A DNA stretch of 64,000 bases, taken from Corynebacterium hansenii. Its GTDB lineage: Bacteria > Actinomycetota > Actinomycetes > Mycobacteriales > Mycobacteriaceae. Shown piece by piece: positions 1 to 64,000 of the stretch. Made by a program: the position numbers and the translations under genes. The stretch lies in contig NZ_CP047211.1 in the NCBI RefSeq assembly GCF_030408795.1, positions 1,984,001 through 2,048,000 of the forward strand. The letters run 5' to 3'. The notes below the pieces were generated by a model, which saw only the letters and a program-made list of their open reading frames with translations, did not search any database and was not told where the DNA came from. Position 1 is the first letter of the stretch. Every line of letters begins with the position of its first letter.

Positions 1-228
1 GGTCGGCATGGGGCCGAAGCTGGTCTTCTCGAAGGCAGCGGGGTCGCCGGAGTCGCGGGCGTTGTCGATGATCTCGGCGAGCTGCAGTGCGAGCTCGACG
101 GCGGCGTCGTCGGTGATCTCCAGGTGGTCGGCGGCTTCGATGGCTTCGAGGACGTGGGCGCGCATGCGGCCGGTGACCGGTTCGGATTCGATGTGTTCGG
201 CTTCAACCCAGCCTTGAACGTCGTTCAT
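1..228 (-). CDS. Partial phage protein, possibly terminase small subunit (3' end outside window)
   Basis: An open frame starts at ATG 228-226 behind a good ribosome site (GGAGGT, 6 nt upstream) and runs off the left edge. The 76 visible residues are acidic and helical (MNDVQGWVEAEHIES..., then ...AFEKTSFGPMPT). The position, just after an HNH endonuclease gene, is where many siphoviral genomes keep the terminase small subunit, which recognises the packaging site. The sequence alone does not prove this; it could be another small structural-module protein. The identification is inference from position and composition. Confidence 0.5.
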   Translation of the reverse strand, partial: MNDVQGWVEAEHIESEPVTGRMRAHVLEAIEAADHLEITDDAAVELALQLAEIIDNARDSGDPAAFEKTSFGPMPT

Positions 229-356
229 TGGTGAACCTCCTTCACGCGCGCGCGAGCCCCCGGTTCAGCGTCGGGAGAGAGAGCCTGGCTACCCGAGGCG
301 CTGGGGGTCAGGCGCGGGGCCCTCCAGGATTTTGGACAGGGCCCCTTAGGGTTGCC

Positions 357-1004
357 TTACCTTTCGGGCCAGTGGAATGCCCGGGCGGCGGGGAGGCGAC
401 GCAGCGCCGGCCGCTGGTCGTCGCGCTCCCCCTTCTGCCTCGACCGGTTGCACGACGCGTGCAGCAGCCGGTCGGCTTTCCTACCGCCGTTGCTGCGTGC
501 TTGAGTGTGGTCAGCGTCGAGGGCCTGGGATCGGTACATCGGCTCGCCGCACCACCAGCACGGCGTGCCGTCGACGTGGAGCTTGAGCAGGCGTGCGCGC
601 TGCTGCTGGTGATCCCACCCGAGCCCACGCTCGGTGGTCGTCTTCCCGGACTTGGCCATGTCGACCTCCTCGAGACATGAGTGCCGCACCTCGACGTCGT
701 GCCCTCGTGCCGTGAGTTCGTGCGCGAGCGCTTCGGCGATGACGACGCTTCGGTGTCGGCCTGCACTGCACATGGTGCCGATGGTCAGCTGCCCTGCCGT
801 GATCGTCGGGATGCGGCTGGCTTCGGTGGCGATGAGCGCGCGGGTTTCGTCGTGGCTGGTGAGCCAGTCGGTGACCATGGGGTCGCGGCCGTCGCGTGGC
901 CGGAGTGCTTCGACGTCGTGCGGGTTGGGTAGGTGCCGGCAGTCGATGGTGCGGTTGGTGCGTGGTGCGCGTTTGGTGCCGTGGCTGATGATGGTGATGT
1001 GCAT
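357..1004 (-). CDS. RapZ C-terminal-like domain fused in frame to an HNH endonuclease
   Basis: The frame from ATG 1004 encodes 215 residues. Residues 1-110 resemble the C-terminal domain of RapZ (DCRHLPNPH, LRPRDGRDPMV, and the phosphate-binding-like CSAGRHRSVVIAEAL). Residues 116-215 form an HNH nuclease: CWWCGEP, then DADH and a later CNRSR, so a two-CxxC zinc site around the catalytic D-H. HNH proteins beside terminase usually take part in packaging-linked DNA cutting. ATG 1004 has no clear ribosome site. Upstream in-frame ATG codons are unlikely because the frame there runs through a tRNA gene (1081-1157). A strong internal ribosome site makes a separate 100-residue HNH protein likely. 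Confidence 0.75.
   Translation of the reverse strand: MHITIISHGTKRAPRTNRTIDCRHLPNPHDVEALRPRDGRDPMVTDWLTSHDETRALIATEASRIPTITAGQLTIGTMCSAGRHRSVVIAEALAHELTARGHDVEVRHSCLEEVDMAKSGKTTTERGLGWDHQQQRARLLKLHVDGTPCWWCGEPMYRSQALDADHTQARSNGGRKADRLLHASCNRSRQKGERDDQRPALRRLPAARAFHWPER
657..670 (-). promoter_or_regulatory. Strong internal ribosome binding site and start for the HNH domain
   Basis: Inside the fused frame, AGGAGG (plus-strand 665-670) lies 5 nt before an in-frame ATG (659-657) that begins MAKSGKTTTERG, exactly at the start of the HNH domain. The first 115 codons have no such site. This suggests that the HNH endonuclease is made alone as well as, or instead of, the fusion. Confidence 0.6.
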
Positions 1005-1080
1005 TGGGTTTGGGGCGCGAGCGTTGGTCGACACGCTGGTTGGTGTCCTGTTGTTGTGGCGTGTGCCGCACGCTCGCGCC

Positions 1081-1157
1081 TGGTGTCCTCGGCAGGGGTC
1101 GAACCTGCTCTGTGCGGGGTTTGAGGCCGCTGCCTCTGCCGGTTGGGCTACGAGGAC
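1081..1157 (-). tRNA. Phage tRNA-Leu (anticodon CAA) with encoded CCA and a short variable loop
   Basis: The element folds as a complete cloverleaf: acceptor GTCCTCG/CGAGGAC (7 bp), D stem GCC/GGC with GG in the loop, anticodon stem GCGGC/CCCGC (four pairs plus one C-C mismatch) with loop CTCAAAC, T stem GCAGG/CCTGC with loop TTCGACC, discriminator A and encoded CCA. The anticodon is CAA, reading the leucine codon UUG. The variable loop has about five bases, whereas bacterial tRNA-Leu normally has a long variable arm. Charging specificity is therefore uncertain. It lies between the late-gene promoter region and the HNH gene and probably belongs to that transcript. Confidence 0.85.
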
Positions 1158-1325
1158 GCACCCCGGGGGTGGGGGTGTTGGTGGGGGCGGGGTTGCCATG
1201 GGGTGGGGGGCAGTCGACCCCCGGGGTGGATGGGGCCCCGGGGGTCTTGACCTTCACCCGACCTCCCCTGTCGCAGCGTCGTGTCGCTGATGGTCGACGG
1301 GGAGGGACCATGACGAGCGCATGAG

Positions 1326-1360
1326 AAAACCCCCCGTGGAGACAGGGCCTCCCGGGGGTT
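1326..1360 (-). terminator. Rho-independent terminator on the leftward strand
   Basis: The leftward RNA would form a GC-rich hairpin (AACCCCCGG / CGGGGGGTT) followed by TTTTCTC. It sits behind the gene at 1419-1835, but also between a candidate promoter (1381-1409) and the tRNA/HNH/terminase genes. Confidence 0.65.
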
Positions 1361-1380
1361 CATTTCACGCGCTAGCGCTT

Positions 1381-1409
1381 AGCTTACACGATGTAACCGG
1401 ACAGTCCAG
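1381..1409 (-). promoter_or_regulatory. Candidate late promoter, leftward
   Basis: On the minus strand, CTGGAC (-35, plus positions 1404-1409) and TAAGCT (-10, 1381-1386) are separated by 17 nt. The spacer contains the small palindrome TTACA-CGA-TGTAA, a possible operator. Transcription would start near 1374 and meet the terminator at 1360-1326 at once. Confidence 0.4.
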
Positions 1410-1418
1410 GTCGCGGGC

Positions 1419-1835
1419 TTATTGGCGGGTCGGGGGGGTTTCTTTCCGGCGTGGGGTGAGCGCGACGTATGGGCCAAGGTCCATGCGAGACAGTTCGCCG
1501 CATGCCCATCCGGAGAACACTTCTGGGAGGTGTTCTCGCTTCCAGAGGTATTTTCCGGAGATGACAAGGTCGTCGGCCGGGGCCGCGTCGAGTTCTTCGT
1601 TGGTCCAGTAGACGACGAACTGGCGGGTTTCGAGGAGCTTCTCTAGGTCGACTGGTCCTTCGCTGGGGTTGTCGGTGAATTCGCCGGTGGGAATGTCGGT
1701 CGATATGAGTTCAACGTGTTCGATTGGCATCAGTCCGGCTGGGGTGGTTCCCGTGTGAACGTAGGCGTTGCTTTCGTCGTCGTGTCGGATGTCAACTGGG
1801 TATCGGACGTTGCCGTCCAGGAAGCGGATAGTCAT
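1419..1835 (-). CDS. Unknown phage protein, 138 aa
   Basis: MTIRFLDGNVRYPVDIRHDD... is a soluble acidic protein with a basic tail (TPRRKETPPTRQ). No family is recognised. Its codon use has visibly more A/T in third positions than the genes to its right, a feature shared with the next gene (1881-2303); the pair may have been acquired together. No strong ribosome site is visible at ATG 1835. Confidence 0.7.
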   Translation of the reverse strand: MTIRFLDGNVRYPVDIRHDDESNAYVHTGTTPAGLMPIEHVELISTDIPTGEFTDNPSEGPVDLEKLLETRQFVVYWTNEELDAAPADDLVISGKYLWKREHLPEVFSGWACGELSRMDLGPYVALTPRRKETPPTRQ

Positions 1836-1880
1836 GGGTTCATGATGGCAGCTGGGGGTGACCTGTCCTGTGGGGTCGTT

Positions 1881-2303
1881 TTAGGAGAGTTCCGTCTTCA
1901 GGTTTTTCCAGTGGTCTTCCAACTTGGTATCCACTGGGCGCGAGATGATTTCACGAAGGTCGTCGCCTTCTTCGTTTTCCCCGCGTTGGAAAGCTTCGGC
2001 TGCTTCGAAGTAATCGGGGCCAGGTTCAATGCCGAGCCGGCGAAGGCCATCGGCGGTCTCCTTCGTGAGTTCCCCGTGCTGTTGAACAGTGCGGACGTAG
2101 TCCGGGATCCATGCGGGGATCGCGAGCCATCCGGGGAGAGCTTCCCCGCTACGCAGCGCAATTGGAAGCCACTCGTGGGCGTGCCCAAAGCCTTCGGTCG
2201 GCTCCGACAGCTCTTCGACGGACGTTTCCGTCAGTGTCATGTTGTCGGTTATTTGGTACTTCAAGAACCTTGCGGGCTTGGACGGGTGCAGTAGATAAAA
2301 CAT
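1881..2303 (-). CDS. Unknown phage protein, 140 aa
   Basis: ATG 2303 follows AAGGAG with good spacing. The product (MFYLLHPSKPARFLKYQITDN...) is soluble and acidic, with a helical second half. No domain is recognised. It is the last gene before the 1419-1835 gene, in the same direction and with similar lower-GC composition. Confidence 0.75.
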   Translation of the reverse strand: MFYLLHPSKPARFLKYQITDNMTLTETSVEELSEPTEGFGHAHEWLPIALRSGEALPGWLAIPAWIPDYVRTVQQHGELTKETADGLRRLGIEPGPDYFEAAEAFQRGENEEGDDLREIISRPVDTKLEDHWKNLKTELS

Positions 2304-2354
2304 GCTTCACTCCTTTTGGCGGGGTCTCCCAGTGTACGTTCGGCGGTGAACGAT

Positions 2355-2549
2355 TCACTTGTCCTGACGTGAGGGGCCGTTGATCGCCTGGTCCATCGGG
2401 TAGATGGACGCGCCGATGAAGATTCCAATTGCGAGATGGAAGTCGGCTAGGTCGCGGGCGGGTGACTCCCACGCGATACCAGCGATGATCGCCATGGCGA
2501 TGACGTTGAAGGCGACGTACGCCAGGTGAATTTTCCTGCTGCGGTTCAT
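2355..2549 (-). CDS. Small phage membrane protein, 64 aa
   Basis: The product has two hydrophobic helices, roughly residues 8-26 (YVAFNVIAMAIIAGIAW) and 37-50 (FHLAIGIFIGASIYP), with short polar ends. The start ATG 2549 has AGAAGGA upstream and lies 13 nt behind the preceding stop. The size resembles small phage membrane proteins such as holins, but the gene lies in the early operon rather than beside a lysin, so holin is only one possibility. Confidence 0.65.
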   Translation of the reverse strand: MNRSRKIHLAYVAFNVIAMAIIAGIAWESPARDLADFHLAIGIFIGASIYPMDQAINGPSRQDK

Positions 2550-2562
2550 GCTGCTTTTCCTT

Positions 2563-3012
2563 CTACAGGTAGTGGTTGGTCATGTAGTCGGTGGGTTCGA
2601 GGTCGTGGCCTTCGTAGGTGGTTTTGCCTTCGTGGATGCGCCAGTGGTGGGCGCGGGCCAGCTCGCCTGGGGTGACGGCGATGGCGCATTTTTGGGCGAG
2701 GCCGCACCGGTGGGTGGTGCCGTCGGGGTCCGCGGCGGTGACGCTGCGGGCGGTCCAGTCCGGGTGGTCGGTGTCGGTGCTGACGAGGCGACGCCACCGC
2801 ACCGACGCCGCCGTTGAGGCCCGGTCGTCGGGGCGGCACCAGATCAGCCGCCCGGCGAAACCGTCATGCAGGCTGGCGGATTCGATCGACGCCCGGCGGG
2901 CCGGTGGTTCGTAGCCGTGGCCGTCGTCCTGGGCGGTGAGCTCGCCGCACTCGTGGGCGGGTGCCGGTGCGATGAGCGTCGACGTGAGCAGCTCCATCTG
3001 CGGCGCGGTCAT
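2563..3012 (-). CDS. Unknown phage protein, 149 aa
   Basis: MTAPQMELLTSTLIAPAPAHE... ATG 3012 follows GAGGT and overlaps the stop of the upstream gene by 4 nt (ATGA), so translation is coupled. Residues such as RLIWCRPDD and the C-terminal half are typical of a small soluble protein; no domain is recognised. Confidence 0.7.
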   Translation of the reverse strand: MTAPQMELLTSTLIAPAPAHECGELTAQDDGHGYEPPARRASIESASLHDGFAGRLIWCRPDDRASTAASVRWRRLVSTDTDHPDWTARSVTAADPDGTTHRCGLAQKCAIAVTPGELARAHHWRIHEGKTTYEGHDLEPTDYMTNHYL

Positions 3013-3233
3013 TGGTGGACCTCGAAGGTGGTGAATCGGGAGCAGCCGATTTCCACGAGCCCCGCGTGATCGACGTCGCGGCCGCGAACGAGGACACCGA
3101 CGGCTCCAAGGTCGGCGACTTCCATCACCTCGAGCAGCGGTCCGCGGGGACGGCTGACGATCTGACGGGGCCGGAGGTGCTGCGCCTCGACGTGCACCAC
3201 GCTGAACAGCGTGGGCTGCGGGAGGTTGATCAT
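3009..3233 (-). CDS. Unknown phage protein, 74 aa
   Basis: The start is taken at ATG 3233 (MINLPQPTLFSVVHVEAQHLRPRQ...), which overlaps the preceding small frame's stop and gives a protein with beta-rich, mostly soluble composition. Stop and next start overlap as ATGA. Function unknown. Confidence 0.6.
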   Translation of the reverse strand: MINLPQPTLFSVVHVEAQHLRPRQIVSRPRGPLLEVMEVADLGAVGVLVRGRDVDHAGLVEIGCSRFTTFEVHQ

Positions 3234-3310
3234 GGTTTGCCCCAGAGGATGTGGAGGGCGCGGGCTTCGGCGCGGAGGATCGCGCATCGGATACGGGCGA
3301 AGGTGCTCAT
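3230..3310 (-). CDS. Very small basic phage protein, 26 aa
   Basis: MSTFARIRCAILRAEARALH... fills the space between two neighbouring genes with 4-nt overlaps on both sides, which is the only evidence that it is translated. It would be a short amphipathic basic helix. Function unknown. Confidence 0.35.
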   Translation of the reverse strand: MSTFARIRCAILRAEARALHILWGKP

Positions 3311-3687
3311 GCTTCCTCCGGTTCGGTGACGTAGCGGCGGACGACGACGATGGGGAGCGGGTAGTGAATGCAGATGCCCATGCGTTTGGCGCACTGGTCT
3401 GCTTCCTCGCGGGATGCCCACCACGCTCCGGGCTTCTCCCCGCCGCATGACACGCCCCATTCCTCGCGCATTCCGGCGATCATGGCGGCCATGTCCGGGG
3501 CGGCGGCAATCAGGGCCGCGTCGGCTTCGTTGTGGATTTCCTGGGCGATGTTGTCGCAGGCGATGAGCGGGCCACCGTCGACGGTTCGGTGCTTAACGAC
3601 GGCGGGATGCTCATCGGGCGCGCCGCCCACGTCCCACGGGCCGGGTGTGGTGCCGTCGAGCAGGTCGCGGGCTTCGTCGGGGGTCAC
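3307..3687 (-). CDS. Unknown phage protein with TPGPW motif, 126 aa
   Basis: The start is taken at GTG 3687 (VTPDEARDLLDGTTPGPWDV). This N-terminus, with TPGPW followed by an IACDN block and an ADAALIAAAPDMAAMI segment, is a pattern seen in small accessory proteins of many phages and prophages whose function is not established. An upstream ATG would add a proline/arginine-rich tail typical of out-of-frame reading, so it was not used. Confidence 0.7.
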   Translation of the reverse strand: MTPDEARDLLDGTTPGPWDVGGAPDEHPAVVKHRTVDGGPLIACDNIAQEIHNEADAALIAAAPDMAAMIAGMREEWGVSCGGEKPGAWWASREEADQCAKRMGICIHYPLPIVVVRRYVTEPEEA

Positions 3688-3863
3688 TGGTCGGCCCCCT
3701 CGTGCAGGTCGCCGTCGGGGTCTCGGGGCTCCTCGCAGAGGCGGGGGCCGATTCCGCAGCAGCCGGGCTGGCACTGGGGGCGAGTGCTGAAGCGGGTGCG
3801 GCGGTAGGGGCCGGGGCAGTGGTTGCCGTCATCGTCGAAATCATCGGCGGGCGACCAGCTCAT
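3684..3863 (-). CDS. Small cysteine-containing phage protein, 59 aa
   Basis: MSWSPADDFDDDGNHCPGPY... The product has four cysteines (one near residue 16, then C, CC and another C in residues 33-45), which could bind a metal ion. The start overlaps the stop of the upstream gene and its stop overlaps the next start by 4 nt. Function unknown. Confidence 0.55.
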   Translation of the reverse strand: MSWSPADDFDDDGNHCPGPYRRTRFSTRPQCQPGCCGIGPRLCEEPRDPDGDLHEGADQ

Positions 3864-4114
3864 CGGTCGTCTCCTTCGTGTTCGTCTCGGGTTTCCCAGG
3901 GGTCGCAGCACCATTGGTCGCGGATGGTGCAGGTGGCGCAGGTGGCGCAGGGGTCGGTGGGCGGGATGCGGGTCAGGGTGCCGGCGCGGTCGATCACGAC
4001 GATCTCGCGGCGGCCGGGGGTGAACGCGGCCGAGTACCCGTCGCGGCGTAGGTGCTGGACGATCTCCGCGGCCTGCTTGCCGGTGCCGTCCCAGCAGATA
4101 TCGAGAGTGCTCAT
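3860..4114 (-). CDS. Unknown phage protein, 84 aa, cysteine-rich tail
   Basis: MSTLDICWDGTGKQAAEIVQ... The first 50 residues look like a small alpha-beta domain. The C-terminal part has the cluster CATCATCTIRDQWCC, suggesting a zinc-binding knuckle. Coupled by 4-nt overlaps to both neighbours. Function unknown. Confidence 0.65.
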   Translation of the reverse strand: MSTLDICWDGTGKQAAEIVQHLRRDGYSAAFTPGRREIVVIDRAGTLTRIPPTDPCATCATCTIRDQWCCDPWETRDEHEGDDR

Positions 4115-4410
4115 CGGACCTCCGTTTCGAGGCGGTAGCGGCGCCCGTTGACGACGAGGACTTCTTCGGGGCTCGTGTAGTCGTCCGCTGATTTCACGAC
4201 GTCTGAGAGGGGGATCCCGCGGGCTTCGCACAGGAGCCCCAGGACGACGGCGAACGGCGCGAACCGCTCGTACTCGGTGACATCGAGGCCACTTGGGAAG
4301 GGGCAGAGCAGCGTTTCCAGGGCATCTCTGGGGCAGTTCCGGGCCCATTTGAGCGCGGTGTTGATTTCCCCGGCGATGGCTGCGCGTTCCCGCGCGGTGA
4401 GGTCAGCCAT
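4111..4410 (-). CDS. Unknown phage protein, 99 aa
   Basis: MADLTARERAAIAGEINTAL... is mostly helical and soluble in its first 75 residues, ending in a short beta segment (VLVVNGRRYRLETEVR). It overlaps both neighbours by a few bases, so it is part of one translationally coupled string of small early genes. Confidence 0.7.
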   Translation of the reverse strand: MADLTARERAAIAGEINTALKWARNCPRDALETLLCPFPSGLDVTEYERFAPFAVVLGLLCEARGIPLSDVVKSADDYTSPEEVLVVNGRRYRLETEVR

Positions 4411-4933
4411 TGCGGTGCTCCATGCGGGGCCGGTCGATCTCGGCGATGACGGTGGTTTCTGCAGCTACCGGGCGGCCGCCGCCGAACGGCTGGTGGTCGT
4501 CGGGGAAGCGCCACTGGGTGCGTTTGCCGGTGACCTTCCGGTCGGACAGTAGCCTCGCGTCATCCAGGTAGACCTGGTGGCCTTTGGGGGACCACGGCGG
4601 CCCGTAGCGGTTGGTGATGCCGTTGAGCTGGGTGGCTAGGTAGCCGTCGGGATCGGGGACGTCGAGCGTTGCCTCGCGGACTTCCTGCCCGTCGGGGTTG
4701 GTGTAGTAGATCCGGGCGACGACCGACGGGCGGTCGGTACGCCCGGCCCATGCGTCCATCGTTCCGCCGGGGATGTGGCCCATGCGGGCGAGCTTGTGGG
4801 CGAAGGCCACTGCGTCGGCCCAATCCGAGAATCGTCCGACGTTCGGGTCGATGGGCAGGCGGTCGTCGTGTACTTCCCAGACCCGGCCGAAGCCGTGCTG
4901 GAAGGTTCCGGTGACGCTGACGTGGTTGCTCAC
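4403..4933 (-). CDS. Unknown phage protein, 176 aa
   Basis: MSNHVSVTGTFQHGFGRVWE... is a soluble beta-rich protein. The segment WADAVAFAHKLARMGHIPGG resembles short domains found in phage accessory proteins. No catalytic motif is recognised. It overlaps the upstream gene's stop by 4 nt. Confidence 0.7.
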   Translation of the reverse strand: MSNHVSVTGTFQHGFGRVWEVHDDRLPIDPNVGRFSDWADAVAFAHKLARMGHIPGGTMDAWAGRTDRPSVVARIYYTNPDGQEVREATLDVPDPDGYLATQLNGITNRYGPPWSPKGHQVYLDDARLLSDRKVTGKRTQWRFPDDHQPFGGGRPVAAETTVIAEIDRPRMEHRNG

Positions 4934-5217
4934 TGCTGGTCACCTCCCTGCGTGTCGTTGTCGGTGCCGCGGGCCTTGTTGCGCATGTCGCGGGCGACCT
5001 GCTTCATCCAGGTGTCGCCGGCGACGGTGGCCTTCTCCCCCAGCTCGGCGGCGAACTGGGCGAGCTCCTGGGACAGCAGCGTCATCGCGACGGGCCGGGG
5101 GATGATGCCCGGCGTGATGGTCATCGACACGGTCATGGCGTCGTCGGTGATCGCCAGCGTTCCTTCGACCGGCGGGGTGGTGTTGAGGTCGAAGATTCCT
5201 TCGCGCGGGGTAGTCAT
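4930..5217 (-). CDS. Unknown phage protein, 95 aa
   Basis: ATG 5217 follows GGAGG. The product starts MTTPREGIFDLNTTPPVEGT, has a short beta domain (LAITDDAMTVSMTITPG) and then a charged helix (SQELAQFAAELGEKATVAGD). It resembles small single-domain phage proteins of unknown function. Confidence 0.7.
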   Translation of the reverse strand: MTTPREGIFDLNTTPPVEGTLAITDDAMTVSMTITPGIIPRPVAMTLLSQELAQFAAELGEKATVAGDTWMKQVARDMRNKARGTDNDTQGGDQQ

Positions 5218-5236
5218 GGCGGGGTCCTCCTGGTGG

Positions 5237-5872
5237 TTAGGCGGATTTGTGGGTGAGGCGGGCGGAGATGTCGCCGAGGCGGTAGAGCAGTCGCCCGGCG
5301 CGGGTGGCGCCCTGCGGGGTGATGTGTCCGCGTTCGCGCCACTTGCGGATTTGGTCGGTGGTGCACCGGTAGCCGAGTCCGTCGAGGACGGTTTGGGCTT
5401 GGGCGGCGGTGACGAGCTGCTCGGCGGCGTCGGCGGTCATCGTTCGGCGGGTCGGCTCGGCGGCTGGGGTGTCGCTGGGTGGGTCGACGTAGGCGACGAT
5501 GCGGGCGGTGATGTGGTCGATTTCGTCGGCGGCGTCGGGGCCCCATTCGCGTTGGGCGACGTGGGAGACGACTTGTCCGAGGCGGGCGGCGAGGTGCCCG
5601 GGGTGGCGGGTGGGGCCGATGAACCACGCGGGGGGCAGGCCGAGGTCGCTGGCGAGGTTGGTCAGCCAGCCGTGGAGGATTTCCTCGGCTTCGGTCTGCA
5701 GGTCGAGGGGGTGGAGGTTCATTGGTGGGCGGGGGCCGGGGAGGTTGGGGGCGCGGCCGGCGTTGTCGGTGCCGCCTTGGCTGCGGGTTTTGGTGCCGTT
5801 GAGGCGGGGGGCGTAGCGGACGATGAGGGCGAGGTTCCTGCCGAGGCGTTCTGCCTGGGTGGCGTCAAGCAC
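5237..5872 (-). CDS. Phage helix-turn-helix protein, 211 aa
   Basis: Residues 1-135 are helical with no known domain. Residues 160-210 (QTVLDGLGYRCTTDQIRKWR, then RGHITPQGATRAGRLLYRLGDI) look like a MerR-type winged helix: a helix-turn-helix followed by a basic wing that ends in a LYRLGDI strand/helix. It is therefore probably a DNA-binding regulator. It lies just behind rusA and overlaps it by 8 nt. Confidence 0.6.
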   Translation of the reverse strand: MLDATQAERLGRNLALIVRYAPRLNGTKTRSQGGTDNAGRAPNLPGPRPPMNLHPLDLQTEAEEILHGWLTNLASDLGLPPAWFIGPTRHPGHLAARLGQVVSHVAQREWGPDAADEIDHITARIVAYVDPPSDTPAAEPTRRTMTADAAEQLVTAAQAQTVLDGLGYRCTTDQIRKWRERGHITPQGATRAGRLLYRLGDISARLTHKSA

Positions 5873-6260
5873 GCGGTGCTCCCTTCGTGGTGATGGTGAG
5901 GTAGAGGCGGGATTCTCGGGGTCCGGGGGCGTCGCGTTGCGGCGGGTCGATGGTGGGCATGTGCTTGGTCATCTGGTCGGGGGTGTCGTCGGCGGTGAGG
6001 CCGGCGTCGACGAGGCCGTCGCAGGCGGCTTTGAGGGTGGGGACGAGGTTGTCGGCGTCGCGGCGGCGTCGGTCGCGGGGGACGTAGTGCAGGGCGACGG
6101 TGGCGTGGTCAACGCCCTGGGGGAGCTTGGCGTTGCGGGCGAGGACGTTGGTGGCGTAGCGGATGTCGCGGACGGTGTCGGCTTTACGGCGCCAGTGCAT
6201 GCGCTGGTTGGCCGTGAGGGGCGGCAGGGCGTATGGGAGCCACAGGGTGTACTCGGTCAT
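5865..6260 (-). CDS. rusA: RusA-family Holliday junction resolvase
   Basis: RusA proteins are small dimeric endonucleases that cut four-way DNA junctions formed in phage recombination and replication. The product of 131 residues has the family features: an N-terminal PPLTANQRMHWRRKAD segment and the acidic metal site RRRDADNLVPTLKAACDGLV, followed by AGLTADDTPD. The length matches the family (about 120-140). The start at ATG 6260 overlaps the replication gene's stop. Its place in the exonuclease-RecT-SSB-replication string supports the call. Confidence 0.85.
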   Translation of the reverse strand: MTEYTLWLPYALPPLTANQRMHWRRKADTVRDIRYATNVLARNAKLPQGVDHATVALHYVPRDRRRRDADNLVPTLKAACDGLVDAGLTADDTPDQMTKHMPTIDPPQRDAPGPRESRLYLTITTKGAPRA

Positions 6261-7411
6261 GCCGTGCGCCTTTCTCGGGCGTCTGCGGCGGCTTTCCGCG
6301 CGATTTCGCGGGCCTCCTGCGCGGCGCGTTCCCTCTCCTCGCGTTCGGTGATCTGCTGCATGACGATCTCGGAGTTGCGGTCGGGGTCGTGGGTGCAGCG
6401 GGTGACGGGCTGGACGTCGAGGATCCACCCGCCGTCGTCGCACAGCTCGCATCCCTCGATCGCCGCGCGTTTGGCGGCGGCCTGCTGCCGGCGCTGTGCC
6501 GCCCTGCCCCACGACGCCCGCTCGGCCGACTTGCGTGCATCGGCGCACCCACCGCACGGCGGGGGATGCGGATCTCCGATGTGCGTCGCACACCTCGCGG
6601 CGCCGGGATCATCCAGCCACGCGTCGGGAATCTGAAAATTCTGGGGAGGGGAAAAACCCGGCTCCGCTCCCCCAGTAACGTTCCCGACCGCCTTTCCCCC
6701 CAAGGTTGAGTGTTGTGTGTTGAGGGTTGCTGTTGCTGTTGCTGTTGAAGGGCTTGGGTTAACCGATGGGTTACCGGAAGGGATGCCTTCACCCTTAACC
6801 GATGGGTAAACCGAAGGGTTACCGGAAGGGTCAACGGAACCCTTAACGGAACCCTTAACGGAAGGGTTCGGGGAAGGGTTAGCCGAAGGGTTAACCGAAG
6901 GGTTGCCGGAACCCTTAACCGATGGGTTCCAGCATGGGTAAACCGAAGGGTCAATCGAGTCCCCGGCCATCAACTCCGACAGCTCCTGCGACCCCCACCC
7001 CTTCATCCCCGGACGCTCCCGCTTGAGCCGATTCAGCTCATGCACGAGCACCCCACGGATCCCCGCCGACGCGACCTCCGCCGCGGCGCGTGCAGCGGCG
7101 GTGGCCATGTTCGGCATCTTGAGGAGATCGTCATTGCGGTGGAACGACCGCACCAGATACTCCTCGGTCTCCTGGTCGATGACGACGTACAGGTGATGGG
7201 CCAGCTCGGCGCCGGCGTTTTCCACCACCTCCACGTCATGACCCTGGGCGAGCGCGGCGAGACGGTTGGGCCGCCAGTCCCCCACACCGGCGCTGGTGAG
7301 CGTCGGGTGGGTCAGCAACAGGAAGTACAGCCACTGCGCCGCCGGGGTCAGCGCCCGAAATGCATCGTCGTTCCAGATGCTGAGTCGGATCTGGGCATAT
7401 TCACGAGCCAC
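6257..7411 (-). CDS. Phage replication initiator-like protein with internal iterons, 384 aa
   Basis: Residues 1-110 form a winged-helix-like DNA-binding region (MAREYAQIRLSIWNDDAFRA, then LTPAAQWLYFLLLTHP), typical of phage replisome-organiser and initiator proteins. The middle (about residues 152-219) is a repetitive NPSV/KGSV linker. It is encoded by 17 tandem 12-bp units (6756-6959). The C-terminal part has a CATHIG...CGGCADA...CELCDDGGW cluster, a probable zinc-binding domain, and an arginine-rich coiled tail. The gene sits between ssb and rusA. The layout, an initiator gene that contains its own origin repeats, is the one known for lambda O. The exact protein family is not certain. Confidence 0.7.
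   Translation of the reverse strand: MAREYAQIRLSIWNDDAFRALTPAAQWLYFLLLTHPTLTSAGVGDWRPNRLAALAQGHDVEVVENAGAELAHHLYVVIDQETEEYLVRSFHRNDDLLKMPNMATAAARAAAEVASAGIRGVLVHELNRLKRERPGMKGWGSQELSELMAGDSIDPSVYPCWNPSVKGSGNPSVNPSANPSPNPSVKGSVKGSVDPSGNPSVYPSVKGEGIPSGNPSVNPSPSTATATATLNTQHSTLGGKAVGNVTGGAEPGFSPPQNFQIPDAWLDDPGAARCATHIGDPHPPPCGGCADARKSAERASWGRAAQRRQQAAAKRAAIEGCELCDDGGWILDVQPVTRCTHDPDRNSEIVMQQITEREERERAAQEAREIARKAAADARERRTA
6756..6959. repeat. 17 tandem 12-bp iteron-like repeats, probable phage origin of replication
   Basis: Seventeen consecutive 12-bp units without gaps approximate GGGTTAACCGAA; variants include GGGTTACCGGAA, CCCTTAACGGAA and GGGTAAACCGAA. The GTTAAC core is self-complementary, and some units have the outer CCC/GGG swapped, so both orientations of the half-site occur. 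The tract is much richer in A/T than its surroundings and lies in the middle of the replication-protein gene. Iterons bind initiator proteins, so this is a candidate phage origin. Confidence 0.7.
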
Positions 7412-7429
7412 TGGCGGACTCCTTTCTCA

Positions 7430-7903
7430 CTAGTCGTTGGTCACCCACGGCGGCTGGTCGCCGCCGCTATTGGGCTTGGACGACGCCCACGGATCCGGGT
7501 TGGGCTGGCCGACGGCCGGGCGCCCGCCACCGCCGCGCGGGTTGCGGATCACCTGCGCCGTGGCGAACTTCAGCGACGGACCGACCTCGGCGTCCTTGAT
7601 CTCGTAGACGGTGCGCTGCTGCCCCTCGCGGGTTTCGTACGACCGCTGGTGCAGCGTGCCGGTGACGATGACGCGCATGCCCTTGGCCAGCGTTTCCATG
7701 ACGTTTTCCGCCTGTTCTTTCCAGACGTTGCAGGTCAGGAACACCGCGTCGCCGTCCTCCCACTGGTTGGCGTCGCGGTTGAACACCCGGGGCGTCGACG
7801 CCACGCGGAAGTTCGCCACCGCGGCACCCGACGGGGTGTAGCGCAGCTCCGGATCAGCGACGACGTTGCCGACCAGCGTGATCGGGGTGTCTCCCTGCGC
7901 CAT
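7430..7903 (-). CDS. ssb: Phage single-stranded DNA-binding protein
   Basis: The protein of 157 residues has the SSB OB fold: [40 protein letters not shown] and later [20 protein letters not shown] with [19 protein letters not shown]. It ends in the acidic/hydrophobic tip (DQPPWVTND) close to the usual DDDIPF-type partner-binding tail. It coats single-stranded DNA in phage replication and recombination. ATG 7903 overlaps the recT stop by one base (TAATG), so the two are co-translated. Confidence 0.93.
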
Positions 7904-8826
7904 TACTGCTGCACCTCCGCGGCGAGCTCGGAGGCCCGCTCGGTCCACGCCTCACGAAGCACCGCAAGCGCGGCCTCGTCGTCACCGAGCTTCGACACAT
8001 GCGCGCCGACCTTGGACTGCATCTCCTCCTCGGATCGCGACGCCACAAGCCCATCGAGGAGCTCACGGAGCATCGCGTTGCCGTCGATGACGGCCTGCGC
8101 GTCGACGGCCGGGGCTTCCTGCATCTCCGACACGTCGACGGGGGCCTGCTCGTCCTGGCGGGCGTGCATGCGGCTGCGAGCAGCCTCAATCGCCGACACC
8201 GCACCACCGCCGGCGGTCGGCCGGTCCGCGCGCGTCGCCTGCGCCTGGACGGGCTCCGACAGGCGGAGCTCCTCGACGCTGTAGGCGATGCCGGACAGGA
8301 TGTGCGACCCGAGGCGGCGGCACACCTCGGTGGCGGCCTTGGCGTAGAGCATCGCCGCGGGAATCTGCTTGTACAGGCTGTTCTTCGTGTACCCAGCCTG
8401 CTGGGCCATGTCGATGGTCCACCGGGCGGTGTACGTCTCGCCGGTCGGGGCGGTGCCGACGACGGTGACGGCGGTGTCGGTGTTTTCGGTGACGTCGAAG
8501 CGGTAGCCGTGGGCGCGGAGCAGGCCGACCATGGTGCGGGCCTCGACGCCGGGCTTGCCGTTGATGACCATGACCTGCTGCAGCGACTGGATCGCGTTGA
8601 GGCCGAGCTCGGCGCCGTAGAGGATGGCGGCCGCGCCGTCGTGGGGCTTGCCGCGGTACTGCTTGGGGACGAGCTCGGTGGAGCACATCGCCTCGGCGAC
8701 CTGCATCGCCGCGCCCATCGCTTCGGCCTGCTCCTTGAGGGAAGCCAGGGCCTGCGAGCTGGACGGGGCGGTCAGGGGCATGGCTTCGCCCTGGTGGGCG
8801 GTGTCGGGGAGGTTCTGGGTGGTCAT
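7903..8826 (-). CDS. recT: RecT-like single-strand annealing protein
   Basis: The 307-residue product has the RecT-like block of residues 55-110: [60 protein letters not shown]. It then has the [20 protein letters not shown] segment typical of RecT-family annealing proteins. The C-terminal 100 residues are variable and acidic. RecT-type proteins pair complementary single strands made by a partner exonuclease, here probably the YqaJ-like protein at 9831-10781. The gene is followed directly by ssb. Confidence 0.8.
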
Positions 8827-8835
8827 GGTGGTCTC

Positions 8836-8982
8836 CTAGATGTAGGTGGTGATGAGGATTGCCAGTGCGGCGATGACGCCGACGGCGACGACGATGAGGT
8901 ACGGCCACAGGCCCGGATCGTCGTCAAACGGGGCGCCATGCAGGCGCTTGTAGTCGCGGGGGAACCGCGGGTCTTCGGTCAC
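8836..8982 (-). CDS. Small single-helix phage membrane protein, 48 aa
   Basis: The start is GTG 8982, preceded by AAGGAG and overlapping the stop of the next upstream gene (GTGA). The polar N-terminus (residues 1-27, VTEDPRFPRDYKRLHGAPFD...) is followed by one hydrophobic helix (WPYLIVVAVGVIAALAILIT) up to the C-terminus. Function unknown; it may anchor a protein complex in the membrane. Confidence 0.6.
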   Translation of the reverse strand: MTEDPRFPRDYKRLHGAPFDDDPGLWPYLIVVAVGVIAALAILITTYI

Positions 8983-9197
8983 AGGTGCTCCTTGATGACG
9001 TCGCGCACCCACGTCGGAATGCGCTTGTCCTGGTACTGGGTGCGGCCGTGGGCGACGGCTTCGGCGATGCCCAGGTGCTCGACCTGGCTGGCATCGTCCA
9101 GCTGCTCCCACCGCCGGGGCGCGTAAAAGCTATTGCGGCGCTGCTGGCGCTTCTCGTACGCCTGGTGCAGGGCAACCGCGGCTTTGATGACGGTCAC
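8979..9197 (-). CDS. Unknown phage protein, 72 aa
   Basis: GTG 9197 follows AGGAG. The product (VTVIKAAVALHQAYEKRQQR...) is a basic helical protein of the size of small DNA-binding or regulatory phage proteins, with no recognised domain. It is translationally coupled to the small membrane protein behind it. Confidence 0.6.
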   Translation of the reverse strand: MTVIKAAVALHQAYEKRQQRRNSFYAPRRWEQLDDASQVEHLGIAEAVAHGRTQYQDKRIPTWVRDVIKEHL

Positions 9198-9205
9198 GGG
9201 GGCTC

Positions 9206-9604
9206 CTAGCTGGTGATCGGGGTGCGGGTCAGCAACGTCGCGGCGACCTCCGGCGGCAGCACTGCGAAGCGGTCGCGGTTGCTGGTGGTGATCAGCACGT
9301 CCCCCGGCCTGGCGCGGTGGTACGACCCGTCCTGCAGCGCAATCCGCACCTCGCGGATCGCCCCGCCCTGCTTGCGGATGATCTGCCAGTCCGCGCGGTG
9401 CGGGAGCACCGCATGAAGCACGGCGTCGACCTGGTCGTCGCTGAACGCGGCCGCCGCCAGCGGAAACACCGTCGCCGCGTACACAGCCAGCTGCGGCTCC
9501 ACCCGCACGAACGTGCCCGGCAGCGGATTACCCAGCCTGCGCAGCGCATCACCGCGCGACCGGGCGCGGAGGGCGTGGTGTCCCTCGCGGATCTTCCGGC
9601 CCAT
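9206..9604 (-). CDS. Unknown phage protein, 132 aa
   Basis: MGRKIREGHHALRARSRGDA... has a basic N-terminus, a helical middle (FSDDQVDAVLHAVLPHRADW) and a beta-rich C-terminal half with RPGDVLITTSNRDRFAVLPP. It overlaps the preceding stop by 3-4 nt (ATGA). No family is recognised. Confidence 0.65.
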   Translation of the reverse strand: MGRKIREGHHALRARSRGDALRRLGNPLPGTFVRVEPQLAVYAATVFPLAAAAFSDDQVDAVLHAVLPHRADWQIIRKQGGAIREVRIALQDGSYHRARPGDVLITTSNRDRFAVLPPEVAATLLTRTPITS

Positions 9605-9834
9605 CAGACGTCACCTCCCGTGCGGCCCGCCGGCAGCGGCATACCGCACTTGGTGTGCGCCGCTTCCAGGGACTGCACGAGCTGACGTCCCTTCTCGGTC
9701 AGGCGGACGGGGCCGGACATCTGCACCCACCCGCCACGGCGCAGGGAGCCGAGCAGCGACGGGTGCACCTCCGGGGTGTCGGTGGCGGTGTAGATGCGCC
9801 ACACGCCGTCGAGGATCTGCGGATTCGTCGTCAC
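9604..9834 (-). CDS. Winged-helix-like phage protein, 76 aa
   Basis: The start is GTG 9834 (VTTNPQILDGVWRIYTATDT). The middle (EVHPSLLGSLRRGGWVQMSG, then PVRLTEKGRQLVQSL) has the pattern of a winged helix: a recognition helix and a wing ending in LTEKGR. It may be a small DNA-binding regulator. It overlaps the exonuclease gene's stop. Confidence 0.6.
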   Translation of the reverse strand: MTTNPQILDGVWRIYTATDTPEVHPSLLGSLRRGGWVQMSGPVRLTEKGRQLVQSLEAAHTKCGMPLPAGRTGGDV

Positions 9835-10781
9835 GCCGCCACCTCCTTCGGCAGCGGCACGTGCCGCAGCTGCACGCCTCGTTTCGTAGCGACGCGCTTG
9901 GCGAGGACATGCCCATCGGGGTCGATGGCGACAGCCGCGCGGCCCATCTCCTCCAGCAGCCGCGCTCCGGCGATCTCCGCGTCCTTGTCGGCCGCGCGTT
10001 TGGCGGCGGCCGCGTCCTTCGACGCGGTTTTCGCCCGATCCCACGCGGCGGCGAGATCCGCGTCGACGGACACCGGGTCGGCGTCGTCGTCAATGTCGGG
10101 GTGGCGGAGCTTCGCGATGCGGTAGTCATTCGGCGCCGTCGGCGTCGGCGGGTGCCCGTCGAGCGTCGCGATGAACGCGTGGACGCTGGCGACGAGGTCC
10201 GCGGCGAACTCGGCCACGTACGGCACCTCGAACTCGCGCCACTCGTAGTACGGCCCGGCGACGACGATCACGGCGGGGTGCTCGACCAGGCCGGAGCACA
10301 GCATTTCCCAGGTCTCCTGGATCAGCCAGTCCACCGGCAGCGTCTCCTCGGTGAGGTTCTGGAATTCCTCCCAGTCCCGCACCGTCTTGAACTGCACACA
10401 CCTGGAAAAACGCGGCCCGCGGGAGCGGTTGACCATGGTGGCCACCCGGTCCAGCGTCGCCGCGTTGTCGAACCCGAGGTGAGGATTCTGCACCTGCACC
10501 TCCCCACGCGACAGACGCCACCCCGGATTGCGCTCGGCCCACCAGTACGCCAGGGCGTGCTCCATCGCGTGGCCGGTGAGGAACCGATCCTCCATCGAGG
10601 AGTCCTCGACGCGGATGCCGTTGAGCATGTTCCACACGCTGTAGGGCGTCTCGTAGGCGGATTCCCCGGCGATGCCGGCGACCTTCGACGCGGTGATGAT
10701 TCGCGCCCACTCGGCGGTGCCGGGCTTGGCGGGCTGGCGGACGACGCACAGGGACGTCGGGGTCGGGGTGGCGGTCATCAT
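9831..10781 (-). CDS. YqaJ-like phage exonuclease (partner of RecT)
   Basis: The protein of 316 residues has the YqaJ/lambda-exonuclease fold signatures: KVAGIAGESAYETPYSVWNM, then the acidic GHAMEHALAYWWAERNPGWR, FDNAATLDRVA and the catalytic-lysine strand RCVQFKTVRDW. These enzymes digest one strand of double-stranded DNA ends so that RecT can anneal the other. The two tandem ATG codons (10781, 10778) both fit behind a G-rich ribosome site; the longer is used. The region after residue 220 is lysine/alanine-rich. Confidence 0.82.
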   Translation of the reverse strand: MMTATPTPTSLCVVRQPAKPGTAEWARIITASKVAGIAGESAYETPYSVWNMLNGIRVEDSSMEDRFLTGHAMEHALAYWWAERNPGWRLSRGEVQVQNPHLGFDNAATLDRVATMVNRSRGPRFSRCVQFKTVRDWEEFQNLTEETLPVDWLIQETWEMLCSGLVEHPAVIVVAGPYYEWREFEVPYVAEFAADLVASVHAFIATLDGHPPTPTAPNDYRIAKLRHPDIDDDADPVSVDADLAAAWDRAKTASKDAAAAKRAADKDAEIAGARLLEEMGRAAVAIDPDGHVLAKRVATKRGVQLRHVPLPKEVAA

Positions 10782-10993
10782 CCCCACCCCGCATCCAGGG
10801 CGGCGGCGAGGTGCTGGTCTGCTTGGTGGCCGATCCACAGGGTGAGCGCCAGCGCGGCGGCGGCGAGCGTGGCCCACGTGGCGGCGGTGGCCCACCGTCG
10901 GGGCGGGCGTGCGTTGATAGGCGTGCGCACGGTGACGGGCACGCCGACGGCGAGCATCAAGTCCAACTCGTCGGAATAGTTCGTGTAGGTCAT
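10778..10993 (-). CDS. Small single-helix phage membrane protein, 71 aa
   Basis: A polar 33-residue N-terminus (MTYTNYSDELDLMLAVGVPV...) is followed by one hydrophobic segment (about residues 35-53, ATAATWATLAAAALALTLWI) and a short tail. It overlaps the exonuclease start (ATGATGA). Function unknown. Confidence 0.65.
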   Translation of the reverse strand: MTYTNYSDELDLMLAVGVPVTVRTPINARPPRRWATAATWATLAAAALALTLWIGHQADQHLAAALDAGWG

Positions 10994-11178
10994 GCTGCGT
11001 CCTTCAAGTTGTCAAACCACTGGTCAAGGTCAGCTTTTCGGGCGCGCCACCCCATGCCCGCGACCTTGCGGGCCGGGAGCGGGTTCGTCGGGCGGGTCGC
11101 CAAGCGCGTCAGCTGCGGCCCGCTGAGCCGCAGGTACTCGCGGATCTCCGGGCCGGTCATGATCTCCGGGGCGCTCAT
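10990..11178 (-). CDS. Small helix-turn-helix protein, excisionase-like, 62 aa
   Basis: MSAPEIMTGPEIREYLRLSG... then PQLTRLATRPTNPLPARKVA and GMGWRARKADLDQWFDN: the pattern of an excisionase/MerR-like helix-turn-helix, in which the last part is the DNA-contacting wing (W-R-K-x-DLDxW). It may control excision together with the integrase at 17086-18267 or regulate early genes. It is in the early operon, not beside the integrase. Confidence 0.7.
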   Translation of the reverse strand: MSAPEIMTGPEIREYLRLSGPQLTRLATRPTNPLPARKVAGMGWRARKADLDQWFDNLKDAA

Positions 11179-11402
11179 CGGCGGCCGTCCTCCCGGTCGA
11201 GGTGGCGCATCGCCCGGTGAAAGGCGTCGCGGGCCTCGTCGGAATCGAGGCCGGAGAAGCTGTAATCCGCCTTGGCGGTCTTCTTGGGGGCGATGCGGCG
11301 GATCTCGACGCGCACACGCGTCATCGTCCGCAGCTCCCACAGGATCGCGACGAGCAGCAGCAGCGCCGCCACGTCGAACAAGATGGTGATGAAGGTCGTC
11401 AT
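11175..11402 (-). CDS. Small phage membrane protein, 75 aa
   Basis: The start is ATG 11402 (MTTFITILFDVAALLLLVAI), giving one N-terminal membrane helix and a basic then acidic cytoplasmic part (RVEIRRIAPKKTAKADYSFS...). Overlaps both neighbours. Function unknown. Confidence 0.6.
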   Translation of the reverse strand: MTTFITILFDVAALLLLVAILWELRTMTRVRVEIRRIAPKKTAKADYSFSGLDSDEARDAFHRAMRHLDREDGRR

Positions 11403-11611
11403 GATTCGAATTCCTCTCCGGGATTCAGGCCGGCGGTGCCGACGACGTAGGCGATGGTGATCGCGCGGGCGGAGTACCCCTCGCGGCGGCACTTGTCGGC
11501 CAGGGACGAGCGGGTCAGGTCACGGCCGGGCATGTACTCGGCGGCCTGCAGGTCCGTCAGCTCGGCTAGGCGGCCGAGGGTGTTGAGCTTCTGGGCGGTG
11601 GCGTGGGTCAT
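11399..11611 (-). CDS. Unknown phage protein, 70 aa
   Basis: MTHATAQKLNTLGRLAELTD... is small, helical and soluble; the segment LTRSSLADKCRREGYSARAI could be a helix-turn-helix but is too weak to call. Overlaps the antirepressor stop by 4 nt. Confidence 0.6.
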   Translation of the reverse strand: MTHATAQKLNTLGRLAELTDLQAAEYMPGRDLTRSSLADKCRREGYSARAITIAYVVGTAGLNPGEEFES

Positions 11612-12378
11612 GCGGCCACGTCCTCGGCGGCCCAGCGGCGCATCGCCCGCTCGATCGCCACCGCACCGGCCGGGGTGATCTTCAGCGTCTGCCGCACTTC
11701 ACCGGCCAGCCGCGGCGCGTCGTGCGCCGGGATCAGGCGGAAGTAGCGCTTCTTGTCGGCGACGGCGCGCCACTGGTACTCGGTGACCAGGCCGTTCTTT
11801 TTGTTCGACCAGCGCTGGTAGTCGCGGCGGTAGATCCAGCCGCGGGCCATCAGCACCTGCCGGAGGTGCTTCTCCCCCACCTCCAGCTGGTTCGCCAGGG
11901 TGCGGAATTGGATCAGGTCCTCGTCGGCGACGAACTCGTCGTGGTAAGCGACCTTCGGGGCGTCCTCGGCGACCTTCGCTTCGAGCTCCTGGACCTTGCG
12001 GTACGTCAGCTGCAGCGCCCGGTGGACGATTTCATCGTCCGACAGCGGTGCCGAGTAGGAGCCGGTCTTGCGGATCTGGGGGAGGACCTCTCGGGTGACC
12101 CAGCGCTTGAAGTCCTTTGCTTCCGGGCGGCGGGAGCGGAGGATCGCGGAGTACAGGCCGGATTCGGCGATGGTGATCATCTGCTGCTCGCCGCCGGGGG
12201 TCTGCCAATTCGACAGACCCTTTTCGTCGGCGTCGAGGTGGCGGGTCATCGCGGACGCTTCGGAGAATCCGAGGACCTTGGCGACGTCGGCGGCGACCCA
12301 TCGGGGCTCGCCGTCGTCGCCCTGGATGACGCGGACCTCGTGCCCTCGGAAGTCGAAGGGCTGGATGGTAGATTTCAT
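11608..12378 (-). CDS. Phage antirepressor with BRO-N and KilAC domains
   Basis: The protein of 256 residues has an N-terminal BRO domain (FDFRGHEVRVIQGDDGEPRW, VAADVAKVLGFSEASAMTRH, then MITIAESGLYSAILRSRRPE and KRWVTREVLPQIRKTGSY). Its C-terminal KilAC domain (FRTLANQLEVGEKHLRQVLM, then RGWIYRRDYQ) is separated by a charged coiled region. Such antirepressors counteract prophage repressors or regulate early genes. The start ATG 12378 follows AAAGGAAA; a longer frame would add 20 residues without support. Confidence 0.88.
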   Translation of the reverse strand: MKSTIQPFDFRGHEVRVIQGDDGEPRWVAADVAKVLGFSEASAMTRHLDADEKGLSNWQTPGGEQQMITIAESGLYSAILRSRRPEAKDFKRWVTREVLPQIRKTGSYSAPLSDDEIVHRALQLTYRKVQELEAKVAEDAPKVAYHDEFVADEDLIQFRTLANQLEVGEKHLRQVLMARGWIYRRDYQRWSNKKNGLVTEYQWRAVADKKRYFRLIPAHDAPRLAGEVRQTLKITPAGAVAIERAMRRWAAEDVAA

Positions 12379-12462
12379 GGTGGTTTCCTTTGGTAGGGAC
12401 TGAAAACGCCCGCCCCGGCTGCAACCCGGGGCGGGCACTCACATAGATGGGTTGGTGGGTTC

Positions 12463-13128
12463 GTGGCTGATCCCGTGACGGTGGCTGGGGCGGTTTTCGC
12501 GGGCATTGCCGCAATGGGCGCACCTTTTTCCGTGTATCTCGCCAAGCGGCAGGTGTCTCTCGCGCAGCAGCAGTTGGAGCAAGCCGGCGGAATCCAGATC
12601 ACGGTGAAAAGGTCGCGGTCGTCGGTGTCCGTTAATGGCTCTGAGCCGGCAGAGAGATTTGAGTGCACGGTCATCCTTGGCGGGCCCGGGACTCGGCACT
12701 CCACCGATTTGTCGATCTCCGTCGGGGATCGGTTTCGGGTATTGGATGGCCCCGTAGATCTCTTTCACGCATCATCGCCGCCGCTCAGTGGCGTATTCCG
12801 ACTCACACACGATGAAGCGGAGAAGGCTTACATCCACGTGAACTGGGTGTCCCACTACAACGGTGGCGTACTCCCCCAGGCGATCCGTTGTCGACTCCTG
12901 GAGGAACGGCACACGGAGTACTGGAAGTGGAATCGGAGGCGACTCTGGCGCCGGCGCGTCGCTATGGCGCGAGGGTGGGAGAAGGTCTTCCGGCCTAAGG
13001 ATCTTGGGAAATGGTGTAAGACACCAAACCGCCCTTATTTGGATCGTGAATTGCCAGGGTGGCCGCTAGGTAGACCAGACCGCACACTAGGTGTACACCC
13101 AGAGCCACCAGGCCAATTGCCCATATGA
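12463..13128 (+). CDS. Unknown protein on the opposite strand of the early operon, possible moron, 221 aa
   Basis: The start GTG 12463 (VADPVTVAGAVFAGIAAMGA) gives an N-terminal hydrophobic helix, then a beta-rich domain (about residues 45-150) and an arginine/tryptophan-rich C-terminus. It is the only rightward gene inside the leftward early operon, and its base composition is lower in GC than its neighbours. Both are typical of morons, extra genes expressed from the prophage. No family is recognised. Its last 130 bases overlap a small minus-strand gene, so the exact end of function is uncertain. Confidence 0.55.
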   Translation: MADPVTVAGAVFAGIAAMGAPFSVYLAKRQVSLAQQQLEQAGGIQITVKRSRSSVSVNGSEPAERFECTVILGGPGTRHSTDLSISVGDRFRVLDGPVDLFHASSPPLSGVFRLTHDEAEKAYIHVNWVSHYNGGVLPQAIRCRLLEERHTEYWKWNRRRLWRRRVAMARGWEKVFRPKDLGKWCKTPNRPYLDRELPGWPLGRPDRTLGVHPEPPGQLPI

Positions 13129-13135
13129 TGGCCAT
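12995..13135 (-). CDS. Small hydrophobic phage protein, 46 aa
   Basis: ATG 13135 has a strong AAGGAGA ribosome site about 8 nt upstream. The product is almost entirely one hydrophobic hairpin (MAIIWAIGLVALGVHLVCGL, then VYLAATLAIHDPNKGG). It overlaps the 3' end of the rightward gene 12463-13128; one of the two may not be used. Confidence 0.45.
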   Translation of the reverse strand: MAIIWAIGLVALGVHLVCGLVYLAATLAIHDPNKGGLVSYTISQDP

Positions 13136-13202
13136 CTGCTGTTCTCCTTCTCGTCGTTGGGTGTGCGCAGCTCGCCGGCCCGGGGCCAGCCGCAGGGCCG
13201 TC

Positions 13203-13240
13203 ATCGACTGCGAATCAACTCATCGACTGCGAATCAACTC
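13203..13240. repeat. Tandem duplication of a 19-bp unit at a gene end
   Basis: Two exact copies of ATCGACTGCGAATCAACTC lie head to tail. The left end of the gene at 13220-13633 falls within them, so its last codons and TGA are repeated just behind its stop. This looks like a recent replication-slip duplication. Confidence 0.9.
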
Positions 13241-13633
13241 ATCGGCGTTCACCAGACCGGCGCGGGACAGCACCGCTATCGCATCAAGCACCTCACTGGC
13301 GGCAGACTTGCTGATCCGCTCCTCCCCATCGGCAGGCCACTGGATCGGCGCTGACCGCTGGATGATCGCCTTGTACCCGGCGGCTTCCAGAATGTCCCGA
13401 CGGATAGCCGCCGACGACCGCGACCTCCACGCCTTGTCGAGGTTGGGTTCAATCCACTTGGACGTGCCGAACTGCTTGATGTAGTCGTCGTGCGGTTCCC
13501 ACCCGACGGGGCACATCTCCTCGGTGTAGTACCGCTCCCCTGCACGTGGCCCGTATTTGTACGTGTTGAAGCAAATCCGCTTTTCCCACTCGGGCTGAGC
13601 GGTGATCTGCACTCGGTAGTAGTAGTCAGTCAT
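13220..13633 (-). CDS. Unknown phage protein, 137 aa
   Basis: MTDYYYRVQITAQPEWEKRI... The first 80 residues are rich in aromatic and charged residues (FNTYKYGPRAGERYYTEEMC); the last 50 are a helical segment (ADGEERISKSAASEVLDAIA). No known domain. It overlaps the DinD-like gene stop (ATGA), so it is expressed with that gene. Confidence 0.7.
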   Translation of the reverse strand: MTDYYYRVQITAQPEWEKRICFNTYKYGPRAGERYYTEEMCPVGWEPHDDYIKQFGTSKWIEPNLDKAWRSRSSAAIRRDILEAAGYKAIIQRSAPIQWPADGEERISKSAASEVLDAIAVLSRAGLVNADELIRSR

Positions 13634-14514
13634 GCTCCAAGCTCCTTCATCTCTTCGTTGCTGATCAGCACCAATCCAGTGCTGTGCTGGTTGACGGGCA
13701 GTCCCTCTGCGGCGAGGCGGTCGCGAAACTCCAGCTCCATCTGCGGACGGATTCGAGGGTTGAACCGGCGCTTGCCGCCGTGAACCCCCTTGTCGTGGTT
13801 GTAGATGTAGGGGCGGCCCTTCGCCTTTGGTTTGCCGTGGTCGGGGCCAGGGCGGGCCTTTCCTTCGTGGTTGACGCGCGCGCCGCGCTGGTCGATCTGC
13901 CAGCCGTGCCGGTACAGGTGTTCCTGAAATTGCTTTGCGGGCACGTCGGAGAAATACTTCTTGCCGAAGTCCGTCGGGGTGATGCCGTCGCTGCCTTCGA
14001 TGCCACGCTTGAAAGCGTTGAGTGCGTCGGCTCGTCGCTCTGCTTTGGCGGCGCGGGCGCCTTCGAGTTCCGCCCGCTCGGCTTGTTCGGCTGCGGCGCG
14101 TAGCGCTCCGGCGTAGGTTGCGGGGATTTCGAAGCGCTGGGGCGCTGTTTCTGCTTCGCGGGTGCGGATCGCGAAGTATGCCTGGGCGGCGGCGATCTCC
14201 CGCTTACGCGGGTCGCCATTCATCGCGACGAGATAGCACGCGAAGCGAGACAGGTGCACATCCTCGCGCATTTGATTCGTCGCGCCGGAAGGTTCCCGGA
14301 GCCGGGAAGCTTCCTCGTCTGCGCGGTGCCCTTGTGCGACGAGAGAAGCGGTAGCGCGTTCGATGGCGCCGTTGAACCGCTCCCACTTGTCATAGCCCAA
14401 CAGGGGCATGAGGTCGCGGGCCGACCAGAACTCCGAACCGTCGGGCCGGGTACGCTTGATGGTGTCAAAGGGGGATGCGTCCCCGTTGACTGGCTCCAGG
14501 TGATTGCTGGTCAT
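13630..14514 (-). CDS. DinD-like / phage antirepressor protein, 294 aa
   Basis: The N-terminal domain (SPFDTIKRTRPDGSEFWSAR, DLMPLLGYDKWERFNGAIER, then EDVHLSRFACYLVAMNGDPR and AQAYFAIRTREAE) matches DNA-damage-inducible protein D. The C-terminal half (GITPTDFGKKYFSDVPAKQF...) resembles KilAC-type antirepressor tails. Proteins of this kind link host damage responses to prophage induction. It is the second antirepressor-like gene of the operon and lies directly behind the Cro-like gene. Confidence 0.8.
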   Translation of the reverse strand: MTSNHLEPVNGDASPFDTIKRTRPDGSEFWSARDLMPLLGYDKWERFNGAIERATASLVAQGHRADEEASRLREPSGATNQMREDVHLSRFACYLVAMNGDPRKREIAAAQAYFAIRTREAETAPQRFEIPATYAGALRAAAEQAERAELEGARAAKAERRADALNAFKRGIEGSDGITPTDFGKKYFSDVPAKQFQEHLYRHGWQIDQRGARVNHEGKARPGPDHGKPKAKGRPYIYNHDKGVHGGKRRFNPRIRPQMELEFRDRLAAEGLPVNQHSTGLVLISNEEMKELGA

Positions 14515-14529
14515 CTGGGGCCTCCTTTC

Positions 14530-14760
14530 TTATGCGGCGATTTTGTCGTGGGTGATGGTGAGTCCGTGCCAGATGCCGGGGGTGTCCATCAGGGTGGAGA
14601 CGTGCAGCGCCATTGGTGCGCCGACGGTGGCTCCGTGGCGGAGCTTGCCGAGTTGGTCGGTGGTGATGCCCAGGGCGGTGGCGAGCGCTTGCTCGCTGGT
14701 GAGTCGTTTTTCCTGGGCGATGATGTCCAGCGCTCCGGGCTGGAATCGGTAGGCAACCAT
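14530..14760 (-). CDS. Cro-like helix-turn-helix regulator, 76 aa
   Basis: ATG 14760 follows AAAGGAGG. The 76 residues contain a helix-turn-helix (EKRLTSEQALATALGITTDQ, then LGKLRHGATVGAPMALHVST). It is the first gene of the leftward operon and faces the repressor gene (15252) across a 490-bp control region, the usual position of Cro. It would repress the repressor or early promoters in lytic growth. Confidence 0.75.
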   Translation of the reverse strand: MVAYRFQPGALDIIAQEKRLTSEQALATALGITTDQLGKLRHGATVGAPMALHVSTLMDTPGIWHGLTITHDKIAA

Positions 14761-14866
14761 GTGCCCTCCTTTCGTCGGTGGGTAGGGGCGGGGGCCAGGT
14801 GCCACGGGGTGTGGCTGGTGTCCTGGTTGTAAAGGGAGGACTCCTGATCTGGTGGTCCCCCGCCCC

Positions 14867-14969
14867 TGGTGCCCGCGTGCGGATTCGAACCGCGCCCCAC
14901 TCCCGCGTGGGGCCCATGCGCGGGCTTGGATTTGTACTGCGCTGGCCTCTACCACGGCAGGGCGCGACC
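14867..14969 (-). ncRNA. tRNA-like element, probably a degenerate or minimal tRNA
   Basis: The 3' part (14867-14925) is exact: acceptor-like GCCCGCG/CGCGGGC, T arm GCGG-TTCGAAT-CCGC, discriminator A and CCA. Between the 5' acceptor strand and the T arm there is only one hairpin (GCCCCAC-GCGGGA-GTGGGGC) and no normal anticodon loop. Reading further out, GGTCGCG at 14969 can also pair with the same 3' strand (one mismatch, one wobble). That gives a 103-nt form with a D-like arm (GTGGTAG), a 7-bp arm with a 17-nt loop and the GCCCCAC hairpin as a long variable arm. Neither form has a standard anticodon arm. Confidence 0.5.
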
Positions 14970-15214
14970 CCTGCCGGTTCCGTCGTCCGCCGCGTACGCC
15001 CTTCTTCCAATCAGGGCGCCCATAGCGACGGCAAGTGCATGACCAGCGCGTTCCACTAATTCAGTTCTGCAAACATCTCCTGCAACCGCTTCCCCGGCTA
15101 GGCCGTCTCCGTGGTGCTGGAATACAGTTTGCGCCCATCGGATACGCATCGCAAGCCTGTGATTCCAGGCCACCCCCTCGCGCCACCCCCGCTAGCCCGA
15201 TTGCGCTGCGTCTA

Positions 15215-15244
15215 TTGCGGTTGAATACATTCATCAAGTACCGT
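15215..15244 (+). promoter_or_regulatory. Repressor promoter with operator-like palindrome
   Basis: TTGCGG (-35, 15215-15220) and TACCGT (-10, 15239-15244) are 18 nt apart. The start ATG 15252 lies 7 nt behind the -10 box, which predicts a leaderless mRNA. The spacer carries the inverted repeat TGAAT-AC-ATTCA (15222-15233), a candidate operator for self-regulation. Confidence 0.5.
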
Positions 15245-15251
15245 TCGTGGC

Positions 15252-15722
15252 ATGGACTTCCACGCATGGATTCAAGAACTCATCGGCGACGACACCCGCC
15301 GCGAAGCATCAGCAAAAGCGGGCAAATCGGAGAGCACCCTTTCCAGGCAGCTCAGCCGCGACACCCTCTCCCCCGAGATGGTCATTGCCCTGTGCCGCGC
15401 CTACGACCGACTTCCCGCCCAGGGGCTCATCGAGACCGGGTACCTCCGCCCCTGGGAGGTCGAAGGAGCGGGCATCCCCCACGCCCTTGATAAGGCGACG
15501 AATCAGCAGTTGCTCGACGCGATCCTCCGCCGCTCCGACCCGGAAGCGACGTACCTCTTCGGCATGGGAGATGACCAGATCAACCCCGACGCGGCCGTCC
15601 TCGACCTGCCGCAACGCCCTGACGACACCCCCGCGATCCGGGCGGTGTCCGACGATGACCTCCCGTACGTGGCTGACAGCAGCCCGGACAACCCCGAGGA
15701 GGACATCGAGTTTGACGATTGA
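15252..15722 (+). CDS. Prophage repressor (CI-like), 156 aa
   Basis: The N-terminus (MDFHAWIQELIGDDTRREAS, AKAGKSESTLSRQLSRDTLS, PEMVIALCRAYDRLPAQGLI) is a helix-turn-helix of the kind seen in corynebacterial and mycobacterial phage repressors. The rest is an acidic tail without the LexA/CI self-cleavage domain. The next gene encodes an ImmA-like protease, which in ICEBs1-type systems cleaves the repressor, so that cleavage may be provided in trans here. The gene faces a cro-like gene, as expected for an immunity repressor. Confidence 0.8.
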   Translation: MDFHAWIQELIGDDTRREASAKAGKSESTLSRQLSRDTLSPEMVIALCRAYDRLPAQGLIETGYLRPWEVEGAGIPHALDKATNQQLLDAILRRSDPEATYLFGMGDDQINPDAAVLDLPQRPDDTPAIRAVSDDDLPYVADSSPDNPEEDIEFDD

Positions 15723-16098
15723 TGACCTACACGACCTAGCAGCCGCCATCGGTGCCCGCGTCGAATCGCACGCCGCGGGCCCGAAAGGCCGGTACATCCA
15801 CCAGACCCGCACGATCAGCATCCGCTGCGACCTCGGCCCCACCCGCTACCGATGCACCCTGGCGCATGAACTCGCCCACGCGATGGCCGGCGACGAGCCC
15901 ACGGGCATCGGCTGGGCGGACGCCCGGATGGAGCGGGCGGCGGATATCACCGCGGCGCGGTGGCTGATCTCCCCCGACGCCTACGCCGCGGCGGAAGCGC
16001 TCTACGGCCCCCACCCTGGGGCACTCGCCCGCGAGCTCGGCGTCACCCTCCACACCCTCCAGGTGTGGCAATCCCTCCACGAAAGGACCCCAGCATGA
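15712..16098 (+). CDS. ImmA/IrrE-family metallopeptidase, 128 aa
   Basis: The product has the zinc-protease motif HELAH (TLAHELAHAMAGDEPTGIGW, followed by MERAADITAARWLISPDAY), typical of ImmA/IrrE proteins that cut phage or ICE repressors after DNA damage. The start is probably TTG 15712, which follows GAGGAGG by 9 nt and overlaps the repressor's last codons; no ATG or GTG fits. It is translationally coupled to the repressor, which supports a repressor-inactivating role. Confidence 0.85.
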   Translation: MTIDDLHDLAAAIGARVESHAAGPKGRYIHQTRTISIRCDLGPTRYRCTLAHELAHAMAGDEPTGIGWADARMERAADITAARWLISPDAYAAAEALYGPHPGALARELGVTLHTLQVWQSLHERTPA

Positions 16099-16991
16099 AA
16101 ATCACCGGCCCCGGCACCTTCTCCCAGGACCTCGACGGCGAATCATGGGCATTCGATGAAATCCGCCAGCTAGCCGAAGAGGGCGGACACGCCCCCGGCA
16201 CGTCGTTCACCACCACCGTCCGCCTCACCGAATTCGTTGGCACCGTCGAAGCAGAGCATGACCTCGGGAAGTTCGGTGAAATACCCGCAGCCGAAGTTGC
16301 GCCATGGATCGAAGCCATGTCCTACATCGAAGAAATCTTCGGAGAAACCATCGAGGTCGACGCCCGCGTGTGGACCTGCCGGGACTGGGAAGACTTCTAT
16401 GCCTCCGTTCGACTCGATCTGCCTTCGCCCAACGAGGTGATTGCCCAGGCGCGGGCGAAGGCGGGCATCGATCCGGACATCGAGAAATCGCTCGCCCTAG
16501 ATCGGGCGGAGGCTATCGCGCAGCTCGATGCGATCGAGGCCCGGCGGGATGCCGCCCCGGAGCCCGCACCGAATCCGTACGGCGCGCCCCCTTCCGCACT
16601 GCCGCCCGCGCCAATGGCCCCGCCATGGTTCGAGCTGCTGGCACCGGACGGCACGCCAAGGGCGACGCCGTTTCAGCGCGGCTACGTTCGCGGGTCGATC
16701 GGCAAGCACTTCCCTGCCGCCCGCGCGCCGCGCATGGATTACCTCACCGTCGGCCAGGCACACCGCGTGTGCGAGCACTTCGGCGTCGATCCGGCGCCGC
16801 TGACGCAAAGCGGCCGCGGCTCGATGGCGCTGTTCATCACGGTCCTGGTGCTGTTCAACGTCGCCGCGCTGCTGCTGACCTTCGCCGGCATCGGCGTGGT
16901 CTTCCTCGTCGCCGAGGCAGCGTTCTTCATTTGGTACTTCAACGTCCGTGGGAAGCTGCAGCCGCCGTTCGGAAAGCAGCCCGGGCAGTAA
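16095..16991 (+). CDS. Unknown membrane protein in the immunity operon, 298 aa
   Basis: ATG 16095 overlaps the protease stop (ATGA). Residues 1-150 are soluble and acidic, residues 150-185 are proline/alanine-rich, and residues 190-240 (WFELLAPDGTPRATPFQRGY...) look like a small folded domain. Residues 245-285 contain two membrane helices (MALFITVLVLFNVAALLLTF, then GIGVVFLVAEAAFFIWYFNV). It is expressed with the repressor in the lysogen, so a role in superinfection exclusion or host modification is plausible, but no family is recognised. Confidence 0.75.
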   Translation: MKITGPGTFSQDLDGESWAFDEIRQLAEEGGHAPGTSFTTTVRLTEFVGTVEAEHDLGKFGEIPAAEVAPWIEAMSYIEEIFGETIEVDARVWTCRDWEDFYASVRLDLPSPNEVIAQARAKAGIDPDIEKSLALDRAEAIAQLDAIEARRDAAPEPAPNPYGAPPSALPPAPMAPPWFELLAPDGTPRATPFQRGYVRGSIGKHFPAARAPRMDYLTVGQAHRVCEHFGVDPAPLTQSGRGSMALFITVLVLFNVAALLLTFAGIGVVFLVAEAAFFIWYFNVRGKLQPPFGKQPGQ

Positions 16992-16998
16992 AAGAAAA

Positions 16999-17044
16999 TC
17001 CGGCCCTGCCGCACGCCTTGGACAGCATGAGCGGCAGGGCCGGA
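16999..17044 (+). terminator. Perfect 14-bp inverted repeat between immunity operon and integrase
   Basis: TCCGGCCCTGCCGC and its exact complement are separated by 18 nt. There is no T-run, so it may be a Rho-assisted terminator or a binding site that separates the immunity operon from int. Confidence 0.5.
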
Positions 17045-17085
17045 GGCAACCGCCCCCTTCGTAGGGGCAGCAAGGAGAGCTTACC

Positions 17086-18267
17086 GTGAGTGCAGCGAAT
17101 CCCCGCAAGATCATTCTCAAGTCCGGCGAGGCCCGGTGGGAGGCCCGGTACCGGGACACCGCCGGCAGGCACCGATCACGAACCTTCCACTACAAGCGGG
17201 ACGCGGTGGCGTTCCTCGAGGAGACGCGGCGGGAGCTTCGGCGTGGCGAGTGGATCGACCCCGCAGACGGGACGATCACGCTCCTGGAGCTGGCGGAGGA
17301 CTGGATCGATCGGTCTGACGTGCCCAACACGATTGCGGGGAGGATCACGTTCAGCCGCAACTTGGGCGACTTCGGGGGCATCGAGGTCGGCAAGCTCACG
17401 CCGCGGCACATGCGGCAGTGGGAGAAGCAGCTGCGCACCGGCAGGCCATGGAAGGGCGGTAAGCCCCTGTCGGACGGCACGGTCGGCGGGTACGTCCGCG
17501 AGATGAAGGCGATGCTCACCGCGGCGGTGGTCGATGAGCGGATCCGGAAAAGCCCTGCCGATGTGCTGAAGTCGAGGAAGGTGATCCGCAAGGTCGCGCC
17601 GGATGAGGTGCTCACCGCCGACATGGCCAACGCCATGATCGACGTTTTCGAGTCCGGGCGGCGGCGGATGACGAAGGCGGAGCGCGAGGCTGCCGGGCGC
17701 GGGGAGTTGGCCCCGTGGACGTCGATGCGCGCGGTGCCGGAGATGGGGTACCTGGTGCGGGCAGGGGCGGCAATCGGCCCGCGGCCGTCGGAGCTGCTGG
17801 ATATCCGCCTGGAGGATATCGACGTCGCGCGGGGGACGGTGTACCTGAGGGGCACGAAGTCGGATGCGGCGCCGAGGACGATCGGTGTGCCGGCGGAGGT
17901 GATCCGGGAGATGCGGAAGCGGGCGGCGGAGTACCCGACGAAGGAGGGCTTCGTGATGATGCGCTCGGATGGGCGGCGGATGACGCTGCAATGGATCGAG
18001 CAGCGGTTCCGGGCGGCGCGAGAGGCGCTGGGGCTGCCGGATTCGATCACGCCGCATTCGCTGCGGCACCTGCATGCGACGTCGCTGATTGCCGCCGGGG
18101 TGGATGTGAAGGCGGTGCAGCATCGGCTGGGGCATAGCAGCGCGATGGTGACGTTGGACATTTACGCTCACTGGTGGCCGTCGCGGGAGGGGCATGTGGT
18201 GGAGGCGGCGGCGAATGTTCTTGCGGGATTTGTGCGGGATTTGCCGGGTTTGCGGGTCGTCCAGTAG
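17086..18267 (+). CDS. int: Phage tyrosine integrase
   Basis: The protein of 393 residues has an N-terminal arm-type DNA-binding region (residues 1-60), a SAM-like core-binding domain (about 60-180) and the tyrosine-recombinase catalytic domain. The catalytic residues are visible: R in AAIGPRPSELLDIRLEDI, HSLRHLHATSLIAAG, HRLGHSSAMV and the nucleophile Y in LDIYAHWWP. GTG 17086 follows AAGGAGAG. It lies at the end of the prophage next to the attachment junction and catalyses site-specific integration and excision. Confidence 0.95.
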   Translation: MSAANPRKIILKSGEARWEARYRDTAGRHRSRTFHYKRDAVAFLEETRRELRRGEWIDPADGTITLLELAEDWIDRSDVPNTIAGRITFSRNLGDFGGIEVGKLTPRHMRQWEKQLRTGRPWKGGKPLSDGTVGGYVREMKAMLTAAVVDERIRKSPADVLKSRKVIRKVAPDEVLTADMANAMIDVFESGRRRMTKAEREAAGRGELAPWTSMRAVPEMGYLVRAGAAIGPRPSELLDIRLEDIDVARGTVYLRGTKSDAAPRTIGVPAEVIREMRKRAAEYPTKEGFVMMRSDGRRMTLQWIEQRFRAAREALGLPDSITPHSLRHLHATSLIAAGVDVKAVQHRLGHSSAMVTLDIYAHWWPSREGHVVEAAANVLAGFVRDLPGLRVVQ

Positions 18268-18334
18268 TGGCAGTGGTGCTGGTCAGGGCGGTTTTTGTGC
18301 TCTAGTTGAAGAACTTGTACCAGGGGTTATTCAC
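18268..18334. mobile_element. Right prophage junction (attR) region
   Basis: The integrase stop (18267) is followed within 60 bp by host sequence belonging to the glk operon. The minus-strand reading frame that begins at GTG 18334 ends at TAG 18304-18302, so the phage-host crossover is probably within about 18300-18330. The left junction is outside the window, so the core sequence cannot be defined here. Confidence 0.55.
18302..18334 (-). pseudogene. plsC: First ten codons of the gene after glk (probably plsC), cut off by the prophage
   Basis: GTG 18334 overlaps the glk stop (GTGAATAA) and reads V-NNPWYKFFN before a TAG. An N-terminus with a WYKFF-type motif, directly behind glk and coupled to it, is what I expect of the 1-acylglycerol-3-phosphate acyltransferase gene that follows glk in C. 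glutamicum. The remainder would lie at the left prophage end. This is inference from synteny and ten residues. Confidence 0.45.
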
Positions 18335-19316
18335 GGTCGCTAACCTTACCCTCAGCTTCGGCGCGCGCGAGGTCGGCCGCGCCGATCATGCCGGCGTCCG
18401 CCCCCAGCCGGGCGACTTCGATGCGCGCGGTCGGGCGGTGGCCGGCTCCGGTGATCTCGGTGGCGAAGACGGCGCGGGCGCGTTCCAGGTACTGGTCGGC
18501 CGCCTGCGCGACGCCGCCGCCGATGACGATGAGCTCCGGGTCGAAGACGTCGGCCACCAGCGCCAGGGCCCGTCCGAGCCAATCGGCGAAGTCCCCCACC
18601 GCGGCGACGGCCAGCGGGTCGCCGCCCTGCGCGGCGAGCATGACGTCGGAGCCGGTGGCGGTGCCGTCGATGCACGCCTGCGCCAGCGGTCCGCCGAACC
18701 GGCCGGTGGTGGCCAGCTCGCGCGCGGTGGCGGCCAGGGCCGTGCCGGAGCAGTAGCGCTCCAGGCACCCGCGCTTGCCGCAGGAGCACGGGCGACCGCC
18801 CGGCACCACGGTGAGGTGGCCGAATTCCGGGGCGGTGCCGTGGGCTCCGCGGTAGATGCGGCCGCCGCTCATCATCGCGCCGCCGATGCCGGTGCCCAGG
18901 GCGAACAGCACCCAGTCGTCGGCCCCGCGGGCGGCGCCGAAGCGGTATTCGCCCCAGGCGGCGGAGTTGGCGTCGTGTTCCAGGGTCACCGGCAGCGGCA
19001 GCCGCTCCCCCAGCCGCGCGGCGACGTCGGCGTCGCGCCAGGGCAGGTGCGGCGCGAAACGCACGACGCGGCGGGCGGAATCCAGGAACCCGGCCACGGC
19101 CAGGCCCACGGCCACCGCATCGGGGTGGTCGCGGAGCAGTTCTCCCGTCATGGCGACGATGCCGTCCTCGAGGTCCTCCGCCGTGCCGTCCGACGACCGC
19201 CGCATGCGGTCGATGACGTGCCCCTCCGCCGACACCACGGCGGCCCGGAGGTTGGTGCCGCCGATGTCGAAGCTGATGGTCGGCCCCGCTGTCGCGGTTT
19301 CGGGGGGCATCGTCAC
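18327..19316 (-). CDS. glk: ROK-family sugar kinase, probable glucokinase
   Basis: ROK kinases phosphorylate glucose or related sugars with ATP. The protein (about 329 residues) has the ATP-binding FDIGGTNLRAAVVS motif, EHDANSAAWGEYRFGAA, the ALGTGIGGAMMSGG motif, and the ROK zinc site (EFGHLTVVPGGRPCSCGKRG with CLERYCSG). GTG 19316 follows GAGGAG with 6 nt spacing, and ATG 19310 is also possible; longer frames run into proline/arginine-rich shadow sequence. The position next to the SRPBCC and pimB' genes matches glk of C. glutamicum. The prophage is inserted just behind it. Confidence 0.88.
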   Translation of the reverse strand: MTMPPETATAGPTISFDIGGTNLRAAVVSAEGHVIDRMRRSSDGTAEDLEDGIVAMTGELLRDHPDAVAVGLAVAGFLDSARRVVRFAPHLPWRDADVAARLGERLPLPVTLEHDANSAAWGEYRFGAARGADDWVLFALGTGIGGAMMSGGRIYRGAHGTAPEFGHLTVVPGGRPCSCGKRGCLERYCSGTALAATARELATTGRFGGPLAQACIDGTATGSDVMLAAQGGDPLAVAAVGDFADWLGRALALVADVFDPELIVIGGGVAQAADQYLERARAVFATEITGAGHRPTARIEVARLGADAGMIGAADLARAEAEGKVSDRE

Positions 19317-19384
19317 GGGTGGCTCCTCATGGGTGATGGCCGAAGATGGCCGGGGCCGGATTCGGGGTTGCGGCCCGGTCGGGG

Positions 19385-20518
19385 TCACGGAAGTCGCGCT
19401 GGGTCCGCGCGGAACCAAACAAGAATATCCCCCCAGCCGTCCGCCCACGTATCGGGCGGCGCGACGCGCACCTTCTCCATTTCGCAGGCGCCCAGGACCG
19501 CGGGTGCCGCGAACCTCCTGGAGAACCCGGCGACCTGCACCACCACACCGCCATCCGACACGTCCACGCCCACGGTGGATCCGGGGATATCCGCCGGATC
19601 AATGCCGTCGTCAAGCGAAAAAGCTTGACGACGGCCCTCCGTCACCTCTTCGGCCGACCCGGCGCCGGCAGCCGCGGCCTCATCCGCCCCGGACGACTCC
19701 GGCAACGCGAGGTGCAGCGGGGCGTGGACGCGCATGCGGAACAGCCGGGCACCGTCGCCTCCGACGCCGAGGTCGGCGAGGGTCAGGCGGGGCTTCGGCG
19801 AACCGTCGGGAACCCCGTCGACGACGACGCCGGCCCACGCCGCCACGCCCGCCACGCGCGGGTCGGGCGGGCCGTCGCCGCGCAGATGCAGGCTCCCGGC
19901 GTCGACGGCGCGCTGCCACGCGCGTCCCCAGGACCACAGGGCCTCGAGAAGCCTCGCTCGCCGGGCGCGGTCGCCGAAGACGTCGGGCATCGCGCGGTGG
20001 CGATCGACGCGGGGGCTGATCAGGTCGAGCAGATCAGACAGTTGCGCGGGCCCCTGGACCCTGCGCAACCAGGACAACTGCCGGTCCGGAGTCAGGCCGA
20101 TGCGCACGCCCACCGGGCCCTCCGCCGCCATGGCCTGGGCCTTGGCCCACACCAGAAGACGCTCCAGCCCGGCGAAACCGGTCAATGCGTCAAGCGCCGA
20201 GGCGTCGGCATCCAGGCCCCGCAGCAGCCCGACGGCGTCGGCGATGGGATCCGGGCCGACCTCCGCCCACCTGAGGTCGGGCGGCAGGAAGCCCTCCGCC
20301 GTGCGATCCCCGAAAGCGCCCGGCACCAGGTACACGGGGTGGCGCAGGGAGGACGATGGCCCGGGTTTCCGCTGCGGCCCGGTTTGCCGTGGTCCGGTTT
20401 GCCGCGACTCGGTTTGCCGTGGCCCGGGCTCTCGCGGGGACTCGGCCGCCTGCTGCGATTCGGTTTCCCGCGGCGCCCCGGCCTCGCCGGCGCCGCGCCC
20501 GTCGTGGTCGGCCGTCAC
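19385..20518 (-). CDS. Unknown actinobacterial protein, 377 aa
   Basis: Residues 1-60 are a disordered charged/glutamine-rich region with repeated RQTGP/RQTES units. From about residue 60 the sequence is folded (HPVYLVPGAFGDRTAEGFLP, ALTGFAGLERLLVWAKAQAM, RIGLTPDRQLSWLRR). The ATGA overlap with the SRPBCC gene makes one transcription unit. No catalytic motif is recognised. A perfect inverted repeat of the 11-mer CGTCGTCAAGC lies in its 3' part (19606-19633). Confidence 0.75.
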   Translation of the reverse strand: MTADHDGRGAGEAGAPRETESQQAAESPREPGPRQTESRQTGPRQTGPQRKPGPSSSLRHPVYLVPGAFGDRTAEGFLPPDLRWAEVGPDPIADAVGLLRGLDADASALDALTGFAGLERLLVWAKAQAMAAEGPVGVRIGLTPDRQLSWLRRVQGPAQLSDLLDLISPRVDRHRAMPDVFGDRARRARLLEALWSWGRAWQRAVDAGSLHLRGDGPPDPRVAGVAAWAGVVVDGVPDGSPKPRLTLADLGVGGDGARLFRMRVHAPLHLALPESSGADEAAAAGAGSAEEVTEGRRQAFSLDDGIDPADIPGSTVGVDVSDGGVVVQVAGFSRRFAAPAVLGACEMEKVRVAPPDTWADGWGDILVWFRADPARLP

Positions 20519-20955
20519 TCAGACAGGCCCTCGACGCGGCGCTTCAGCGACTTCAGCGCCGTGTCCACGATGCGGTGCTCGGCCTTGCGGCGCAGCAAGC
20601 CCAGCATCGGCACGGCGGTGACGATCTCCAGCTCGTAGCGCACCTTCGTCGCCCCATCGCCGGCATCGGTCAGCGAGTAGCTGCCGGACTGCGACTTCTG
20701 CAGCTGCGAGGACAGCAGCGACCAGCTCACACCGTCTTCGGTCCATTCGTAGGCGAGCTCGTACACGTCCCTGAGCACGGTCTCCAGCGTGAACTTGGCG
20801 CGCTTGGGCCGCAGCGGGCGGTCGCCCTCTTCCGTGACCACGGCGGCCGTGGTGCCGGTGGCCCACTCCGGGTACGCCGTCACGTCTCCGACGACGTCGA
20901 GGATCCGCTCCCGAGGGGCGTTGATCAGGATCTGTCCCTGCGTTCGGTCGCTCAT
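20515..20955 (-). CDS. SRPBCC (START/polyketide-cyclase-like) protein, 146 aa
   Basis: The protein has the SRPBCC fold signature: INAPRERILDVVGDVTAYPE, W then a beta-sheet (FTLETVLRDVYELAYEWTED, VSWSLLSSQLQKSQSGSYSL) and a C-terminal helix (LRRKAEHRIVDTALKSLKRR). Such proteins bind hydrophobic ligands in a deep cavity. In Corynebacterium and Mycobacterium a gene of this type is found next to pimB', suggesting a link with envelope lipids, but no substrate is known. Confidence 0.85.
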   Translation of the reverse strand: MSDRTQGQILINAPRERILDVVGDVTAYPEWATGTTAAVVTEEGDRPLRPKRAKFTLETVLRDVYELAYEWTEDGVSWSLLSSQLQKSQSGSYSLTDAGDGATKVRYELEIVTAVPMLGLLRRKAEHRIVDTALKSLKRRVEGLSE

Positions 20956-20966
20956 GCCCTAAGAGG

Positions 20967-22220
20967 TTACCCGCGGGCCGCGCCGCCTGCGAGGATACGG
21001 CGCAGCCGGGCGCCCATGACCTCCCAGGTCCAGTGCTTCACGACGTGTCGGCGCCCCTCCTCCCCCATCCGTCGGGCGCGTTCGGCGTCGGAGCAGATGC
21101 CGGTGACGGCGGCCGCCAGCGCATCGCGGTCGCGGCCGTCCACGACGACGCCCGTGACGCCGTCGACGACGGTTTCCGGGGCGCCCCCGGAGTCGCCCGC
21201 GATGACCGGCACGCCGCAGGCCTGCGCCTCGAGATAGACGATGCCCAGGCCTTCCACGTCGAGTCCGCCGCCGCGGGTGCGCGCGGGCATGGCGAAGACC
21301 GTGGCGGCGTTGTAATGGTCCGGCAGCTCCCCGTAGGGGACGGCACCGGTGAAGATGACGTGGTCCGCCACCCCGGCCGCGTCGGCCAGCGCGCGCAAGC
21401 GGCCCTCGTACGGCCCGGAACCGACGATCATCAGGCGGGCATCGGGCAGGTCCTCGAGAACCGCGGGCAGCGACGCGATGAGGGAGTCCTGGCCCTTGCG
21501 GGACACCAGGCGGGAGATGCAGACGATCAGCGGCTGATCTGCGGCGATGCCGTGGCGCGCGCGGATGCGGGCGCCGGCTTCCGGGTCGGGCCGGAAACGC
21601 TCGACGTCGACCCCGGAGGGCAGGCGCTCGAACGCCGTGCGCGGGCCGAACGCCGCCGCGAAGCGGTTGCGGGTGTACCGGGAGATGTAGGTGACCACGT
21701 CGGAGCCGTCTCCGATGATCCGCAGCGCGCGGCGCGAGACCGGCAGCATGGACCAGCCGACTTCGTGGCCGTGGGTGGTGGAGATGATCCGCTTCGCGCC
21801 GGCCCTGCGGCACGCGCCCGCCACAAGGCCCATCGGAGCCGCGGCGCCGAACCAGACGACGTCGATGCCCTCCTCCGCGATGATCCGCGCCGCCGCCCGC
21901 GCCACGTGCGGCAACGGGAGCAGCACCCGGTCCCGCAATCGGTGGACCCGGTACGGCAGCGCCGCGTCATGCGCCCGGGTCTCCGCGGCCGACACGCGCG
22001 TGGACGCCAGCACGGTCAGCGAACCCGGGTCGAGCGTCCCGCAGAAGTCGCGCAGATACGACTCGATGCCGCCCTGGCGGGGCGGGAAGTCGTTGGTGAT
22101 CAGGAGGACGCGCGGATGCGCGCCACGCGGGCCGTCGCAAAGCGGGCCGCCGTCCGCGGAAACGCCGTCAGCCCCGTCGCCGCCGAGCGGCGACGCGCTC
22201 CCCCGCCCCGGAGCCGTCAT
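20967..22220 (-). CDS. pimB: GT4 mannosyltransferase PimB' (phosphatidylinositol mannoside synthesis)
   Basis: PimB' transfers the second mannose from GDP-mannose to phosphatidylinositol mannoside at the cytoplasmic face of the membrane. The protein has the GT-B layout: N-terminal RVLLITNDFPPRQGGIESYL (acceptor side), HGHEVGWSMLP, then the C-terminal donor domain with ISRLVSRKGQDSLIASLPAV, GSGPYEGRLRAL and the GLDVEGLGIVYLEAQACGVP motif. The match to the C. glutamicum/M. tuberculosis enzyme is strong, and so is the genomic place. The first 36 residues (through PRGAH) are an unusual extension with no start codon nearer the conserved part. Confidence 0.9.
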   Translation of the reverse strand: MTAPGRGSASPLGGDGADGVSADGGPLCDGPRGAHPRVLLITNDFPPRQGGIESYLRDFCGTLDPGSLTVLASTRVSAAETRAHDAALPYRVHRLRDRVLLPLPHVARAAARIIAEEGIDVVWFGAAAPMGLVAGACRRAGAKRIISTTHGHEVGWSMLPVSRRALRIIGDGSDVVTYISRYTRNRFAAAFGPRTAFERLPSGVDVERFRPDPEAGARIRARHGIAADQPLIVCISRLVSRKGQDSLIASLPAVLEDLPDARLMIVGSGPYEGRLRALADAAGVADHVIFTGAVPYGELPDHYNAATVFAMPARTRGGGLDVEGLGIVYLEAQACGVPVIAGDSGGAPETVVDGVTGVVVDGRDRDALAAAVTGICSDAERARRMGEEGRRHVVKHWTWEVMGARLRRILAGGAARG

Positions 22221-22248
22221 CGGGCGCCCACCGGCCCGCGCACGCCGA

Positions 22249-23280
22249 TCAGTACCGGACGGCGCCCATGTAGGGGCCGCCCTGCTCGATCGGCACGACC
22301 TGGACGGGCACGCCGTAGGTCGACGCGTGGATGATCATGCCGTTGCCCACGTACATGCCCACGTGGGTGATGCCCTCGTAGAAGCCGATGAGGTCGCCCG
22401 GCCGCAGGTCCGCGCGGTCGACGGGAGTGCCGCCGGCCAGCTGCGCCTGCGAGGTGCGCGGGATTTCCTTGCCCAGCTGCTGGTACGCCCAGTACATCAG
22501 GCCCGAGCAGTCGAACGAGTCCGGGCCGGCCGCGCCCCAGGAGTACGGGGAGCCGACCTTGGTCATCGCCATGTCGACGGCCGCCGAGGAGCCGAGCAGC
22601 GCGGCGAGCCCCTCCGTGATCGGGTTGTCCTTCGCGCGCCACGCCGCGAGCTCCTCCGGCGACAGCGAGTCGACGCGGTCGCGGACCTCGCGGGTGCGCT
22701 TTTCGAGTTCGGCGGACTTCTTCTCCAGCTCACCGCGCTGATGCTCGAGGGAGCCGAGCTGCACGCGGGCCGCGGCCCGGGCGGCCGCCGCGCGGGCGAA
22801 ACCGTCTGCCGCCTCGCGCTGCCGCTTGGCGACCTCCGCCAGCGTCCCCTCCTTCTCCCGCGCGAAACGGTTGACGTACGACGACCGGTCGAGGGCGTCC
22901 TGCGCGTCGACCGAGCCGATGACCGCCGTGATCGGGTCAACGACGTCACCGCGCATGCGCTGGCGGGCGAAGTCGGAGATGTCGCCTCGGTGCTGGTCCA
23001 TTGCGCCGCGCGACGCCTCGGCGATCCGGGTCGCGGTCTCGACGTCGCCCTGCAGCTTCCGGACCACTTCCTCCTGCTTGACGACGTCGCCGTCGAGGCG
23101 CAGAACGTCCTGGGAGTTCTTTTCGGCGTCGCGCGCCAGCGTCTCCAGATCGGCGATGATGCCGTCGGCCGTCAATTCCTGCGCGGCGGCGGTCGGAACG
23201 AGGGATGCCGAAGCCGCGAAGGTCGCGGCCACTGCGGTGGATGCCACCAGGCTGCGGAAGTTGGTCCTGCGGTGCTGCAC
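22249..23280 (-). CDS. Secreted NlpC/P60 peptidoglycan hydrolase with coiled-coil, RipA-like
   Basis: The start is taken at GTG 23280. This gives a signal peptide (VQHRRTNFRSLVASTAVAAT... ending near TAAAQE) and 343 residues. The middle is a long coiled coil (about residues 40-215), and the C-terminal 120 residues are an NlpC/P60 domain with the catalytic Cys in DSFDCSGLMYWAYQQLGKEI and the His in GITHVGMYVG. It cleaves peptide stems of peptidoglycan during growth or division. The coiled coil probably keeps it inactive or binds a regulator. It corresponds to C. glutamicum cg2401. Confidence 0.88.
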   Translation of the reverse strand: MQHRRTNFRSLVASTAVAATFAASASLVPTAAAQELTADGIIADLETLARDAEKNSQDVLRLDGDVVKQEEVVRKLQGDVETATRIAEASRGAMDQHRGDISDFARQRMRGDVVDPITAVIGSVDAQDALDRSSYVNRFAREKEGTLAEVAKRQREAADGFARAAAARAAARVQLGSLEHQRGELEKKSAELEKRTREVRDRVDSLSPEELAAWRAKDNPITEGLAALLGSSAAVDMAMTKVGSPYSWGAAGPDSFDCSGLMYWAYQQLGKEIPRTSQAQLAGGTPVDRADLRPGDLIGFYEGITHVGMYVGNGMIIHASTYGVPVQVVPIEQGGPYMGAVRY

Positions 23281-23603
23281 TGTGCGGGAAAGCCTTTCGA
23301 AAACGGGATGCCTGCGGTCCGCGGCGCGGTTCGGGTACGCGGGGCACGGAAACGCGGGGTACGGATCCGCCGGCATCGTAATCATGCCCTGGTCGGGCGG
23401 GCGATCTGCGGTGAACTTTAACAACCGTTTACATCACGGTCGAATAACTCGGGCGTGATTGGCGCGACATTTCTGCACGCCGCGCGAAAAACCGAGGTGG
23501 CCCGTGACTGGAGTGAATGGCGGGGACCCCCGGAAACGCCATCGGGCGGGGCCCGGGAAGAATCCCGCGGCCCCGCCCTCGATGGCAGGAGTCGAGCGTC
23601 GCT
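23281..23603. other. Intergenic region between the two NlpC/P60 genes
   Basis: About 320 bp without a gene. Its right part (23541-23583) forms a long GC-rich hairpin (ATCGGGCGGGGCC.../...GGCCCCGCCCTCGAT) behind the gene at 23604-24182, probably a terminator without a T-run. The left part is richer in A/T and must contain the promoter of the coiled-coil hydrolase. No -10 box could be placed with confidence. Confidence 0.5.
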
Positions 23604-24182
23604 TTAGTAGCGGACGACGGAGTGGACCGGCATGTAGTCGATGCTGGCCTCGTGAACGGTCTGGCCCTCCTGCGGCGCGTGGATGACGTTGTTGCCGCCG
23701 GAGAAGATGCCCACGTGGGTGGCGCCCGGGTAGAAGACGATGATGTCGCCGAGCTGCTTGCCGCCCATGCCGACCGACTGGCCGCCCTGGGCCTGGGCCT
23801 GGGAGGTGCGCGGGATGGACTTGCCGACCTGCTGGTAGGACCAGGAGGTCAGGCCCGAGCAGTCGAAGCCGCCCGGCTGGGTGCCGCCCCACACGTACGG
23901 GGTGCCGATCTGCGAGCGCGCGGCGTCGACGATCTTCTGGCCGGTGGAGACGGACGGAACCGCCGCCGGGGAGATGCCGCCGGAACGGTCGCCCAGGAAG
24001 TTGCCGCCCGGGATGGCGCCGGCAATGTTCTCCACGCCCGGAACGTCGAAGGAACCGACGCCCGGAACGGCGACCGGCGCGGCCGAGGCGGTCGGCGCGG
24101 TCAGGGCGGTGATGCCGGCGACGGTCGCGCCGAAGGCGGCGGCGTTGCGGGCGAGGTTGGAACGGCGCTGGTGCTTACCCAT
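23604..24182 (-). CDS. Secreted NlpC/P60 peptidoglycan hydrolase, riboswitch-controlled
   Basis: The protein of 192 residues has a signal peptide (MGKHQRRSNLARNAAAFGAT... ending near ASAAPV), a linker and an NlpC/P60 domain: IGTPYVWGGTQPGGFDCSGL (catalytic Cys), then YPGATHVGIFSGGNNVIHAP (His). It hydrolyses peptidoglycan peptide bonds outside the membrane. ATG 24182 is chosen because upstream codons lie inside the riboswitch. Its 5' leader carries a ydaO (c-di-AMP) riboswitch, a known control of cell-wall hydrolases in actinobacteria. It corresponds to C. glutamicum cg2402. Confidence 0.9.
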   Translation of the reverse strand: MGKHQRRSNLARNAAAFGATVAGITALTAPTASAAPVAVPGVGSFDVPGVENIAGAIPGGNFLGDRSGGISPAAVPSVSTGQKIVDAARSQIGTPYVWGGTQPGGFDCSGLTSWSYQQVGKSIPRTSQAQAQGGQSVGMGGKQLGDIIVFYPGATHVGIFSGGNNVIHAPQEGQTVHEASIDYMPVHSVVRY

Positions 24183-24212
24183 GTTGAAAAACTCCGTATT
24201 CTCTTCCAGTTT

Positions 24213-24345
24213 CGTGCCGACCGGGTTAGCTGTCGGGTTCGGGAGCAAAGGAAGTTCTCCCTACCCTCCGGCTTCCGCCGGTGGGATTCACCCCGGAAAG
24301 GAGTGGGTCCCCGGTTCGGTGCCCTCGCGGGCGCCGATTAGGCTT
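24213..24345 (-). promoter_or_regulatory. ydaO-yuaA riboswitch (c-di-AMP)
   Basis: The leader RNA contains the conserved ydaO elements: CACCGAACCGGGGACCC, GGGGTGAATCCC, a GGGAGAACTTCC hairpin and CCCGAACCCGACAGCTAACC, closed by complementary flanks. This motif binds cyclic di-AMP and usually switches off the gene downstream. It lies about 30 nt before the NlpC/P60 start. Confidence 0.88.
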
Positions 24346-24400
24346 GGTTTCCTGCCATGAGCGGCACCTCTCGGAGGGGCCCCGCTTCAATGTCTCGGCA

Positions 24401-24430
24401 AGATTACGAAACGGGAACGGAACTTGTCCA
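24401..24430 (-). promoter_or_regulatory. Probable promoter of the riboswitch-controlled NlpC/P60 gene
   Basis: TGGACA (-35, plus 24425-24430) and TAATCT (-10, 24401-24406) are 18 nt apart on the minus strand. Transcription from about 24394 would give a 210-nt leader holding the whole ydaO element. Confidence 0.55.
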
Positions 24431-24806
24431 GCGAACGCGCCAAGTCCGATTCGAAATCGGCCCGTTATCGCCCCGCACCCCGTTCCGTTACTGCCTTGTT
24501 ATGAAACGGGGGCACCTTCGACGCCAAGACTGTCACGCACCGATAACGTCCCGAGACCTGCGACTTTTACACATTTGCCCATGTTGCGCCACAGATTGCC
24601 CTGGTCGCCGAAACACTTCTGAAGGTACAGCTATGTGAATCGCGTCACATTTTGGCATTCACCCGATGGCGGCGGCACATCTTTCACATCCGTCACATGA
24701 CCTCCGGCTGTTCGGCCGATCGGGCCTCCGACTGGTTGGGAGTTCGAGTCTCCGGCAGTTCGGGTGATGCGCCCAGCCGACCATTCGGACCATCCGGACG
24801 CCCGCC

Positions 24807-24820
24807 TACAATCAACCGGG
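24807..24820 (+). promoter_or_regulatory. -10 box TACAAT for a leaderless GTG start
   Basis: TACAAT (24807-24812) ends 7 nt before GTG 24820. This places the transcription start at the start codon and selects 24820 over upstream ATG codons. Confidence 0.55.
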
Positions 24821-26427
24821 TGACCGACCCCGACCCCCTCCAGCTTTCCTTCGCCGACGCAGCCGGCGGCGCGGGCGACGGTCGGGCGACGGAGGAGCTG
24901 GGCCTGGGCGAGACCACGTTCGTGGTCGTCGACCTGGAGACCACCGGCATGCGCGCCGGTGAAGACCACATCATCGAGATCGGCGCGGTGCGCGTGCGCG
25001 GGGGCATCGAAGAGGGCCGCTTCAGCGAATTGGTCGATCCCGGCATGCCCCTGCCCTCCGTCATCTCCGACCTCACGGGCATCACGGACGCCGACCTCGA
25101 GGGCGCTCCGCAATTGGGCACGGTCCTCCCCCGGTTCCTCGAGTTCGCCCGGGGCGCGGTCTGGGTCGCCCACAACGCACCATTCGACATGGGTTTCCTC
25201 CGCGCGTCCTGCGGGCAGCTGGGTCTGCGGTGGCCGGCGCCGACGGTCGTGGACACCCTGCAACTGGCGCGCCGGTTGCTCGACCGGAGAAGAACCGGCA
25301 GCTTCCGGCTCGGCGACCTCGCCGCATACGTCGGAGCGGACGTCACCCCGAACCACCGCGCGCTCGACGATGCGGCCGCGACCGTCGATGTCCTCCACCA
25401 CCTGATCGAAAGGCTGGCGGGGCATTCCGTGGAAACCGTGGGCGAGCTCGAGCACTTCACTCCCGACGTCGACCCCGTGCTCCGCGAGAAGAAGGCGCTG
25501 ATCGCCGATGCTCCCCATTCGCCGGGCGTCTACGTTTTCCGCGGCGCCGCCGGCGAGCCCCTATATATAGGCACCGCGGTGGATCTGCGCCGCCGCCTGC
25601 TGCAGTACTTCACCGGCGCCGATCCCCGTCGCAGGATGAAGGAGATGGTGATGCTCGCCGAATCCGTCGACGTCGCCGAATGCGCGCATGGCATGGAAGC
25701 CGAGGTCCGCGAGGCCCGCATGCTCGCGGCCGCGCGGCCCCCGTACAACAGGCAGCGCAAGGAACCCGGCCGGGGCTGGTACCTCACCGCCCCGACGAAG
25801 AAGGCGGGGCCGCGCGTCTCCCGCACCGCCGTCGGCGATGACGCCATCGGCCCCTTCCGCACCCGCAACGCCGCCCAGGCGACCAAGGACGCCCTGTCGT
25901 TGGACTCCGAGTCGTTCCCCGCCATCGCCGAGGAGATGCGGGAGGGCGGCGCGGCGCTCATCGAGCGACTCATCGACGACGTCACGGCGGCCGCCGAAGC
26001 CGGCCGCTACCGGAGAGCCGCTTTTCTCCGCGACATCACGGCGGATCTGATCATCGCCCTCGACTCGCGGCAGAAGCTCGGCGCGCTCGCGGCGGTCCCC
26101 CAATTGCAGGCGGCGTTCCCCGACGGGCGCGGCGGGTGGAACCTCGCCGTCGTCCGCCACGGCCGTCTCGCCGCCGCCGGTCGATCGCCGCGCGGCGCGA
26201 ATGCCGCGCACGTCGCTTCCCTGCTCTGCGAGTCCGCGGAAACCGTCATCCCGGGCGACGGCCCCTACCTCGGCGCCAACCACCATGAACTGAGGGTCGT
26301 GCACAATTGGCTGCTCCGCGACGAGGTGCGGATCGGCCCGACCGACGCGCCCTGGACGTCCCCCGCGCAGGGCGCGGGCCGGTGGCGCGAATGGGCGCTG
26401 GCCGCCCTCGCCGCACGGAAGAGCTGA
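24820..26427 (+). CDS. DEDDh exonuclease fused to a GIY-YIG (UvrC N-terminal-like) domain
   Basis: Residues 1-200 form a DnaQ-like 3'-5' exonuclease: VVVDLETTGM (DxE), WVAHNAPFDMGFLRASCGQL and HRALDDAAATVDVLHHL (HxxxxD). Residues 220-310 are a GIY-YIG nuclease (SPGVYVFRGAAGEPLYIGTA, RRRLLQYFTGADPRRRMKEM, ARPPYNRQRKEPG). The final third resembles the middle of UvrC-like proteins. The family (Rv2191-like) is conserved in Mycobacteriales and probably helps in DNA repair by incision and strand degradation. It converges with trpD 14 bp away, as in M. tuberculosis. Confidence 0.88.
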   Translation: MTDPDPLQLSFADAAGGAGDGRATEELGLGETTFVVVDLETTGMRAGEDHIIEIGAVRVRGGIEEGRFSELVDPGMPLPSVISDLTGITDADLEGAPQLGTVLPRFLEFARGAVWVAHNAPFDMGFLRASCGQLGLRWPAPTVVDTLQLARRLLDRRRTGSFRLGDLAAYVGADVTPNHRALDDAAATVDVLHHLIERLAGHSVETVGELEHFTPDVDPVLREKKALIADAPHSPGVYVFRGAAGEPLYIGTAVDLRRRLLQYFTGADPRRRMKEMVMLAESVDVAECAHGMEAEVREARMLAAARPPYNRQRKEPGRGWYLTAPTKKAGPRVSRTAVGDDAIGPFRTRNAAQATKDALSLDSESFPAIAEEMREGGAALIERLIDDVTAAAEAGRYRRAAFLRDITADLIIALDSRQKLGALAAVPQLQAAFPDGRGGWNLAVVRHGRLAAAGRSPRGANAAHVASLLCESAETVIPGDGPYLGANHHELRVVHNWLLRDEVRIGPTDAPWTSPAQGAGRWREWALAALAARKS

Positions 26428-26440
26428 GGGCGCAGCCGAA

Positions 26441-27493
26441 TCAGCGGCCGATCGCCGCCTCGACGATGTCGGCGCACCGGCCCGAGTCGAGCGTTTCGCG
26501 CACGACGTCGAGGGCACGGGACATCGCGGACTTCAGGTCCCCGCCCTCCAACCCGCGCGCGGCGACGAGCGCGGCCGCGGAATTGAGCAGCACGGCATCC
26601 CGGATGGGCCCGCGCAACTCGCCGTTCCACACCCTCCGCGCGACATCCGCGTTGTATGCGGGCTCCCCGCCCCGCAGCGAATCGGCCGGGGCGTACTCCA
26701 TGCCGTAATCGCGCGGGTCGATGACGTCTTCCGCCACCTCGCCGTCCTCCACGACGAAGACGCGGGTCGTGCCGGTGACCGTGATCTCGTCCAACCCGTC
26801 CGATCCGCGGACAACGAGCACCCGCTGGCCGCGCCGCGCGAAAGCGCCGGCCATCGTCTCCATCTGATCCTCGAAGGCGCAGCCGATGAGGCTGCTGGCG
26901 GGCTGGGCGGGGTTCGTCAGCGGACCGAGCAGATTGAACAGCGTCGGCACGCCCAGCTGCGACCGGACCGGCCCGGCGTAGCGCATGGCCGGGTGATGGG
27001 TCGCCGCGAAGAGGAAACGAAGGTTGAAATCGGGGTGCTCCGGGGAAGCCACGCGGCCGTCCGCGATGTCGATGCCGAGCGCCTCGAGCATGTCGGCGCC
27101 GCCCGACTTCGACGACGCGGCGCGGTTGCCGTGCTTGAGCACCGGAACGCCGGCCGCCGCGACGACGACGGAAGACATGGTCGAGATGTTGACAGTGTGC
27201 GCGCCGTCGCCGCCGGTGCCGACGATGTCGACCGCGCCCGAGGCATCCGGAACCCCGGCATCGGAGGCATGGGCGAGCATCCCGGTCGCCGCGGCATCGA
27301 GCTCGGCGGCGGTGATCCCCTTGGCGAAGATGCCGAACGCGAAGGCGGCGATGGTCGCGTCGACGGCCTGGCCCGTCATGATCTGGTCCATGGCGAACCG
27401 GATCCCGTCCGCGGGCACTTCCTCGCGCGCCCCGATGAGCCCCAGGACCCGGCGCCATTCTTCCTGGCTCGTGTGTGCGGTCTGCTGGGTCAT
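26441..27493 (-). CDS. trpD: Anthranilate phosphoribosyltransferase
   Basis: TrpD joins anthranilate and phosphoribosyl pyrophosphate in the second step of tryptophan synthesis in the cytoplasm. The protein of 350 residues shows DIVGTGGDGAHTVNISTMSS (PRPP site), VLKHGNRAASSKSGGAD, FLFAATHHPAMRYAGPVRSQ, LGVPTLFNLLGPLTNPAQPA and VVRGSDGLDEIT. The start ATG 27493 follows AAGGAGCG. It stands alone rather than in a trp operon, as does its counterpart beside ctaE in M. tuberculosis. Confidence 0.95.
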   Translation of the reverse strand: MTQQTAHTSQEEWRRVLGLIGAREEVPADGIRFAMDQIMTGQAVDATIAAFAFGIFAKGITAAELDAAATGMLAHASDAGVPDASGAVDIVGTGGDGAHTVNISTMSSVVVAAAGVPVLKHGNRAASSKSGGADMLEALGIDIADGRVASPEHPDFNLRFLFAATHHPAMRYAGPVRSQLGVPTLFNLLGPLTNPAQPASSLIGCAFEDQMETMAGAFARRGQRVLVVRGSDGLDEITVTGTTRVFVVEDGEVAEDVIDPRDYGMEYAPADSLRGGEPAYNADVARRVWNGELRGPIRDAVLLNSAAALVAARGLEGGDLKSAMSRALDVVRETLDSGRCADIVEAAIGR

Positions 27494-28033
27494 CAGTCGC
27501 TCCTTACTGTTCGCCGATCGTCGCGGCGCCGGCCATCCGGCAGTCAATGTGCCTTGCCCGGTGAATATTACGGCGGAACCGGCGCGGACGCGCCGCCGGG
27601 TGCTCACCGCCGCCGACGATTCTCCACTTCCGCCCCGCCGACCACCCGCGGACGGTGGCCGCCGGCGATTGTCCCCCGCCCGACCGAATGCCCTCCGCCC
27701 AGCCGAAAACTCTCCCCACCCCTCCGGGCCCCGGCATCGAACACGGGGCGGTCATCCGCTATTATTGGCCTCATTCGCGGCATTGCTCAGCTACGCCTGA
27801 GCATCCGCACAGGCACGCGGTCCCCTCGGGGGATGCGGACCACGGAGCCGGAAAGGTCCCGCGAGGGGGAGGCGCGGCGGGCGTCGCAAAGCAACCGGAT
27901 AAGTTCCCCGCGTCGGGAAAAATTAGTGGAACTCTCAGGAACTGCGATCAGCGACCTGGGACTTTGCAAAAAACTTTCCCAAAACGGGGGTTGCAACGTG
28001 ACTCTTCCTTAAGAACAGGTCATACTGTCTAAC
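27494..28033. other. 540-bp intergenic region between trpD and ctaE
   Basis: No gene was found. It contains a small perfect hairpin (GCTCAG-6-CTGAGC, 27785-27802), one copy of the 11-mer CGTCGCAAAGC (27882-27892) and, at its right end, the ctaE promoter region. CATACT (28021-28026) lies 7 nt before the GTG start, so ctaE may be leaderless. Confidence 0.55.
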
Positions 28034-28648
28034 GTGACGAGCGCAGTTGAAAACACAGGTATGACAGCACCACGTCGTGCCGCGACACTGAACCGACCGA
28101 ACATGGTCAGTGTCGGCACGATCGTGTTCCTGTCTCAGGAATTGATGTTCTTCGCCGGCCTGTTCGCGATGTACTTCGTATCGCGCGCGAATGGCCAGGG
28201 AGAATCGTGGGAGTGGGGTACCGGCCACCTCAACGTCCCGTACGCACTGGTGATCACCGTGATCCTGGTGTCGTCTTCGTTCACCGCCCAGTGGGGCGTG
28301 TTCGCGGCCGAGCGGGGCGACGTGTTCGCCCTGCGCAGGTGGTATGCCCTTTCTACGCTGCTGGGAGCGATCTTCCTGATCGGCCAGGGCTACGAGTACT
28401 TCACCCTGGTCGGTCACGGGCTGACCATCCAGAACTCGATCTACGGTTCGGTCTTCTTCATCACCACCGGCTTCCACGCCGCGCACGTCCTCGCGGGCGC
28501 GCTGGCGTTCGTCGTGGTGCTGATCCGAACCTTCAAGTCGAAGTTCACCCCGGCGCAGGCGACGGCCGCCATCGTGGTCTCGTACTACTGGCACTTCGTC
28601 GACGTCGTGTGGATCGGCCTGTTCATCACCATCTACTTCATCCAGTAG
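28034..28648 (+). CDS. ctaE: Cytochrome aa3 oxidase subunit III
   Basis: CtaE is the membrane subunit III of the terminal aa3 oxidase of the bc1-aa3 supercomplex. The protein has 204 residues and five hydrophobic helices (for example residues 28-48 [20 protein letters not shown] and the C-terminal [20 protein letters not shown]). The E of SQELMFF and the HFVDVVW motif are typical. GTG 28034 gives the same N-terminus type as C. glutamicum CtaE; ATG 28061 would remove nine residues. It heads the ctaE-qcrCAB operon. Confidence 0.95.
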
Positions 28649-28720
28649 GCCGTAACGGTCGCCACCCCCGGTGCGGCCTACTACAGCCATCCACTTTCCA
28701 CGCACAACAAAGGGAAAACG

Positions 28721-29614
28721 ATGGAAAACCATAACCCCGCAGCAGAGGACCGCACGTCCTCCGCGGCGGCCGGCCGCAAGGCCAAGGTCCGCCGCAAGAT
28801 GCGCCGCACCGCCTCCGGTGTCATGGCGCTGGCCCTCGCCCTCACCGGCGCGGGTTTCCTGGCCAACGCCCTGACCCCGGACGCTCAGGTCGCCACCGCC
28901 CAGCAGGACGAAGCGGCGATGATCCAGCAGGGCAAGGAGATCTACGACGTCGCGTGCATCACCTGCCACGGCGCCAACCTCCAGGGCGTCAAGGACCGCG
29001 GCAAGTCCCTGATCGGCGTCGGCGAGGGCGCGGTGTACTTCCAGGTGCACTCCGGCCGCATGCCGATGCTCCGCAACGAGGCCCAGGCCGCCCGCAAGAC
29101 CCCGCGCTACTCCGAGGAGCAGACCCTCGCCCTCGCCGCCTACGTTCAGTCCCACGGCGGCGGCGCCGGCATCGTCCGCGACGAGGACGGCTCCATCGCC
29201 ATGGAGTCGCTCCGCGGCAAGAACGCCGGCCCGAACGGCGAGATCGATCCCCTCGACGTCGCCCGCGGTTCCGAGCTCTTCCGCCTGAACTGCGCCTCCT
29301 GCCACAACTTCACCGGTCGTGGCGGCGCGCTGTCCGGCGGCAAGTACGCCCCGGTCCTGGACCCTGCCAACGAGCAGGAGCTGTACCAGGCCATGCTCAC
29401 CGGCCCCCAGAACATGCCCAAGTTCTCCGATCGCCAGCTCACCGCTGACGAGAAGAAGGACCTGATCGCCTACATCAAGAACTCGGCGGAGACCCCCGGC
29501 CCGTCCGGTTACCCGCTCGGCGGCCTCGGCCCCGTGACCGAGGGCCTGTTCATGTGGATTGCCGGCATCGTCGCCCTCGTGGCGGCCGCACTCTGGATTG
29601 GATCCCGACAGTGA
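28721..29614 (+). CDS. qcrC: Diheme cytochrome c1 of the bc1 complex
   Basis: QcrC of Mycobacteriales carries two heme c groups and passes electrons from the Rieske centre straight to the aa3 oxidase without a soluble cytochrome. Two CxxCH sites are seen (CITCHG near residue 78 and CASCHN near residue 190). An N-terminal signal/anchor segment (residues 28-48) and a C-terminal membrane helix ([20 protein letters not shown]) flank the domains. The stop overlaps the qcrA start (GTGA). Confidence 0.95.
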
Positions 29615-30822
29615 CCGACAACGTGAAGAAGAACTACAGCTCCGAAGAGCTGTCGAAGATGAGCAACGACGAGCTGGCCCGCCTGGGCACCGAGCTCGAC
29701 GACGTGACCATCGCGTACCGCAAGGAGCGCTTCCCCATCGACGGCGACCCCGCCGAGAAGCGCGCCGCAGCCGGCGTGATCTTCTGGCTGGCCCTCGCGG
29801 TCGTGCTGGGACTGGCGTTCATCGCCGTGTACCTGTTCTGGCCGTGGGAGTACCGCGGCCACGGTCAGGAGGGTCTGTGGATCTACACCCTCTACACCCC
29901 GATGCTCGGCATCACCATCGGCGGATCCATCATCGCCCTGGGCGTCGGCGCCGTTAAGTACACCAAGCGCTTCGTGCCCGAGGAGATCTCGGTCCAGCGC
30001 CGCCACGACGGCCCCTCGTCCGAGACGGACCAGAAGACCATCGTCGCGCTGCTGAACGACTCCTGGGAGACGTCGACCCTCGGTCGCCGCTCCGCCATCA
30101 AGGGTCTGCTCGGCGCCGGCGCCGTCCTGGCCGGCATCGGCATGATCCTGCCGCTCGGCGGCATGATCAAGAACCCGTGGAAGCCGACCCACGACATGGA
30201 CATCACCGGCGACGGCACCCTGTGGACCACCGGCTGGACCCTGGTCGAGCGCGGCAAGAAGGTTTACCTCGGCCGCGACACCGGCGCCATCGCCGAGGAG
30301 GGCCCGCACGGCTTCTCCTTCACCGGCGTGTCCCGCCTGGTTCGCCTGCGCCCGGAGGACCTGTCCGCCGGCGCCATGGAGACCGTCTTCCCCCTGCTGG
30401 AGGAGGACGTCAACGACGGTGAGAAGTACTCCCCGGATGCCGAGGTCTACGAGGCCCACATGCACTCGATCCACGGCTCGCGCAACGCCGTGATGCTGAT
30501 CCGCCTGCGTTCGCAGGATGCCGCCCGCGCCACCCTGCGCGCCGGCCAGGAGGACTTCCACTACGGCGATTACTTCGCCTACTCCAAGATCTGCACGCAC
30601 ATCGGTTGCCCGACCTCGCTGTACGAGGCCCAGACCAACCGCATCCTGTGCCCCTGCCACCAGTCGCAGTTCGACGCCCTGCAGTACGGCAAGCCGGTCT
30701 TCGGCCCGGCCGCCCGTGCGCTGCCCGAGCTGCCCATCGATGTCGACGAGGACGGATTCCTCTACGCCAAGGGCAACTTCATTGAGCCCGTCGGCCCGGC
30801 CTTCTGGGAGCGTCAGTCATGA
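29611..30822 (+). CDS. qcrA: Rieske iron-sulfur subunit of the bc1 complex
   Basis: The protein of 403 residues has three membrane helices in its first 200 residues (two near residues 50-70 and 90-115, one near 165-185), as in actinobacterial QcrA, rather than the single one of other bacteria. The C-terminal domain carries the 2Fe-2S ligands in CTHIGC (near 328) and CPCHQS (near 346). GTG 29611 is chosen because it overlaps the qcrC stop; the longer frame would enter qcrC. It takes electrons from menaquinol. Confidence 0.95.
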
Positions 30823-32450
30823 GCAAATCCAATAACCGCGTCGCCATGATGGCGCGCAACATGGACGACCGTTACACCATGTCGTCCGGCATCCGCCGCC
30901 AGATCAACAAGGTCTTCCCCACGCACTGGTCCTTCATGCTGGGCGAGATCGCGCTGTACAGCTTCATCGTGCTGTTGCTCTCCGGCGTCTACCTGACCCT
31001 CTTCTTCGATCCGTCGATGTCGAAGGTCATCTACGACGGCGCCTACGCGCCGCTCAACGGCGTCGAGATGTCCCGCGCCTACGAGACCGCCCTGCAGATC
31101 TCCTTCGAGGTCCGCGGCGGCCTGTTCATCCGCCAGGTCCACCACTGGGCCGCGCTGCTGTTCGCCATCTCGATCATGGCGCACATGTTCCGCATCTTCT
31201 TCACCGGTGCGTTCCGCAAGCCGCGCGAGGCCAACTGGGTCATCGGCTGCGTCCTGCTGCTGCTGTCCATCGCCGAGGGCTTCATGGGCTACTCGCTGCC
31301 GGACGACCTGCTCTCGGGCGTCGGCCTGCGAATCATGTCGGCCATCATCATCGGCCTGCCGGTCATCGGCACCTGGATGCACTGGATGATGTTCAACGGC
31401 GACTTCCCGGGCGACATCATCATCCCGCGCCTGTACATCGCCCACGTGCTCATCATCCCGGCCCTGCTGCTCGGCCTCATCGCCGCGCACCTGGCGCTGG
31501 TCTGGTACCAGAAGCACACCCAGTTCCCCGGCCCCGGCCGCACCGAGAACAACGTGGTCGGCGTCCGCATCATGCCGGTCTTCGCCGTCAAGGCGATGAC
31601 CTTCGGCCTGATCAACATCGGCTTCATCGCCCTGCTGGCCGGCGCCTTCCAGATCAACGCGATCTGGAACCTGGGCCCGTACAACCCGTCGCAGGTCTCC
31701 GCCGGCTCGCAGCCCGACATCTACATGCTGTGGACCGACGGCGCCGCGCGAGTCATGCCCGCGTGGGAGCTGTACCTCTTCGGCTACACCATCCCGGCCG
31801 TGTTCTGGGTGGCGCTGCTGCTCGGCCTCCTGGTCGTGCTGCTGTTCGCCTACCCGTTCATCGAGGCCAAGATGACCGGCGACGAGGGCCACCACAACCT
31901 GCTCCAGCGTCCGCGCGACGTGCCGGTCCGCTCCGGCATCGGCGCCATGGCCCTGGTGTTCTACACCCTGCTGACCCTCTCGGGCGGCAACGACCTGATC
32001 GCCTACCACTTCCAGATCTCGCTGAACGCGATGACCTGGGTCGGCCGCATCGGTCTGATCCTGCTCCCGCCGATCGCGTACTTCGTCACGTACCGCATCT
32101 GCATCGGCCTGCAGCGTTCGGACCAGGCCGTCCTGGAGCACGGCATCGAGACCGGCATCATCGACCAGCTGCCCTCGGGCGCCTTCATCGAGGTGCACCA
32201 GCCGCTGGGCCCGGTGGACGAGCACGGTCACCCGATCCCGCTCGAGTACCAGGGCGCCTACGTGCCGAAGACGATGAATCAGCTCGGTGCCGCCGGTTCC
32301 CCGGGCCGCGGCGGCTGGTTCTTCCCCGACCCGCAGGACATCGCCGACGAGGCGAACCGCATCGAGGCGGAGAACCACCACGAGCAGGCTCAGATGTTCC
32401 GCGACCTCGAGGCCCAGCAGGCCGAAGAGCGTCGCCAACTCGAAAAGTAA
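30819..32450 (+). CDS. qcrB: Cytochrome b subunit of the bc1 complex
   Basis: QcrB binds the two b hemes and the menaquinol sites. The protein of 543 residues has the heme-ligand helix with [20 protein letters not shown], the [11 protein letters not shown] and [20 protein letters not shown] segments, and a long C-terminal cytoplasmic tail typical of Mycobacteriales. It overlaps the qcrA stop by 4 nt and is the last gene of the operon, followed by a strong terminator. Confidence 0.96.
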
Positions 32451-32476
32451 TAATCGGCGCCTCAACTGCGCTCGAC

Positions 32477-32530
32477 GAACCGCCCCGGCGGCGAGATGAA
32501 AATCTCGCCGGCGGGGCGGTTCCCCTTTTC
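32477..32530 (+). terminator. Rho-independent terminator of ctaE-qcrCAB
   Basis: A 20-bp near-perfect stem (GAACCGCCCCGGCGG.../...GCGGGGCGGTTC with a GAAA loop) is followed by CCCTTTTC, 26 nt behind the qcrB stop. Confidence 0.9.
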
Positions 32531-32617
32531 CCGGCAGGTGGCGCTCTTGGTCCCCCACAAGGAGGGTTCCCGTAGTCCCCGCCGGCGATGCGCCTTCTCC
32601 GGCGGACCCGGTTCACC

Positions 32618-32680
32618 GTTTTTGGTGAGCCCGCACACGCGTAAGCTGGACACATGAACATCTGACGCCTCCCGTCGCGC
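32618..32680 (+). promoter_or_regulatory. Promoter and possible leader peptide MNI upstream of the ABC-F gene
   Basis: TTTTTG and TAAGCT (32642-32647) are about 17 nt apart. Just behind the -10 box ATG 32654 opens a three-codon frame (Met-Asn-Ile-stop). GACGCCTCC (32664-32672), which begins in the TGA stop, is complementary with one mismatch to the ribosome site of the ABC-F gene (GGAGGCGCC, 32783-32791). This fits translational attenuation. Confidence 0.4.
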
Positions 32681-32794
32681 ACGCCGCCGTCGTCAAGCGA
32701 TCCGCCCAACCGGACCACCGCGCACCGACCACCCGACGGCCGCCCGCGACCACTCCCCTCCCCCACCCGTTTCAGTACCGCAGGAGGCGCCGCC

Positions 32795-34513
32795 ATGGCA
32801 GAATCCCCCCTTCCCTTCATCGACGGCTCCGCCACCCAGCTGGTGGCCAATTCCGTCAACTACGACTACGAGGGCACGCCCGTGCTCCGGGACGTGAACA
32901 TGACCGTCTCGGCCGGCGACGTGCTGGGGCTCGTGGGCGACAACGGCGCGGGAAAATCGACGCTGCTGTGGCTGCTGTCGGGCCGGCGGAAACCGACGTC
33001 CGGGTCCGTGACGCACGTGGGCACGCGCGTGCTGGGTTCGCAGGAGCTGGAGGCGCCGTTCGAGTCGACGGCGCGGATGCTCGTCGATGAGGCGCTGGGG
33101 CCGTCGAAACGCCGCCTGCAGGCCCTCGAGGACGCCGCCGAGGCCATGTCCGCGGCGCAGTCCCCCGAGGCTGCGGAAACCGCCGAGAAGGCCTACTCCG
33201 CGCTGTTTTCGGATGTGATGGCCCACGACGACTGGAACGCCGAGCATCACGCGGAAGTCGTCCTCGATTATCTCGGCCTGTCCGGCGACGGCCCCGACGG
33301 CCCCCTGCTCGATCAGAAATCCATCGAGCTCTCCGGAGGCCAGAGGGCCCGGCTGGGGCTGGCGCTGACGCTGATCCGCAAGCCGGAGATCCTGCTTCTC
33401 GACGAACCGACCAACCACCTCGACGACCGCGGCCGCCAGTTGGTCATAGACACGATCAACAACCACCCCGGCGTCGTTGTGGTGGCCACGCACGACCGCG
33501 ATTTCCTCGACGCGGTGTGCACGATCATCGGCGATCTGGTGCCGGGCCGCGAGGGCATCGGCATGTTCCGCGGCAACTACACCGACTACGACAAGCACCG
33601 CCGCCATGAGCGCCAGCTGTGGGAGCACCAGTGGCGCACCGAGCAGCACGAGAAGATGCGGCTGGAGCAGACCATCGAGATCGCCAACGAGGACTCCGGG
33701 CCCGTGCGGGCAAAGCGCGACAACGAAAAGATGGGCTACGACCACGCGGGCGGCCGCGCCGACCGCCAGGTCGCCCGCCGCATCCGCTCGGCCCGCCAGC
33801 GTCTGGAGGAGCTCGAGGAGGACGGCGTGCCCAAGCCGCCGGCGCTGCTGGGCTTCGATGCCCCGCTGACCAAGCCGCTGTCCACCAAACGCGCGCCGGC
33901 CGGCAGCGACGAGGATTTCCACGTCAAGCTCCGCGGCGTCGTCGTCCCCGACCGTCTGCACGTCGGGTCGCTGACCATCCGTCCGGGCGACACCATCGTG
34001 GTCACCGGGCCCAACGGCGCGGGCAAGTCGACGCTGCTGAAGGTGATGCTCGGCCAGGTCTCCCCCACCGCCGGCGAGATGCGCATCGGGCAGGAGGCCC
34101 GGGTGTCCATGCTCGCGCAGGAGCAGGATTGGGAGGACCCGACGCTGAGCCCCAACCAGCTCTACGACCTGAACCCGTCGCCGAAGGTCACCCTCGAGGA
34201 TCTGGGGCTGCTCACGGCGCGCGACGCAAAGCGCCCCGTGGGCGACCTGTCGGTGGGCCAGCAGCGGCGCGTCGCCCTGGCGCTGGTGGTCGCCGATCCC
34301 CCGGACATCCTGCTTCTCGACGAGCCGACCAACCACTTGTCCGTCGACCTCATCGAAGAGGTCCAGGACGCGATCGCCGAGGCCGAGGGGACGGTCATCG
34401 TGGTCACCCATGACCGGCGGATGGTCGACCGCCTGGAGGCGCGGCATCTGGTGGTCGACGAGGGCGAGGTCACGGAGCTGCCGAAGGGCCGGAAGCCCGT
34501 CGAGTTTGCGTAG
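32795..34513 (+). CDS. ABC-F family ATPase, probable ribosome-protection or translation factor
   Basis: The protein of 572 residues has two ABC domains and no membrane segments: Walker A GDNGAGKST (near residue 49) and GPNGAGKST (near 407), signatures LSGGQRARLGLAL and LSVGQQRRVALAL, and LLLDEPTNHL twice. Between the domains lies a charged linker (RRHERQLWEHQWRTEQHEKM...) typical of ABC-F proteins. Such proteins act on the ribosomal E site and some protect against antibiotics. ATG 32795 follows AGGAGG. It sits between qcrB and ctaF, where M. tuberculosis, as I recall, has other small genes. Confidence 0.88.
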   Translation: MAESPLPFIDGSATQLVANSVNYDYEGTPVLRDVNMTVSAGDVLGLVGDNGAGKSTLLWLLSGRRKPTSGSVTHVGTRVLGSQELEAPFESTARMLVDEALGPSKRRLQALEDAAEAMSAAQSPEAAETAEKAYSALFSDVMAHDDWNAEHHAEVVLDYLGLSGDGPDGPLLDQKSIELSGGQRARLGLALTLIRKPEILLLDEPTNHLDDRGRQLVIDTINNHPGVVVVATHDRDFLDAVCTIIGDLVPGREGIGMFRGNYTDYDKHRRHERQLWEHQWRTEQHEKMRLEQTIEIANEDSGPVRAKRDNEKMGYDHAGGRADRQVARRIRSARQRLEELEEDGVPKPPALLGFDAPLTKPLSTKRAPAGSDEDFHVKLRGVVVPDRLHVGSLTIRPGDTIVVTGPNGAGKSTLLKVMLGQVSPTAGEMRIGQEARVSMLAQEQDWEDPTLSPNQLYDLNPSPKVTLEDLGLLTARDAKRPVGDLSVGQQRRVALALVVADPPDILLLDEPTNHLSVDLIEEVQDAIAEAEGTVIVVTHDRRMVDRLEARHLVVDEGEVTELPKGRKPVEFA

Positions 34514-34624
34514 AGGCGCGGCCCGCAGGGTCAAGAACTGCGGGCCCCGCCCTGACCGCGCGCTCGCGGCCGCGCCCGGGCCCCGGCCGGACTGAGCCCC
34601 GCGACCGCCCCAGGGCACGCGAAA

Positions 34625-34662
34625 ACCCCGCCACCGGAAGGCCGGGTGGCGGGGTCTTGTCG
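34625..34662. terminator. Bidirectional terminator between the ABC-F gene and ctaF
   Basis: ACCCCGCCACC pairs perfectly with GGTGGCGGGGT (loop 9 nt). The right side is followed by TCTTGT on the plus strand, and the left side gives GTTTTC on the minus strand, so it can stop both converging transcripts. Confidence 0.8.
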
Positions 34663-34711
34663 CGGCCGCGTCAGGTGATCGCGTGGATCACCGTCGCGGT
34701 CTGCCGGTGAG

Positions 34712-35158
34712 CTAGTGCTTCTCCGGCGGGGTGATGTACTGCGTGTTGAGCTTCGTGCCGGACACGATCAGGATGACCGCGCCGAGAACGATCAGCCAGT
34801 ACGCCATGAAGGCGATGCCGTAACCCATCAGCAGGATGCCCATCGTCATGACGAACGGCCAGATGGAGCTGGCGGAGAAGAAGCCCAGGGTGCCCGCGCC
34901 ATCCGCGACCTCGGCCTCCTCCCAGTCGGAGGGGGTGATGTCGGAGCGGACCTCGGTGAAGTGGAAGTACACGCCCAGGAACAGGGTCAGGAGGGTGGCC
35001 ATGACCAGGCCGGTGGCGCCGGCCCACTCGAGGCGGCCGTGGTTCTCGTTGATGATGTTGCCGGTGTCCTGGAGGTACATCGTGCCGAAGATGTACACGA
35101 CGGTCATAACGCCCAGGAACACGGTGAGGCCGTAAAACAGCTTGGCTGCGGACTTCAT
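34712..35158 (-). CDS. ctaF: Cytochrome c oxidase subunit IV (actinobacterial CtaF)
   Basis: The protein of 148 residues has four hydrophobic helices (residues 6-27, 47-65, 98-115, 117-135) and the family features FYGLTVFLGVMTVVYIFGTM, YFHFTEVRSDITPSDWEEAE and ending TPPEKH. CtaF is a small subunit of the actinobacterial aa3 oxidase. It follows ctaC by 30 nt and is co-transcribed with it. Confidence 0.93.
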   Translation of the reverse strand: MKSAAKLFYGLTVFLGVMTVVYIFGTMYLQDTGNIINENHGRLEWAGATGLVMATLLTLFLGVYFHFTEVRSDITPSDWEEAEVADGAGTLGFFSASSIWPFVMTMGILLMGYGIAFMAYWLIVLGAVILIVSGTKLNTQYITPPEKH

Positions 35159-35188
35159 GTCTGACTTCTTTCTGGAGTCGTCGGGCGG

Positions 35189-36349
35189 TTAGTTCTGCGC
35201 GTTCAGGTCGACCGTGTTGGCGCCGCGGTCACCCAGATCGCGGGTGTCCTTGCGGCCGGAGTTGAACGGGCTGGTGGACACGGCGAAGGGCTCCTGGCCG
35301 ATGTGCTTCAGGGCGTCGGCGTTGGAGGCCTGGGGGTTGTCCAGGCGGAACTTCATGTACTTGGTGAAGTCCTCGCGGGAGACCGCGCGGATCTCGAAGT
35401 TCATCATCGCGTGGTAGGTGCCGCACATCTCGGCGCAACGGCCGACGAAGGCGTTGGAGTAGCCGTCGCGCGGGTTGTCCTTCGGGCGGGCGTTGATCAT
35501 GTCCGAGGAGATCGCCTCGATCTGGAAGCGACGGTTGGACTTGTTGGCCTCCGGGTGCGGGAAGGCGTCGCGCTTGAACAGGAACTCCGGGACCCAGAAG
35601 GAGTGGACGACGTCGGCGGAGGCCAGGTCGAACTCGATCGGGGTGTCGACCGGGAGAACCAGAACCGGGACCTCTTCGGTGGTGCCGAGGGTCTCGACCT
35701 CGTTGAAGTGGAGGTACGAGCGATCCTGCTTGGACTGGCCGTGAACCGGGTAGTCGCGCTGGTTCGGGCCGTCGCCGTGGCCGTGCTCGTCGGTGAAGTA
35801 CTGCTCGGGGCTCTGGCGGACGTCGCGGCCCTCGTAGGCCTGGCCGCCCATCAGGTCAGCGGAGACGTTGGCGTAACCGAACTTCCAGTTCCACTGGAAC
35901 GCGGTGACGTCGACGACGACCTCCGGGTTCTTGTCCATCGCGGTGACCTTGTCCTGCGTCTGGACGGTGAAGAAGAACAGGGACATGACGATCAGGATCG
36001 GGATGATCGTCAGAACCAGCTCGAGGGGGACGTTGTAGGCGGTCTGGCGCGGGAACTCGCCCTTGCCGGCCTTTTCCGCCTTCTTCGCGGTGAAGCCGAC
36101 CATCGAGTAGCTGGTCAGGCCCCACACGGCAATGCCGATGATCCAGGCGGCGACCCACACCCAGACCCAGAAATTGCCCATGACGTGCGCCTCCGGGGTG
36201 ACGCCCATCGGCCAGCCGAAACGCAGCAGCTTGAAGAAGCCGTTGTCCGGCGGGGTGACGTCGCAACCGGCGAGCAGGGTCGCACTGCCGGCGAGGACGC
36301 CGAGCAGGCCGAGCTTACGGGCGGCTCCGTACTCTCTACGCTGATTCAC
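35189..36349 (-). CDS. ctaC: Cytochrome aa3 oxidase subunit II, lipoprotein with CuA centre
   Basis: CtaC receives electrons from cytochrome c1 through CuA. The protein of 386 residues has a lipobox (GVLAGSATLLAGC), two membrane helices (about residues 60-85 and 105-130) and the CuA ligands: H in ADVVHSFWVP and the CAEMCGTYHAMMNF block. An extra charged stretch (GRDVRQSPEQYFTDEHGHGD...) before the cupredoxin core is typical of Mycobacteriales and contacts the bc1 complex. The start is GTG 36349, which gives a normal signal sequence. Confidence 0.94.
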   Translation of the reverse strand: MNQRREYGAARKLGLLGVLAGSATLLAGCDVTPPDNGFFKLLRFGWPMGVTPEAHVMGNFWVWVWVAAWIIGIAVWGLTSYSMVGFTAKKAEKAGKGEFPRQTAYNVPLELVLTIIPILIVMSLFFFTVQTQDKVTAMDKNPEVVVDVTAFQWNWKFGYANVSADLMGGQAYEGRDVRQSPEQYFTDEHGHGDGPNQRDYPVHGQSKQDRSYLHFNEVETLGTTEEVPVLVLPVDTPIEFDLASADVVHSFWVPEFLFKRDAFPHPEANKSNRRFQIEAISSDMINARPKDNPRDGYSNAFVGRCAEMCGTYHAMMNFEIRAVSREDFTKYMKFRLDNPQASNADALKHIGQEPFAVSTSPFNSGRKDTRDLGDRGANTVDLNAQN

Positions 36350-36692
36350 GTGTGTCTGCCTTCCTGATCCACACAATTCCTTAAGAACCCATCAGAGTTC
36401 CGTCTTTCCCATGCAGGTTAGCCCATTCCTGTGAATTCTCCATACCGGACTGACCCCACGGGGTGTCATCCAGTATAGACGGCCTGATAAAACGCTGAGA
36501 AGGGGCATGGTCACGGGGGTGCCGCCCAAAATTGTGATCCCGGTCACGGTCGGCGGCGGGGGCGTGTCGCGGGTGGAGTGCTTTGCGACGGCGGCGTCGC
36601 GGAGGTCCGGCGCGGGAATTCGCGCATGCCCGAATGAAGACTAATGTCTTACCGGTCCCATTACCCCCCCACGAAAGGTGTTCGCCCAAGCC
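36350..36692. other. Intergenic region between divergent ctaC and asnB
   Basis: Divergent promoters must lie here. A TAATGT box near 36642 fits as -10 of asnB; the ctaC promoter was not located. One inverted copy of the 11-mer (GCTTTGCGACG, 36580-36590) is present. Confidence 0.5.
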
Positions 36693-38618
36693 ATGTGCGG
36701 TCTCCTCGGAATTCTCACGGCCCGCTCCGATGCGGCGGACCTCGTGCCCGCCATCGAGCGCGCGCTGCCCTGCATGCGACACCGCGGCCCCGACGAAGCG
36801 GGCACCTGGAACGACTCCGACGTCGTGTTCGGATTCAACCGCCTGTCGATCATCGACCTCGAGCATTCGCACCAGCCGCTCGTGTGGGGGCCGGAGGATC
36901 AGCCCGAGCGCTACGCCATGACGTTCAACGGCGAGATCTACAACTACGTGGAACTGCGCGAGGAACTGACCGCGGCGGGCTATTCCTTCAACACTTCCGG
37001 CGACGGCGAGCCGATCGTCGTCGGCTTCCACCACTGGGGCGCCGACGTGGTCAAGCACCTGCGCGGCATGTTCGGCATCGCCATCTGGGACACCGTCGAG
37101 AAGAAGCTGTTCCTCGCCCGCGACCCCTTCGGCATCAAGCCCCTCTATTACGCCACCACCGACCGCGGCACCGCGTTCGCCTCCGAGAAGAAGACCATCC
37201 TCGAGATGGCGCCCGAACTCGGGGTGGACGCCAAGGACGTCGACAAGCGGGCCCTGGTCCACTACGTGGACCTGCAGTACGTGCCGGAGCCCGAGTCGCT
37301 GCACACCGGCATCCGCCGCCTGGAGTCCGGCTGCACCGCCATCGTCGCCCCGGGCGGCGAGGTCGAGCAGACCCGCTACTTCCACCCCAACTTCCCCATC
37401 CGCCCCGTGCCCAAGGGCGGCGAGCAGGCCGTGTTCGACAAGATCGCCGAAGCGCTCGAGGATTCCGTCGCCAAGCACATGCGCGCCGACGTCACCGTGG
37501 GCTCCTTCCTCTCCGGCGGCATCGACTCCACGGCGATCGCCACGCTGGCCAAGCGCCACAACCCCAACCTGCTGACCTTCACCACCGGCTTCGAGCGCAA
37601 GGGCTTCTCCGAAGTCGACGTCGCCGCGGAGTCGGCGGCGGCGATCGGCGTGGAGCACATCGTCAAGGTGGTCTCCCCCGAGGAATTCGCCGCCGCCATC
37701 CCGAAGATCATCTGGTACCTCGACGACCCCGTCGCCGACCCCGCCCTGGTGCCGCTGTACTTCGTCGCCGCCGAAGCCCGCAAGCACGTCAAGGTCGTGC
37801 TCTCCGGCGAAGGCGCCGACGAACTCTTCGGCGGCTACACCATCTACAAGGAGCCCTTGTCGCTCGCCGGCTTCGACCGCGTCCCCGGCCCGCTGAAGGC
37901 CGGCCTGGCCAAACTCGGCGACGCCCTTCCCGACGGCATGCGCGGCAAGTCCCTGCTCCAGCGCGGCACCACCCCGCTGGAGGATCGCTACTACGGCAAC
38001 GCCCGCTCCTTCAACTGGGAGCAGCTGCAGCGCGTCCTGCCGTGGGCCCAGCGCGAATGGGACCACCGCGAAGTCACCGCCCCCATCTACGCCCGCTCCG
38101 CGGGCATGGACCCCGTCACCCGCATGCAGCACCTGGACCTGTTCACCTGGCTGCGCGGCGACATCCTGGTCAAGGCCGACAAGATCACCATGGCCAACTC
38201 GCTGGAGCTGCGCGTGCCGTTCCTCGACCGCGAGGTGTTCAAGGTCGCCGAAACCCTGCCGGTGGACATGCGCATCGCCGAAGGCACCACCAAGTACGCC
38301 CTGCGCAAGGCGATGGAGCAGATCGTGCCCGCGCACGTGCTCAACCGCCGCAAGCTCGGCTTCCCCGTGCCCATCCGACACTGGCTCGCCGGCGACGAAC
38401 TGCGCGGCTGGGCCGAGGACGTCATCCGCGAGTCGCAGACCGACGCGTTGATCGACAAGGCGCAGGTGCTGCGGATGCTCGACGAGCACCACCCGACCGA
38501 GCGCGACCACTCCCGCCGCCTGTGGACGATCCTGGCGTTCATGGTGTGGCACGGCATCTTCATCGAGGGGCGCATCAAGCCCGACATCGAGGAGCGCGAC
38601 TACCCCGTGCACCTGTAG
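36693..38618 (+). CDS. asnB: Glutamine-hydrolysing asparagine synthetase (LtsA-type)
   Basis: The enzyme makes asparagine-type amides from aspartate or a related carboxylate with glutamine and ATP. In C. glutamicum the homologue LtsA amidates a peptidoglycan precursor and affects lysozyme sensitivity. ATG 36693 makes Cys2 (MCGLLGIL) the N-terminal nucleophile after Met removal; the longer frame would hide it. The glutaminase domain spans residues 1-200 (RHRGPDEAG, FNRLSIIDL, TFNGEIYNY). The synthetase domain has the pyrophosphate loop SGGIDST near 274 and VLSGEGADELFGGY. Length 641, as in LtsA. Confidence 0.94.
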   Translation: MCGLLGILTARSDAADLVPAIERALPCMRHRGPDEAGTWNDSDVVFGFNRLSIIDLEHSHQPLVWGPEDQPERYAMTFNGEIYNYVELREELTAAGYSFNTSGDGEPIVVGFHHWGADVVKHLRGMFGIAIWDTVEKKLFLARDPFGIKPLYYATTDRGTAFASEKKTILEMAPELGVDAKDVDKRALVHYVDLQYVPEPESLHTGIRRLESGCTAIVAPGGEVEQTRYFHPNFPIRPVPKGGEQAVFDKIAEALEDSVAKHMRADVTVGSFLSGGIDSTAIATLAKRHNPNLLTFTTGFERKGFSEVDVAAESAAAIGVEHIVKVVSPEEFAAAIPKIIWYLDDPVADPALVPLYFVAAEARKHVKVVLSGEGADELFGGYTIYKEPLSLAGFDRVPGPLKAGLAKLGDALPDGMRGKSLLQRGTTPLEDRYYGNARSFNWEQLQRVLPWAQREWDHREVTAPIYARSAGMDPVTRMQHLDLFTWLRGDILVKADKITMANSLELRVPFLDREVFKVAETLPVDMRIAEGTTKYALRKAMEQIVPAHVLNRRKLGFPVPIRHWLAGDELRGWAEDVIRESQTDALIDKAQVLRMLDEHHPTERDHSRRLWTILAFMVWHGIFIEGRIKPDIEERDYPVHL

Positions 38619-38673
38619 GGGCGGGCTGTTGGGGGCGGCGCGTCCGTCAGAAGCGCAGCCACGTAGAACGCGA

Positions 38674-38712
38674 AAAACCCGCCGCCGACGATGACGTCGG
38701 GGCGGGTTTTGG
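38674..38712. terminator. Bidirectional terminator between asnB and erpA
   Basis: AAAACCCGCC and GGCGGGTTTT flank an inner GCCGAC/GTCGGG stem, giving a long hairpin with T-runs for both directions between the convergent genes. Confidence 0.88.
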
Positions 38713-38825
38713 CGCATCCGAAGAGAAGATGCGACGTCCGCACGGCGGACTTCGGCGCACCCGCGGCGGGCATCGCCGCACCGGGGCGCGCGGGGCACCC
38801 GAAACCGGGCGCCGGGTTCAACCGA

Positions 38826-39167
38826 TCAGTTGAAGGAATCGCCGCAGGCGCAGGAGCCGGTGGCGTTCGGGTTGTCGATGGTGAAGCCCTGCTGCTCGAT
38901 GGTGTCGGCGAAGTCGATGGTGGCGCCCATCAGGTACGGCACCGACTGACGGTCGACGACGAGGCGCACGCCGCCGAACTCCTCGGACACGTCGCCGTCG
39001 AGGTTCCGGTCGTCGAAGTACAGCTGGTAGCGCAGGCCCGCGCAGCCGCCCGGGGCGACGGAGATGCGCAGCGACAGGTTGTTGGCGCCTTCCTGGTCGA
39101 GGAGGGCCTTGGCCTTGGCGGCGGCGGTGTCGGTCAGGGTCACGCCGGTGGTCTGTGCGGTGGTCAT
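38826..39167 (-). CDS. erpA: HesB/IscA-type iron-sulfur cluster insertion protein
   Basis: A-type carrier protein of 113 residues. It transfers Fe-S clusters to target enzymes. The three conserved cysteines are in APGGCAGLRYQLYFD and SCACGDSFN (C-x-C near the C-terminus). ATG 39167 gives the family's usual length. The neighbours (asnB on one side, a DUF3043 gene on the other) match C. glutamicum cg2411. A likely client is LipA, encoded at 50793. Confidence 0.93.
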   Translation of the reverse strand: MTTAQTTGVTLTDTAAAKAKALLDQEGANNLSLRISVAPGGCAGLRYQLYFDDRNLDGDVSEEFGGVRLVVDRQSVPYLMGATIDFADTIEQQGFTIDNPNATGSCACGDSFN

Positions 39168-39515
39168 AGCGTGGTGCTCCTTGTATTGCGGTGCTGGGTT
39201 ACTCCGGGGAACGCGTCTGCGGGTTGGGTTATTCCCCATCGCCCGCACGGATTTCCGGCGGCTGGTCCGGGGACGTTCCGCGCCCACCCTTTCTCGGGAT
39301 GGCGAAACGCCCCGTCCGGTCGCCGATCCGCGTGGCCCGCGTTCCGGTATGGCCGAAGGATACCCGCAGCACCGTTCTCCCGTGGCTCAACCCCCGCCGG
39401 ATACCCGCCGTTCTCCCGCCCGACCCCCGCAGCACATCGCCCGGCGAACCTCGGCAGGCGGCACGACCGGCGCGCCACTTTGGGCCGTCGGCGCAGGCCC
39501 GATAGGGTGTTGGCC
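39168..39515. other. Intergenic region between divergent erpA and the DUF3043 gene
   Basis: About 350 bp of GC-rich sequence with no gene. At the right end TAGGGT (39503-39508) lies 7 nt before GTG 39516 and is a likely -10 box for a leaderless start. Nothing else recognisable. Confidence 0.5.
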
Positions 39516-40280
39516 GTGAAGATGCCCTGGAAGAAGAACGAGTCCCCCGCCGCCGACGCCACGGACGCCGCCGCAGCCGATGCGGCAGGCGCCACCGCGT
39601 CCGGCGCAGCCGATGCCGCCGATCGCGGCCACGTCCCCGCCGCGGACGATGCCGACCATGCGCGGTCGGGCAAGGGCAAGGCGTATACGCCGAAGAAGGG
39701 CCGTCCGACTCCGAAGCGCAATGAAATCGAGCGCGCGCACGGCATCCGCCGCGGCCCGGTGACGCCGCCGAAGACGCGCAAGGAGGCCCGCGAGCAGCGC
39801 AAGCAGCAGAAGGCCTCCATGTCCAAGGAGGAGCTGAAGGAGCTGCGGGCCCGGGAGCGCGCGGAGCGCCGCGAGCAGCGCCGCATCGCCGATGAGCGCA
39901 TGGCCGCCGGCGATCCGAAGTACATGTTGCCGCGCGATCAGGGCCCGGAGCGTGCGCTGGTGCGCGATTGGGTGGATTCGCGCCGTTTCTTCGCCAACAT
40001 TTTCCTGCCGTTCGCGCTGGTGCTGCTGTTGATCATGTTCGTGGGCCAGGCGATGCCGCAGGTCGCGAACATTGCGTCGATCATTTCGATGCTCATGATC
40101 ATCGGTTTGGTCGTCGAGGCGATCACCATCGGCAAGCGGGCGAACAAGGTCGTCCGCGAGCGTTTCCCGGACACCGACGCTGCGGGCGCGGGCCTGGGCT
40201 TCTACGCCTACTCGCGTGCTTCGCAGCCGCGCCGCCTGCGCACCCCGCGTCCGCGGAAGAACATCGGCGACGAGATTTAG
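39516..40280 (+). CDS. DUF3043 membrane protein, 254 aa
   Basis: GTG 39516 (VKMPWKKNESPAADATDAAA) starts a long alanine/aspartate-rich then very basic cytoplasmic region (to about residue 150). Two membrane helices follow (about 165-185 FANIFLPFALVLLLIMFVGQ and 190-210 SIISMLMIIGLVVEAITIGK), and then a basic tail. The family is restricted to Actinobacteria; its function is unknown. It lies between erpA and cobU as in C. glutamicum (cg2412). The N-terminal disordered part is probably longer than usual. Confidence 0.85.
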   Translation: MKMPWKKNESPAADATDAAAADAAGATASGAADAADRGHVPAADDADHARSGKGKAYTPKKGRPTPKRNEIERAHGIRRGPVTPPKTRKEAREQRKQQKASMSKEELKELRARERAERREQRRIADERMAAGDPKYMLPRDQGPERALVRDWVDSRRFFANIFLPFALVLLLIMFVGQAMPQVANIASIISMLMIIGLVVEAITIGKRANKVVRERFPDTDAAGAGLGFYAYSRASQPRRLRTPRPRKNIGDEI

Positions 40281-40287
40281 GCCGCGC

Positions 40288-40998
40288 ATGCGCACGCTCG
40301 TCCTGGGCGGGGCCCGATCGGGCAAGTCCGCGTGGGCGGAGTCGCTTTTCGACGCCCACGCGGTCCCCGGTTCGCCGTCCGGGCAGGGCGCGGTGGATTA
40401 CGTGGCCACGGCCCGGCCCTGGCCGGGGGCGGATGGGTTCGACGCCGATTTTTCCGCACGCATCGACGGGCACCGTCGGCGCCGGCCGGGGCATTGGCGC
40501 ACCGTGGACGACGTCGACGCCGTGGAGGCCCTGCGCCGCCCGATCGGGCCGGAGGGGTCGGCGCCGCTGGTTCTCCTCGATGACGTCGGCACGTGGCTGA
40601 CCGGCGTGTTCGACCGGGAGGGGCTCTGGGACGCGCCGCGCGGGTCGGTGGCGCCGTGGACGGATGAGTTCGTCGCGGCGGTGCGCGACTGGGGCGCCGG
40701 TCCGAGCCGAATTCCGGGTTCCGATCAGGGGGCGGACTTCCGGGATTCGGGCGTCGCCGACACCGAAACCGGAACCCCGCCGCACCGGGACATGCAGGCG
40801 TCCGACGAGGCGGCGGGCGTCGTCAAGCAAAAGCCGCACTTGGTCATCGTGACCCCGGAAGTGGGCATGGGCGTCATCCCCGAGCACCGCTCGGGGCGGC
40901 TGTTCCGCGACGAGATCGGCGAGCTCAACGGGCGCCTGGCCGAGGTGTGCGAGCGCGTCGTGCTGGTCGTCGCCGGCGTGCCGCTGACGCTGAAGTAA
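40288..40998 (+). CDS. cobU: Adenosylcobinamide kinase / guanylyltransferase
   Basis: CobU phosphorylates adenosylcobinamide and attaches GMP, in the nucleotide-loop branch of cobalamin synthesis. The P-loop (LVLGGARSGKSAWAESLF), YVATARPW, IDGHRRRRPGHWRT and VTPEVGMGVIPEHRSGRLFR motifs are clear. At 236 residues it is longer than usual (about 175-180): a stretch of about 45 residues (roughly 132-180, GAGPSRIPGSDQGADFRDSG...) is an unusual insertion before the VTPEVG strand. First of cobU-cobT-cobS; the start ATG 40288 is 7 nt behind the DUF3043 stop. Confidence 0.9.
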   Translation: MRTLVLGGARSGKSAWAESLFDAHAVPGSPSGQGAVDYVATARPWPGADGFDADFSARIDGHRRRRPGHWRTVDDVDAVEALRRPIGPEGSAPLVLLDDVGTWLTGVFDREGLWDAPRGSVAPWTDEFVAAVRDWGAGPSRIPGSDQGADFRDSGVADTETGTPPHRDMQASDEAAGVVKQKPHLVIVTPEVGMGVIPEHRSGRLFRDEIGELNGRLAEVCERVVLVVAGVPLTLK

Positions 40999-41048
40999 AC
41001 CGCCGCCGCGCCGACTCCCATCCGGGGGCTGGGATAATCTTTTGAACC

Positions 41049-42233
41049 ATGACCAACAATCGCTTCGGTACCGTCGTCGCCCCCGATGAGCACGTGGAGC
41101 AGCTCGCCCGCGAGCGCCACCTTCAGCTGACGAAGCCCGCCGGGTCGCTCGGGCGGCTCGAGGAACTGGGCATCTGGGTTTCCGCCTGCCAGGGGCAGTG
41201 CCCGCCGAAGCAGTTGGAGGATTGCCGCGTCGTCGTCTTCGCCGGCGATCACGGCGTGTCCGCCGGCGGCGTGTCGGCCTACCCCACCGAAGTGTCCATT
41301 CAGATGCACGCCAACATCAACGCCGGCGGCGCGGGGGTCAACGCCATCGCGGGAGTGGCCGGCGCGTCGGTGAAGTCCGTGGACATCTCGCTGGACCACG
41401 ACGCCGAAGGGCCGTTCCGCGTGCGCCGGTCCTGCGGATCCATCGACTCCGAGGACGCCATGACCCAGGCGGAGTGCGACCGCGCGATCGAGGTGGGCAA
41501 GAAGCTCGCCGACGACGCCATCGACGAAGGTGCCGACCTGCTCATCGCCGGCGACTTGGGCATCGGCAACACCACCCCGGCGGCGGTGCTCATCGGCGCG
41601 GTGACCGGGTCGGAGCCCGTGGTCGTCGTCGGCCGCGGCACCGGCATCGACGACGAGGGGTGGAAGCGCAAGACCGCCGCCGTGCGCGACGCGATGTTCC
41701 GCGTCCGCCGCCTGCGCAACGACCCGGTGGAGGTGCTGCGGCGCGCCTCCTCCCCCGACATCGCCGCGATGGCCGCGTTTTTGGCGCAGGCCGCGGTGCG
41801 TCGCACGCCGGTGATCCTCGATGGTGTGGTCGCCGCCTCCGCCGCGCTGCTGGCCGATCAGATGGCGCCGGGCGCCCGCGCCTGGTGGGTCGCCGGGCAC
41901 CGCAGCGCCGAGCCCGCCCAGTCCATCGCGCTGCGGCACCTGGGGCTGGAGCCGCTGCTGGAGTACGGCATGCGCCTGGGCGAGGGCTCCGGCGCGGTGG
42001 CGGCGCTGCCGATTCTCAAGCATGCGGTGGCCGTGCTGTCCGAGATGGCGACCTTCGGCGACGCCGGGGTGTCCGAGAAGGACGGTGCCGCGCCCGCCGC
42101 CAGCGTTTCGGAACTCCCCGCACCGCCGGCGGAGGACGTTCCCGCAGCGCCGGCGGAGGAAGTATCCGCGGCGTCGGCGGAGGACCGGCCCGGGCAACGC
42201 GAGGGCGGCGAGCAGCCGTCCCAGCGGGACTGA
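41049..42233 (+). CDS. cobT: Nicotinate-nucleotide:dimethylbenzimidazole phosphoribosyltransferase
   Basis: CobT makes alpha-ribazole phosphate for the lower cobalamin ligand. Typical motifs: LTKPAGSLGRLEELG, VVVFAGDHGVSAGGVSAYP, GDLGIGNTTPAAVL, VVVGRGTGIDDEGWKRKTAA and the C-terminal LGLEPLLEYGMRLGEGSGAV. The family length is about 350. Here the last 45 residues (from about 350) form an acidic proline/alanine-rich tail with repeated PPAEDVPAAPAEE units. It may be a disordered extension. Confidence 0.94.
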   Translation: MTNNRFGTVVAPDEHVEQLARERHLQLTKPAGSLGRLEELGIWVSACQGQCPPKQLEDCRVVVFAGDHGVSAGGVSAYPTEVSIQMHANINAGGAGVNAIAGVAGASVKSVDISLDHDAEGPFRVRRSCGSIDSEDAMTQAECDRAIEVGKKLADDAIDEGADLLIAGDLGIGNTTPAAVLIGAVTGSEPVVVVGRGTGIDDEGWKRKTAAVRDAMFRVRRLRNDPVEVLRRASSPDIAAMAAFLAQAAVRRTPVILDGVVAASAALLADQMAPGARAWWVAGHRSAEPAQSIALRHLGLEPLLEYGMRLGEGSGAVAALPILKHAVAVLSEMATFGDAGVSEKDGAAPAASVSELPAPPAEDVPAAPAEEVSAASAEDRPGQREGGEQPSQRD

Positions 42234-42241
42234 CCGCACCG

Positions 42242-43309
42242 GTGTCGGGCAAGGCCGGGCCCTCGGACGGGGCTCCCCTCGACGGCGACCGCGCGGCCCA
42301 TGGCAATGCGGTTGCCGAGGGCGTCGCCACGGCGATTTCGTGGTTGACCATCGTGCCCATGCGCGGCGCGGCGGTGTTCGACCGCATCACGGGGCGCCGC
42401 GCGCTGGCCGCCGCGCCGGTGGCCGGGCTCGTGCCGGGGCTCGGCGCCGTCGCCGTGGCGTTCGCGGTCACCGGCCTGGCGTGGCTGTTCGGGGGCGCCG
42501 CGGCCGGGTGGTTGCCGACCTGGGCCGGGGGGCTTGACGACGCCCACGGTGCCGCCGGTTCGTCCTCGATCTTCGGGCCCGCCGGGGATCCCGCAGGGGC
42601 GGTGGGCTTCGGCGCGGACGGCGGAGCGATGTCGGGCGCTGCTGCCGCGGCGGCTGCGGCGGCGACGTCCCCGCTGGTGGCGGTGTTGGCCGGCGTGCTG
42701 ATGGTGTGCGCCGCGGAATTGCTGACCCGCGCCATGCACGTCGACGGGCTCGCCGACGTCGCCGATGCGCTGGGGTCCTACCGCGATCCGGAGGGTGCGC
42801 GGGAGATTCTGCGTTCCTCCGACACCGGGCCGATGGGAGCGGCGGCGGTGACATTGACGTTGGTGGCGCAGGCGGCGGCGTTCGCGGTGTTGGCCCATGG
42901 ATTCGCCGCGGCGGTGTTCCCCGCTCCGTGGGTACTCGGAGCGGACGTCGATCCGGTTGGCGTCGTTGCGGCGGCCGTGATCATCGTGCTGCCGTTCATC
43001 GTCGGCCGCGCGGCGGCGACGGCCGCGTGCCACCGATCACTGCCGCCGATGTCGCAGACCGGGTTCGGGAGTCTCGTCGCCGGGACCCAGCCAACGTGGG
43101 CGGTCGCGGCGTGGTGGGTGCCGTTGACCGTCGTTTCAGGGGTGTTCGCGGGAGTGGCGGGCGTGATCGCGTGCGCGGCTGCCCTGGTCTTCACGATCGG
43201 ATTCGGCCGGGTGGCGGTGCGGCGCCTCGGCGGCGTCAACGGCGATGTGCTGGGCGCGACGGTGCAGGTGTCCACGCTGATCGCCGCGGTATTCCTCGCG
43301 TTGGGCTGA
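42242..43309 (+). CDS. cobS: Adenosylcobinamide-GDP ribazoletransferase (cobalamin synthase)
   Basis: CobS joins adenosylcobinamide-GDP and alpha-ribazole in the membrane to complete cobalamin. GTG 42242 is 9 nt behind the cobT stop. The protein (355 residues) has several membrane helices and the family motif MHVDGLADVADALGSYRDPE with GPMGAAAVTLTLV and GRAAATAACHRSLPP. A low-complexity stretch (about residues 95-150, GAAGSSSIFGPAGDPAGAVG...) enlarges it relative to family members (about 250-310). Confidence 0.9.
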   Translation: MSGKAGPSDGAPLDGDRAAHGNAVAEGVATAISWLTIVPMRGAAVFDRITGRRALAAAPVAGLVPGLGAVAVAFAVTGLAWLFGGAAAGWLPTWAGGLDDAHGAAGSSSIFGPAGDPAGAVGFGADGGAMSGAAAAAAAAATSPLVAVLAGVLMVCAAELLTRAMHVDGLADVADALGSYRDPEGAREILRSSDTGPMGAAAVTLTLVAQAAAFAVLAHGFAAAVFPAPWVLGADVDPVGVVAAAVIIVLPFIVGRAAATAACHRSLPPMSQTGFGSLVAGTQPTWAVAAWWVPLTVVSGVFAGVAGVIACAAALVFTIGFGRVAVRRLGGVNGDVLGATVQVSTLIAAVFLALG

Positions 43310-43538
43310 TGCGCCCCCAACCTCCGGCACCGCGTCGAACCCCGCCCCCTTCCTCCGGCGCCTCGCCTGTCCCTTGGCCGTCGACCGACTCCGGGCCCAC
43401 CAGATGCCGCCGGAGGATCCTGCTTCATCCCACCTTCCGACCCTGCGCCGATCCCGCCGCGACCAGCAGCTTCGCGCGGAGTCGGGGGTGCCTTCTCCCC
43501 CGTTTCCACCGCAAAACGGCGAAAAGAAAAATTGACCA

Positions 43539-43736
43539 TTGACGTAATCGGAATGGTGCGCTTAGACTGAGGGCACACCGCCGGAGAGGCGGAGTAGGAG
43601 GCTCGTTTCGGGGCTCGCCCAATTTAAATTCGCGCCGTCCGTTTGCCGGGGCGCCACACACGAGCACACCTTCGACCTCCGGGTTTTACGGAATGCGCCT
43701 TGCGGAATGACTGCCGCGGGGCGCATTTTCGTTTGC
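43539..43736 (+). ncRNA. Candidate small structured RNA with own promoter and terminator
   Basis: TTGACG (43539-43544) and TAGACT (43563-43568) are 18 nt apart, a good promoter. The predicted transcript (about 43575-43735, 160 nt) has hairpins CCGCC-5-GGCGG and GCGCC/GGCGC. It ends in ATGCGCC...GGGCGCAT (43693-43726, with an inner GCGG/CCGC) followed by TTTTCGTTT. No open frame with a ribosome site is visible in it. Confidence 0.45.
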
Positions 43737-43995
43737 CTTTATTGCGCCACTCATACGAGGGTCGAATTCAATTCCACATTTCCACTTTTCATTCAGTGGA
43801 ATTGTCGAAGAAACTAAGCGCGGGCTAATCTCCAACTCAGGAACATGCGCCCCGCCGGCACATCTCCCGCGCCCTCCCGTCACGGCCACCGCACGGTCGC
43901 CATCCCCCACTCGAGCCCCACGTCCCAACCGCGTGGACCGCCTCGGCTGCGGGACCACATCTCGACTGCCTCGGCTGCACCCCGCCAAGACCGCC

Positions 43996-44061
43996 AGATG
44001 CGCCAGCTGCGTGCAAGTACGCCCGTTGCAACGGGCGCATCTGCACGCAGCTGGCGCATCT
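43996..44061. repeat. Palindromic element (REP-like), copy 1
   Basis: Perfect 20-bp arms (AGATGCGCCAGCTGCGTGCA and its complement) enclose a second perfect palindrome GCCCGTTGCAACGGGC (44021-44036). A close relative lies at 49830-49897. Confidence 0.9.
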
Positions 44062-44074
44062 ACGAGATGGGACG

Positions 44075-44226
44075 CTGGAACTGACGCAACTATGGGGTGG
44101 ACGGCCGGAACTGGCGCAACTGTGGCGCGAACGGAGACCCACCGACCGCATCTACGAGGTGGCCGGCTGGAACTGGCGCAACTATGGGGTGGGCGGCTGG
44201 AACTGGCGCACCTGCAAGGTGGCCGG
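44075..44226. repeat. Degenerate 30-bp tandem repeats behind ilvE
   Basis: Units resembling CTGGAACTGGCGCAACTATG + GGGTGGGCGG occur at 44075, 44105, 44167 and 44197, with a diverged 32-bp unit between. The CTGGCGCA core is shared with the neighbouring palindrome. The repeats end 13 bp from the ilvE stop. Confidence 0.8.
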
Positions 44227-44239
44227 CGAAACTCCCGCG

Positions 44240-45364
44240 CTACTCCCCCGTCGCCTCGACCATGGTGCGCACCCAGCCGTGCTCGTCGGCGACGGCACCG
44301 CGCTGGATGCCGGTGAGGCGCTCGCGAAGCTTCATGGTCCACTCGCCGATCTCGCCGTCGTTGATCTTGAACGACCCGTCGCGCGAGGCGACCTCGCCGA
44401 CAGGGGTGATCACGGCAGCGGTGCCGCAGGCGAAGGTCTCGGTCATTTTGCCGCTGGCGGAGTCGTTTTCCCAGTCGGCGGTGGAGATGCGGCGTTCCTC
44501 GACGGTCATGCCCATGTCGCGGGCGACGGTGAGCAGCGAGTCGCGGGTGATGCCGGGCAGCAGGGAGCCGGACAGCGCCGGGGTGACCAGCTTGACGCCG
44601 GCTTCGGCCTCGTTGTCCTCGTAGATGAAGGCGAGGTTCATGCCGCCCATTTCCTCGATCCAGGTGTGCTCGATGGCGTCGAGCCACACGACCTGGTCGC
44701 ATCCCTTCTCCTCGGCCTGGGCCTGGGCGGCCAGCGAGGCGGCGTAGTTGCCGGCGAATTTGGCGTCGCCGGTGCCGCCGGGGCAGGCGCGGACGTATTC
44801 GTGCGACAGCCAGACCTTCACGGGGTTGATGCCGCGGGAGAAGTACGCGCCGGCGGGCGAGGCGATGAGCAGGAAGATGTAGGACGTCGACGGGTGCACG
44901 CCGAGGGTGGTTTCGTTGGCGATGAGCATCGGCCGCAGGTACAGCGCTTCTTCGCCGCCGGCTTCGGGGACCCAGTCGCGGTCGACGTCGAGGAGCAGGC
45001 GGACGGCTTCGAGGAACATTTCCTCGGGCAGTTCGGGCATGGCCATGCGGACGGCGGAGCGCTGGAGTCGGCGGGCGTTCTGCTCGGGGCGGAACGTGAC
45101 GATCGACCCGTCGGCGTGCCGGTATGCCTTGAGCCCCTCGAAGATCGCCTGGCCGTAGTGCAGCACCGACGAGGCGGGGTCCATGGTCAGCGGGCCGTAG
45201 GGCTCGACGCGGGCGGAGTGCCAGCCACGGTCGACGTCGTAGTCGATGCGGACCATGTGGTCGGTGAAGTGCTGGCCGAACCCGGGGTTGGCCAGGATGC
45301 GGGCGCGCTCCTCGTCGGAGCGGGGATCCTCGTTGCGAACGATGTCGAAAGTCGTGGCTGCCAT
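44240..45364 (-). CDS. ilvE: Branched-chain amino acid aminotransferase
   Basis: IlvE interconverts leucine, isoleucine and valine with their keto acids, using PLP and glutamate. The protein of 374 residues shows class IV aminotransferase features: [53 protein letters not shown], the PLP-lysine region [20 protein letters not shown] and [15 protein letters not shown]. The start ATG 45364 is 7 nt behind TACGAT, fitting a leaderless transcript. An upstream in-frame ATG 45373 overlaps that box. Confidence 0.95.
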
Positions 45365-45523
45365 GGCGTACATCGTAGACGCGCGGCGGCGGGAGGGTTG
45401 CCGGGCCCCGGCGCGTGATCCGGTTGCGGCGGTACGGTTGGGGGCGATTCACCGGGATCGGCGGGTTGCTTTGCGACGCCGCCGGTCCCCCGATCCAATC
45501 GACCCGATTAGAGGAGCGTTCGC

Positions 45524-47137
45524 ATGACCGATTCCCGCACCAATGGTTTCGCCACCCCCAATTCCGAAGTGCTGGGGCAGCTGCTCCCGGCGACGGGCAC
45601 GCGCATTTCGATCGAGGCCGGCGATGGCCGTGACCTCGCGGATCTTGGCGCGGATTGTCTGCTCGTGGCGCTGCTCGACGGCGATGATCTGGAGCTGGTC
45701 GCGTCGTCCGTCCTGGGCGACGCCGCCGCGGGCGTGCTGGCGCAGCTGGAGGCCGTGGGCGCGTCGGCGAAGTTGGAGAAGGTCACCCGCATTCCGGCGC
45801 CGGAGGGCCTGGGCGTCGCGTCGATCGCGGCGGTCGGCCTGGGCGACGGCGACCCGGATTCGGAGACCATCCGCCGTGCCTCGGGTGCCGCGGCGCGTGC
45901 GCTGGGTTCGGCCGATCACGTGGTGTCGGCGCTCGGCGAGCTCGACGCCGCCGCTGCCGCCGAGGGCTTCGGCATGGGCGCGTACTCCTACGGCGGGTTG
46001 AAGAAGAAGGGCTCCGACTCCGACTCCGACTCCGCCTCCGGTGCGGCCGCTTCCGGTTCCGACGCCGATGATGCGGGCGCCGGGGCGTCGGAAAGCAAGG
46101 ATCGCAGGGTCACCGTGCTCGGCGCCTCCGAGGCCGAGGTGGAGCGCGCGGCGGCCGTCGTCGACGCGGTGGCCACGGCGCGGGACTTCGTCAACACCGC
46201 GTCGTCGCACCTGTACCCGGAGGTGTTCGCGGACGCCGCGGCGAAGCTGGGCGAGGCCGCGGGCCTCGAGGTCGAGGTGCTCGACGACGACGCGCTGGCG
46301 GCCGGCGGCTTCGGCGGCCTCACCGCGGTCGGCGGCGGTTCCGTGCGCGGCCCGCGCCTGGTGCGCATGACGTGGAACGGCGGCGACGGCGCCGCCGACG
46401 GTGCCGCGAAGGTCGCGCTGGTGGGCAAGGGCGTCACGTTCGACACCGGCGGCATCTCGCTGAAGCCGGGCGCCAACATGGAGAACATGATCTCCGACAT
46501 GGGCGGCGCGGCGGCGGTCATCGCCACCGTGGTCCTCGCGGCGCGTCTGGGCCTGAACGTCCCCGTCACCGCGACCATCCCGATGGCCGAGAACATGCCC
46601 GGCGGCCGCGCCTACCGCCCCGGCGACGTGATCACTCAGTACGGCGGCAAGACCATCGAGATCCTCAACACCGACGCCGAGGGCCGCCTGATCCTCGCCG
46701 ACGCCATCGTCCGCGCCTGCGAGGACGGTCCGACCCACCTCATCGACACCGCGACGCTCACCGGCGCGCAGCTCGTCGCCCTCGGCGGCCGCACGCCGGG
46801 CGTGCTGGGCACCGACGACTTCCGCGACCGCGTCGCCGAACTGTCCCGCGAGGCCGGCGAGGGCGGCTGGGCCATGCCCATCCCCGAGGAACTCGCCAAG
46901 GGCCTGAAGTCCCCCGTCGCCGACCTGCGCAACGTGTCCAACTCCCGCGAGGGCGGCATGAGCGTCGCCGCCGCGTACCTGCGCGAGTTCGTCGCCGACG
47001 ACGTCGAGTGGGTCCACATCGACGTCGCCGGCCCGGCGTTCAACACCAATTCGCCGTGGGGCTACACGCCCAAGCGCGCGACCGGCGTTCCCGTGCGCAC
47101 CATGCTCGCCGCGCTGGAGGACCTCGCCGGCGAGTAG
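45524..47137 (+). CDS. pepA: Leucyl aminopeptidase (M17)
   Basis: M17 aminopeptidases remove N-terminal residues from peptides with two metal ions, as cytosolic hexamers. The C-terminal catalytic domain has VGKGVTFDTGGISLKPGANM, MSDMGGAAAV, the signature NTDAEGRLILADAI and IPMAENMPGGRAYRPGDV. The N-terminal half carries an unusual serine/aspartate/alanine-rich spacer (about residues 160-195, SDSDSDSASGAAASGSDADD). Length 537. ATG 45524 follows GAGGAG. It is divergent from ilvE, as in C. glutamicum. Confidence 0.94.
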   Translation: MTDSRTNGFATPNSEVLGQLLPATGTRISIEAGDGRDLADLGADCLLVALLDGDDLELVASSVLGDAAAGVLAQLEAVGASAKLEKVTRIPAPEGLGVASIAAVGLGDGDPDSETIRRASGAAARALGSADHVVSALGELDAAAAAEGFGMGAYSYGGLKKKGSDSDSDSASGAAASGSDADDAGAGASESKDRRVTVLGASEAEVERAAAVVDAVATARDFVNTASSHLYPEVFADAAAKLGEAAGLEVEVLDDDALAAGGFGGLTAVGGGSVRGPRLVRMTWNGGDGAADGAAKVALVGKGVTFDTGGISLKPGANMENMISDMGGAAAVIATVVLAARLGLNVPVTATIPMAENMPGGRAYRPGDVITQYGGKTIEILNTDAEGRLILADAIVRACEDGPTHLIDTATLTGAQLVALGGRTPGVLGTDDFRDRVAELSREAGEGGWAMPIPEELAKGLKSPVADLRNVSNSREGGMSVAAAYLREFVADDVEWVHIDVAGPAFNTNSPWGYTPKRATGVPVRTMLAALEDLAGE

Positions 47138-47458
47138 AGGATGCAGCGACCCGGGACGGCCGACCGGAGATTGGCGGTCTCGGCGCCCCGGGTCATCGGA
47201 CGGTCCGGCGACGGCTGCGACGGTTCCGGAAGCCCCGGCCGAATCCCACGACTCGGCCGGATGCGGGACACGTGGGCGTCGCAAAGCAACGCCTCCCCGC
47301 ACCGCCGACACCCCGTCCGGCTCACTCCGTTCGCCCCCGAACACGCCCGACGCACCGCACCCCGGCGCGTCGGGCGTACCGCGTAAGCGGGAGCCTTTGC
47401 GAAACGGTACCCTTGTTCGTGATCACCAACTATTGAGCGATTGTCGAGGAGAGCACAC
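47138..47458. other. Intergenic region between pepA and sucB
   Basis: About 320 bp. Just behind pepA, GACCCGGG and CCCGGGTC (47147-47193) can form a long-loop hairpin. It contains one 11-mer CGTCGCAAAGC (47277-47287). The ribosome site GAGGAGAG lies 8 nt before ATG 47459; the promoter is probably in the A/T-richer last 60 bp. Confidence 0.5.
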
Positions 47459-49615
47459 ATGGCGACCTCTGTTGAGATGCCCGAACTGGGCGAATCCGTC
47501 ACCGAGGGCACGATTACCACCTGGCTGAAGAAGGTCGGCGACACCGTCGAGGTCGACGAGCCCTTGCTGGAGGTCTCCACCGACAAGGTGGACACGGAGA
47601 TTCCGTCGCCCGTCGCCGGCGTGCTGCTCGAGATCCTCGCCGACGAGGACGACACCGTCGACGTGGGCGCCGTCATCGCCAAGATCGGCGACGAGGGCGA
47701 GGCGGACGACGCCGGTTCGGACGACTCCGCGGACGACGCCGACGAGCCCGCCGACGAGGCCACGTCCGACGACGCCGAGGAGAAGGACGAGAAGCCGAAG
47801 AAGAAGTCCGGCGGATCCGGCGGCGGCAAGGCCACCGACGTCGAGATGCCCGAGCTCGGCGAGTCCGTCACCGAAGGCACCATCACCACCTGGCTGAAGG
47901 AGGTCGGCGACACCGTCGAGGTCGACGAGCCGCTGCTCGAGGTATCCACCGACAAGGTCGACACCGAAATCCCGTCGCCCGTCGCCGGCACCCTCGTCGA
48001 GGTCCTCGCCGAGGTCGACGAAACCGTCGACGTCGGCGCCGTCATCGCGCGCATCGGCGACGCCGACGCCGCCGGCTCCGACGACGCCGCGGACGACGAG
48101 GACGAGGACGTCCCGTCGGAGGAGGCCATCGAGGAAGCCGAGTCGAAGGACGAGAACGAGACCGTCGACGAGGCCGATGAGGCCGGAGAGAAGGACGAGA
48201 AGCCGAAGAAGTCCGGCGGTTCCGGCGGCGGCAAGGCGTCCGACGTCGAGATGCCGGAGCTCGGCGAGTCCGTCACCGAGGGCACCATCACCGCGTGGCT
48301 GAAGGAGGTCGGCGACACCGTCGACGTCGACGAGCCGCTGCTGGAGGTCTCCACCGACAAGGTCGACACCGAAATCCCGTCGCCCGTCGCCGGCACCCTG
48401 ATCGAGGTCCTCTTCGACGTCGACGACACCGTCGACGTGGGTGCCGTCATCGCGCGAGTCGGCGATGCCGACGCCGCCGGCGGCGACACCGAGGTCGAGG
48501 CCGCCAAGGCCGAAGCCGAGAAGAAGGCCGAGCCGGAGAAGGACGAGGAGCCCAAGAAGCCCGAGCCCAAGAAGGAAGAGAAGAAGGCCGAGCCGAAGAA
48601 GGAGGAGAAGGCCGAGAAGGCCGCTCCGAAGCAGGAGAAGAAGGCCGAGCCGAAGAAGGAGTCCAAGCAGGACACCTCCGGCAACGCCGACGTCCCCTAC
48701 GTCACTCCCCTCGTGCGCAAGCTCGCCGACAAGCACGGCGTCGACCTGACCAAGGTCGAGGGCTCCGGCATCGGCGGACGCATCCGCAAGCAGGACGTGC
48801 TCAAGGCCGCCGAGGGCGGCACCGAGGCGTCGAAGGGCGACGAGGCCGCCTCCTCCAACTGGTCCACGAAGGGCGTCCGCCCCGAGCTGGCCGACCTGCG
48901 CGGCACCACCAAGCGCGTCAACCGCATCCGCGAAATCACCGCGGCCAAGACCCTCGAGTCCCTGCGGGAGTCCGCGCAGCTCACCCAGCTGCACGAGGTC
49001 GACATGACCGAGGTGTGGGAGCTGCGCGCCGAGAAGAAGGCCGCGTTCGAGGAGAAGCACGGCGTGAAGCTCACCTTCCTGCCGTTCTTCGCCAAGGCGA
49101 TGGTCGAGGCCCTGGTCTCGCACCCGAACGTCAACGCCTCGTGGGACGACTCCAAGAAGGAGATCACCTACCACGAGAAGGTGAACCTCGGCATCGCCGT
49201 CGACACCGAGCGCGGGCTGCTCTCCCCGGTCATCCACGACGCCCAGGACATGTCGCTGCCCGAGCTGGCCGCCGCGATCGTCGACATCGCCGACCGCGCG
49301 CGCAACAACAAGCTCAAGCCGTCCGACCTGTCCGGCGGCACGTTCACCATCACCAACATCGGTTCGGAGGGCGCGCTTTCCGACACCCCGATCCTCGTCC
49401 CGCCGCAGGGCGCGATGGTCGGCACCGGCGTGATCAAGAAGCGCCCGGTCGTGGTGACGGAGAACGGCAGCGACGCGATCGGCATCCGCGCCATGGCGTA
49501 CCTGCCGATGACCTACGACCACCGCCTCATCGACGGCGCCGACGCCGGCCGCTTCATGACGACCGTCGTCGACCGCCTGCAGGTCGCCAACTTCGAGAGC
49601 GACCTGGAGCTCTAA
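47459..49615 (+). CDS. sucB: Dihydrolipoamide acyltransferase (E2) with three lipoyl domains
   Basis: E2 core of the pyruvate and 2-oxoglutarate dehydrogenase complexes. In Corynebacterium this E2 (SucB/AceF) serves the mixed complex with OdhA. The 718 residues comprise three nearly identical lipoyl domains, each with [15 protein letters not shown] (lipoyl lysine; first at residue 43), separated by acidic linkers and a last lysine/glutamate-rich one. A subunit-binding domain follows ([20 protein letters not shown], then [14 protein letters not shown]), and then the catalytic domain ending in [15 protein letters not shown]. The lipB-lipA pair that makes its cofactor follows. Confidence 0.95.
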
Positions 49616-49724
49616 ACCGGTACGGGAGCTCTGAGTTCGCTCGGGAGCTCGACGTCGACACAGGCTCGGGAACTCTGAGCCGACTCGAGTCCTCCACACC
49701 GGCTGAACCGAGCCAGGGACCGTG

Positions 49725-49765
49725 ACCCGGTCATCTGCCCGAAAGGGCGGGTGGCCGGGTTTCGG
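49725..49765 (+). terminator. Hairpin terminator behind sucB
   Basis: ACCCGG...CCGGGT with an inner TGCCC-GAAA-GGGCG stem, followed by TTCGG. It lies 110 bp behind the sucB stop. The 70 bp in between contain three degenerate copies of CGGGAGCTCTGAG, similar to the sucB end (GGAGCTCTAA). Confidence 0.55.
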
Positions 49766-49829
49766 CGTTTGCGGCAGAAAGTTGGCACGGAGCGGCATCG
49801 AGCACCACTCTCCCTCCCTCCCCCACACA

Positions 49830-49897
49830 CAGATGCGCCAGTTGCAGGCAGATACACCCGATGCAACGGGCGCATCTGCCTGGAGCTGGCGCATCTG
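49830..49897. repeat. Palindromic element (REP-like), copy 2
   Basis: The 24-bp arms (CAGATGCGCCAGTTGCAGGC... and its near-complement) have only a few mismatches and enclose CCCGATGCAACGGG. It is related to the element at 43996-44061 in both the AGATGCGCCAG arms and the GCAACGGGC centre. Confidence 0.85.
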
Positions 49898-50004
49898 CCG
49901 TGGGTTGGGGCGGGGCCGGGGCTGGGCGCCGAGAAGCGGAGCGGCAGCTGCCTCGGGAACGGCGGGCGGGGTGGGCGCCGGGACGTCGTAAAGCGGAGCG
50001 GGGC

Positions 50005-50020
50005 TAGACTGCTTCGCATG
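50005..50020 (+). promoter_or_regulatory. -10 box of lipB, leaderless start
   Basis: TAGACT (50005-50010) lies 7 nt before ATG 50018, with no ribosome site. This predicts a leaderless lipB mRNA and sets the start. Confidence 0.55.
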
Positions 50021-50782
50021 ACGAACACGGTCAGCACCCAGGACCACCAGCACACCGCCGCGACCCCGCCGGAACCCACGACGCACCCGGCCGATTCGAT
50101 CCGGGCGAGCGCCGAGCCGATCGAGATCGTTGATCTGGGCACCGTCGACTACGTGGACACGTGGCGCAGGCAGGCCGACGCCGCCGCCGCCCGCGCCGCC
50201 GGCGAAACCCGCGACCAGCTGTGGTCGCTGGAGCACCCGAGCACGTACACCGCCGGCAAGCGCACGCAGCCGGAGGACCGCCCGGACAACGGGCTGCCGG
50301 TCGTCGACGTCGACCGCGGCGGCCGCATCACGTGGCATGGGCTGGGGCAGCTGGTGTGCTATCCGATCGTGAAGCTGGCCGAGCCGATGGACGTCGTCGA
50401 TTACGTGCGCCGCATCGAGGAGGCCGTCATCCACGTCGTCCGCGGGCTGGGGCTTGACGACGCCGGCCGCGTCGAGGGCCGCTCGGGTGTGTGGCTGCCG
50501 GCGGGGGTCGTCCGCGGGGAGCTGAAGCCGTCGCGGAAGGTCGCGGCGATCGGCATCCGCGTGACGCATGGGGTGACCATGCACGGCGTGGCGCTCAATT
50601 GCGACAACACCCTGGACTACTACGGGCACATCGTGCCGTGCGGCATCGCCGACGCCGGAGTGACCACCCTCAGCGAGGAGCTCGGCAGGGACGTCACCGT
50701 CGCGGACCTGCGGGAACCTTTGACTTCGGCTATCGCCGCCGCTCTGGACGGCGACCTTCGCGTCGAAGATCACGATCTGTAG
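50018..50782 (+). CDS. lipB: Lipoyl(octanoyl) transferase
   Basis: LipB moves octanoate from acyl carrier protein to the lysine of lipoyl domains, here those of SucB. The 254-residue protein has the family pattern: [49 protein letters not shown], then [20 protein letters not shown] (the conserved lysine) and the catalytic-cysteine loop [14 protein letters not shown]. The first 30 residues are a non-conserved polar extension. It is followed closely by lipA. Confidence 0.94.
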
Positions 50783-50795
50783 GGTGGTCGACATG
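50780..50795 (+). promoter_or_regulatory. -10 box of lipA overlapping the lipB stop
   Basis: TAGGGT begins in the lipB stop codon (TAG) and lies 7 nt before ATG 50793. lipA may thus be transcribed from its own leaderless promoter as well as with lipB. Confidence 0.5.
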
Positions 50796-51833
50796 TCTAC
50801 CGCACCTGAAGGTCGTCGTTTGCTGCGCATCGAGGCGAAAAACGCCGAGACGCCCATCGAGCACAAGCCGTCCTGGATCCGCACCACCGCGAAGACGGGT
50901 CCGGAGTACAAGGCGATGAAGAAGCGGGTGTCGGGCGCGTCGCTGCACACGGTGTGCCAGGAGGCGAACTGCCCGAACCTGTACGAGTGTTGGGAGGATC
51001 GGGAGGCGACGTTCCTCATCGGCGGCGACCAGTGCACGCGGCGCTGCGATTTCTGCAACATCGCGACGGGCAAGCCGGAGGCCCTGGACCGGGATGAGCC
51101 GCGTCGCGTGGCCGAGTCGGTCCGCGAGATGGGGCTGCGCTACGCGACGGTGACGGGCGTGGCGCGCGATGATCTGCCGGATGGCGCGTCGTGGCTGTAC
51201 GCCGAGACGTGCCGCCAGATCCGCGAGCTCAACCCGGGCACGGGCGTGGAGCTGCTGGTCGATGATTTCCGCGGCGACGCGGAGGCGGCGGAGGCGGTGT
51301 TCGAGGCGCGGCCGGAGGTGTTCGCGCACAACATCGAGACGGTGCCGCGCATCTTCAAGAAGATCCGCCCGGCGTTCCGCTACGACCGCAGCCTGGAAAT
51401 GATCTCCCGCGCGCGCCAGGCGGGTCTGGTGACCAAGTCGAATCTGATCCTCGGCATGGGCGAGAACCGCGAGGAGATCCTGGGCGCCATGCGCGATCTG
51501 CATGACGCGGGCTGCGACATCCTGACCATCACGCAGTACCTGCGGCCCTCGGCGATGCACCACCCGATCGATCGCTGGGTGAAGCCGGAGGAGTTCGTCG
51601 AGCTGTCGGAGGCCGCGTACGACATCGGTTTCGCCGGCGTCATGGCCGGTCCGCTGGTGCGGTCGTCGTACCGCGCGGGCCGCCTGTTCGCCCGGGCGCT
51701 GGCGGCGCGCGGCGAGGAGCTGCCGGAGCACCTGTCGGCCCTCGGCGAGGACGTGTCCACCAACCAGGAGGCGTCGTCCCTGCTGCAGCGCTACGGCGCA
51801 TCGAAGGACGCGGAGGTCTCCCCGGCCCGGTAG
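50793..51833 (+). CDS. lipA: Lipoyl synthase (radical SAM)
   Basis: LipA inserts two sulfur atoms into octanoyl-lysine to form lipoyl groups, using two 4Fe-4S clusters. The auxiliary-cluster cysteines are in [20 protein letters not shown] and the radical-SAM cysteines in [15 protein letters not shown]. The C-terminal [10 protein letters not shown] carries the conserved RSSY serine. Length 346. ATG 50793 is preferred over GTG 50784 because of the -10 box. It follows lipB, as in C. glutamicum. Confidence 0.95.
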
Positions 51834-51952
51834 TTGCCGCCAGTGCGGCGGCGTCGGCGTGGCACGCCAGTGCGGTGGCGCGGCGAGGCCATGCGGTCGC
51901 GGTCGTGCCGCCGAGGCCATGCACACCCGGCCGTTTTCGCTTTGCGACGTCC

Positions 51953-51990
51953 CCGGCCCGGCTCGCCACGTGCGTGCCGGGCCGGTTTCG
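51953..51990 (+). terminator. Hairpin behind lipA
   Basis: CCGGCCCGGC and GCCGGGCCGG flank an 11-14-nt loop, followed by TTTCGTCC; about 120 bp behind the lipA stop and 35 bp before the DUF4191 start. Confidence 0.6.
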
Positions 51991-52011
51991 TCCCCGGAAA
52001 CGCGCATGCCC

Positions 52012-52027
52012 TAGAGTTGGGGCCATG
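52012..52027 (+). promoter_or_regulatory. -10 box of the DUF4191 gene, leaderless start
   Basis: TAGAGT (52012-52017) lies 7 nt before ATG 52025 and no ribosome site is present. Confidence 0.5.
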
Positions 52028-52807
52028 GCGAACAAGGACGAGCTGAAGGCGTCGAAGAAGGCCCAGCGGTCTGCCAAGCGCGCGAAGCGCAAGGAGACCC
52101 GCGGCCAGCTGTGGCAGGCCTTCAAGATGCAGAAGGCCCGCGACAAGAAGCTGATCCCGTACATGCTGCTGGGGCTGCTGGCCCCGGTGCTGGTGCTGCT
52201 GATCATCGGCCTGCTCATCGGCGGCACGTGGACGTGGTTCCTGCCGGTGGTCGGTTTGTCCATCGGTTTCGCGCTGGCGATGTGGATCTTCACCAAGCGC
52301 CTCGAGTCGTCGTTCTACTCCGAGGCGGAGGGCCAGATGGGTGCCGCCGGCTGGGCGCTGGAGAACATGCGTTCCGGCGTCGGCACGGTGTGGCACGTCA
52401 AGACGGCCGCGCAGGCCAACCAGCACCTGGATGCGGTGCACCGCGTCATCGGCAACCCGGGCGTGGTCCTGGTCGGCGAGGGCGACGAGAACCGCGTGAA
52501 GGCGATGATGGCGCGCGAGAAGAAGACGCTGTCGCGTTTCCTCGGCGACACCCCGATCTACGAGATGATGGCCGGCCCCGGCGAGGGCCAGGTGCCGGTG
52601 AAGAAGCTGCAGCGCGAGATGCTGCGATTCCCCCGCAACTACAACAAGGACGAGGCCAACAAGATCGCGTCCCGCGTGGATTCGATGGAGAAGATCCGCG
52701 ACGCCCGCGCCGCGCTGCCGAAGGGCCCGCTGCCCAAGGGCGCCCGCCAGCAGTCGATGAACCGCCGTGCCCGCCGCATGCAGCAGCGCCAGGAGAAGCG
52801 GGGCTGA
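52025..52807 (+). CDS. DUF4191 membrane protein, 260 aa
   Basis: A basic N-terminus (MANKDELKASKKAQRSAKRA...) is followed by two membrane helices (about residues 42-62 YMLLGLLAPVLVLLIIGLLI and 68-88 WFLPVVGLSIGFALAMWIFT). A soluble domain comes next (ESSFYSEAEGQMGAAGWALE, VWHVKTAAQANQHLDAVHRV) and then a basic tail. The family is conserved next to lipA in Mycobacteriales (C. glutamicum cg2424, M. tuberculosis Rv2219). Its function is unknown, but the location suggests a link with lipoylation or the membrane side of the dehydrogenase complexes. Confidence 0.88.
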   Translation: MANKDELKASKKAQRSAKRAKRKETRGQLWQAFKMQKARDKKLIPYMLLGLLAPVLVLLIIGLLIGGTWTWFLPVVGLSIGFALAMWIFTKRLESSFYSEAEGQMGAAGWALENMRSGVGTVWHVKTAAQANQHLDAVHRVIGNPGVVLVGEGDENRVKAMMAREKKTLSRFLGDTPIYEMMAGPGEGQVPVKKLQREMLRFPRNYNKDEANKIASRVDSMEKIRDARAALPKGPLPKGARQQSMNRRARRMQQRQEKRG

Positions 52808-52825
52808 CCCCTTTTCCGGTTCCGA

Positions 52826-52872
52826 GGCCGCCGCGCCCCCATACGGGGTGACGGCGGTTTCCGCTTTTTTGG
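52826..52872 (+). terminator. Rho-independent terminator behind the DUF4191 gene
   Basis: CCGCCG...CGGCGG with an inner CCCC/GGGG pair is followed by TTTCCGCTTTTTT, a strong T-tract. Confidence 0.85.
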
Positions 52873-52948
52873 TTGCCCCCGTTTTCCCAGGTGAGGGACG
52901 CCGCGACGCGGGTCACTGAACGGGTGATAATCCGGCGGATGTGCCACG

Positions 52949-54577
52949 ATGGATCTCGTGCACATACTCGTTGAAAACCAGCTGCTGGCCCTGCTCGTGA
53001 TCATGGGCGTGGGTTTGGCGCTGGGTCAGATCCGCATCTTCGGCTTCAAGCTCGGCATCGCCGCCGTGCTCTTCGTCGGCCTGGGTTTGGCCACGTTCGA
53101 GCCCGGCATCCAAATCCCGCCCCTGATCTACATCGTGGGACTGGCGCTGTTCGTCTACACGATCGGCCTGGAATCCGGCCCGGAGTTCTTCGCGTCGCTG
53201 AGGTCGACGGGCATCCGGCACAACCTGTTCGGCCTCGTGGTGCTGGCGGTCGTCGCGGCGGAGTCCTTCCTGCTGATCAAGTTCTTCCCCATCGACAACG
53301 TCGAGGGCGCGGGCACGTTCACCGGCGCGCTGACCAATACGCCGGCGCTAGCGGCGGTGGTCGATGCGCTGCCGAACGTCATCACCGACTCCGGTGACCT
53401 GAAGAGCAAGCTCGAGATGCCCGTCATCGGTTACTCGCTGGCGTACCCGATCGGCGTGCTGGGCGTCATCGCGTCGATCGGCATCATGGCCAGGGTCTTC
53501 CGCGTCGACCACGACAAGGAGGCGCTGGACGCCGGCGTGGCCGCCCTGCCGCTGCACACGCGGCGCGTGGAGGTCACCGAGGCGGGCCTGCCGTCGGTGA
53601 CGGACATGCCCGCGGCCTTCGGCCTGGACCTGATCATCTCCCGCATCGAGCACAAGGGGCACCTGTACGTGCCTGCCGAGGGCGACACCATCGAGGTCGG
53701 CGACATCGTCTCGGTGGTGGGCACCGAGGAGGTCATCGACAAGGCGGCGGAGCGGATCGGCACGCTGCTCAAGGGCGATCCGACGCATGACGGCCGCCTG
53801 GAGTTCCGCCGAATCTTCGTGTCCTCCGGCGACGTCTGCGGCGTTCCGCTGGAGCAGCTGCACACGAAGATGAACGGCATGGTCATCACCCGCGTTCGCC
53901 GCGGCGACCTGGACATGGTCGCGTCGCCGGAGATGAAGCTGGAGTTGGGCGACCGCGTGCGCGTCGTGGCGACCCCCGACCGCATCGACCAGGCCACGAA
54001 GTTCTTCGGCGACTCGTACAAGAAGCTCTCCGACGTCAATCTGCTGCCGATGATCCTGGGCCTGCTCCTGGGCGTCGCCGTCGGCATGATCCCGATCCCG
54101 ATCCCGGGCGGCGTGACGCTGACGCTGGGTTCCGCCGGTGGTCCGCTGGTGGTCGCGCTCATCCTCGGCGCGCTGGGGCGCACGGGCCCGCTGGTGTGGC
54201 CGATCCCCTACTCCGCGAACCTCGCGTTCCGGCAGGTCGGTCTGGCGCTGTTCCTGGCGGGCATCGGCACGACGGCCGGCGCCGGCTTCAAGCGCGCGCT
54301 CGGCGACCCGTCGTCGCTGACCGTGCTGGGCCTGGCGGCCATCATCGCGCTGAGCTCCGCGATGCTGACGCTCATCATCGGCCACAAGGTGCTGAAGATC
54401 CCCTTCGGCCAGACGGCCGGCATCCTCGCCGGCCTGCAGACCCACCCGGCCGTGCTGACCTACGTCAACGACCAGGCGAAGAACGAGCTGCCGGCCATGG
54501 GCTACACGACTGTGTATCCGATGGCGATGATCGTGAAGATCATCCTGGCGCAGATACTCGTCGTCGCACTGGTCTAG
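52949..54577 (+). CDS. sucE: AspT/YidE-family transporter, SucE-like dicarboxylate exporter
   Basis: The 542-residue protein has the AspT-family layout: about five membrane helices (residues 1-165, with VYTIGLESGPEFFASLRSTG), two TrkA-C-like regulatory domains in the middle (about 190-350, HKGHLYVPAEGDTIEVGDIV and VTRVRRGDL-like strands), and a second set of helices with the repeated GPLVWPIPYSANLAFRQVGL and the LAGLQTHPAVLTYVN motif. The C. glutamicum gene in the same place (cg2425/NCgl2130) encodes the succinate exporter SucE. Substrate here is inferred from that. A 42-bp duplication follows the stop. Confidence 0.88.
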   Translation: MDLVHILVENQLLALLVIMGVGLALGQIRIFGFKLGIAAVLFVGLGLATFEPGIQIPPLIYIVGLALFVYTIGLESGPEFFASLRSTGIRHNLFGLVVLAVVAAESFLLIKFFPIDNVEGAGTFTGALTNTPALAAVVDALPNVITDSGDLKSKLEMPVIGYSLAYPIGVLGVIASIGIMARVFRVDHDKEALDAGVAALPLHTRRVEVTEAGLPSVTDMPAAFGLDLIISRIEHKGHLYVPAEGDTIEVGDIVSVVGTEEVIDKAAERIGTLLKGDPTHDGRLEFRRIFVSSGDVCGVPLEQLHTKMNGMVITRVRRGDLDMVASPEMKLELGDRVRVVATPDRIDQATKFFGDSYKKLSDVNLLPMILGLLLGVAVGMIPIPIPGGVTLTLGSAGGPLVVALILGALGRTGPLVWPIPYSANLAFRQVGLALFLAGIGTTAGAGFKRALGDPSSLTVLGLAAIIALSSAMLTLIIGHKVLKIPFGQTAGILAGLQTHPAVLTYVNDQAKNELPAMGYTTVYPMAMIVKIILAQILVVALV

Positions 54578-54619
54578 AAGATCATCCTGGCGCAGATTCT
54601 CGCCATCGCACTGGTGTAG
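54536..54619. repeat. 42-bp tandem duplication of the sucE 3' end including the stop codon
   Basis: 54536-54577 (last 13 codons plus TAG) is followed directly by a copy at 54578-54619 that differs at a few positions and also ends in TAG. The second copy is in the same frame (KIILAQILAIALV). Confidence 0.92.
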
Positions 54620-54730
54620 AAGCCGTCGAGGGGACACCAGGCAGCGGGCGCAGTCCCCCGAAAGGGCTGGCAAGGGCCCGAAGTGACCGAAACCACGCGG
54701 GATTTCGCGCCCGCGCGGAAAGTGAAACCG

Positions 54731-54760
54731 CCGCCGCCCCCGATGAGGGGCGGCGGCGGT
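54731..54760. terminator. GC-rich hairpin between sucE and the RDD gene
   Basis: CCGCCGCCGCCCC pairs with GGGGCGGCGGCGG (loop 6 nt). The minus-strand side is followed by TTTCACTTTCC, so it is more likely to act on leftward transcripts; no clear function on the plus strand. Confidence 0.4.
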
Positions 54761-54877
54761 GCCTCGTTGAAGACCGGATCCAGCGCCGGTGCCTCGTTGA
54801 AGGCCGGATCCAGCGCCGGTGTCTCGTTGAAGGTTGGATCCAGCGGCGGTGTTTCGTTGAAAGTCGGATCTACCGGA
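54758..54877. repeat. Four 30-bp tandem repeats
   Basis: Units at 54758, 54788, 54818 and 54848 share GGTGCCTCGTTGAAGGCCGG-type sequence, with increasing divergence to the right (GGTGTTTCGTTGAAAGTCGG). They contain GGATCC repeats. They lie outside recognised genes; in one leftward frame they read as a decapeptide repeat LDPxFNExPA. Confidence 0.88.
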
Positions 54878-54977
54878 TCCAACTGCCATATCCCATGAGG
54901 TTGCGGACGCCGGCCACTGGGACGTAGCGGGGACCTGGGATGGTCCGGTGCCGGTCGGCGCATCGCCCCCTGACGTA

Positions 54978-55041
54978 AACCCACCCCGAATGCGCAGGCC
55001 CACCCGCTGTAACGGGTGGGCCTGCGCATTCGGGGTGGGTT
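54978..55041. repeat. Perfect 29-bp palindrome with 6-nt loop
   Basis: The arms begin AACCCACCCCGAATGCGCAG and are exactly complementary over 29 bp; the loop is CTGTAA. Partial copies of the right arm (TTCGGGGTGGG... and GCGCATTCAGGGTGGGTTAG) follow at 55072-55102. It is between convergent genes and may terminate transcription, but the arms lack a T-tract. Confidence 0.9.
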
Positions 55042-55184
55042 AGCCGCCAAGGTCGCGCCGGCCGGGCCGATTCGGGGTGGGTCTGCGCATTCAGGGTGGG
55101 TTAGCCCGCGCGCCCCAGCGGGTTGCGATGGTGGGGCGGCTCAACCGCCGCAAAAGCCAATCGCAACGTCGCGGGACGCGAAAT

Positions 55185-55703
55185 CTAACCGCGGATGACG
55201 GCGGTGCCGGTGGCGCGGTCGTGCATGCCGCGCAGGTCGGAGTCCTGGATCGCCGGCGGAAGCAGCAGCAGCGTCAGGAAGGACCGCACGAACGCGCGCC
55301 AGAACCCGACGCGCTCACCCGGCACATCGACGCGGGCGACGCCCATGCGCAGCATCGCCTGGCCCGGCGTGCGGCCGAACAGCCACACCGTCACCGTGCC
55401 CAGGACCAGGAAGATCAGGAACGTCCACGTCGCCGTGAACGACTGCCACGCGATGAACGGGTCGCCGAACTGCTCCATCTGCTGCTCGCTCGGCCCGGCG
55501 AAGGGGTACACGGCGGCGGTGAGGAACATGCTGACCACCCAGTCGATCAAGATGCCGCCGACGCGCCGCAGCAGCGACGCCTGCGACCCCTCCCCCGTTT
55601 GCGCCAATCCGAGGTTCTCCCCGGGGTACGAGGAAAGGTTGTCGGGGTCGTCGAACTGCCCGGGGACCTTGGGTCCTTCGAGCCAATTGCTCTTGTCGGC
55701 CAT
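55185..55703 (-). CDS. RDD-family membrane protein, 172 aa
   Basis: The RDD domain has three membrane helices here (about residues 48-66 RVGGILIDWVVSMFLTAAVY, 87-110 FTATWTFLIFLVLGTVTVWL, 135-152) and ends with the ARVDV...RGMHDRATGTAV segment containing the conserved arginine and DRATGT motif. The first 45 residues are acidic and cytoplasmic. The start ATG 55703 lies just behind a TACACT box. In Mycobacteriales this gene is found next to glnA (Rv2219A); its function is unknown. Confidence 0.88.
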   Translation of the reverse strand: MADKSNWLEGPKVPGQFDDPDNLSSYPGENLGLAQTGEGSQASLLRRVGGILIDWVVSMFLTAAVYPFAGPSEQQMEQFGDPFIAWQSFTATWTFLIFLVLGTVTVWLFGRTPGQAMLRMGVARVDVPGERVGFWRAFVRSFLTLLLLPPAIQDSDLRGMHDRATGTAVIRG

Positions 55704-55911
55704 GGGGCCACAGTGTAGCCGCCCGAGACGCCGGCCCTAACCTCGGCCGGGCCGTCGTCAAGCGGGAAAAGCCGGCACCCGAAAAAGCCGTCCGCGCACG
55801 CCTCCCCCTCCCCGCGACCACGTGTGGCGCGGGTTACGCGCCGCGGGCGGAAACCGGCGGGGCGATATTCGTTAAGGTGGATTACGACATTCGCCACGTT
55901 AGGAGTCGCAC

Positions 55912-57348
55912 ATGAACTTCACCTCCCCCGCCGAGGTCGTCAAGTACATCGAGGAGGAGGGCATCGAGTTCGTCGACGTCCGCTTCACCGACGTACCCGG
56001 TACCGAGCAGCACTTCACCATCCCGGCCTCGGCCTTCGACGAGGATGCCGCTGCCGAGGGGCTGGCGTTCGACGGTTCATCGATTCGCGGATTCACCACC
56101 ATCGACGAATCCGACATGACCCTCCTGCCCGACCTGGCCACCGCACGGATCGACCCCTTTCGCAAGGCGAAGACCCTGAACATCAAGTTCTTCGTCAACG
56201 ACCCCTTCACGCTCGAGCCGTTCTCCCGCGACCCCCGCAACATCGCGCGCAAGGCCGAGGAATACATGGAGTCCACCGGCATCGCCGACACCTGCTTCGT
56301 CGGCGCCGAAGCCGAGTTCTACCTCTTCGACTCCGTGAAGTTCCGGGTCGACGCCCACGCCGCGTACTACGAGGTCGACTCCGTCGAAGGCTGGTGGAAC
56401 CGCGGAAAGGACACCAACCCCGACGGTTCGCCGAACCTGGGCTACAAGACCCGCATGAAGGGCGGCTACTTCCCCGTCGCGCCCTACGACCACTACCAGG
56501 ACCTGCGCGACGAAATGTGCGGCTACCTGGCGGGCGCCGGCTTCGAGCTGGAGCGCCAGCACCACGAGGTCGGCACCGGCGGCCAGCAGGAGATCAACTA
56601 CAAGTTCAACTCCATGCTGCATGCGGCCGATGACCTGCAGAGCTTCAAGTACATCATCAAAAACGCCGCGTGGCGCGCCGGCAAGTCGGCGACGTTCATG
56701 CCCAAGCCGCTTGCCGACGACAACGGTTCGGGCATGCACGCCCACCTGTCCCTGTGGAAGGACGGCGAGCCGCTGTTCTACGACGAGTCCGGCTACGGCG
56801 GGCTGTCCGACACGGCGCGCTACTTCATCGGCGGCATCCTCGAGCACGCCGGCGCGGTGCTGGCGTTCACCAACCCGACGCTGAACTCGTACCACCGCCT
56901 GGTCAAGGGCTTCGAGGCGCCGATCAACCTGGTGTACTCGCAGCGCAACCGCTCCGCGGCCGTGCGCATCCCGATCACCGGCTCCAACCCGAAGGCCAAG
57001 CGCGTCGAATTCCGCGCCCCGGACCCGTCGGGCAACCCGTACCTGGGCTTCTCGGCGATGCTGATGGCCGGCCTGGACGGCATCAAGAACCGCATCGAAC
57101 CGCACGCCCCCGTGGACAAGGACCTCTACGAGCTCCCCCCGGAGGAGGCCGCCGACATTCCGCAGGCCCCGACTTCACTGGAGGCGTCGCTGAAGGCCCT
57201 GCGCGAGGACCACGAGTTCCTCCTGGAGGGCGACGTGTTCACCGAGGACCTGATCGACACCTACATCGCCTACAAGTACGAGCACGAGATCGAGCCCGTC
57301 CGCCTGCGCCCGACGCCGCAGGAATTCGAGATGTACTACGACTGCTAG
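55912..57348 (+). CDS. glnA: Glutamine synthetase type I, copy A
   Basis: GlnA makes glutamine from glutamate, ammonia and ATP, as a cytoplasmic dodecamer. The 478 residues show the GS signatures [29 protein letters not shown], the ATP-binding [20 protein letters not shown] and NRSAAVRIP. They also show the adenylylation tyrosine (Y406 in [15 protein letters not shown]), so activity is probably controlled by GlnE. ATG 55912 follows AGGAG. It is the copy at the conserved place next to the RDD gene. A second copy lies at 61511. Confidence 0.95.
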
Positions 57349-57391
57349 TTCGGCGAACGCCGTCGTCCTGGCACTTCGTTTCCGCCGGTGG

Positions 57392-57407
57392 GATAATGGC
57401 GTTCATG
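57392..57407 (+). promoter_or_regulatory. -10 box of the DUF1206 gene, leaderless start
   Basis: GATAAT (57392-57397) lies 7 nt before ATG 57405 and no ribosome site is visible; an in-frame ATG 57396 overlaps the box and is unlikely. Confidence 0.5.
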
Positions 57408-58274
57408 AGCGCTGAAAAGTCCGTCGCCGGCATCGCTTCGAAGGCCAAGCGCCACGGCAGTCGAGCCGGACGCAAGGCCAAGCGGAGCGCCGACCGTGGC
57501 GCCGACAAGGCGGACGACAGCCGGGCGCTGGGCATGCTCGCCCGCGTCGGCTACGTCGTCGTCGGCGTCCTGCACCTGATCATCGGCTGGTTGGCGGTGC
57601 GCATCGCCATCGGCGATTCCGGCGGCGAGGAAGCGTCGAACTCCGGCGCCCTCGCGCAGATCGCCGAAGCCCCCGGCGGGCGGCTGCTCCTGTGGCTCGC
57701 CGTCGCCGGGCTGGCGGGCCTGGCCATCTGGCGGCTGATCGGCATCTTCGTCGAAGAAGAGGCCAAGGACAAGGCCAAGAGCCTGGTCCTCGCCGTGGTG
57801 TACGCCTCGCTGGCGGTCACGACGTCGACCTTCGCCCGCGGGGCGTCGACTTCCGACGGCGACACCGCCTCCGACATCACCGCGAAGGTCCTGGAGCAGC
57901 CGATGGGCGTGGCGCTCGTCGTCGCCGGCGGCGCGGTGGTGCTCGGCGTGGGGCTGTACTCCATCTGGAACGGCGCCACCAAGGGATTCAAGGACGACCT
58001 CGAAGCCGGGGCGGAATCCGGCCACGTCGGATCGGCGATCGTCACCGCCGGCGTCGTCGGCTACGTGGCGCGCGGCCTGGCCTTCGGAATCCTGGGCGTC
58101 CTCATCGTCATGGCGGCGATAACCAACGACCCGGAGAAGGCCGCCGGCCTGGATTCCGCGCTGCGCACCCTGGGCGGGCAGCCCGCCGGGGCGGCCATGC
58201 TCATCGTGGTCGGCGTCGGCGTCGCCCTGTACGGCCTCTACTCCATCGCGCGGGCACGGTACGTGCGCCGCTGA
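57405..58274 (+). CDS. DUF1206 membrane protein, 289 aa
   Basis: A basic N-terminus (MSAEKSVAGIASKAKRHGSR...) is followed by six predicted membrane helices. They occur in three pairs with a repeated pattern RVGYVVVGVLHLIIGWLAVR / GYVARGLAFGILGVLIVMAA, the internal triplicate structure of DUF1206. The role is unknown. It lies between glnA copy A and the fruA gene, 56 bp behind glnA. Confidence 0.88.
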   Translation: MSAEKSVAGIASKAKRHGSRAGRKAKRSADRGADKADDSRALGMLARVGYVVVGVLHLIIGWLAVRIAIGDSGGEEASNSGALAQIAEAPGGRLLLWLAVAGLAGLAIWRLIGIFVEEEAKDKAKSLVLAVVYASLAVTTSTFARGASTSDGDTASDITAKVLEQPMGVALVVAGGAVVLGVGLYSIWNGATKGFKDDLEAGAESGHVGSAIVTAGVVGYVARGLAFGILGVLIVMAAITNDPEKAAGLDSALRTLGGQPAGAAMLIVVGVGVALYGLYSIARARYVRR

Positions 58275-58303
58275 ACGCCGCCTAGCTTTACGACGTTGCG
58301 GCT

Positions 58304-60475
58304 TTACGACGTGGCGGCCGCCTCCGGCGCCACCGCTCCCCGCACGATTTCGACCACGCGCTCCCTGCCGTCCGCATGATCGAGATCGCGGCGGAACTCC
58401 TCGCGCATCAGCGCGCGGGCCAGCTTCGCCAGGATCTTCAGGTGGCTCTTGCCGGCGTCCTCCGGCACGGAAATGAGGAACACCATCCGCACCGGCTCGT
58501 CGTCGGGTGCGGGCCACGCCGCGCCGTCGGAAAGCCTGGCGAACGCGACCATCGGCGCGGTGCCTCCGGCGCAGCGCGCATGCGGGATGGCGACGCCGTG
58601 GCCGACGGCGGTGGTCGACGATTCCTCGCGGGCCAGGGCAGCGGCGACGACGGCGTCGACGTCGCCGATCCGCCCGGCATTCGCGCCGGCCTCGGCCAGG
58701 GCGCGGATGATCTCCTCCGGGCGGGAGCCCGCGCCATCGAGATCGAGCAGAACCAGCTCCTCGGTCACCAGGGAATCCCGCGACGGAGACTCCCCCGACT
58801 GGGACTCACGCGAGCCGGAACCGGTGCCCCCGGTGGCGGCGCCCGATTCTGCTGCGGCGCCTGCACCGGCACCGGCCACTGCGGCGCCAGCGCCCGCGCC
58901 GGCAGCGCCGGCAGCTCCCACAGCACCAGCACCCGCATCCTCGCCGGAGCGGCGGCGGGACAGGCCCATGAGCAGCAGCGTCAGCACGCAGGTCACGGCC
59001 ACGCCGACGAGCAGCGCCGCGAAAAACCACCCGACGTTTTCCACGGCGCCGAGCACCGCGACGATCGGGCCGCCGTGCATGACGTTGTCCTTCACGGCGA
59101 ACAGGCCGGCCAGCGCCGCCGCGACCGCGCCGCCGATGACGTTGGCGGGGATGACCTGCAGGGGACGCGCCGCGGCGAGCGGGATGGCGCCTTCGGTGAT
59201 GCCGAAGAAGCCCATGAACAGCGCCGCGATGCCCGCGTCACGCTCGGGCTTGGTGAACCAGGCGCGGCGGATGAGCGTCGCCAAGCCAACGCCCAGCGGC
59301 GGCACCGCGATGGCCACCGCCGCCATGCCCATCGGGGCCGCATTGCCCGCGGCGATGAGCCCGCCGGCGAACAGGAACGCCGTCTTGTTGAACGGCCCGC
59401 CCATGTCGAAGGCGATCATCGCACCGATGATCGCGCCGAGCAGCAGGACGGAATCGCCCTCCATCCCGCCGAGGTACTCGGTCATCGCGGTGAACAGCGC
59501 CGCGATCGGCTGCCCCAGCAGGAACACGAACAGCAGACCGACCACGACGGTGGTGATGATCGGGATGACGATGATCGGCCAAATCGGCGCGACGTACTTT
59601 TGCACCGGGATCTTGCGGATGCCCAGCGCGACATAGCCCGACAGCAGGCCGGTGACGATGCCGCCGAGGAACCCCGCGCCGGTCTCCGCCCCGTACAGTT
59701 CGCCGGTGACGGCGATGAGGCCGGTGACCATGCCCGGCGCGAGCCCCGGGCGGTCGGCGATGGCCATGGCGATGTAGCCGGACAGCACCGGAACCATCAG
59801 CGAAAACGCCAGCGCGCCGATCTTGCTGACCGTGTTCCAGAGGGAATCGTCCGGGATCGTCAGCCCCTCCGGGCCGGGGACGCCGCCGAAGGACAGCGCC
59901 ACGGCGATGAGCAGACCGCCGGTGACCACGAACGGGATCATGTGGGACACGCCGTTCATCAGCGCGCGGTAGAGCGTCCGGCCGAACTCCGCGGCCGCGC
60001 CCACCGGTGCCCCGCGATCGGAACCTGCGCCGCCCGCCCCGGCCGTCGCCGTTGCCGTCGCCGTCCTTGCGGTCGCCCGTCCGCCGTGCCCGGCGCCCTC
60101 GGCACCCTCGGCGGCACCGCGGGCCCCCGATCCCCGGCCGCGCGAGGCCGGGGCATCGAGCGCGGACCGCAGGAGCTGCCCCGGCCGCCGGATCGCCTCG
60201 TCGACGCCCGTCGCCACCAGCGGCAGGCCGGCGAAGCGCGAGCGGTCGATCTGCGTGTCGGCGGCGATCACCACCGCGTCGGCGGCGGCGAGCTCATCGT
60301 CGGTGAAGGCGTCCTCGACGCCGATGGACCCGTGGGTCTCGATGCGGACGCGGACGCCGGCTTCTTCTGCGGCCGCGGCGAGGTTTTCGGCGGCCATGTA
60401 CGTGTGCGCGATGCCCGTGGGGCACGCGGTGATGGCGAGCACCAGTGGCCGGCCATCGTTGCCTGTCGTCGTCAT
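58304..60475 (-). CDS. fruA: PTS fructose-type permease with EIIB-EIIC-EIIA order
   Basis: A complete PTS permease that imports and phosphorylates a fructose-type sugar. Residues 1-105 are EIIB with the phosphocysteine in ITACPTGIAHTYMAAE. Residues 165-500 are the EIIC membrane domain (GLLSGYVALGIRKIP, DMGGPFNKTAFLF, GFFGITEGAIPLAAARP). Residues 575-723 are EIIA with the phospho-histidine in GVAIPHARCAGG. Long glycine/alanine-rich linkers join the domains. No fruK or fruR stands beside it in the window, unlike the usual fruR-fruK-fruA operon. Confidence 0.93.
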   Translation of the reverse strand: MTTTGNDGRPLVLAITACPTGIAHTYMAAENLAAAAEEAGVRVRIETHGSIGVEDAFTDDELAAADAVVIAADTQIDRSRFAGLPLVATGVDEAIRRPGQLLRSALDAPASRGRGSGARGAAEGAEGAGHGGRATARTATATATAGAGGAGSDRGAPVGAAAEFGRTLYRALMNGVSHMIPFVVTGGLLIAVALSFGGVPGPEGLTIPDDSLWNTVSKIGALAFSLMVPVLSGYIAMAIADRPGLAPGMVTGLIAVTGELYGAETGAGFLGGIVTGLLSGYVALGIRKIPVQKYVAPIWPIIVIPIITTVVVGLLFVFLLGQPIAALFTAMTEYLGGMEGDSVLLLGAIIGAMIAFDMGGPFNKTAFLFAGGLIAAGNAAPMGMAAVAIAVPPLGVGLATLIRRAWFTKPERDAGIAALFMGFFGITEGAIPLAAARPLQVIPANVIGGAVAAALAGLFAVKDNVMHGGPIVAVLGAVENVGWFFAALLVGVAVTCVLTLLLMGLSRRRSGEDAGAGAVGAAGAAGAGAGAAVAGAGAGAAAESGAATGGTGSGSRESQSGESPSRDSLVTEELVLLDLDGAGSRPEEIIRALAEAGANAGRIGDVDAVVAAALAREESSTTAVGHGVAIPHARCAGGTAPMVAFARLSDGAAWPAPDDEPVRMVFLISVPEDAGKSHLKILAKLARALMREEFRRDLDHADGRERVVEIVRGAVAPEAAATS

Positions 60476-60557
60476 GGGTCAAGGGTATTCCGCGTGAGGC
60501 GGCGCCTGCACCCCTCGATGCGGCGGTGAACGTCACACGCGGGCGTCGCACAGCGCG

Positions 60558-61307
60558 CTACCCCAGGCCCGTCTCGCGCAGCGTGATGTTGACGCGCCCC
60601 TCCGCCAGCCCGCACCCCGCCGGCGCCGTGCCGGGGTGGATGGCGGTGACGCCGTGGTACGCCAGGCGCGACGCGCCGCCGAAGACGAACGCGTCGCCGG
60701 ATTCCAGGACCAGATCGCGGTACGGGCGGTTGCGGGAGTCGGGGTTGCCGAAGCGGAACGTGCACGCATCGCCGATGGACAGGCTGACCACGGGCGCCCG
60801 GCTGACCTCGTCGCGGTCCTGGTGCATGCCCATCCGCGCGTCGCCGCCGTAGTAGTTCGCCAGCGCCGCGTCGGGGGCGTAGCCGGGCGCGGGCCCGGCT
60901 CCACCGCTTGACGACGGCTCCTCGCCACCACCTTCGCCCACCACCCCGCGCAGCAGCGTGGATCCGGACGCGGTCTCCTCCACCGTCGCCGCCGCCTCCA
61001 CCGCCGACCGGCCCAGGCGGACCAGCCAATCGGGGAACGGCAGGACGGGGCGGCCGTTGACGTCGACCGCCGCGCGCGTGTACGCGTACGGGCGCCAATG
61101 CCAGCCCAGGCAGACGGTGCGCACGCTCATCGGTTTGCCGCGGATCTCCGCCGCCCGCGCCGGGACCGGACCGGCGGCCCACTCGCGGAAACGGTCCGCC
61201 AGCCACGCCTGCTCCCGCAGATCCAGTAAACCCGGCAGCCACACCGCGCCCGGCGCGATGACGGCGTCGGGGCGGGGATCGGGCTGGTCGTCGAACAGCG
61301 TGGGCAT
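60558..61307 (-). CDS. alkB: AlkB-type 2-oxoglutarate/Fe(II) dioxygenase
   Basis: AlkB proteins remove alkyl groups from DNA bases. The iron ligands HxD are in MGMHQDRDEVSRAPVVSLSI and the distal histidine in SRLAYHGVTAIHPG; the 2-oxoglutarate arginine is in RVNITLRETG. Length 249 fits the family. It carries an unusual insertion (GEGGGEEPSSSGGAGPAPGY, about residues 123-142) before the ANYYGGDARMGMHQD core; one 11-mer repeat lies in it. The start is ATG 61307. Confidence 0.9.
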   Translation of the reverse strand: MPTLFDDQPDPRPDAVIAPGAVWLPGLLDLREQAWLADRFREWAAGPVPARAAEIRGKPMSVRTVCLGWHWRPYAYTRAAVDVNGRPVLPFPDWLVRLGRSAVEAAATVEETASGSTLLRGVVGEGGGEEPSSSGGAGPAPGYAPDAALANYYGGDARMGMHQDRDEVSRAPVVSLSIGDACTFRFGNPDSRNRPYRDLVLESGDAFVFGGASRLAYHGVTAIHPGTAPAGCGLAEGRVNITLRETGLG

Positions 61308-61510
61308 GGGCCGATCCTAGGCCGCCGCAGCGCCGTTAACGCGGCGGTTATGACAGTGGCCCAGCTCACACGAGGTGTTACACGGGCGAAACACGCAGGA
61401 ACGGGACGCGAAACCTCGATCCCATAATTTCGTTTTCGTCATATCGCGGGGCCCGGGATTCTCCGGTGCCTCGCGCGCACGTTCCCCGACATTCCACCCG
61501 AGGAGTCACC

Positions 61511-62947
<1,437 letters not shown>

Positions 62948-62953
62948 TCCGGC

Positions 62954-62986
62954 GCCGCCGGTTCGGTGGCTAGCTGAACCGGCGGC
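62954..62986 (+). terminator. Hairpin behind glnA copy B
   Basis: GCCGCCGGTTC and GAACCGGCGGC are perfectly complementary with an 11-nt loop, starting 7 nt behind the stop. No T-run follows. Confidence 0.6.
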
Positions 62987-63169
62987 CGTCGGGATTGGCG
63001 GGAACGGCCGGGCGCGGGAGGCATTCGGATGGGCGGTTTTCCGCCATGGCGGGGTTTCGGCGGTGAAATGAGCCGTCGGCCGACACCTGATCGGGGGACA
63101 ATTCCGTTCACCCGGAAGGAATGTCGTACTCGCCGTGACAACGGCCGCCCGGTGCCCCACAATCGACCC

Positions 63170-64000
63170 ATGCAGTCCGTCCGCGCCGCCGAGGGCACCC
63201 GATCCCTTCGGGTGCTCCTCTTGAGCGATTGCTGGTCCCCGACGATCAACGGCGTCGTCCGGTCCGTCTCCGATCTCCGCGACGGGTTGGCCGCAGCCGG
63301 CCATGACGTGCGCGTGCTCACCGTCGGAGATTCCCTGGCCACGAGCTTCCGCGACGGCGTCTACCGGATGGGTTCGCTCCCGGCGGGCGCCGTCTACCCG
63401 CATGCCCGCATCGGCCGCCCCTCCGGGCGCCGCGTGCGGAGGCACATCGAAAAATGGGCGCCCGACGTCGTCCACAGCCACACCGAATTCCCGGCGTTCC
63501 TGTGGGCCCGGTCCGTTTCCCGCCGGGCCTCGGTGCCGCACGTGCACACGTACCACACGGCATACGAGGACTACACGCATTACTTCTGTCCCAGCCGCCG
63601 CGTGGGCCGCGCCATGACCAGGGCATTCACCCGGGATCGGCTGCGGCGCACCGACCGCGTCATCGCACCGACCGAGAAGGTCGCCGATCTCCTGCGCGGC
63701 TACGGGGTCACCAACCCGCTGGAAGTCGTGGGCACCGGCGTCGACCTCGACCGGTTCCGCCCCGACGACGACCGCCGCGATCCCGCGGCGCGGGCCGCCC
63801 GCATGTCCGAGCTGGGACTGGATCCCGCGACGCCGACCGTCCTCACCGTCGGCCGCCTCGCCGCCGAGAAGAACCTTCCCGAAACCCTCGATCTGCTGGT
63901 GGGGCTGGAGAACACTCCCTGGCAGTGGCTCGTCGTCGGCGACGGCCCCGACGCCGGTCGGCTGCGCGAATACGCGGCCCGGCTCGGGGTGTCCGACCGC
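63170..64000 (+). CDS. GT4-family glycosyltransferase (3' end outside window)
   Basis: ATG 63170 lies 6 nt behind CACAAT and opens a frame that reaches the right edge. The 277 visible residues include LLLSDCWSPTINGVVRSVSD, VHSHTEFPAFLWAR, the HTYHTAYEDYTHYFCPSRRV segment, a VVGTGVDLDRFRPD motif and VLTVGRLAAEKNLPETLDLL: the N-terminal domain and the beginning of the donor domain of a GT4 enzyme. It resembles glycolipid or diacylglycerol glycosyltransferases of the alpha-mannosyl/glucosyl type. The acceptor cannot be inferred without the remainder. Confidence 0.9.
   Translation, partial: MQSVRAAEGTRSLRVLLLSDCWSPTINGVVRSVSDLRDGLAAAGHDVRVLTVGDSLATSFRDGVYRMGSLPAGAVYPHARIGRPSGRRVRRHIEKWAPDVVHSHTEFPAFLWARSVSRRASVPHVHTYHTAYEDYTHYFCPSRRVGRAMTRAFTRDRLRRTDRVIAPTEKVADLLRGYGVTNPLEVVGTGVDLDRFRPDDDRRDPAARAARMSELGLDPATPTVLTVGRLAAEKNLPETLDLLVGLENTPWQWLVVGDGPDAGRLREYAARLGVSDR

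Follow-up and report, generated by a model that had tools for sequence, protein, structure and literature searches.

What happens to a host gene when a phage enters at its first codons is the question raised by a locus of Corynebacterium hansenii, where a glucokinase-like gene (glk) is followed by the very beginning of plsC and then by phage DNA. The genome under study (G000) is a single contig of 3,098,017 bases, of which positions 1984001-2048000 constitute the window, i.e., the whole stretch of 64,000 nucleotides that was analyzed. On the minus strand, window positions 18334..18302 read GTG AAT AAC ... TTC AAC TAG, a truncated plsC frame of ten codons followed by TAG on the glk side of the prophage. 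A 20-mer from this frame matches the window once when up to three mismatches are allowed and was contained in none of 100 shuffles, while a 15-base part of it has a second copy in the genome at G000:C1:1957848, 44.5 kb to the left of the window copy. The repeated att core is exactly 29 bp long and identical at both prophage ends, the left copy being located at G000:C1:1957848-1957876 and the right copy (attR) at window positions 18306..18334 (minus strand). On the plsC strand it reads GTGAATAACCCCTGGTACAAGTTCTTCAA, extending from the G of the GTG start codon to codon 9 plus two nucleotides (...TTCAA).

The two core copies flank a Corynebacterium prophage of 44.5 kb, which displays similarity to C. 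xerosis phages; its right part occupies window positions 1..18305, and the remaining 26 kb on the left (G000:C1:1957877-1984000) fall outside the window. A tyrosine integrase gene (17086..18267, plus strand; Phage_integrase, PF00589, 3e-23) is situated beside one prophage end, and the right phage arm spans 18268..18305 between the integrase stop and the core. In the related genome G164 the core is present as a single copy with glk adjoining plsC, and G113 agrees with such an unoccupied single-core site up to its contig end. The sequence-only reading of this DNA, which had placed a prophage beside glk and had noted a frame GTG AAT AAC ... AAC TAG overlapping the glk stop, is borne out in these points by the 29-bp core at both ends, by the integrase and by the position of the glk TAA, which ends at 18327. 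Its statement that the insertion lies ten codons into the gene holds in that the crossover region falls within the first ten codons, but plsC is uncut and its start codon lies inside the shared core. As judged by eye, the core may consist of two imperfect inverted half-sites of 9 bp each, separated by 11 bp, and CTGGTAC is common to the core versions seen. Within the right arm, CTGGTCAGGGCG (18278-18289), which resembles CCAGTTCAGGGCG of the left arm, is, likewise by eye, a possible arm-type integrase site.

The prophage carries further genes, one of which is positioned near the attachment site at its left end and encodes a RelA/SpoT domain (L003:8442-9332, plus strand; PF04607, 32.3 bits). 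This gene also matches the PADLOC candidate family PDC-S33 (8.7e-12), is followed by a small open frame (9247-9552), and may be a gene of the alarmone type that the prophage carries for defence or exclusion. A tRNA-Leu (CAA) gene lies inside the prophage at window positions 1081-1157 (minus strand), and an RtcB-like RNA ligase is among the features under the match of the prophage to phage Bran.

At the left junction (L003:7119-7877, minus strand) the plsC frame continues to 252 codons, and the resulting 252-residue protein contains an Acyltransferase domain (PF01553, 102 bits against a cut-off of 23). Truncation of plsC was thus ruled out, a complete gene being present at this junction. The product falls short of the TIGR00530 cut-off (88.2 versus 102.95 bits), and the name plsC is therefore right at family level: by these profiles the protein can be called an acyltransferase with assurance, its substrate not. 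Since the core and the start codon have their first base in common, integration rebuilds the full plsC frame and exchanges only the DNA upstream of it. As read from the sequence, plsC is unbroken and its start is not new, and what is exchanged is the 5' control region; an intact coding sequence is found separated from its native upstream DNA. The interrupted gene had been predicted to be a plsC-like acyltransferase adjacent to glk, with a core copy and the remainder of plsC beyond the left end of the prophage, and both were found there, in agreement with the phage-free relatives G164 and G225, where glk runs straight into plsC. The predicted dependence of plsC transcription in the lysogen on the phage side holds, in that the DNA upstream of the left-junction GTG, where transcription must begin, is phage DNA; the phage-supplied new start codon that was also envisaged has to be given up, as host and phage share the GTG as part of the core. 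The sequence-only reading further called plsC essential, a view tempered by the presence of two other PF01553 proteins in the G000 genome, and regulation of membrane lipid synthesis by integration, also suggested there, is at most a possible effect. No second gene of G000 matches the plsC product at E <= 1e-40. A plsC match at this threshold was obtained in 240 of 242 genomes of the genus, the two exceptions being G113, whose contig ends within the gene, and G119, which is 53% complete.

The neighboring glk gene (18327..19316, minus strand) encodes a glucokinase-like protein of the ROK family (PF00480, 2.2e-71; 233.4 bits against ROK_glcA_fam, below its cut-off of 260.35), and its stop codon TAA is located inside the core. 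Within the 3' end of glk, 8 nt before the GTG, lies the -10-like box TAAGGT (18343..18348, minus strand), which has counterparts at the same place in relatives, i.e., TAAGGT in G225 and TAAAGT in G164 and G113. G164 and G225 have no prophage at plsC, and their plsC GTG overlaps the glk stop, G113 being alike up to its contig end. The box at 18343..18348 is probably the native plsC promoter, now separated from plsC by the prophage: in the lysogen it stays on the glk side, and the plsC GTG is preceded by phage DNA (...CCTGTACACTCAGTCGG).

The phage arm that takes its place in G000 presents TACACT (L003:7885-7890, minus strand), followed by 7 nt and the GTG. A second genome of the same species, G175, was discarded as a phage-free reference on account of its own integrase beside the core; it holds a second prophage at the plsC site, with an integrase 69% identical to that of G000, a core with differences on its phage side and an arm composed of TATATT, 7 nt and GTG. 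The same layout is found in the free phage Juicebox (MH727550; host C. xerosis according to the record), whose integrase is 68% identical to that of the G000 prophage and whose attP is intact, with arm and core joined and the -10 box again at a distance of 7 nt. Juicebox differs from the G000 prophage in being a free phage record, in its attP core (GTGAATAATCGCTGGTACGAATTGTTCAA) and in the extent of likeness, as a near-identity search with window positions 1-18500 matched it in the integrase region only (17245-18188). When the G000 arm was used as the query of a distant DNA search, Juicebox was recovered only weakly (E 4). The Juicebox and G175 arms agree at 64 of their last 65 bases. Given these matching arms in a second prophage and in the attP of a free phage, the arm belongs to the phages. 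The arm motif, with up to three mismatches, occurs in 3 of the 242 genomes and at plsC every time, which rules out that the arm is general host DNA. In Juicebox, attP is located in a gap without annotated genes between the convergent int and gene 25, and the arm box points antisense into int.

A search of IMG/VR for other viral contigs sharing this attP yielded no match to the full-length core pattern; of the six contigs retrieved with a core pattern, five had no arm, nor a related integrase in the stretch examined of each, and the sixth is a copy of Juicebox. Phage Bran, whose genome resembles the G000 prophage, has a different integrase (33%). Near this integrase (L169:2620-2960), Bran contains an 88-bp stretch that is 98% identical to DNA of G000 (G000:C1:931989-932076) and G175 and that, by eye, encodes the end of an acyl-CoA dehydrogenase. 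Furthermore, G210:C1:908451-948193 seems to be a Bran-type prophage, in which two copies of the 88-bp stretch are separated by approximately 39 kb, one of them adjoining an integrase match. Based on these findings, related phages may differ in site choice, using either a 3'-end site or the 5' plsC site.

The genome just mentioned, G210, represents another species and has no prophage between glk and plsC, its two integrase matches being located elsewhere and 34-35% identical. The end of its glk-plsC spacer is identical to the Juicebox arm at 50 of 50 bases and to the G175 arm at 49 of 50, and a scan of the 120 nt preceding its plsC GTG yielded no in-frame start. Its glk and plsC are 85% and 88% identical, respectively, to their G000 counterparts. 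This spacer is most likely the scar of a lost prophage whose promoter-like arm was kept. It is rather unlikely that, for G210 only, the spacer is instead a native promoter that was captured by the phages. The identical last 50 bp of G210 and Juicebox would fit transfer in either direction, and the position of G210 is not settled by the plsC protein tree and has a support of only 74 in the joint nucleotide tree. Against capture, the likeness among phage arms continues past the G210 breakpoint: in the alignment of G000 with G175, which begins 24 columns farther from the core than that with G210, 64 of 92 arm columns are alike, and the agreement of Juicebox with G175 likewise runs to the 65 bases given above. 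In addition, glk of G210 ends in an unrelated tail, whereas G000, G175, G164, G113 and G225 share the overlapping glk end, and the glk protein tree groups G210 with G000 and G175 (87/90).

The start regions of plsC were surveyed across the genus. From the 242 genomes 91 plsC loci were entered, of which 13 were dropped (12 without an N-terminal match, and L115, which was misplaced), so that 78 starts were scored. A near group (n=16) comprised the 15 best-scoring loci by plsC protein match together with G113. All 16 loci of this group have TANNNT at 6-8 nt from an in-frame start, and none has any of the nine Shine-Dalgarno words sought, evidence that is strong but does not amount to a formal test, since these loci are not independent of one another and had been inspected before the group was defined. 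Thirteen of the loci are native, the other three being phage arms or the G210 spacer, and one locus (L025) counts only by way of a GTG 12 nt further up. Among the other 62 loci, six have the box and 29 a Shine-Dalgarno word. The background frequency of the box in the near group, at positions 31-300 nt upstream, is 0.7%; around the prophage, such a box was found at 0.19% of 196,064 positions (0.06% with at least four of six consensus bases) and before 0.27% of 3,356 GTG positions (0.15% with at least four of six). In C. glutamicum, TAnnnT precedes about 97% of mapped transcription start sites at a distance of 3-11 nt, and leaderless transcripts make up 33% of the mRNAs, about 21% of them beginning with GUG (PMC3890552). 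The presence of a -10 box at 6-8 nt, together with the absence of a Shine-Dalgarno word, fits leaderless transcription of plsC in this clade.

The near-group loci (L020-L034 and L102, with the box in 16 of 16 and putatively leaderless GTG or ATG starts) can be set against L035-L049 and L106-L165 (Shine-Dalgarno word in 29 of 62), and a possible interpretation of this apparent change from Shine-Dalgarno to leaderless starts is an evolutionary loss of the plsC leader in this clade.

The explanation that we favor, with a probability of about 0.78, is that the attP arm acts as a plug-in leaderless promoter by which plsC stays expressed in lysogens. According to this explanation, a temperate phage akin to the C. 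xerosis phages integrates, by means of its tyrosine integrase, into the first nine plsC codons. The plsC mRNA of the clade would be leaderless and begin at the GTG, and the -10 element of the phage arm, 7 nt before this GTG, would constitute a substitute leaderless promoter. Lysogens would continue PlsC production at a level set by the phage, their own control of the gene being lost. Antisense transcription would moreover cross the core and reach the 3' end of int, driven by the separated host promoter or, in the free phage, by that of the arm. The odds are about even for a broader claim, i.e., that there is a phage family whose att arm serves as a plug-in leaderless promoter, with a core that runs from the +1 position and start codon of an important host gene, so that each integration would swap the promoter and leave the protein unchanged, with the promoter antisense to int in the free phage, and with at least one species having lost the phage and kept the promoter.

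The promoter motif and its spacing are present in the arms of G000, G175 and Juicebox. A consensus promoter scan of Juicebox (L105, 4100-4700, 601 bases) returned a single promoter, TGGTCA-16-TATATT, which is the arm box, with 0.1 expected; the G000 box, which matches TATAAT at four of six positions and has a poor -35, is not listed by the scan. It is quite unlikely that the box is incidental, the arm being conserved for integrase binding, with plsC in lysogens either off or transcribed by read-through from the phage and other acyltransferases compensating. Attachment arms normally contain integrase sites, and CGCCCTGAACTGG, near the -35 position, looks like an arm-type integrase site; it is present in both phage arms, with a similar motif in the right arm, and part of the arm likeness may thus reflect integrase binding rather than transcription. 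The two further PF01553 proteins could supply compensation. However, the last 30 bp of the G000 and G175 arms differ at 11 of 30 positions, yet the box stays 7 nt from the GTG in both kinds of arm, and the background rate around the prophage is 0.06-0.27%. With respect to read-through, a very stable hairpin followed by four U separates the upstream phage genes from the arm (-47.1 kcal/mol in G000 and -45.6 kcal/mol in Juicebox); terminator scans of the two regions list neither hairpin, and insulation from the phage genes is for that reason not sure. The retention of plsC in 240 of 242 genomes at E <= 1e-40 also argues against a lysogen in which the gene is off.

It is very improbable that the prophage acts as a switch of the SpyCI/mutL type, by which plsC would be silenced or altered with the prophage in place and restored on its excision. 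The position of the insertion is in line with a switch, since it separates the co-directional glk and plsC at the 5' end of the latter, as SpyCI lies between mutS and mutL, but a promoter-like element of the arm adjoins the start codon, and the sequence bears no sign of regulated excision. Translation of PlsC in the lysogen from a phage ATG 75 nt upstream of the GTG, with 25 extra residues, is hardly credible; an open frame of 277 codons from this ATG in G000 speaks for it, but the GGAGG is only two bases away from the ATG, and scans of 120 nt upstream of the GTG found no in-frame start in the second prophage (G175) or in G210.

Replacement of promoters by integrated elements is known, and the plug-in promoter proposed here would work like that of coliphage HK022, which replaces the torS promoter (PMC6814406). 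In both cases a host gene is cut from its own promoter and driven, or predicted to be driven, from a promoter at the phage end beside the junction; HK022 differs in that it inserts between torS and torT and that transcription was measured, whereas at plsC the core lies at the start codon and the leaderless model is drawn from sequence. The dusA elements, such as IMEVchUSA3, and ICE SXT at prfC, according to PMC8409611 (SXT as cited there), integrate at the 5' end of a gene and bring a promoter together with a new N-terminus; the plsC prophage shares the 5'-end integration and, by prediction, the new promoter, but its core keeps the N-terminus, only upstream DNA being changed. SpyCI elements of Streptococcus pyogenes inactivate mutL, although one strain regains its expression from a promoter within the element (PMC3430984). 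As at plsC, a phage-like element severs the downstream gene from its operon; in the SpyCI case mutL is inactivated, strain SF370 shows growth-dependent excision and the promoter that effects the rescue is part of a decayed integrase gene, whereas the promoter-like arm at plsC is part of attP in an isolated phage, Juicebox. Relative to HK022/torS, SXT/prfC and the dusA elements, what appears new is a core that begins on the start codon. Among the matches listed in a search of open-licence PMC texts, no paper on the plsC insertion site was found.

A phage that inserts into a gene commonly restores the 3' end and so leaves the gene intact. The plsC site suggests how insertion at a 5' end could likewise leave the protein unharmed: in leaderless genes promoter and start codon nearly touch, and a -10 box in the arm, 7 nt from the core, may therefore suffice. 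The empty site, two different prophages, a free phage and a probable scar together form a natural series in which promoter exchange, and its later domestication, could be measured.
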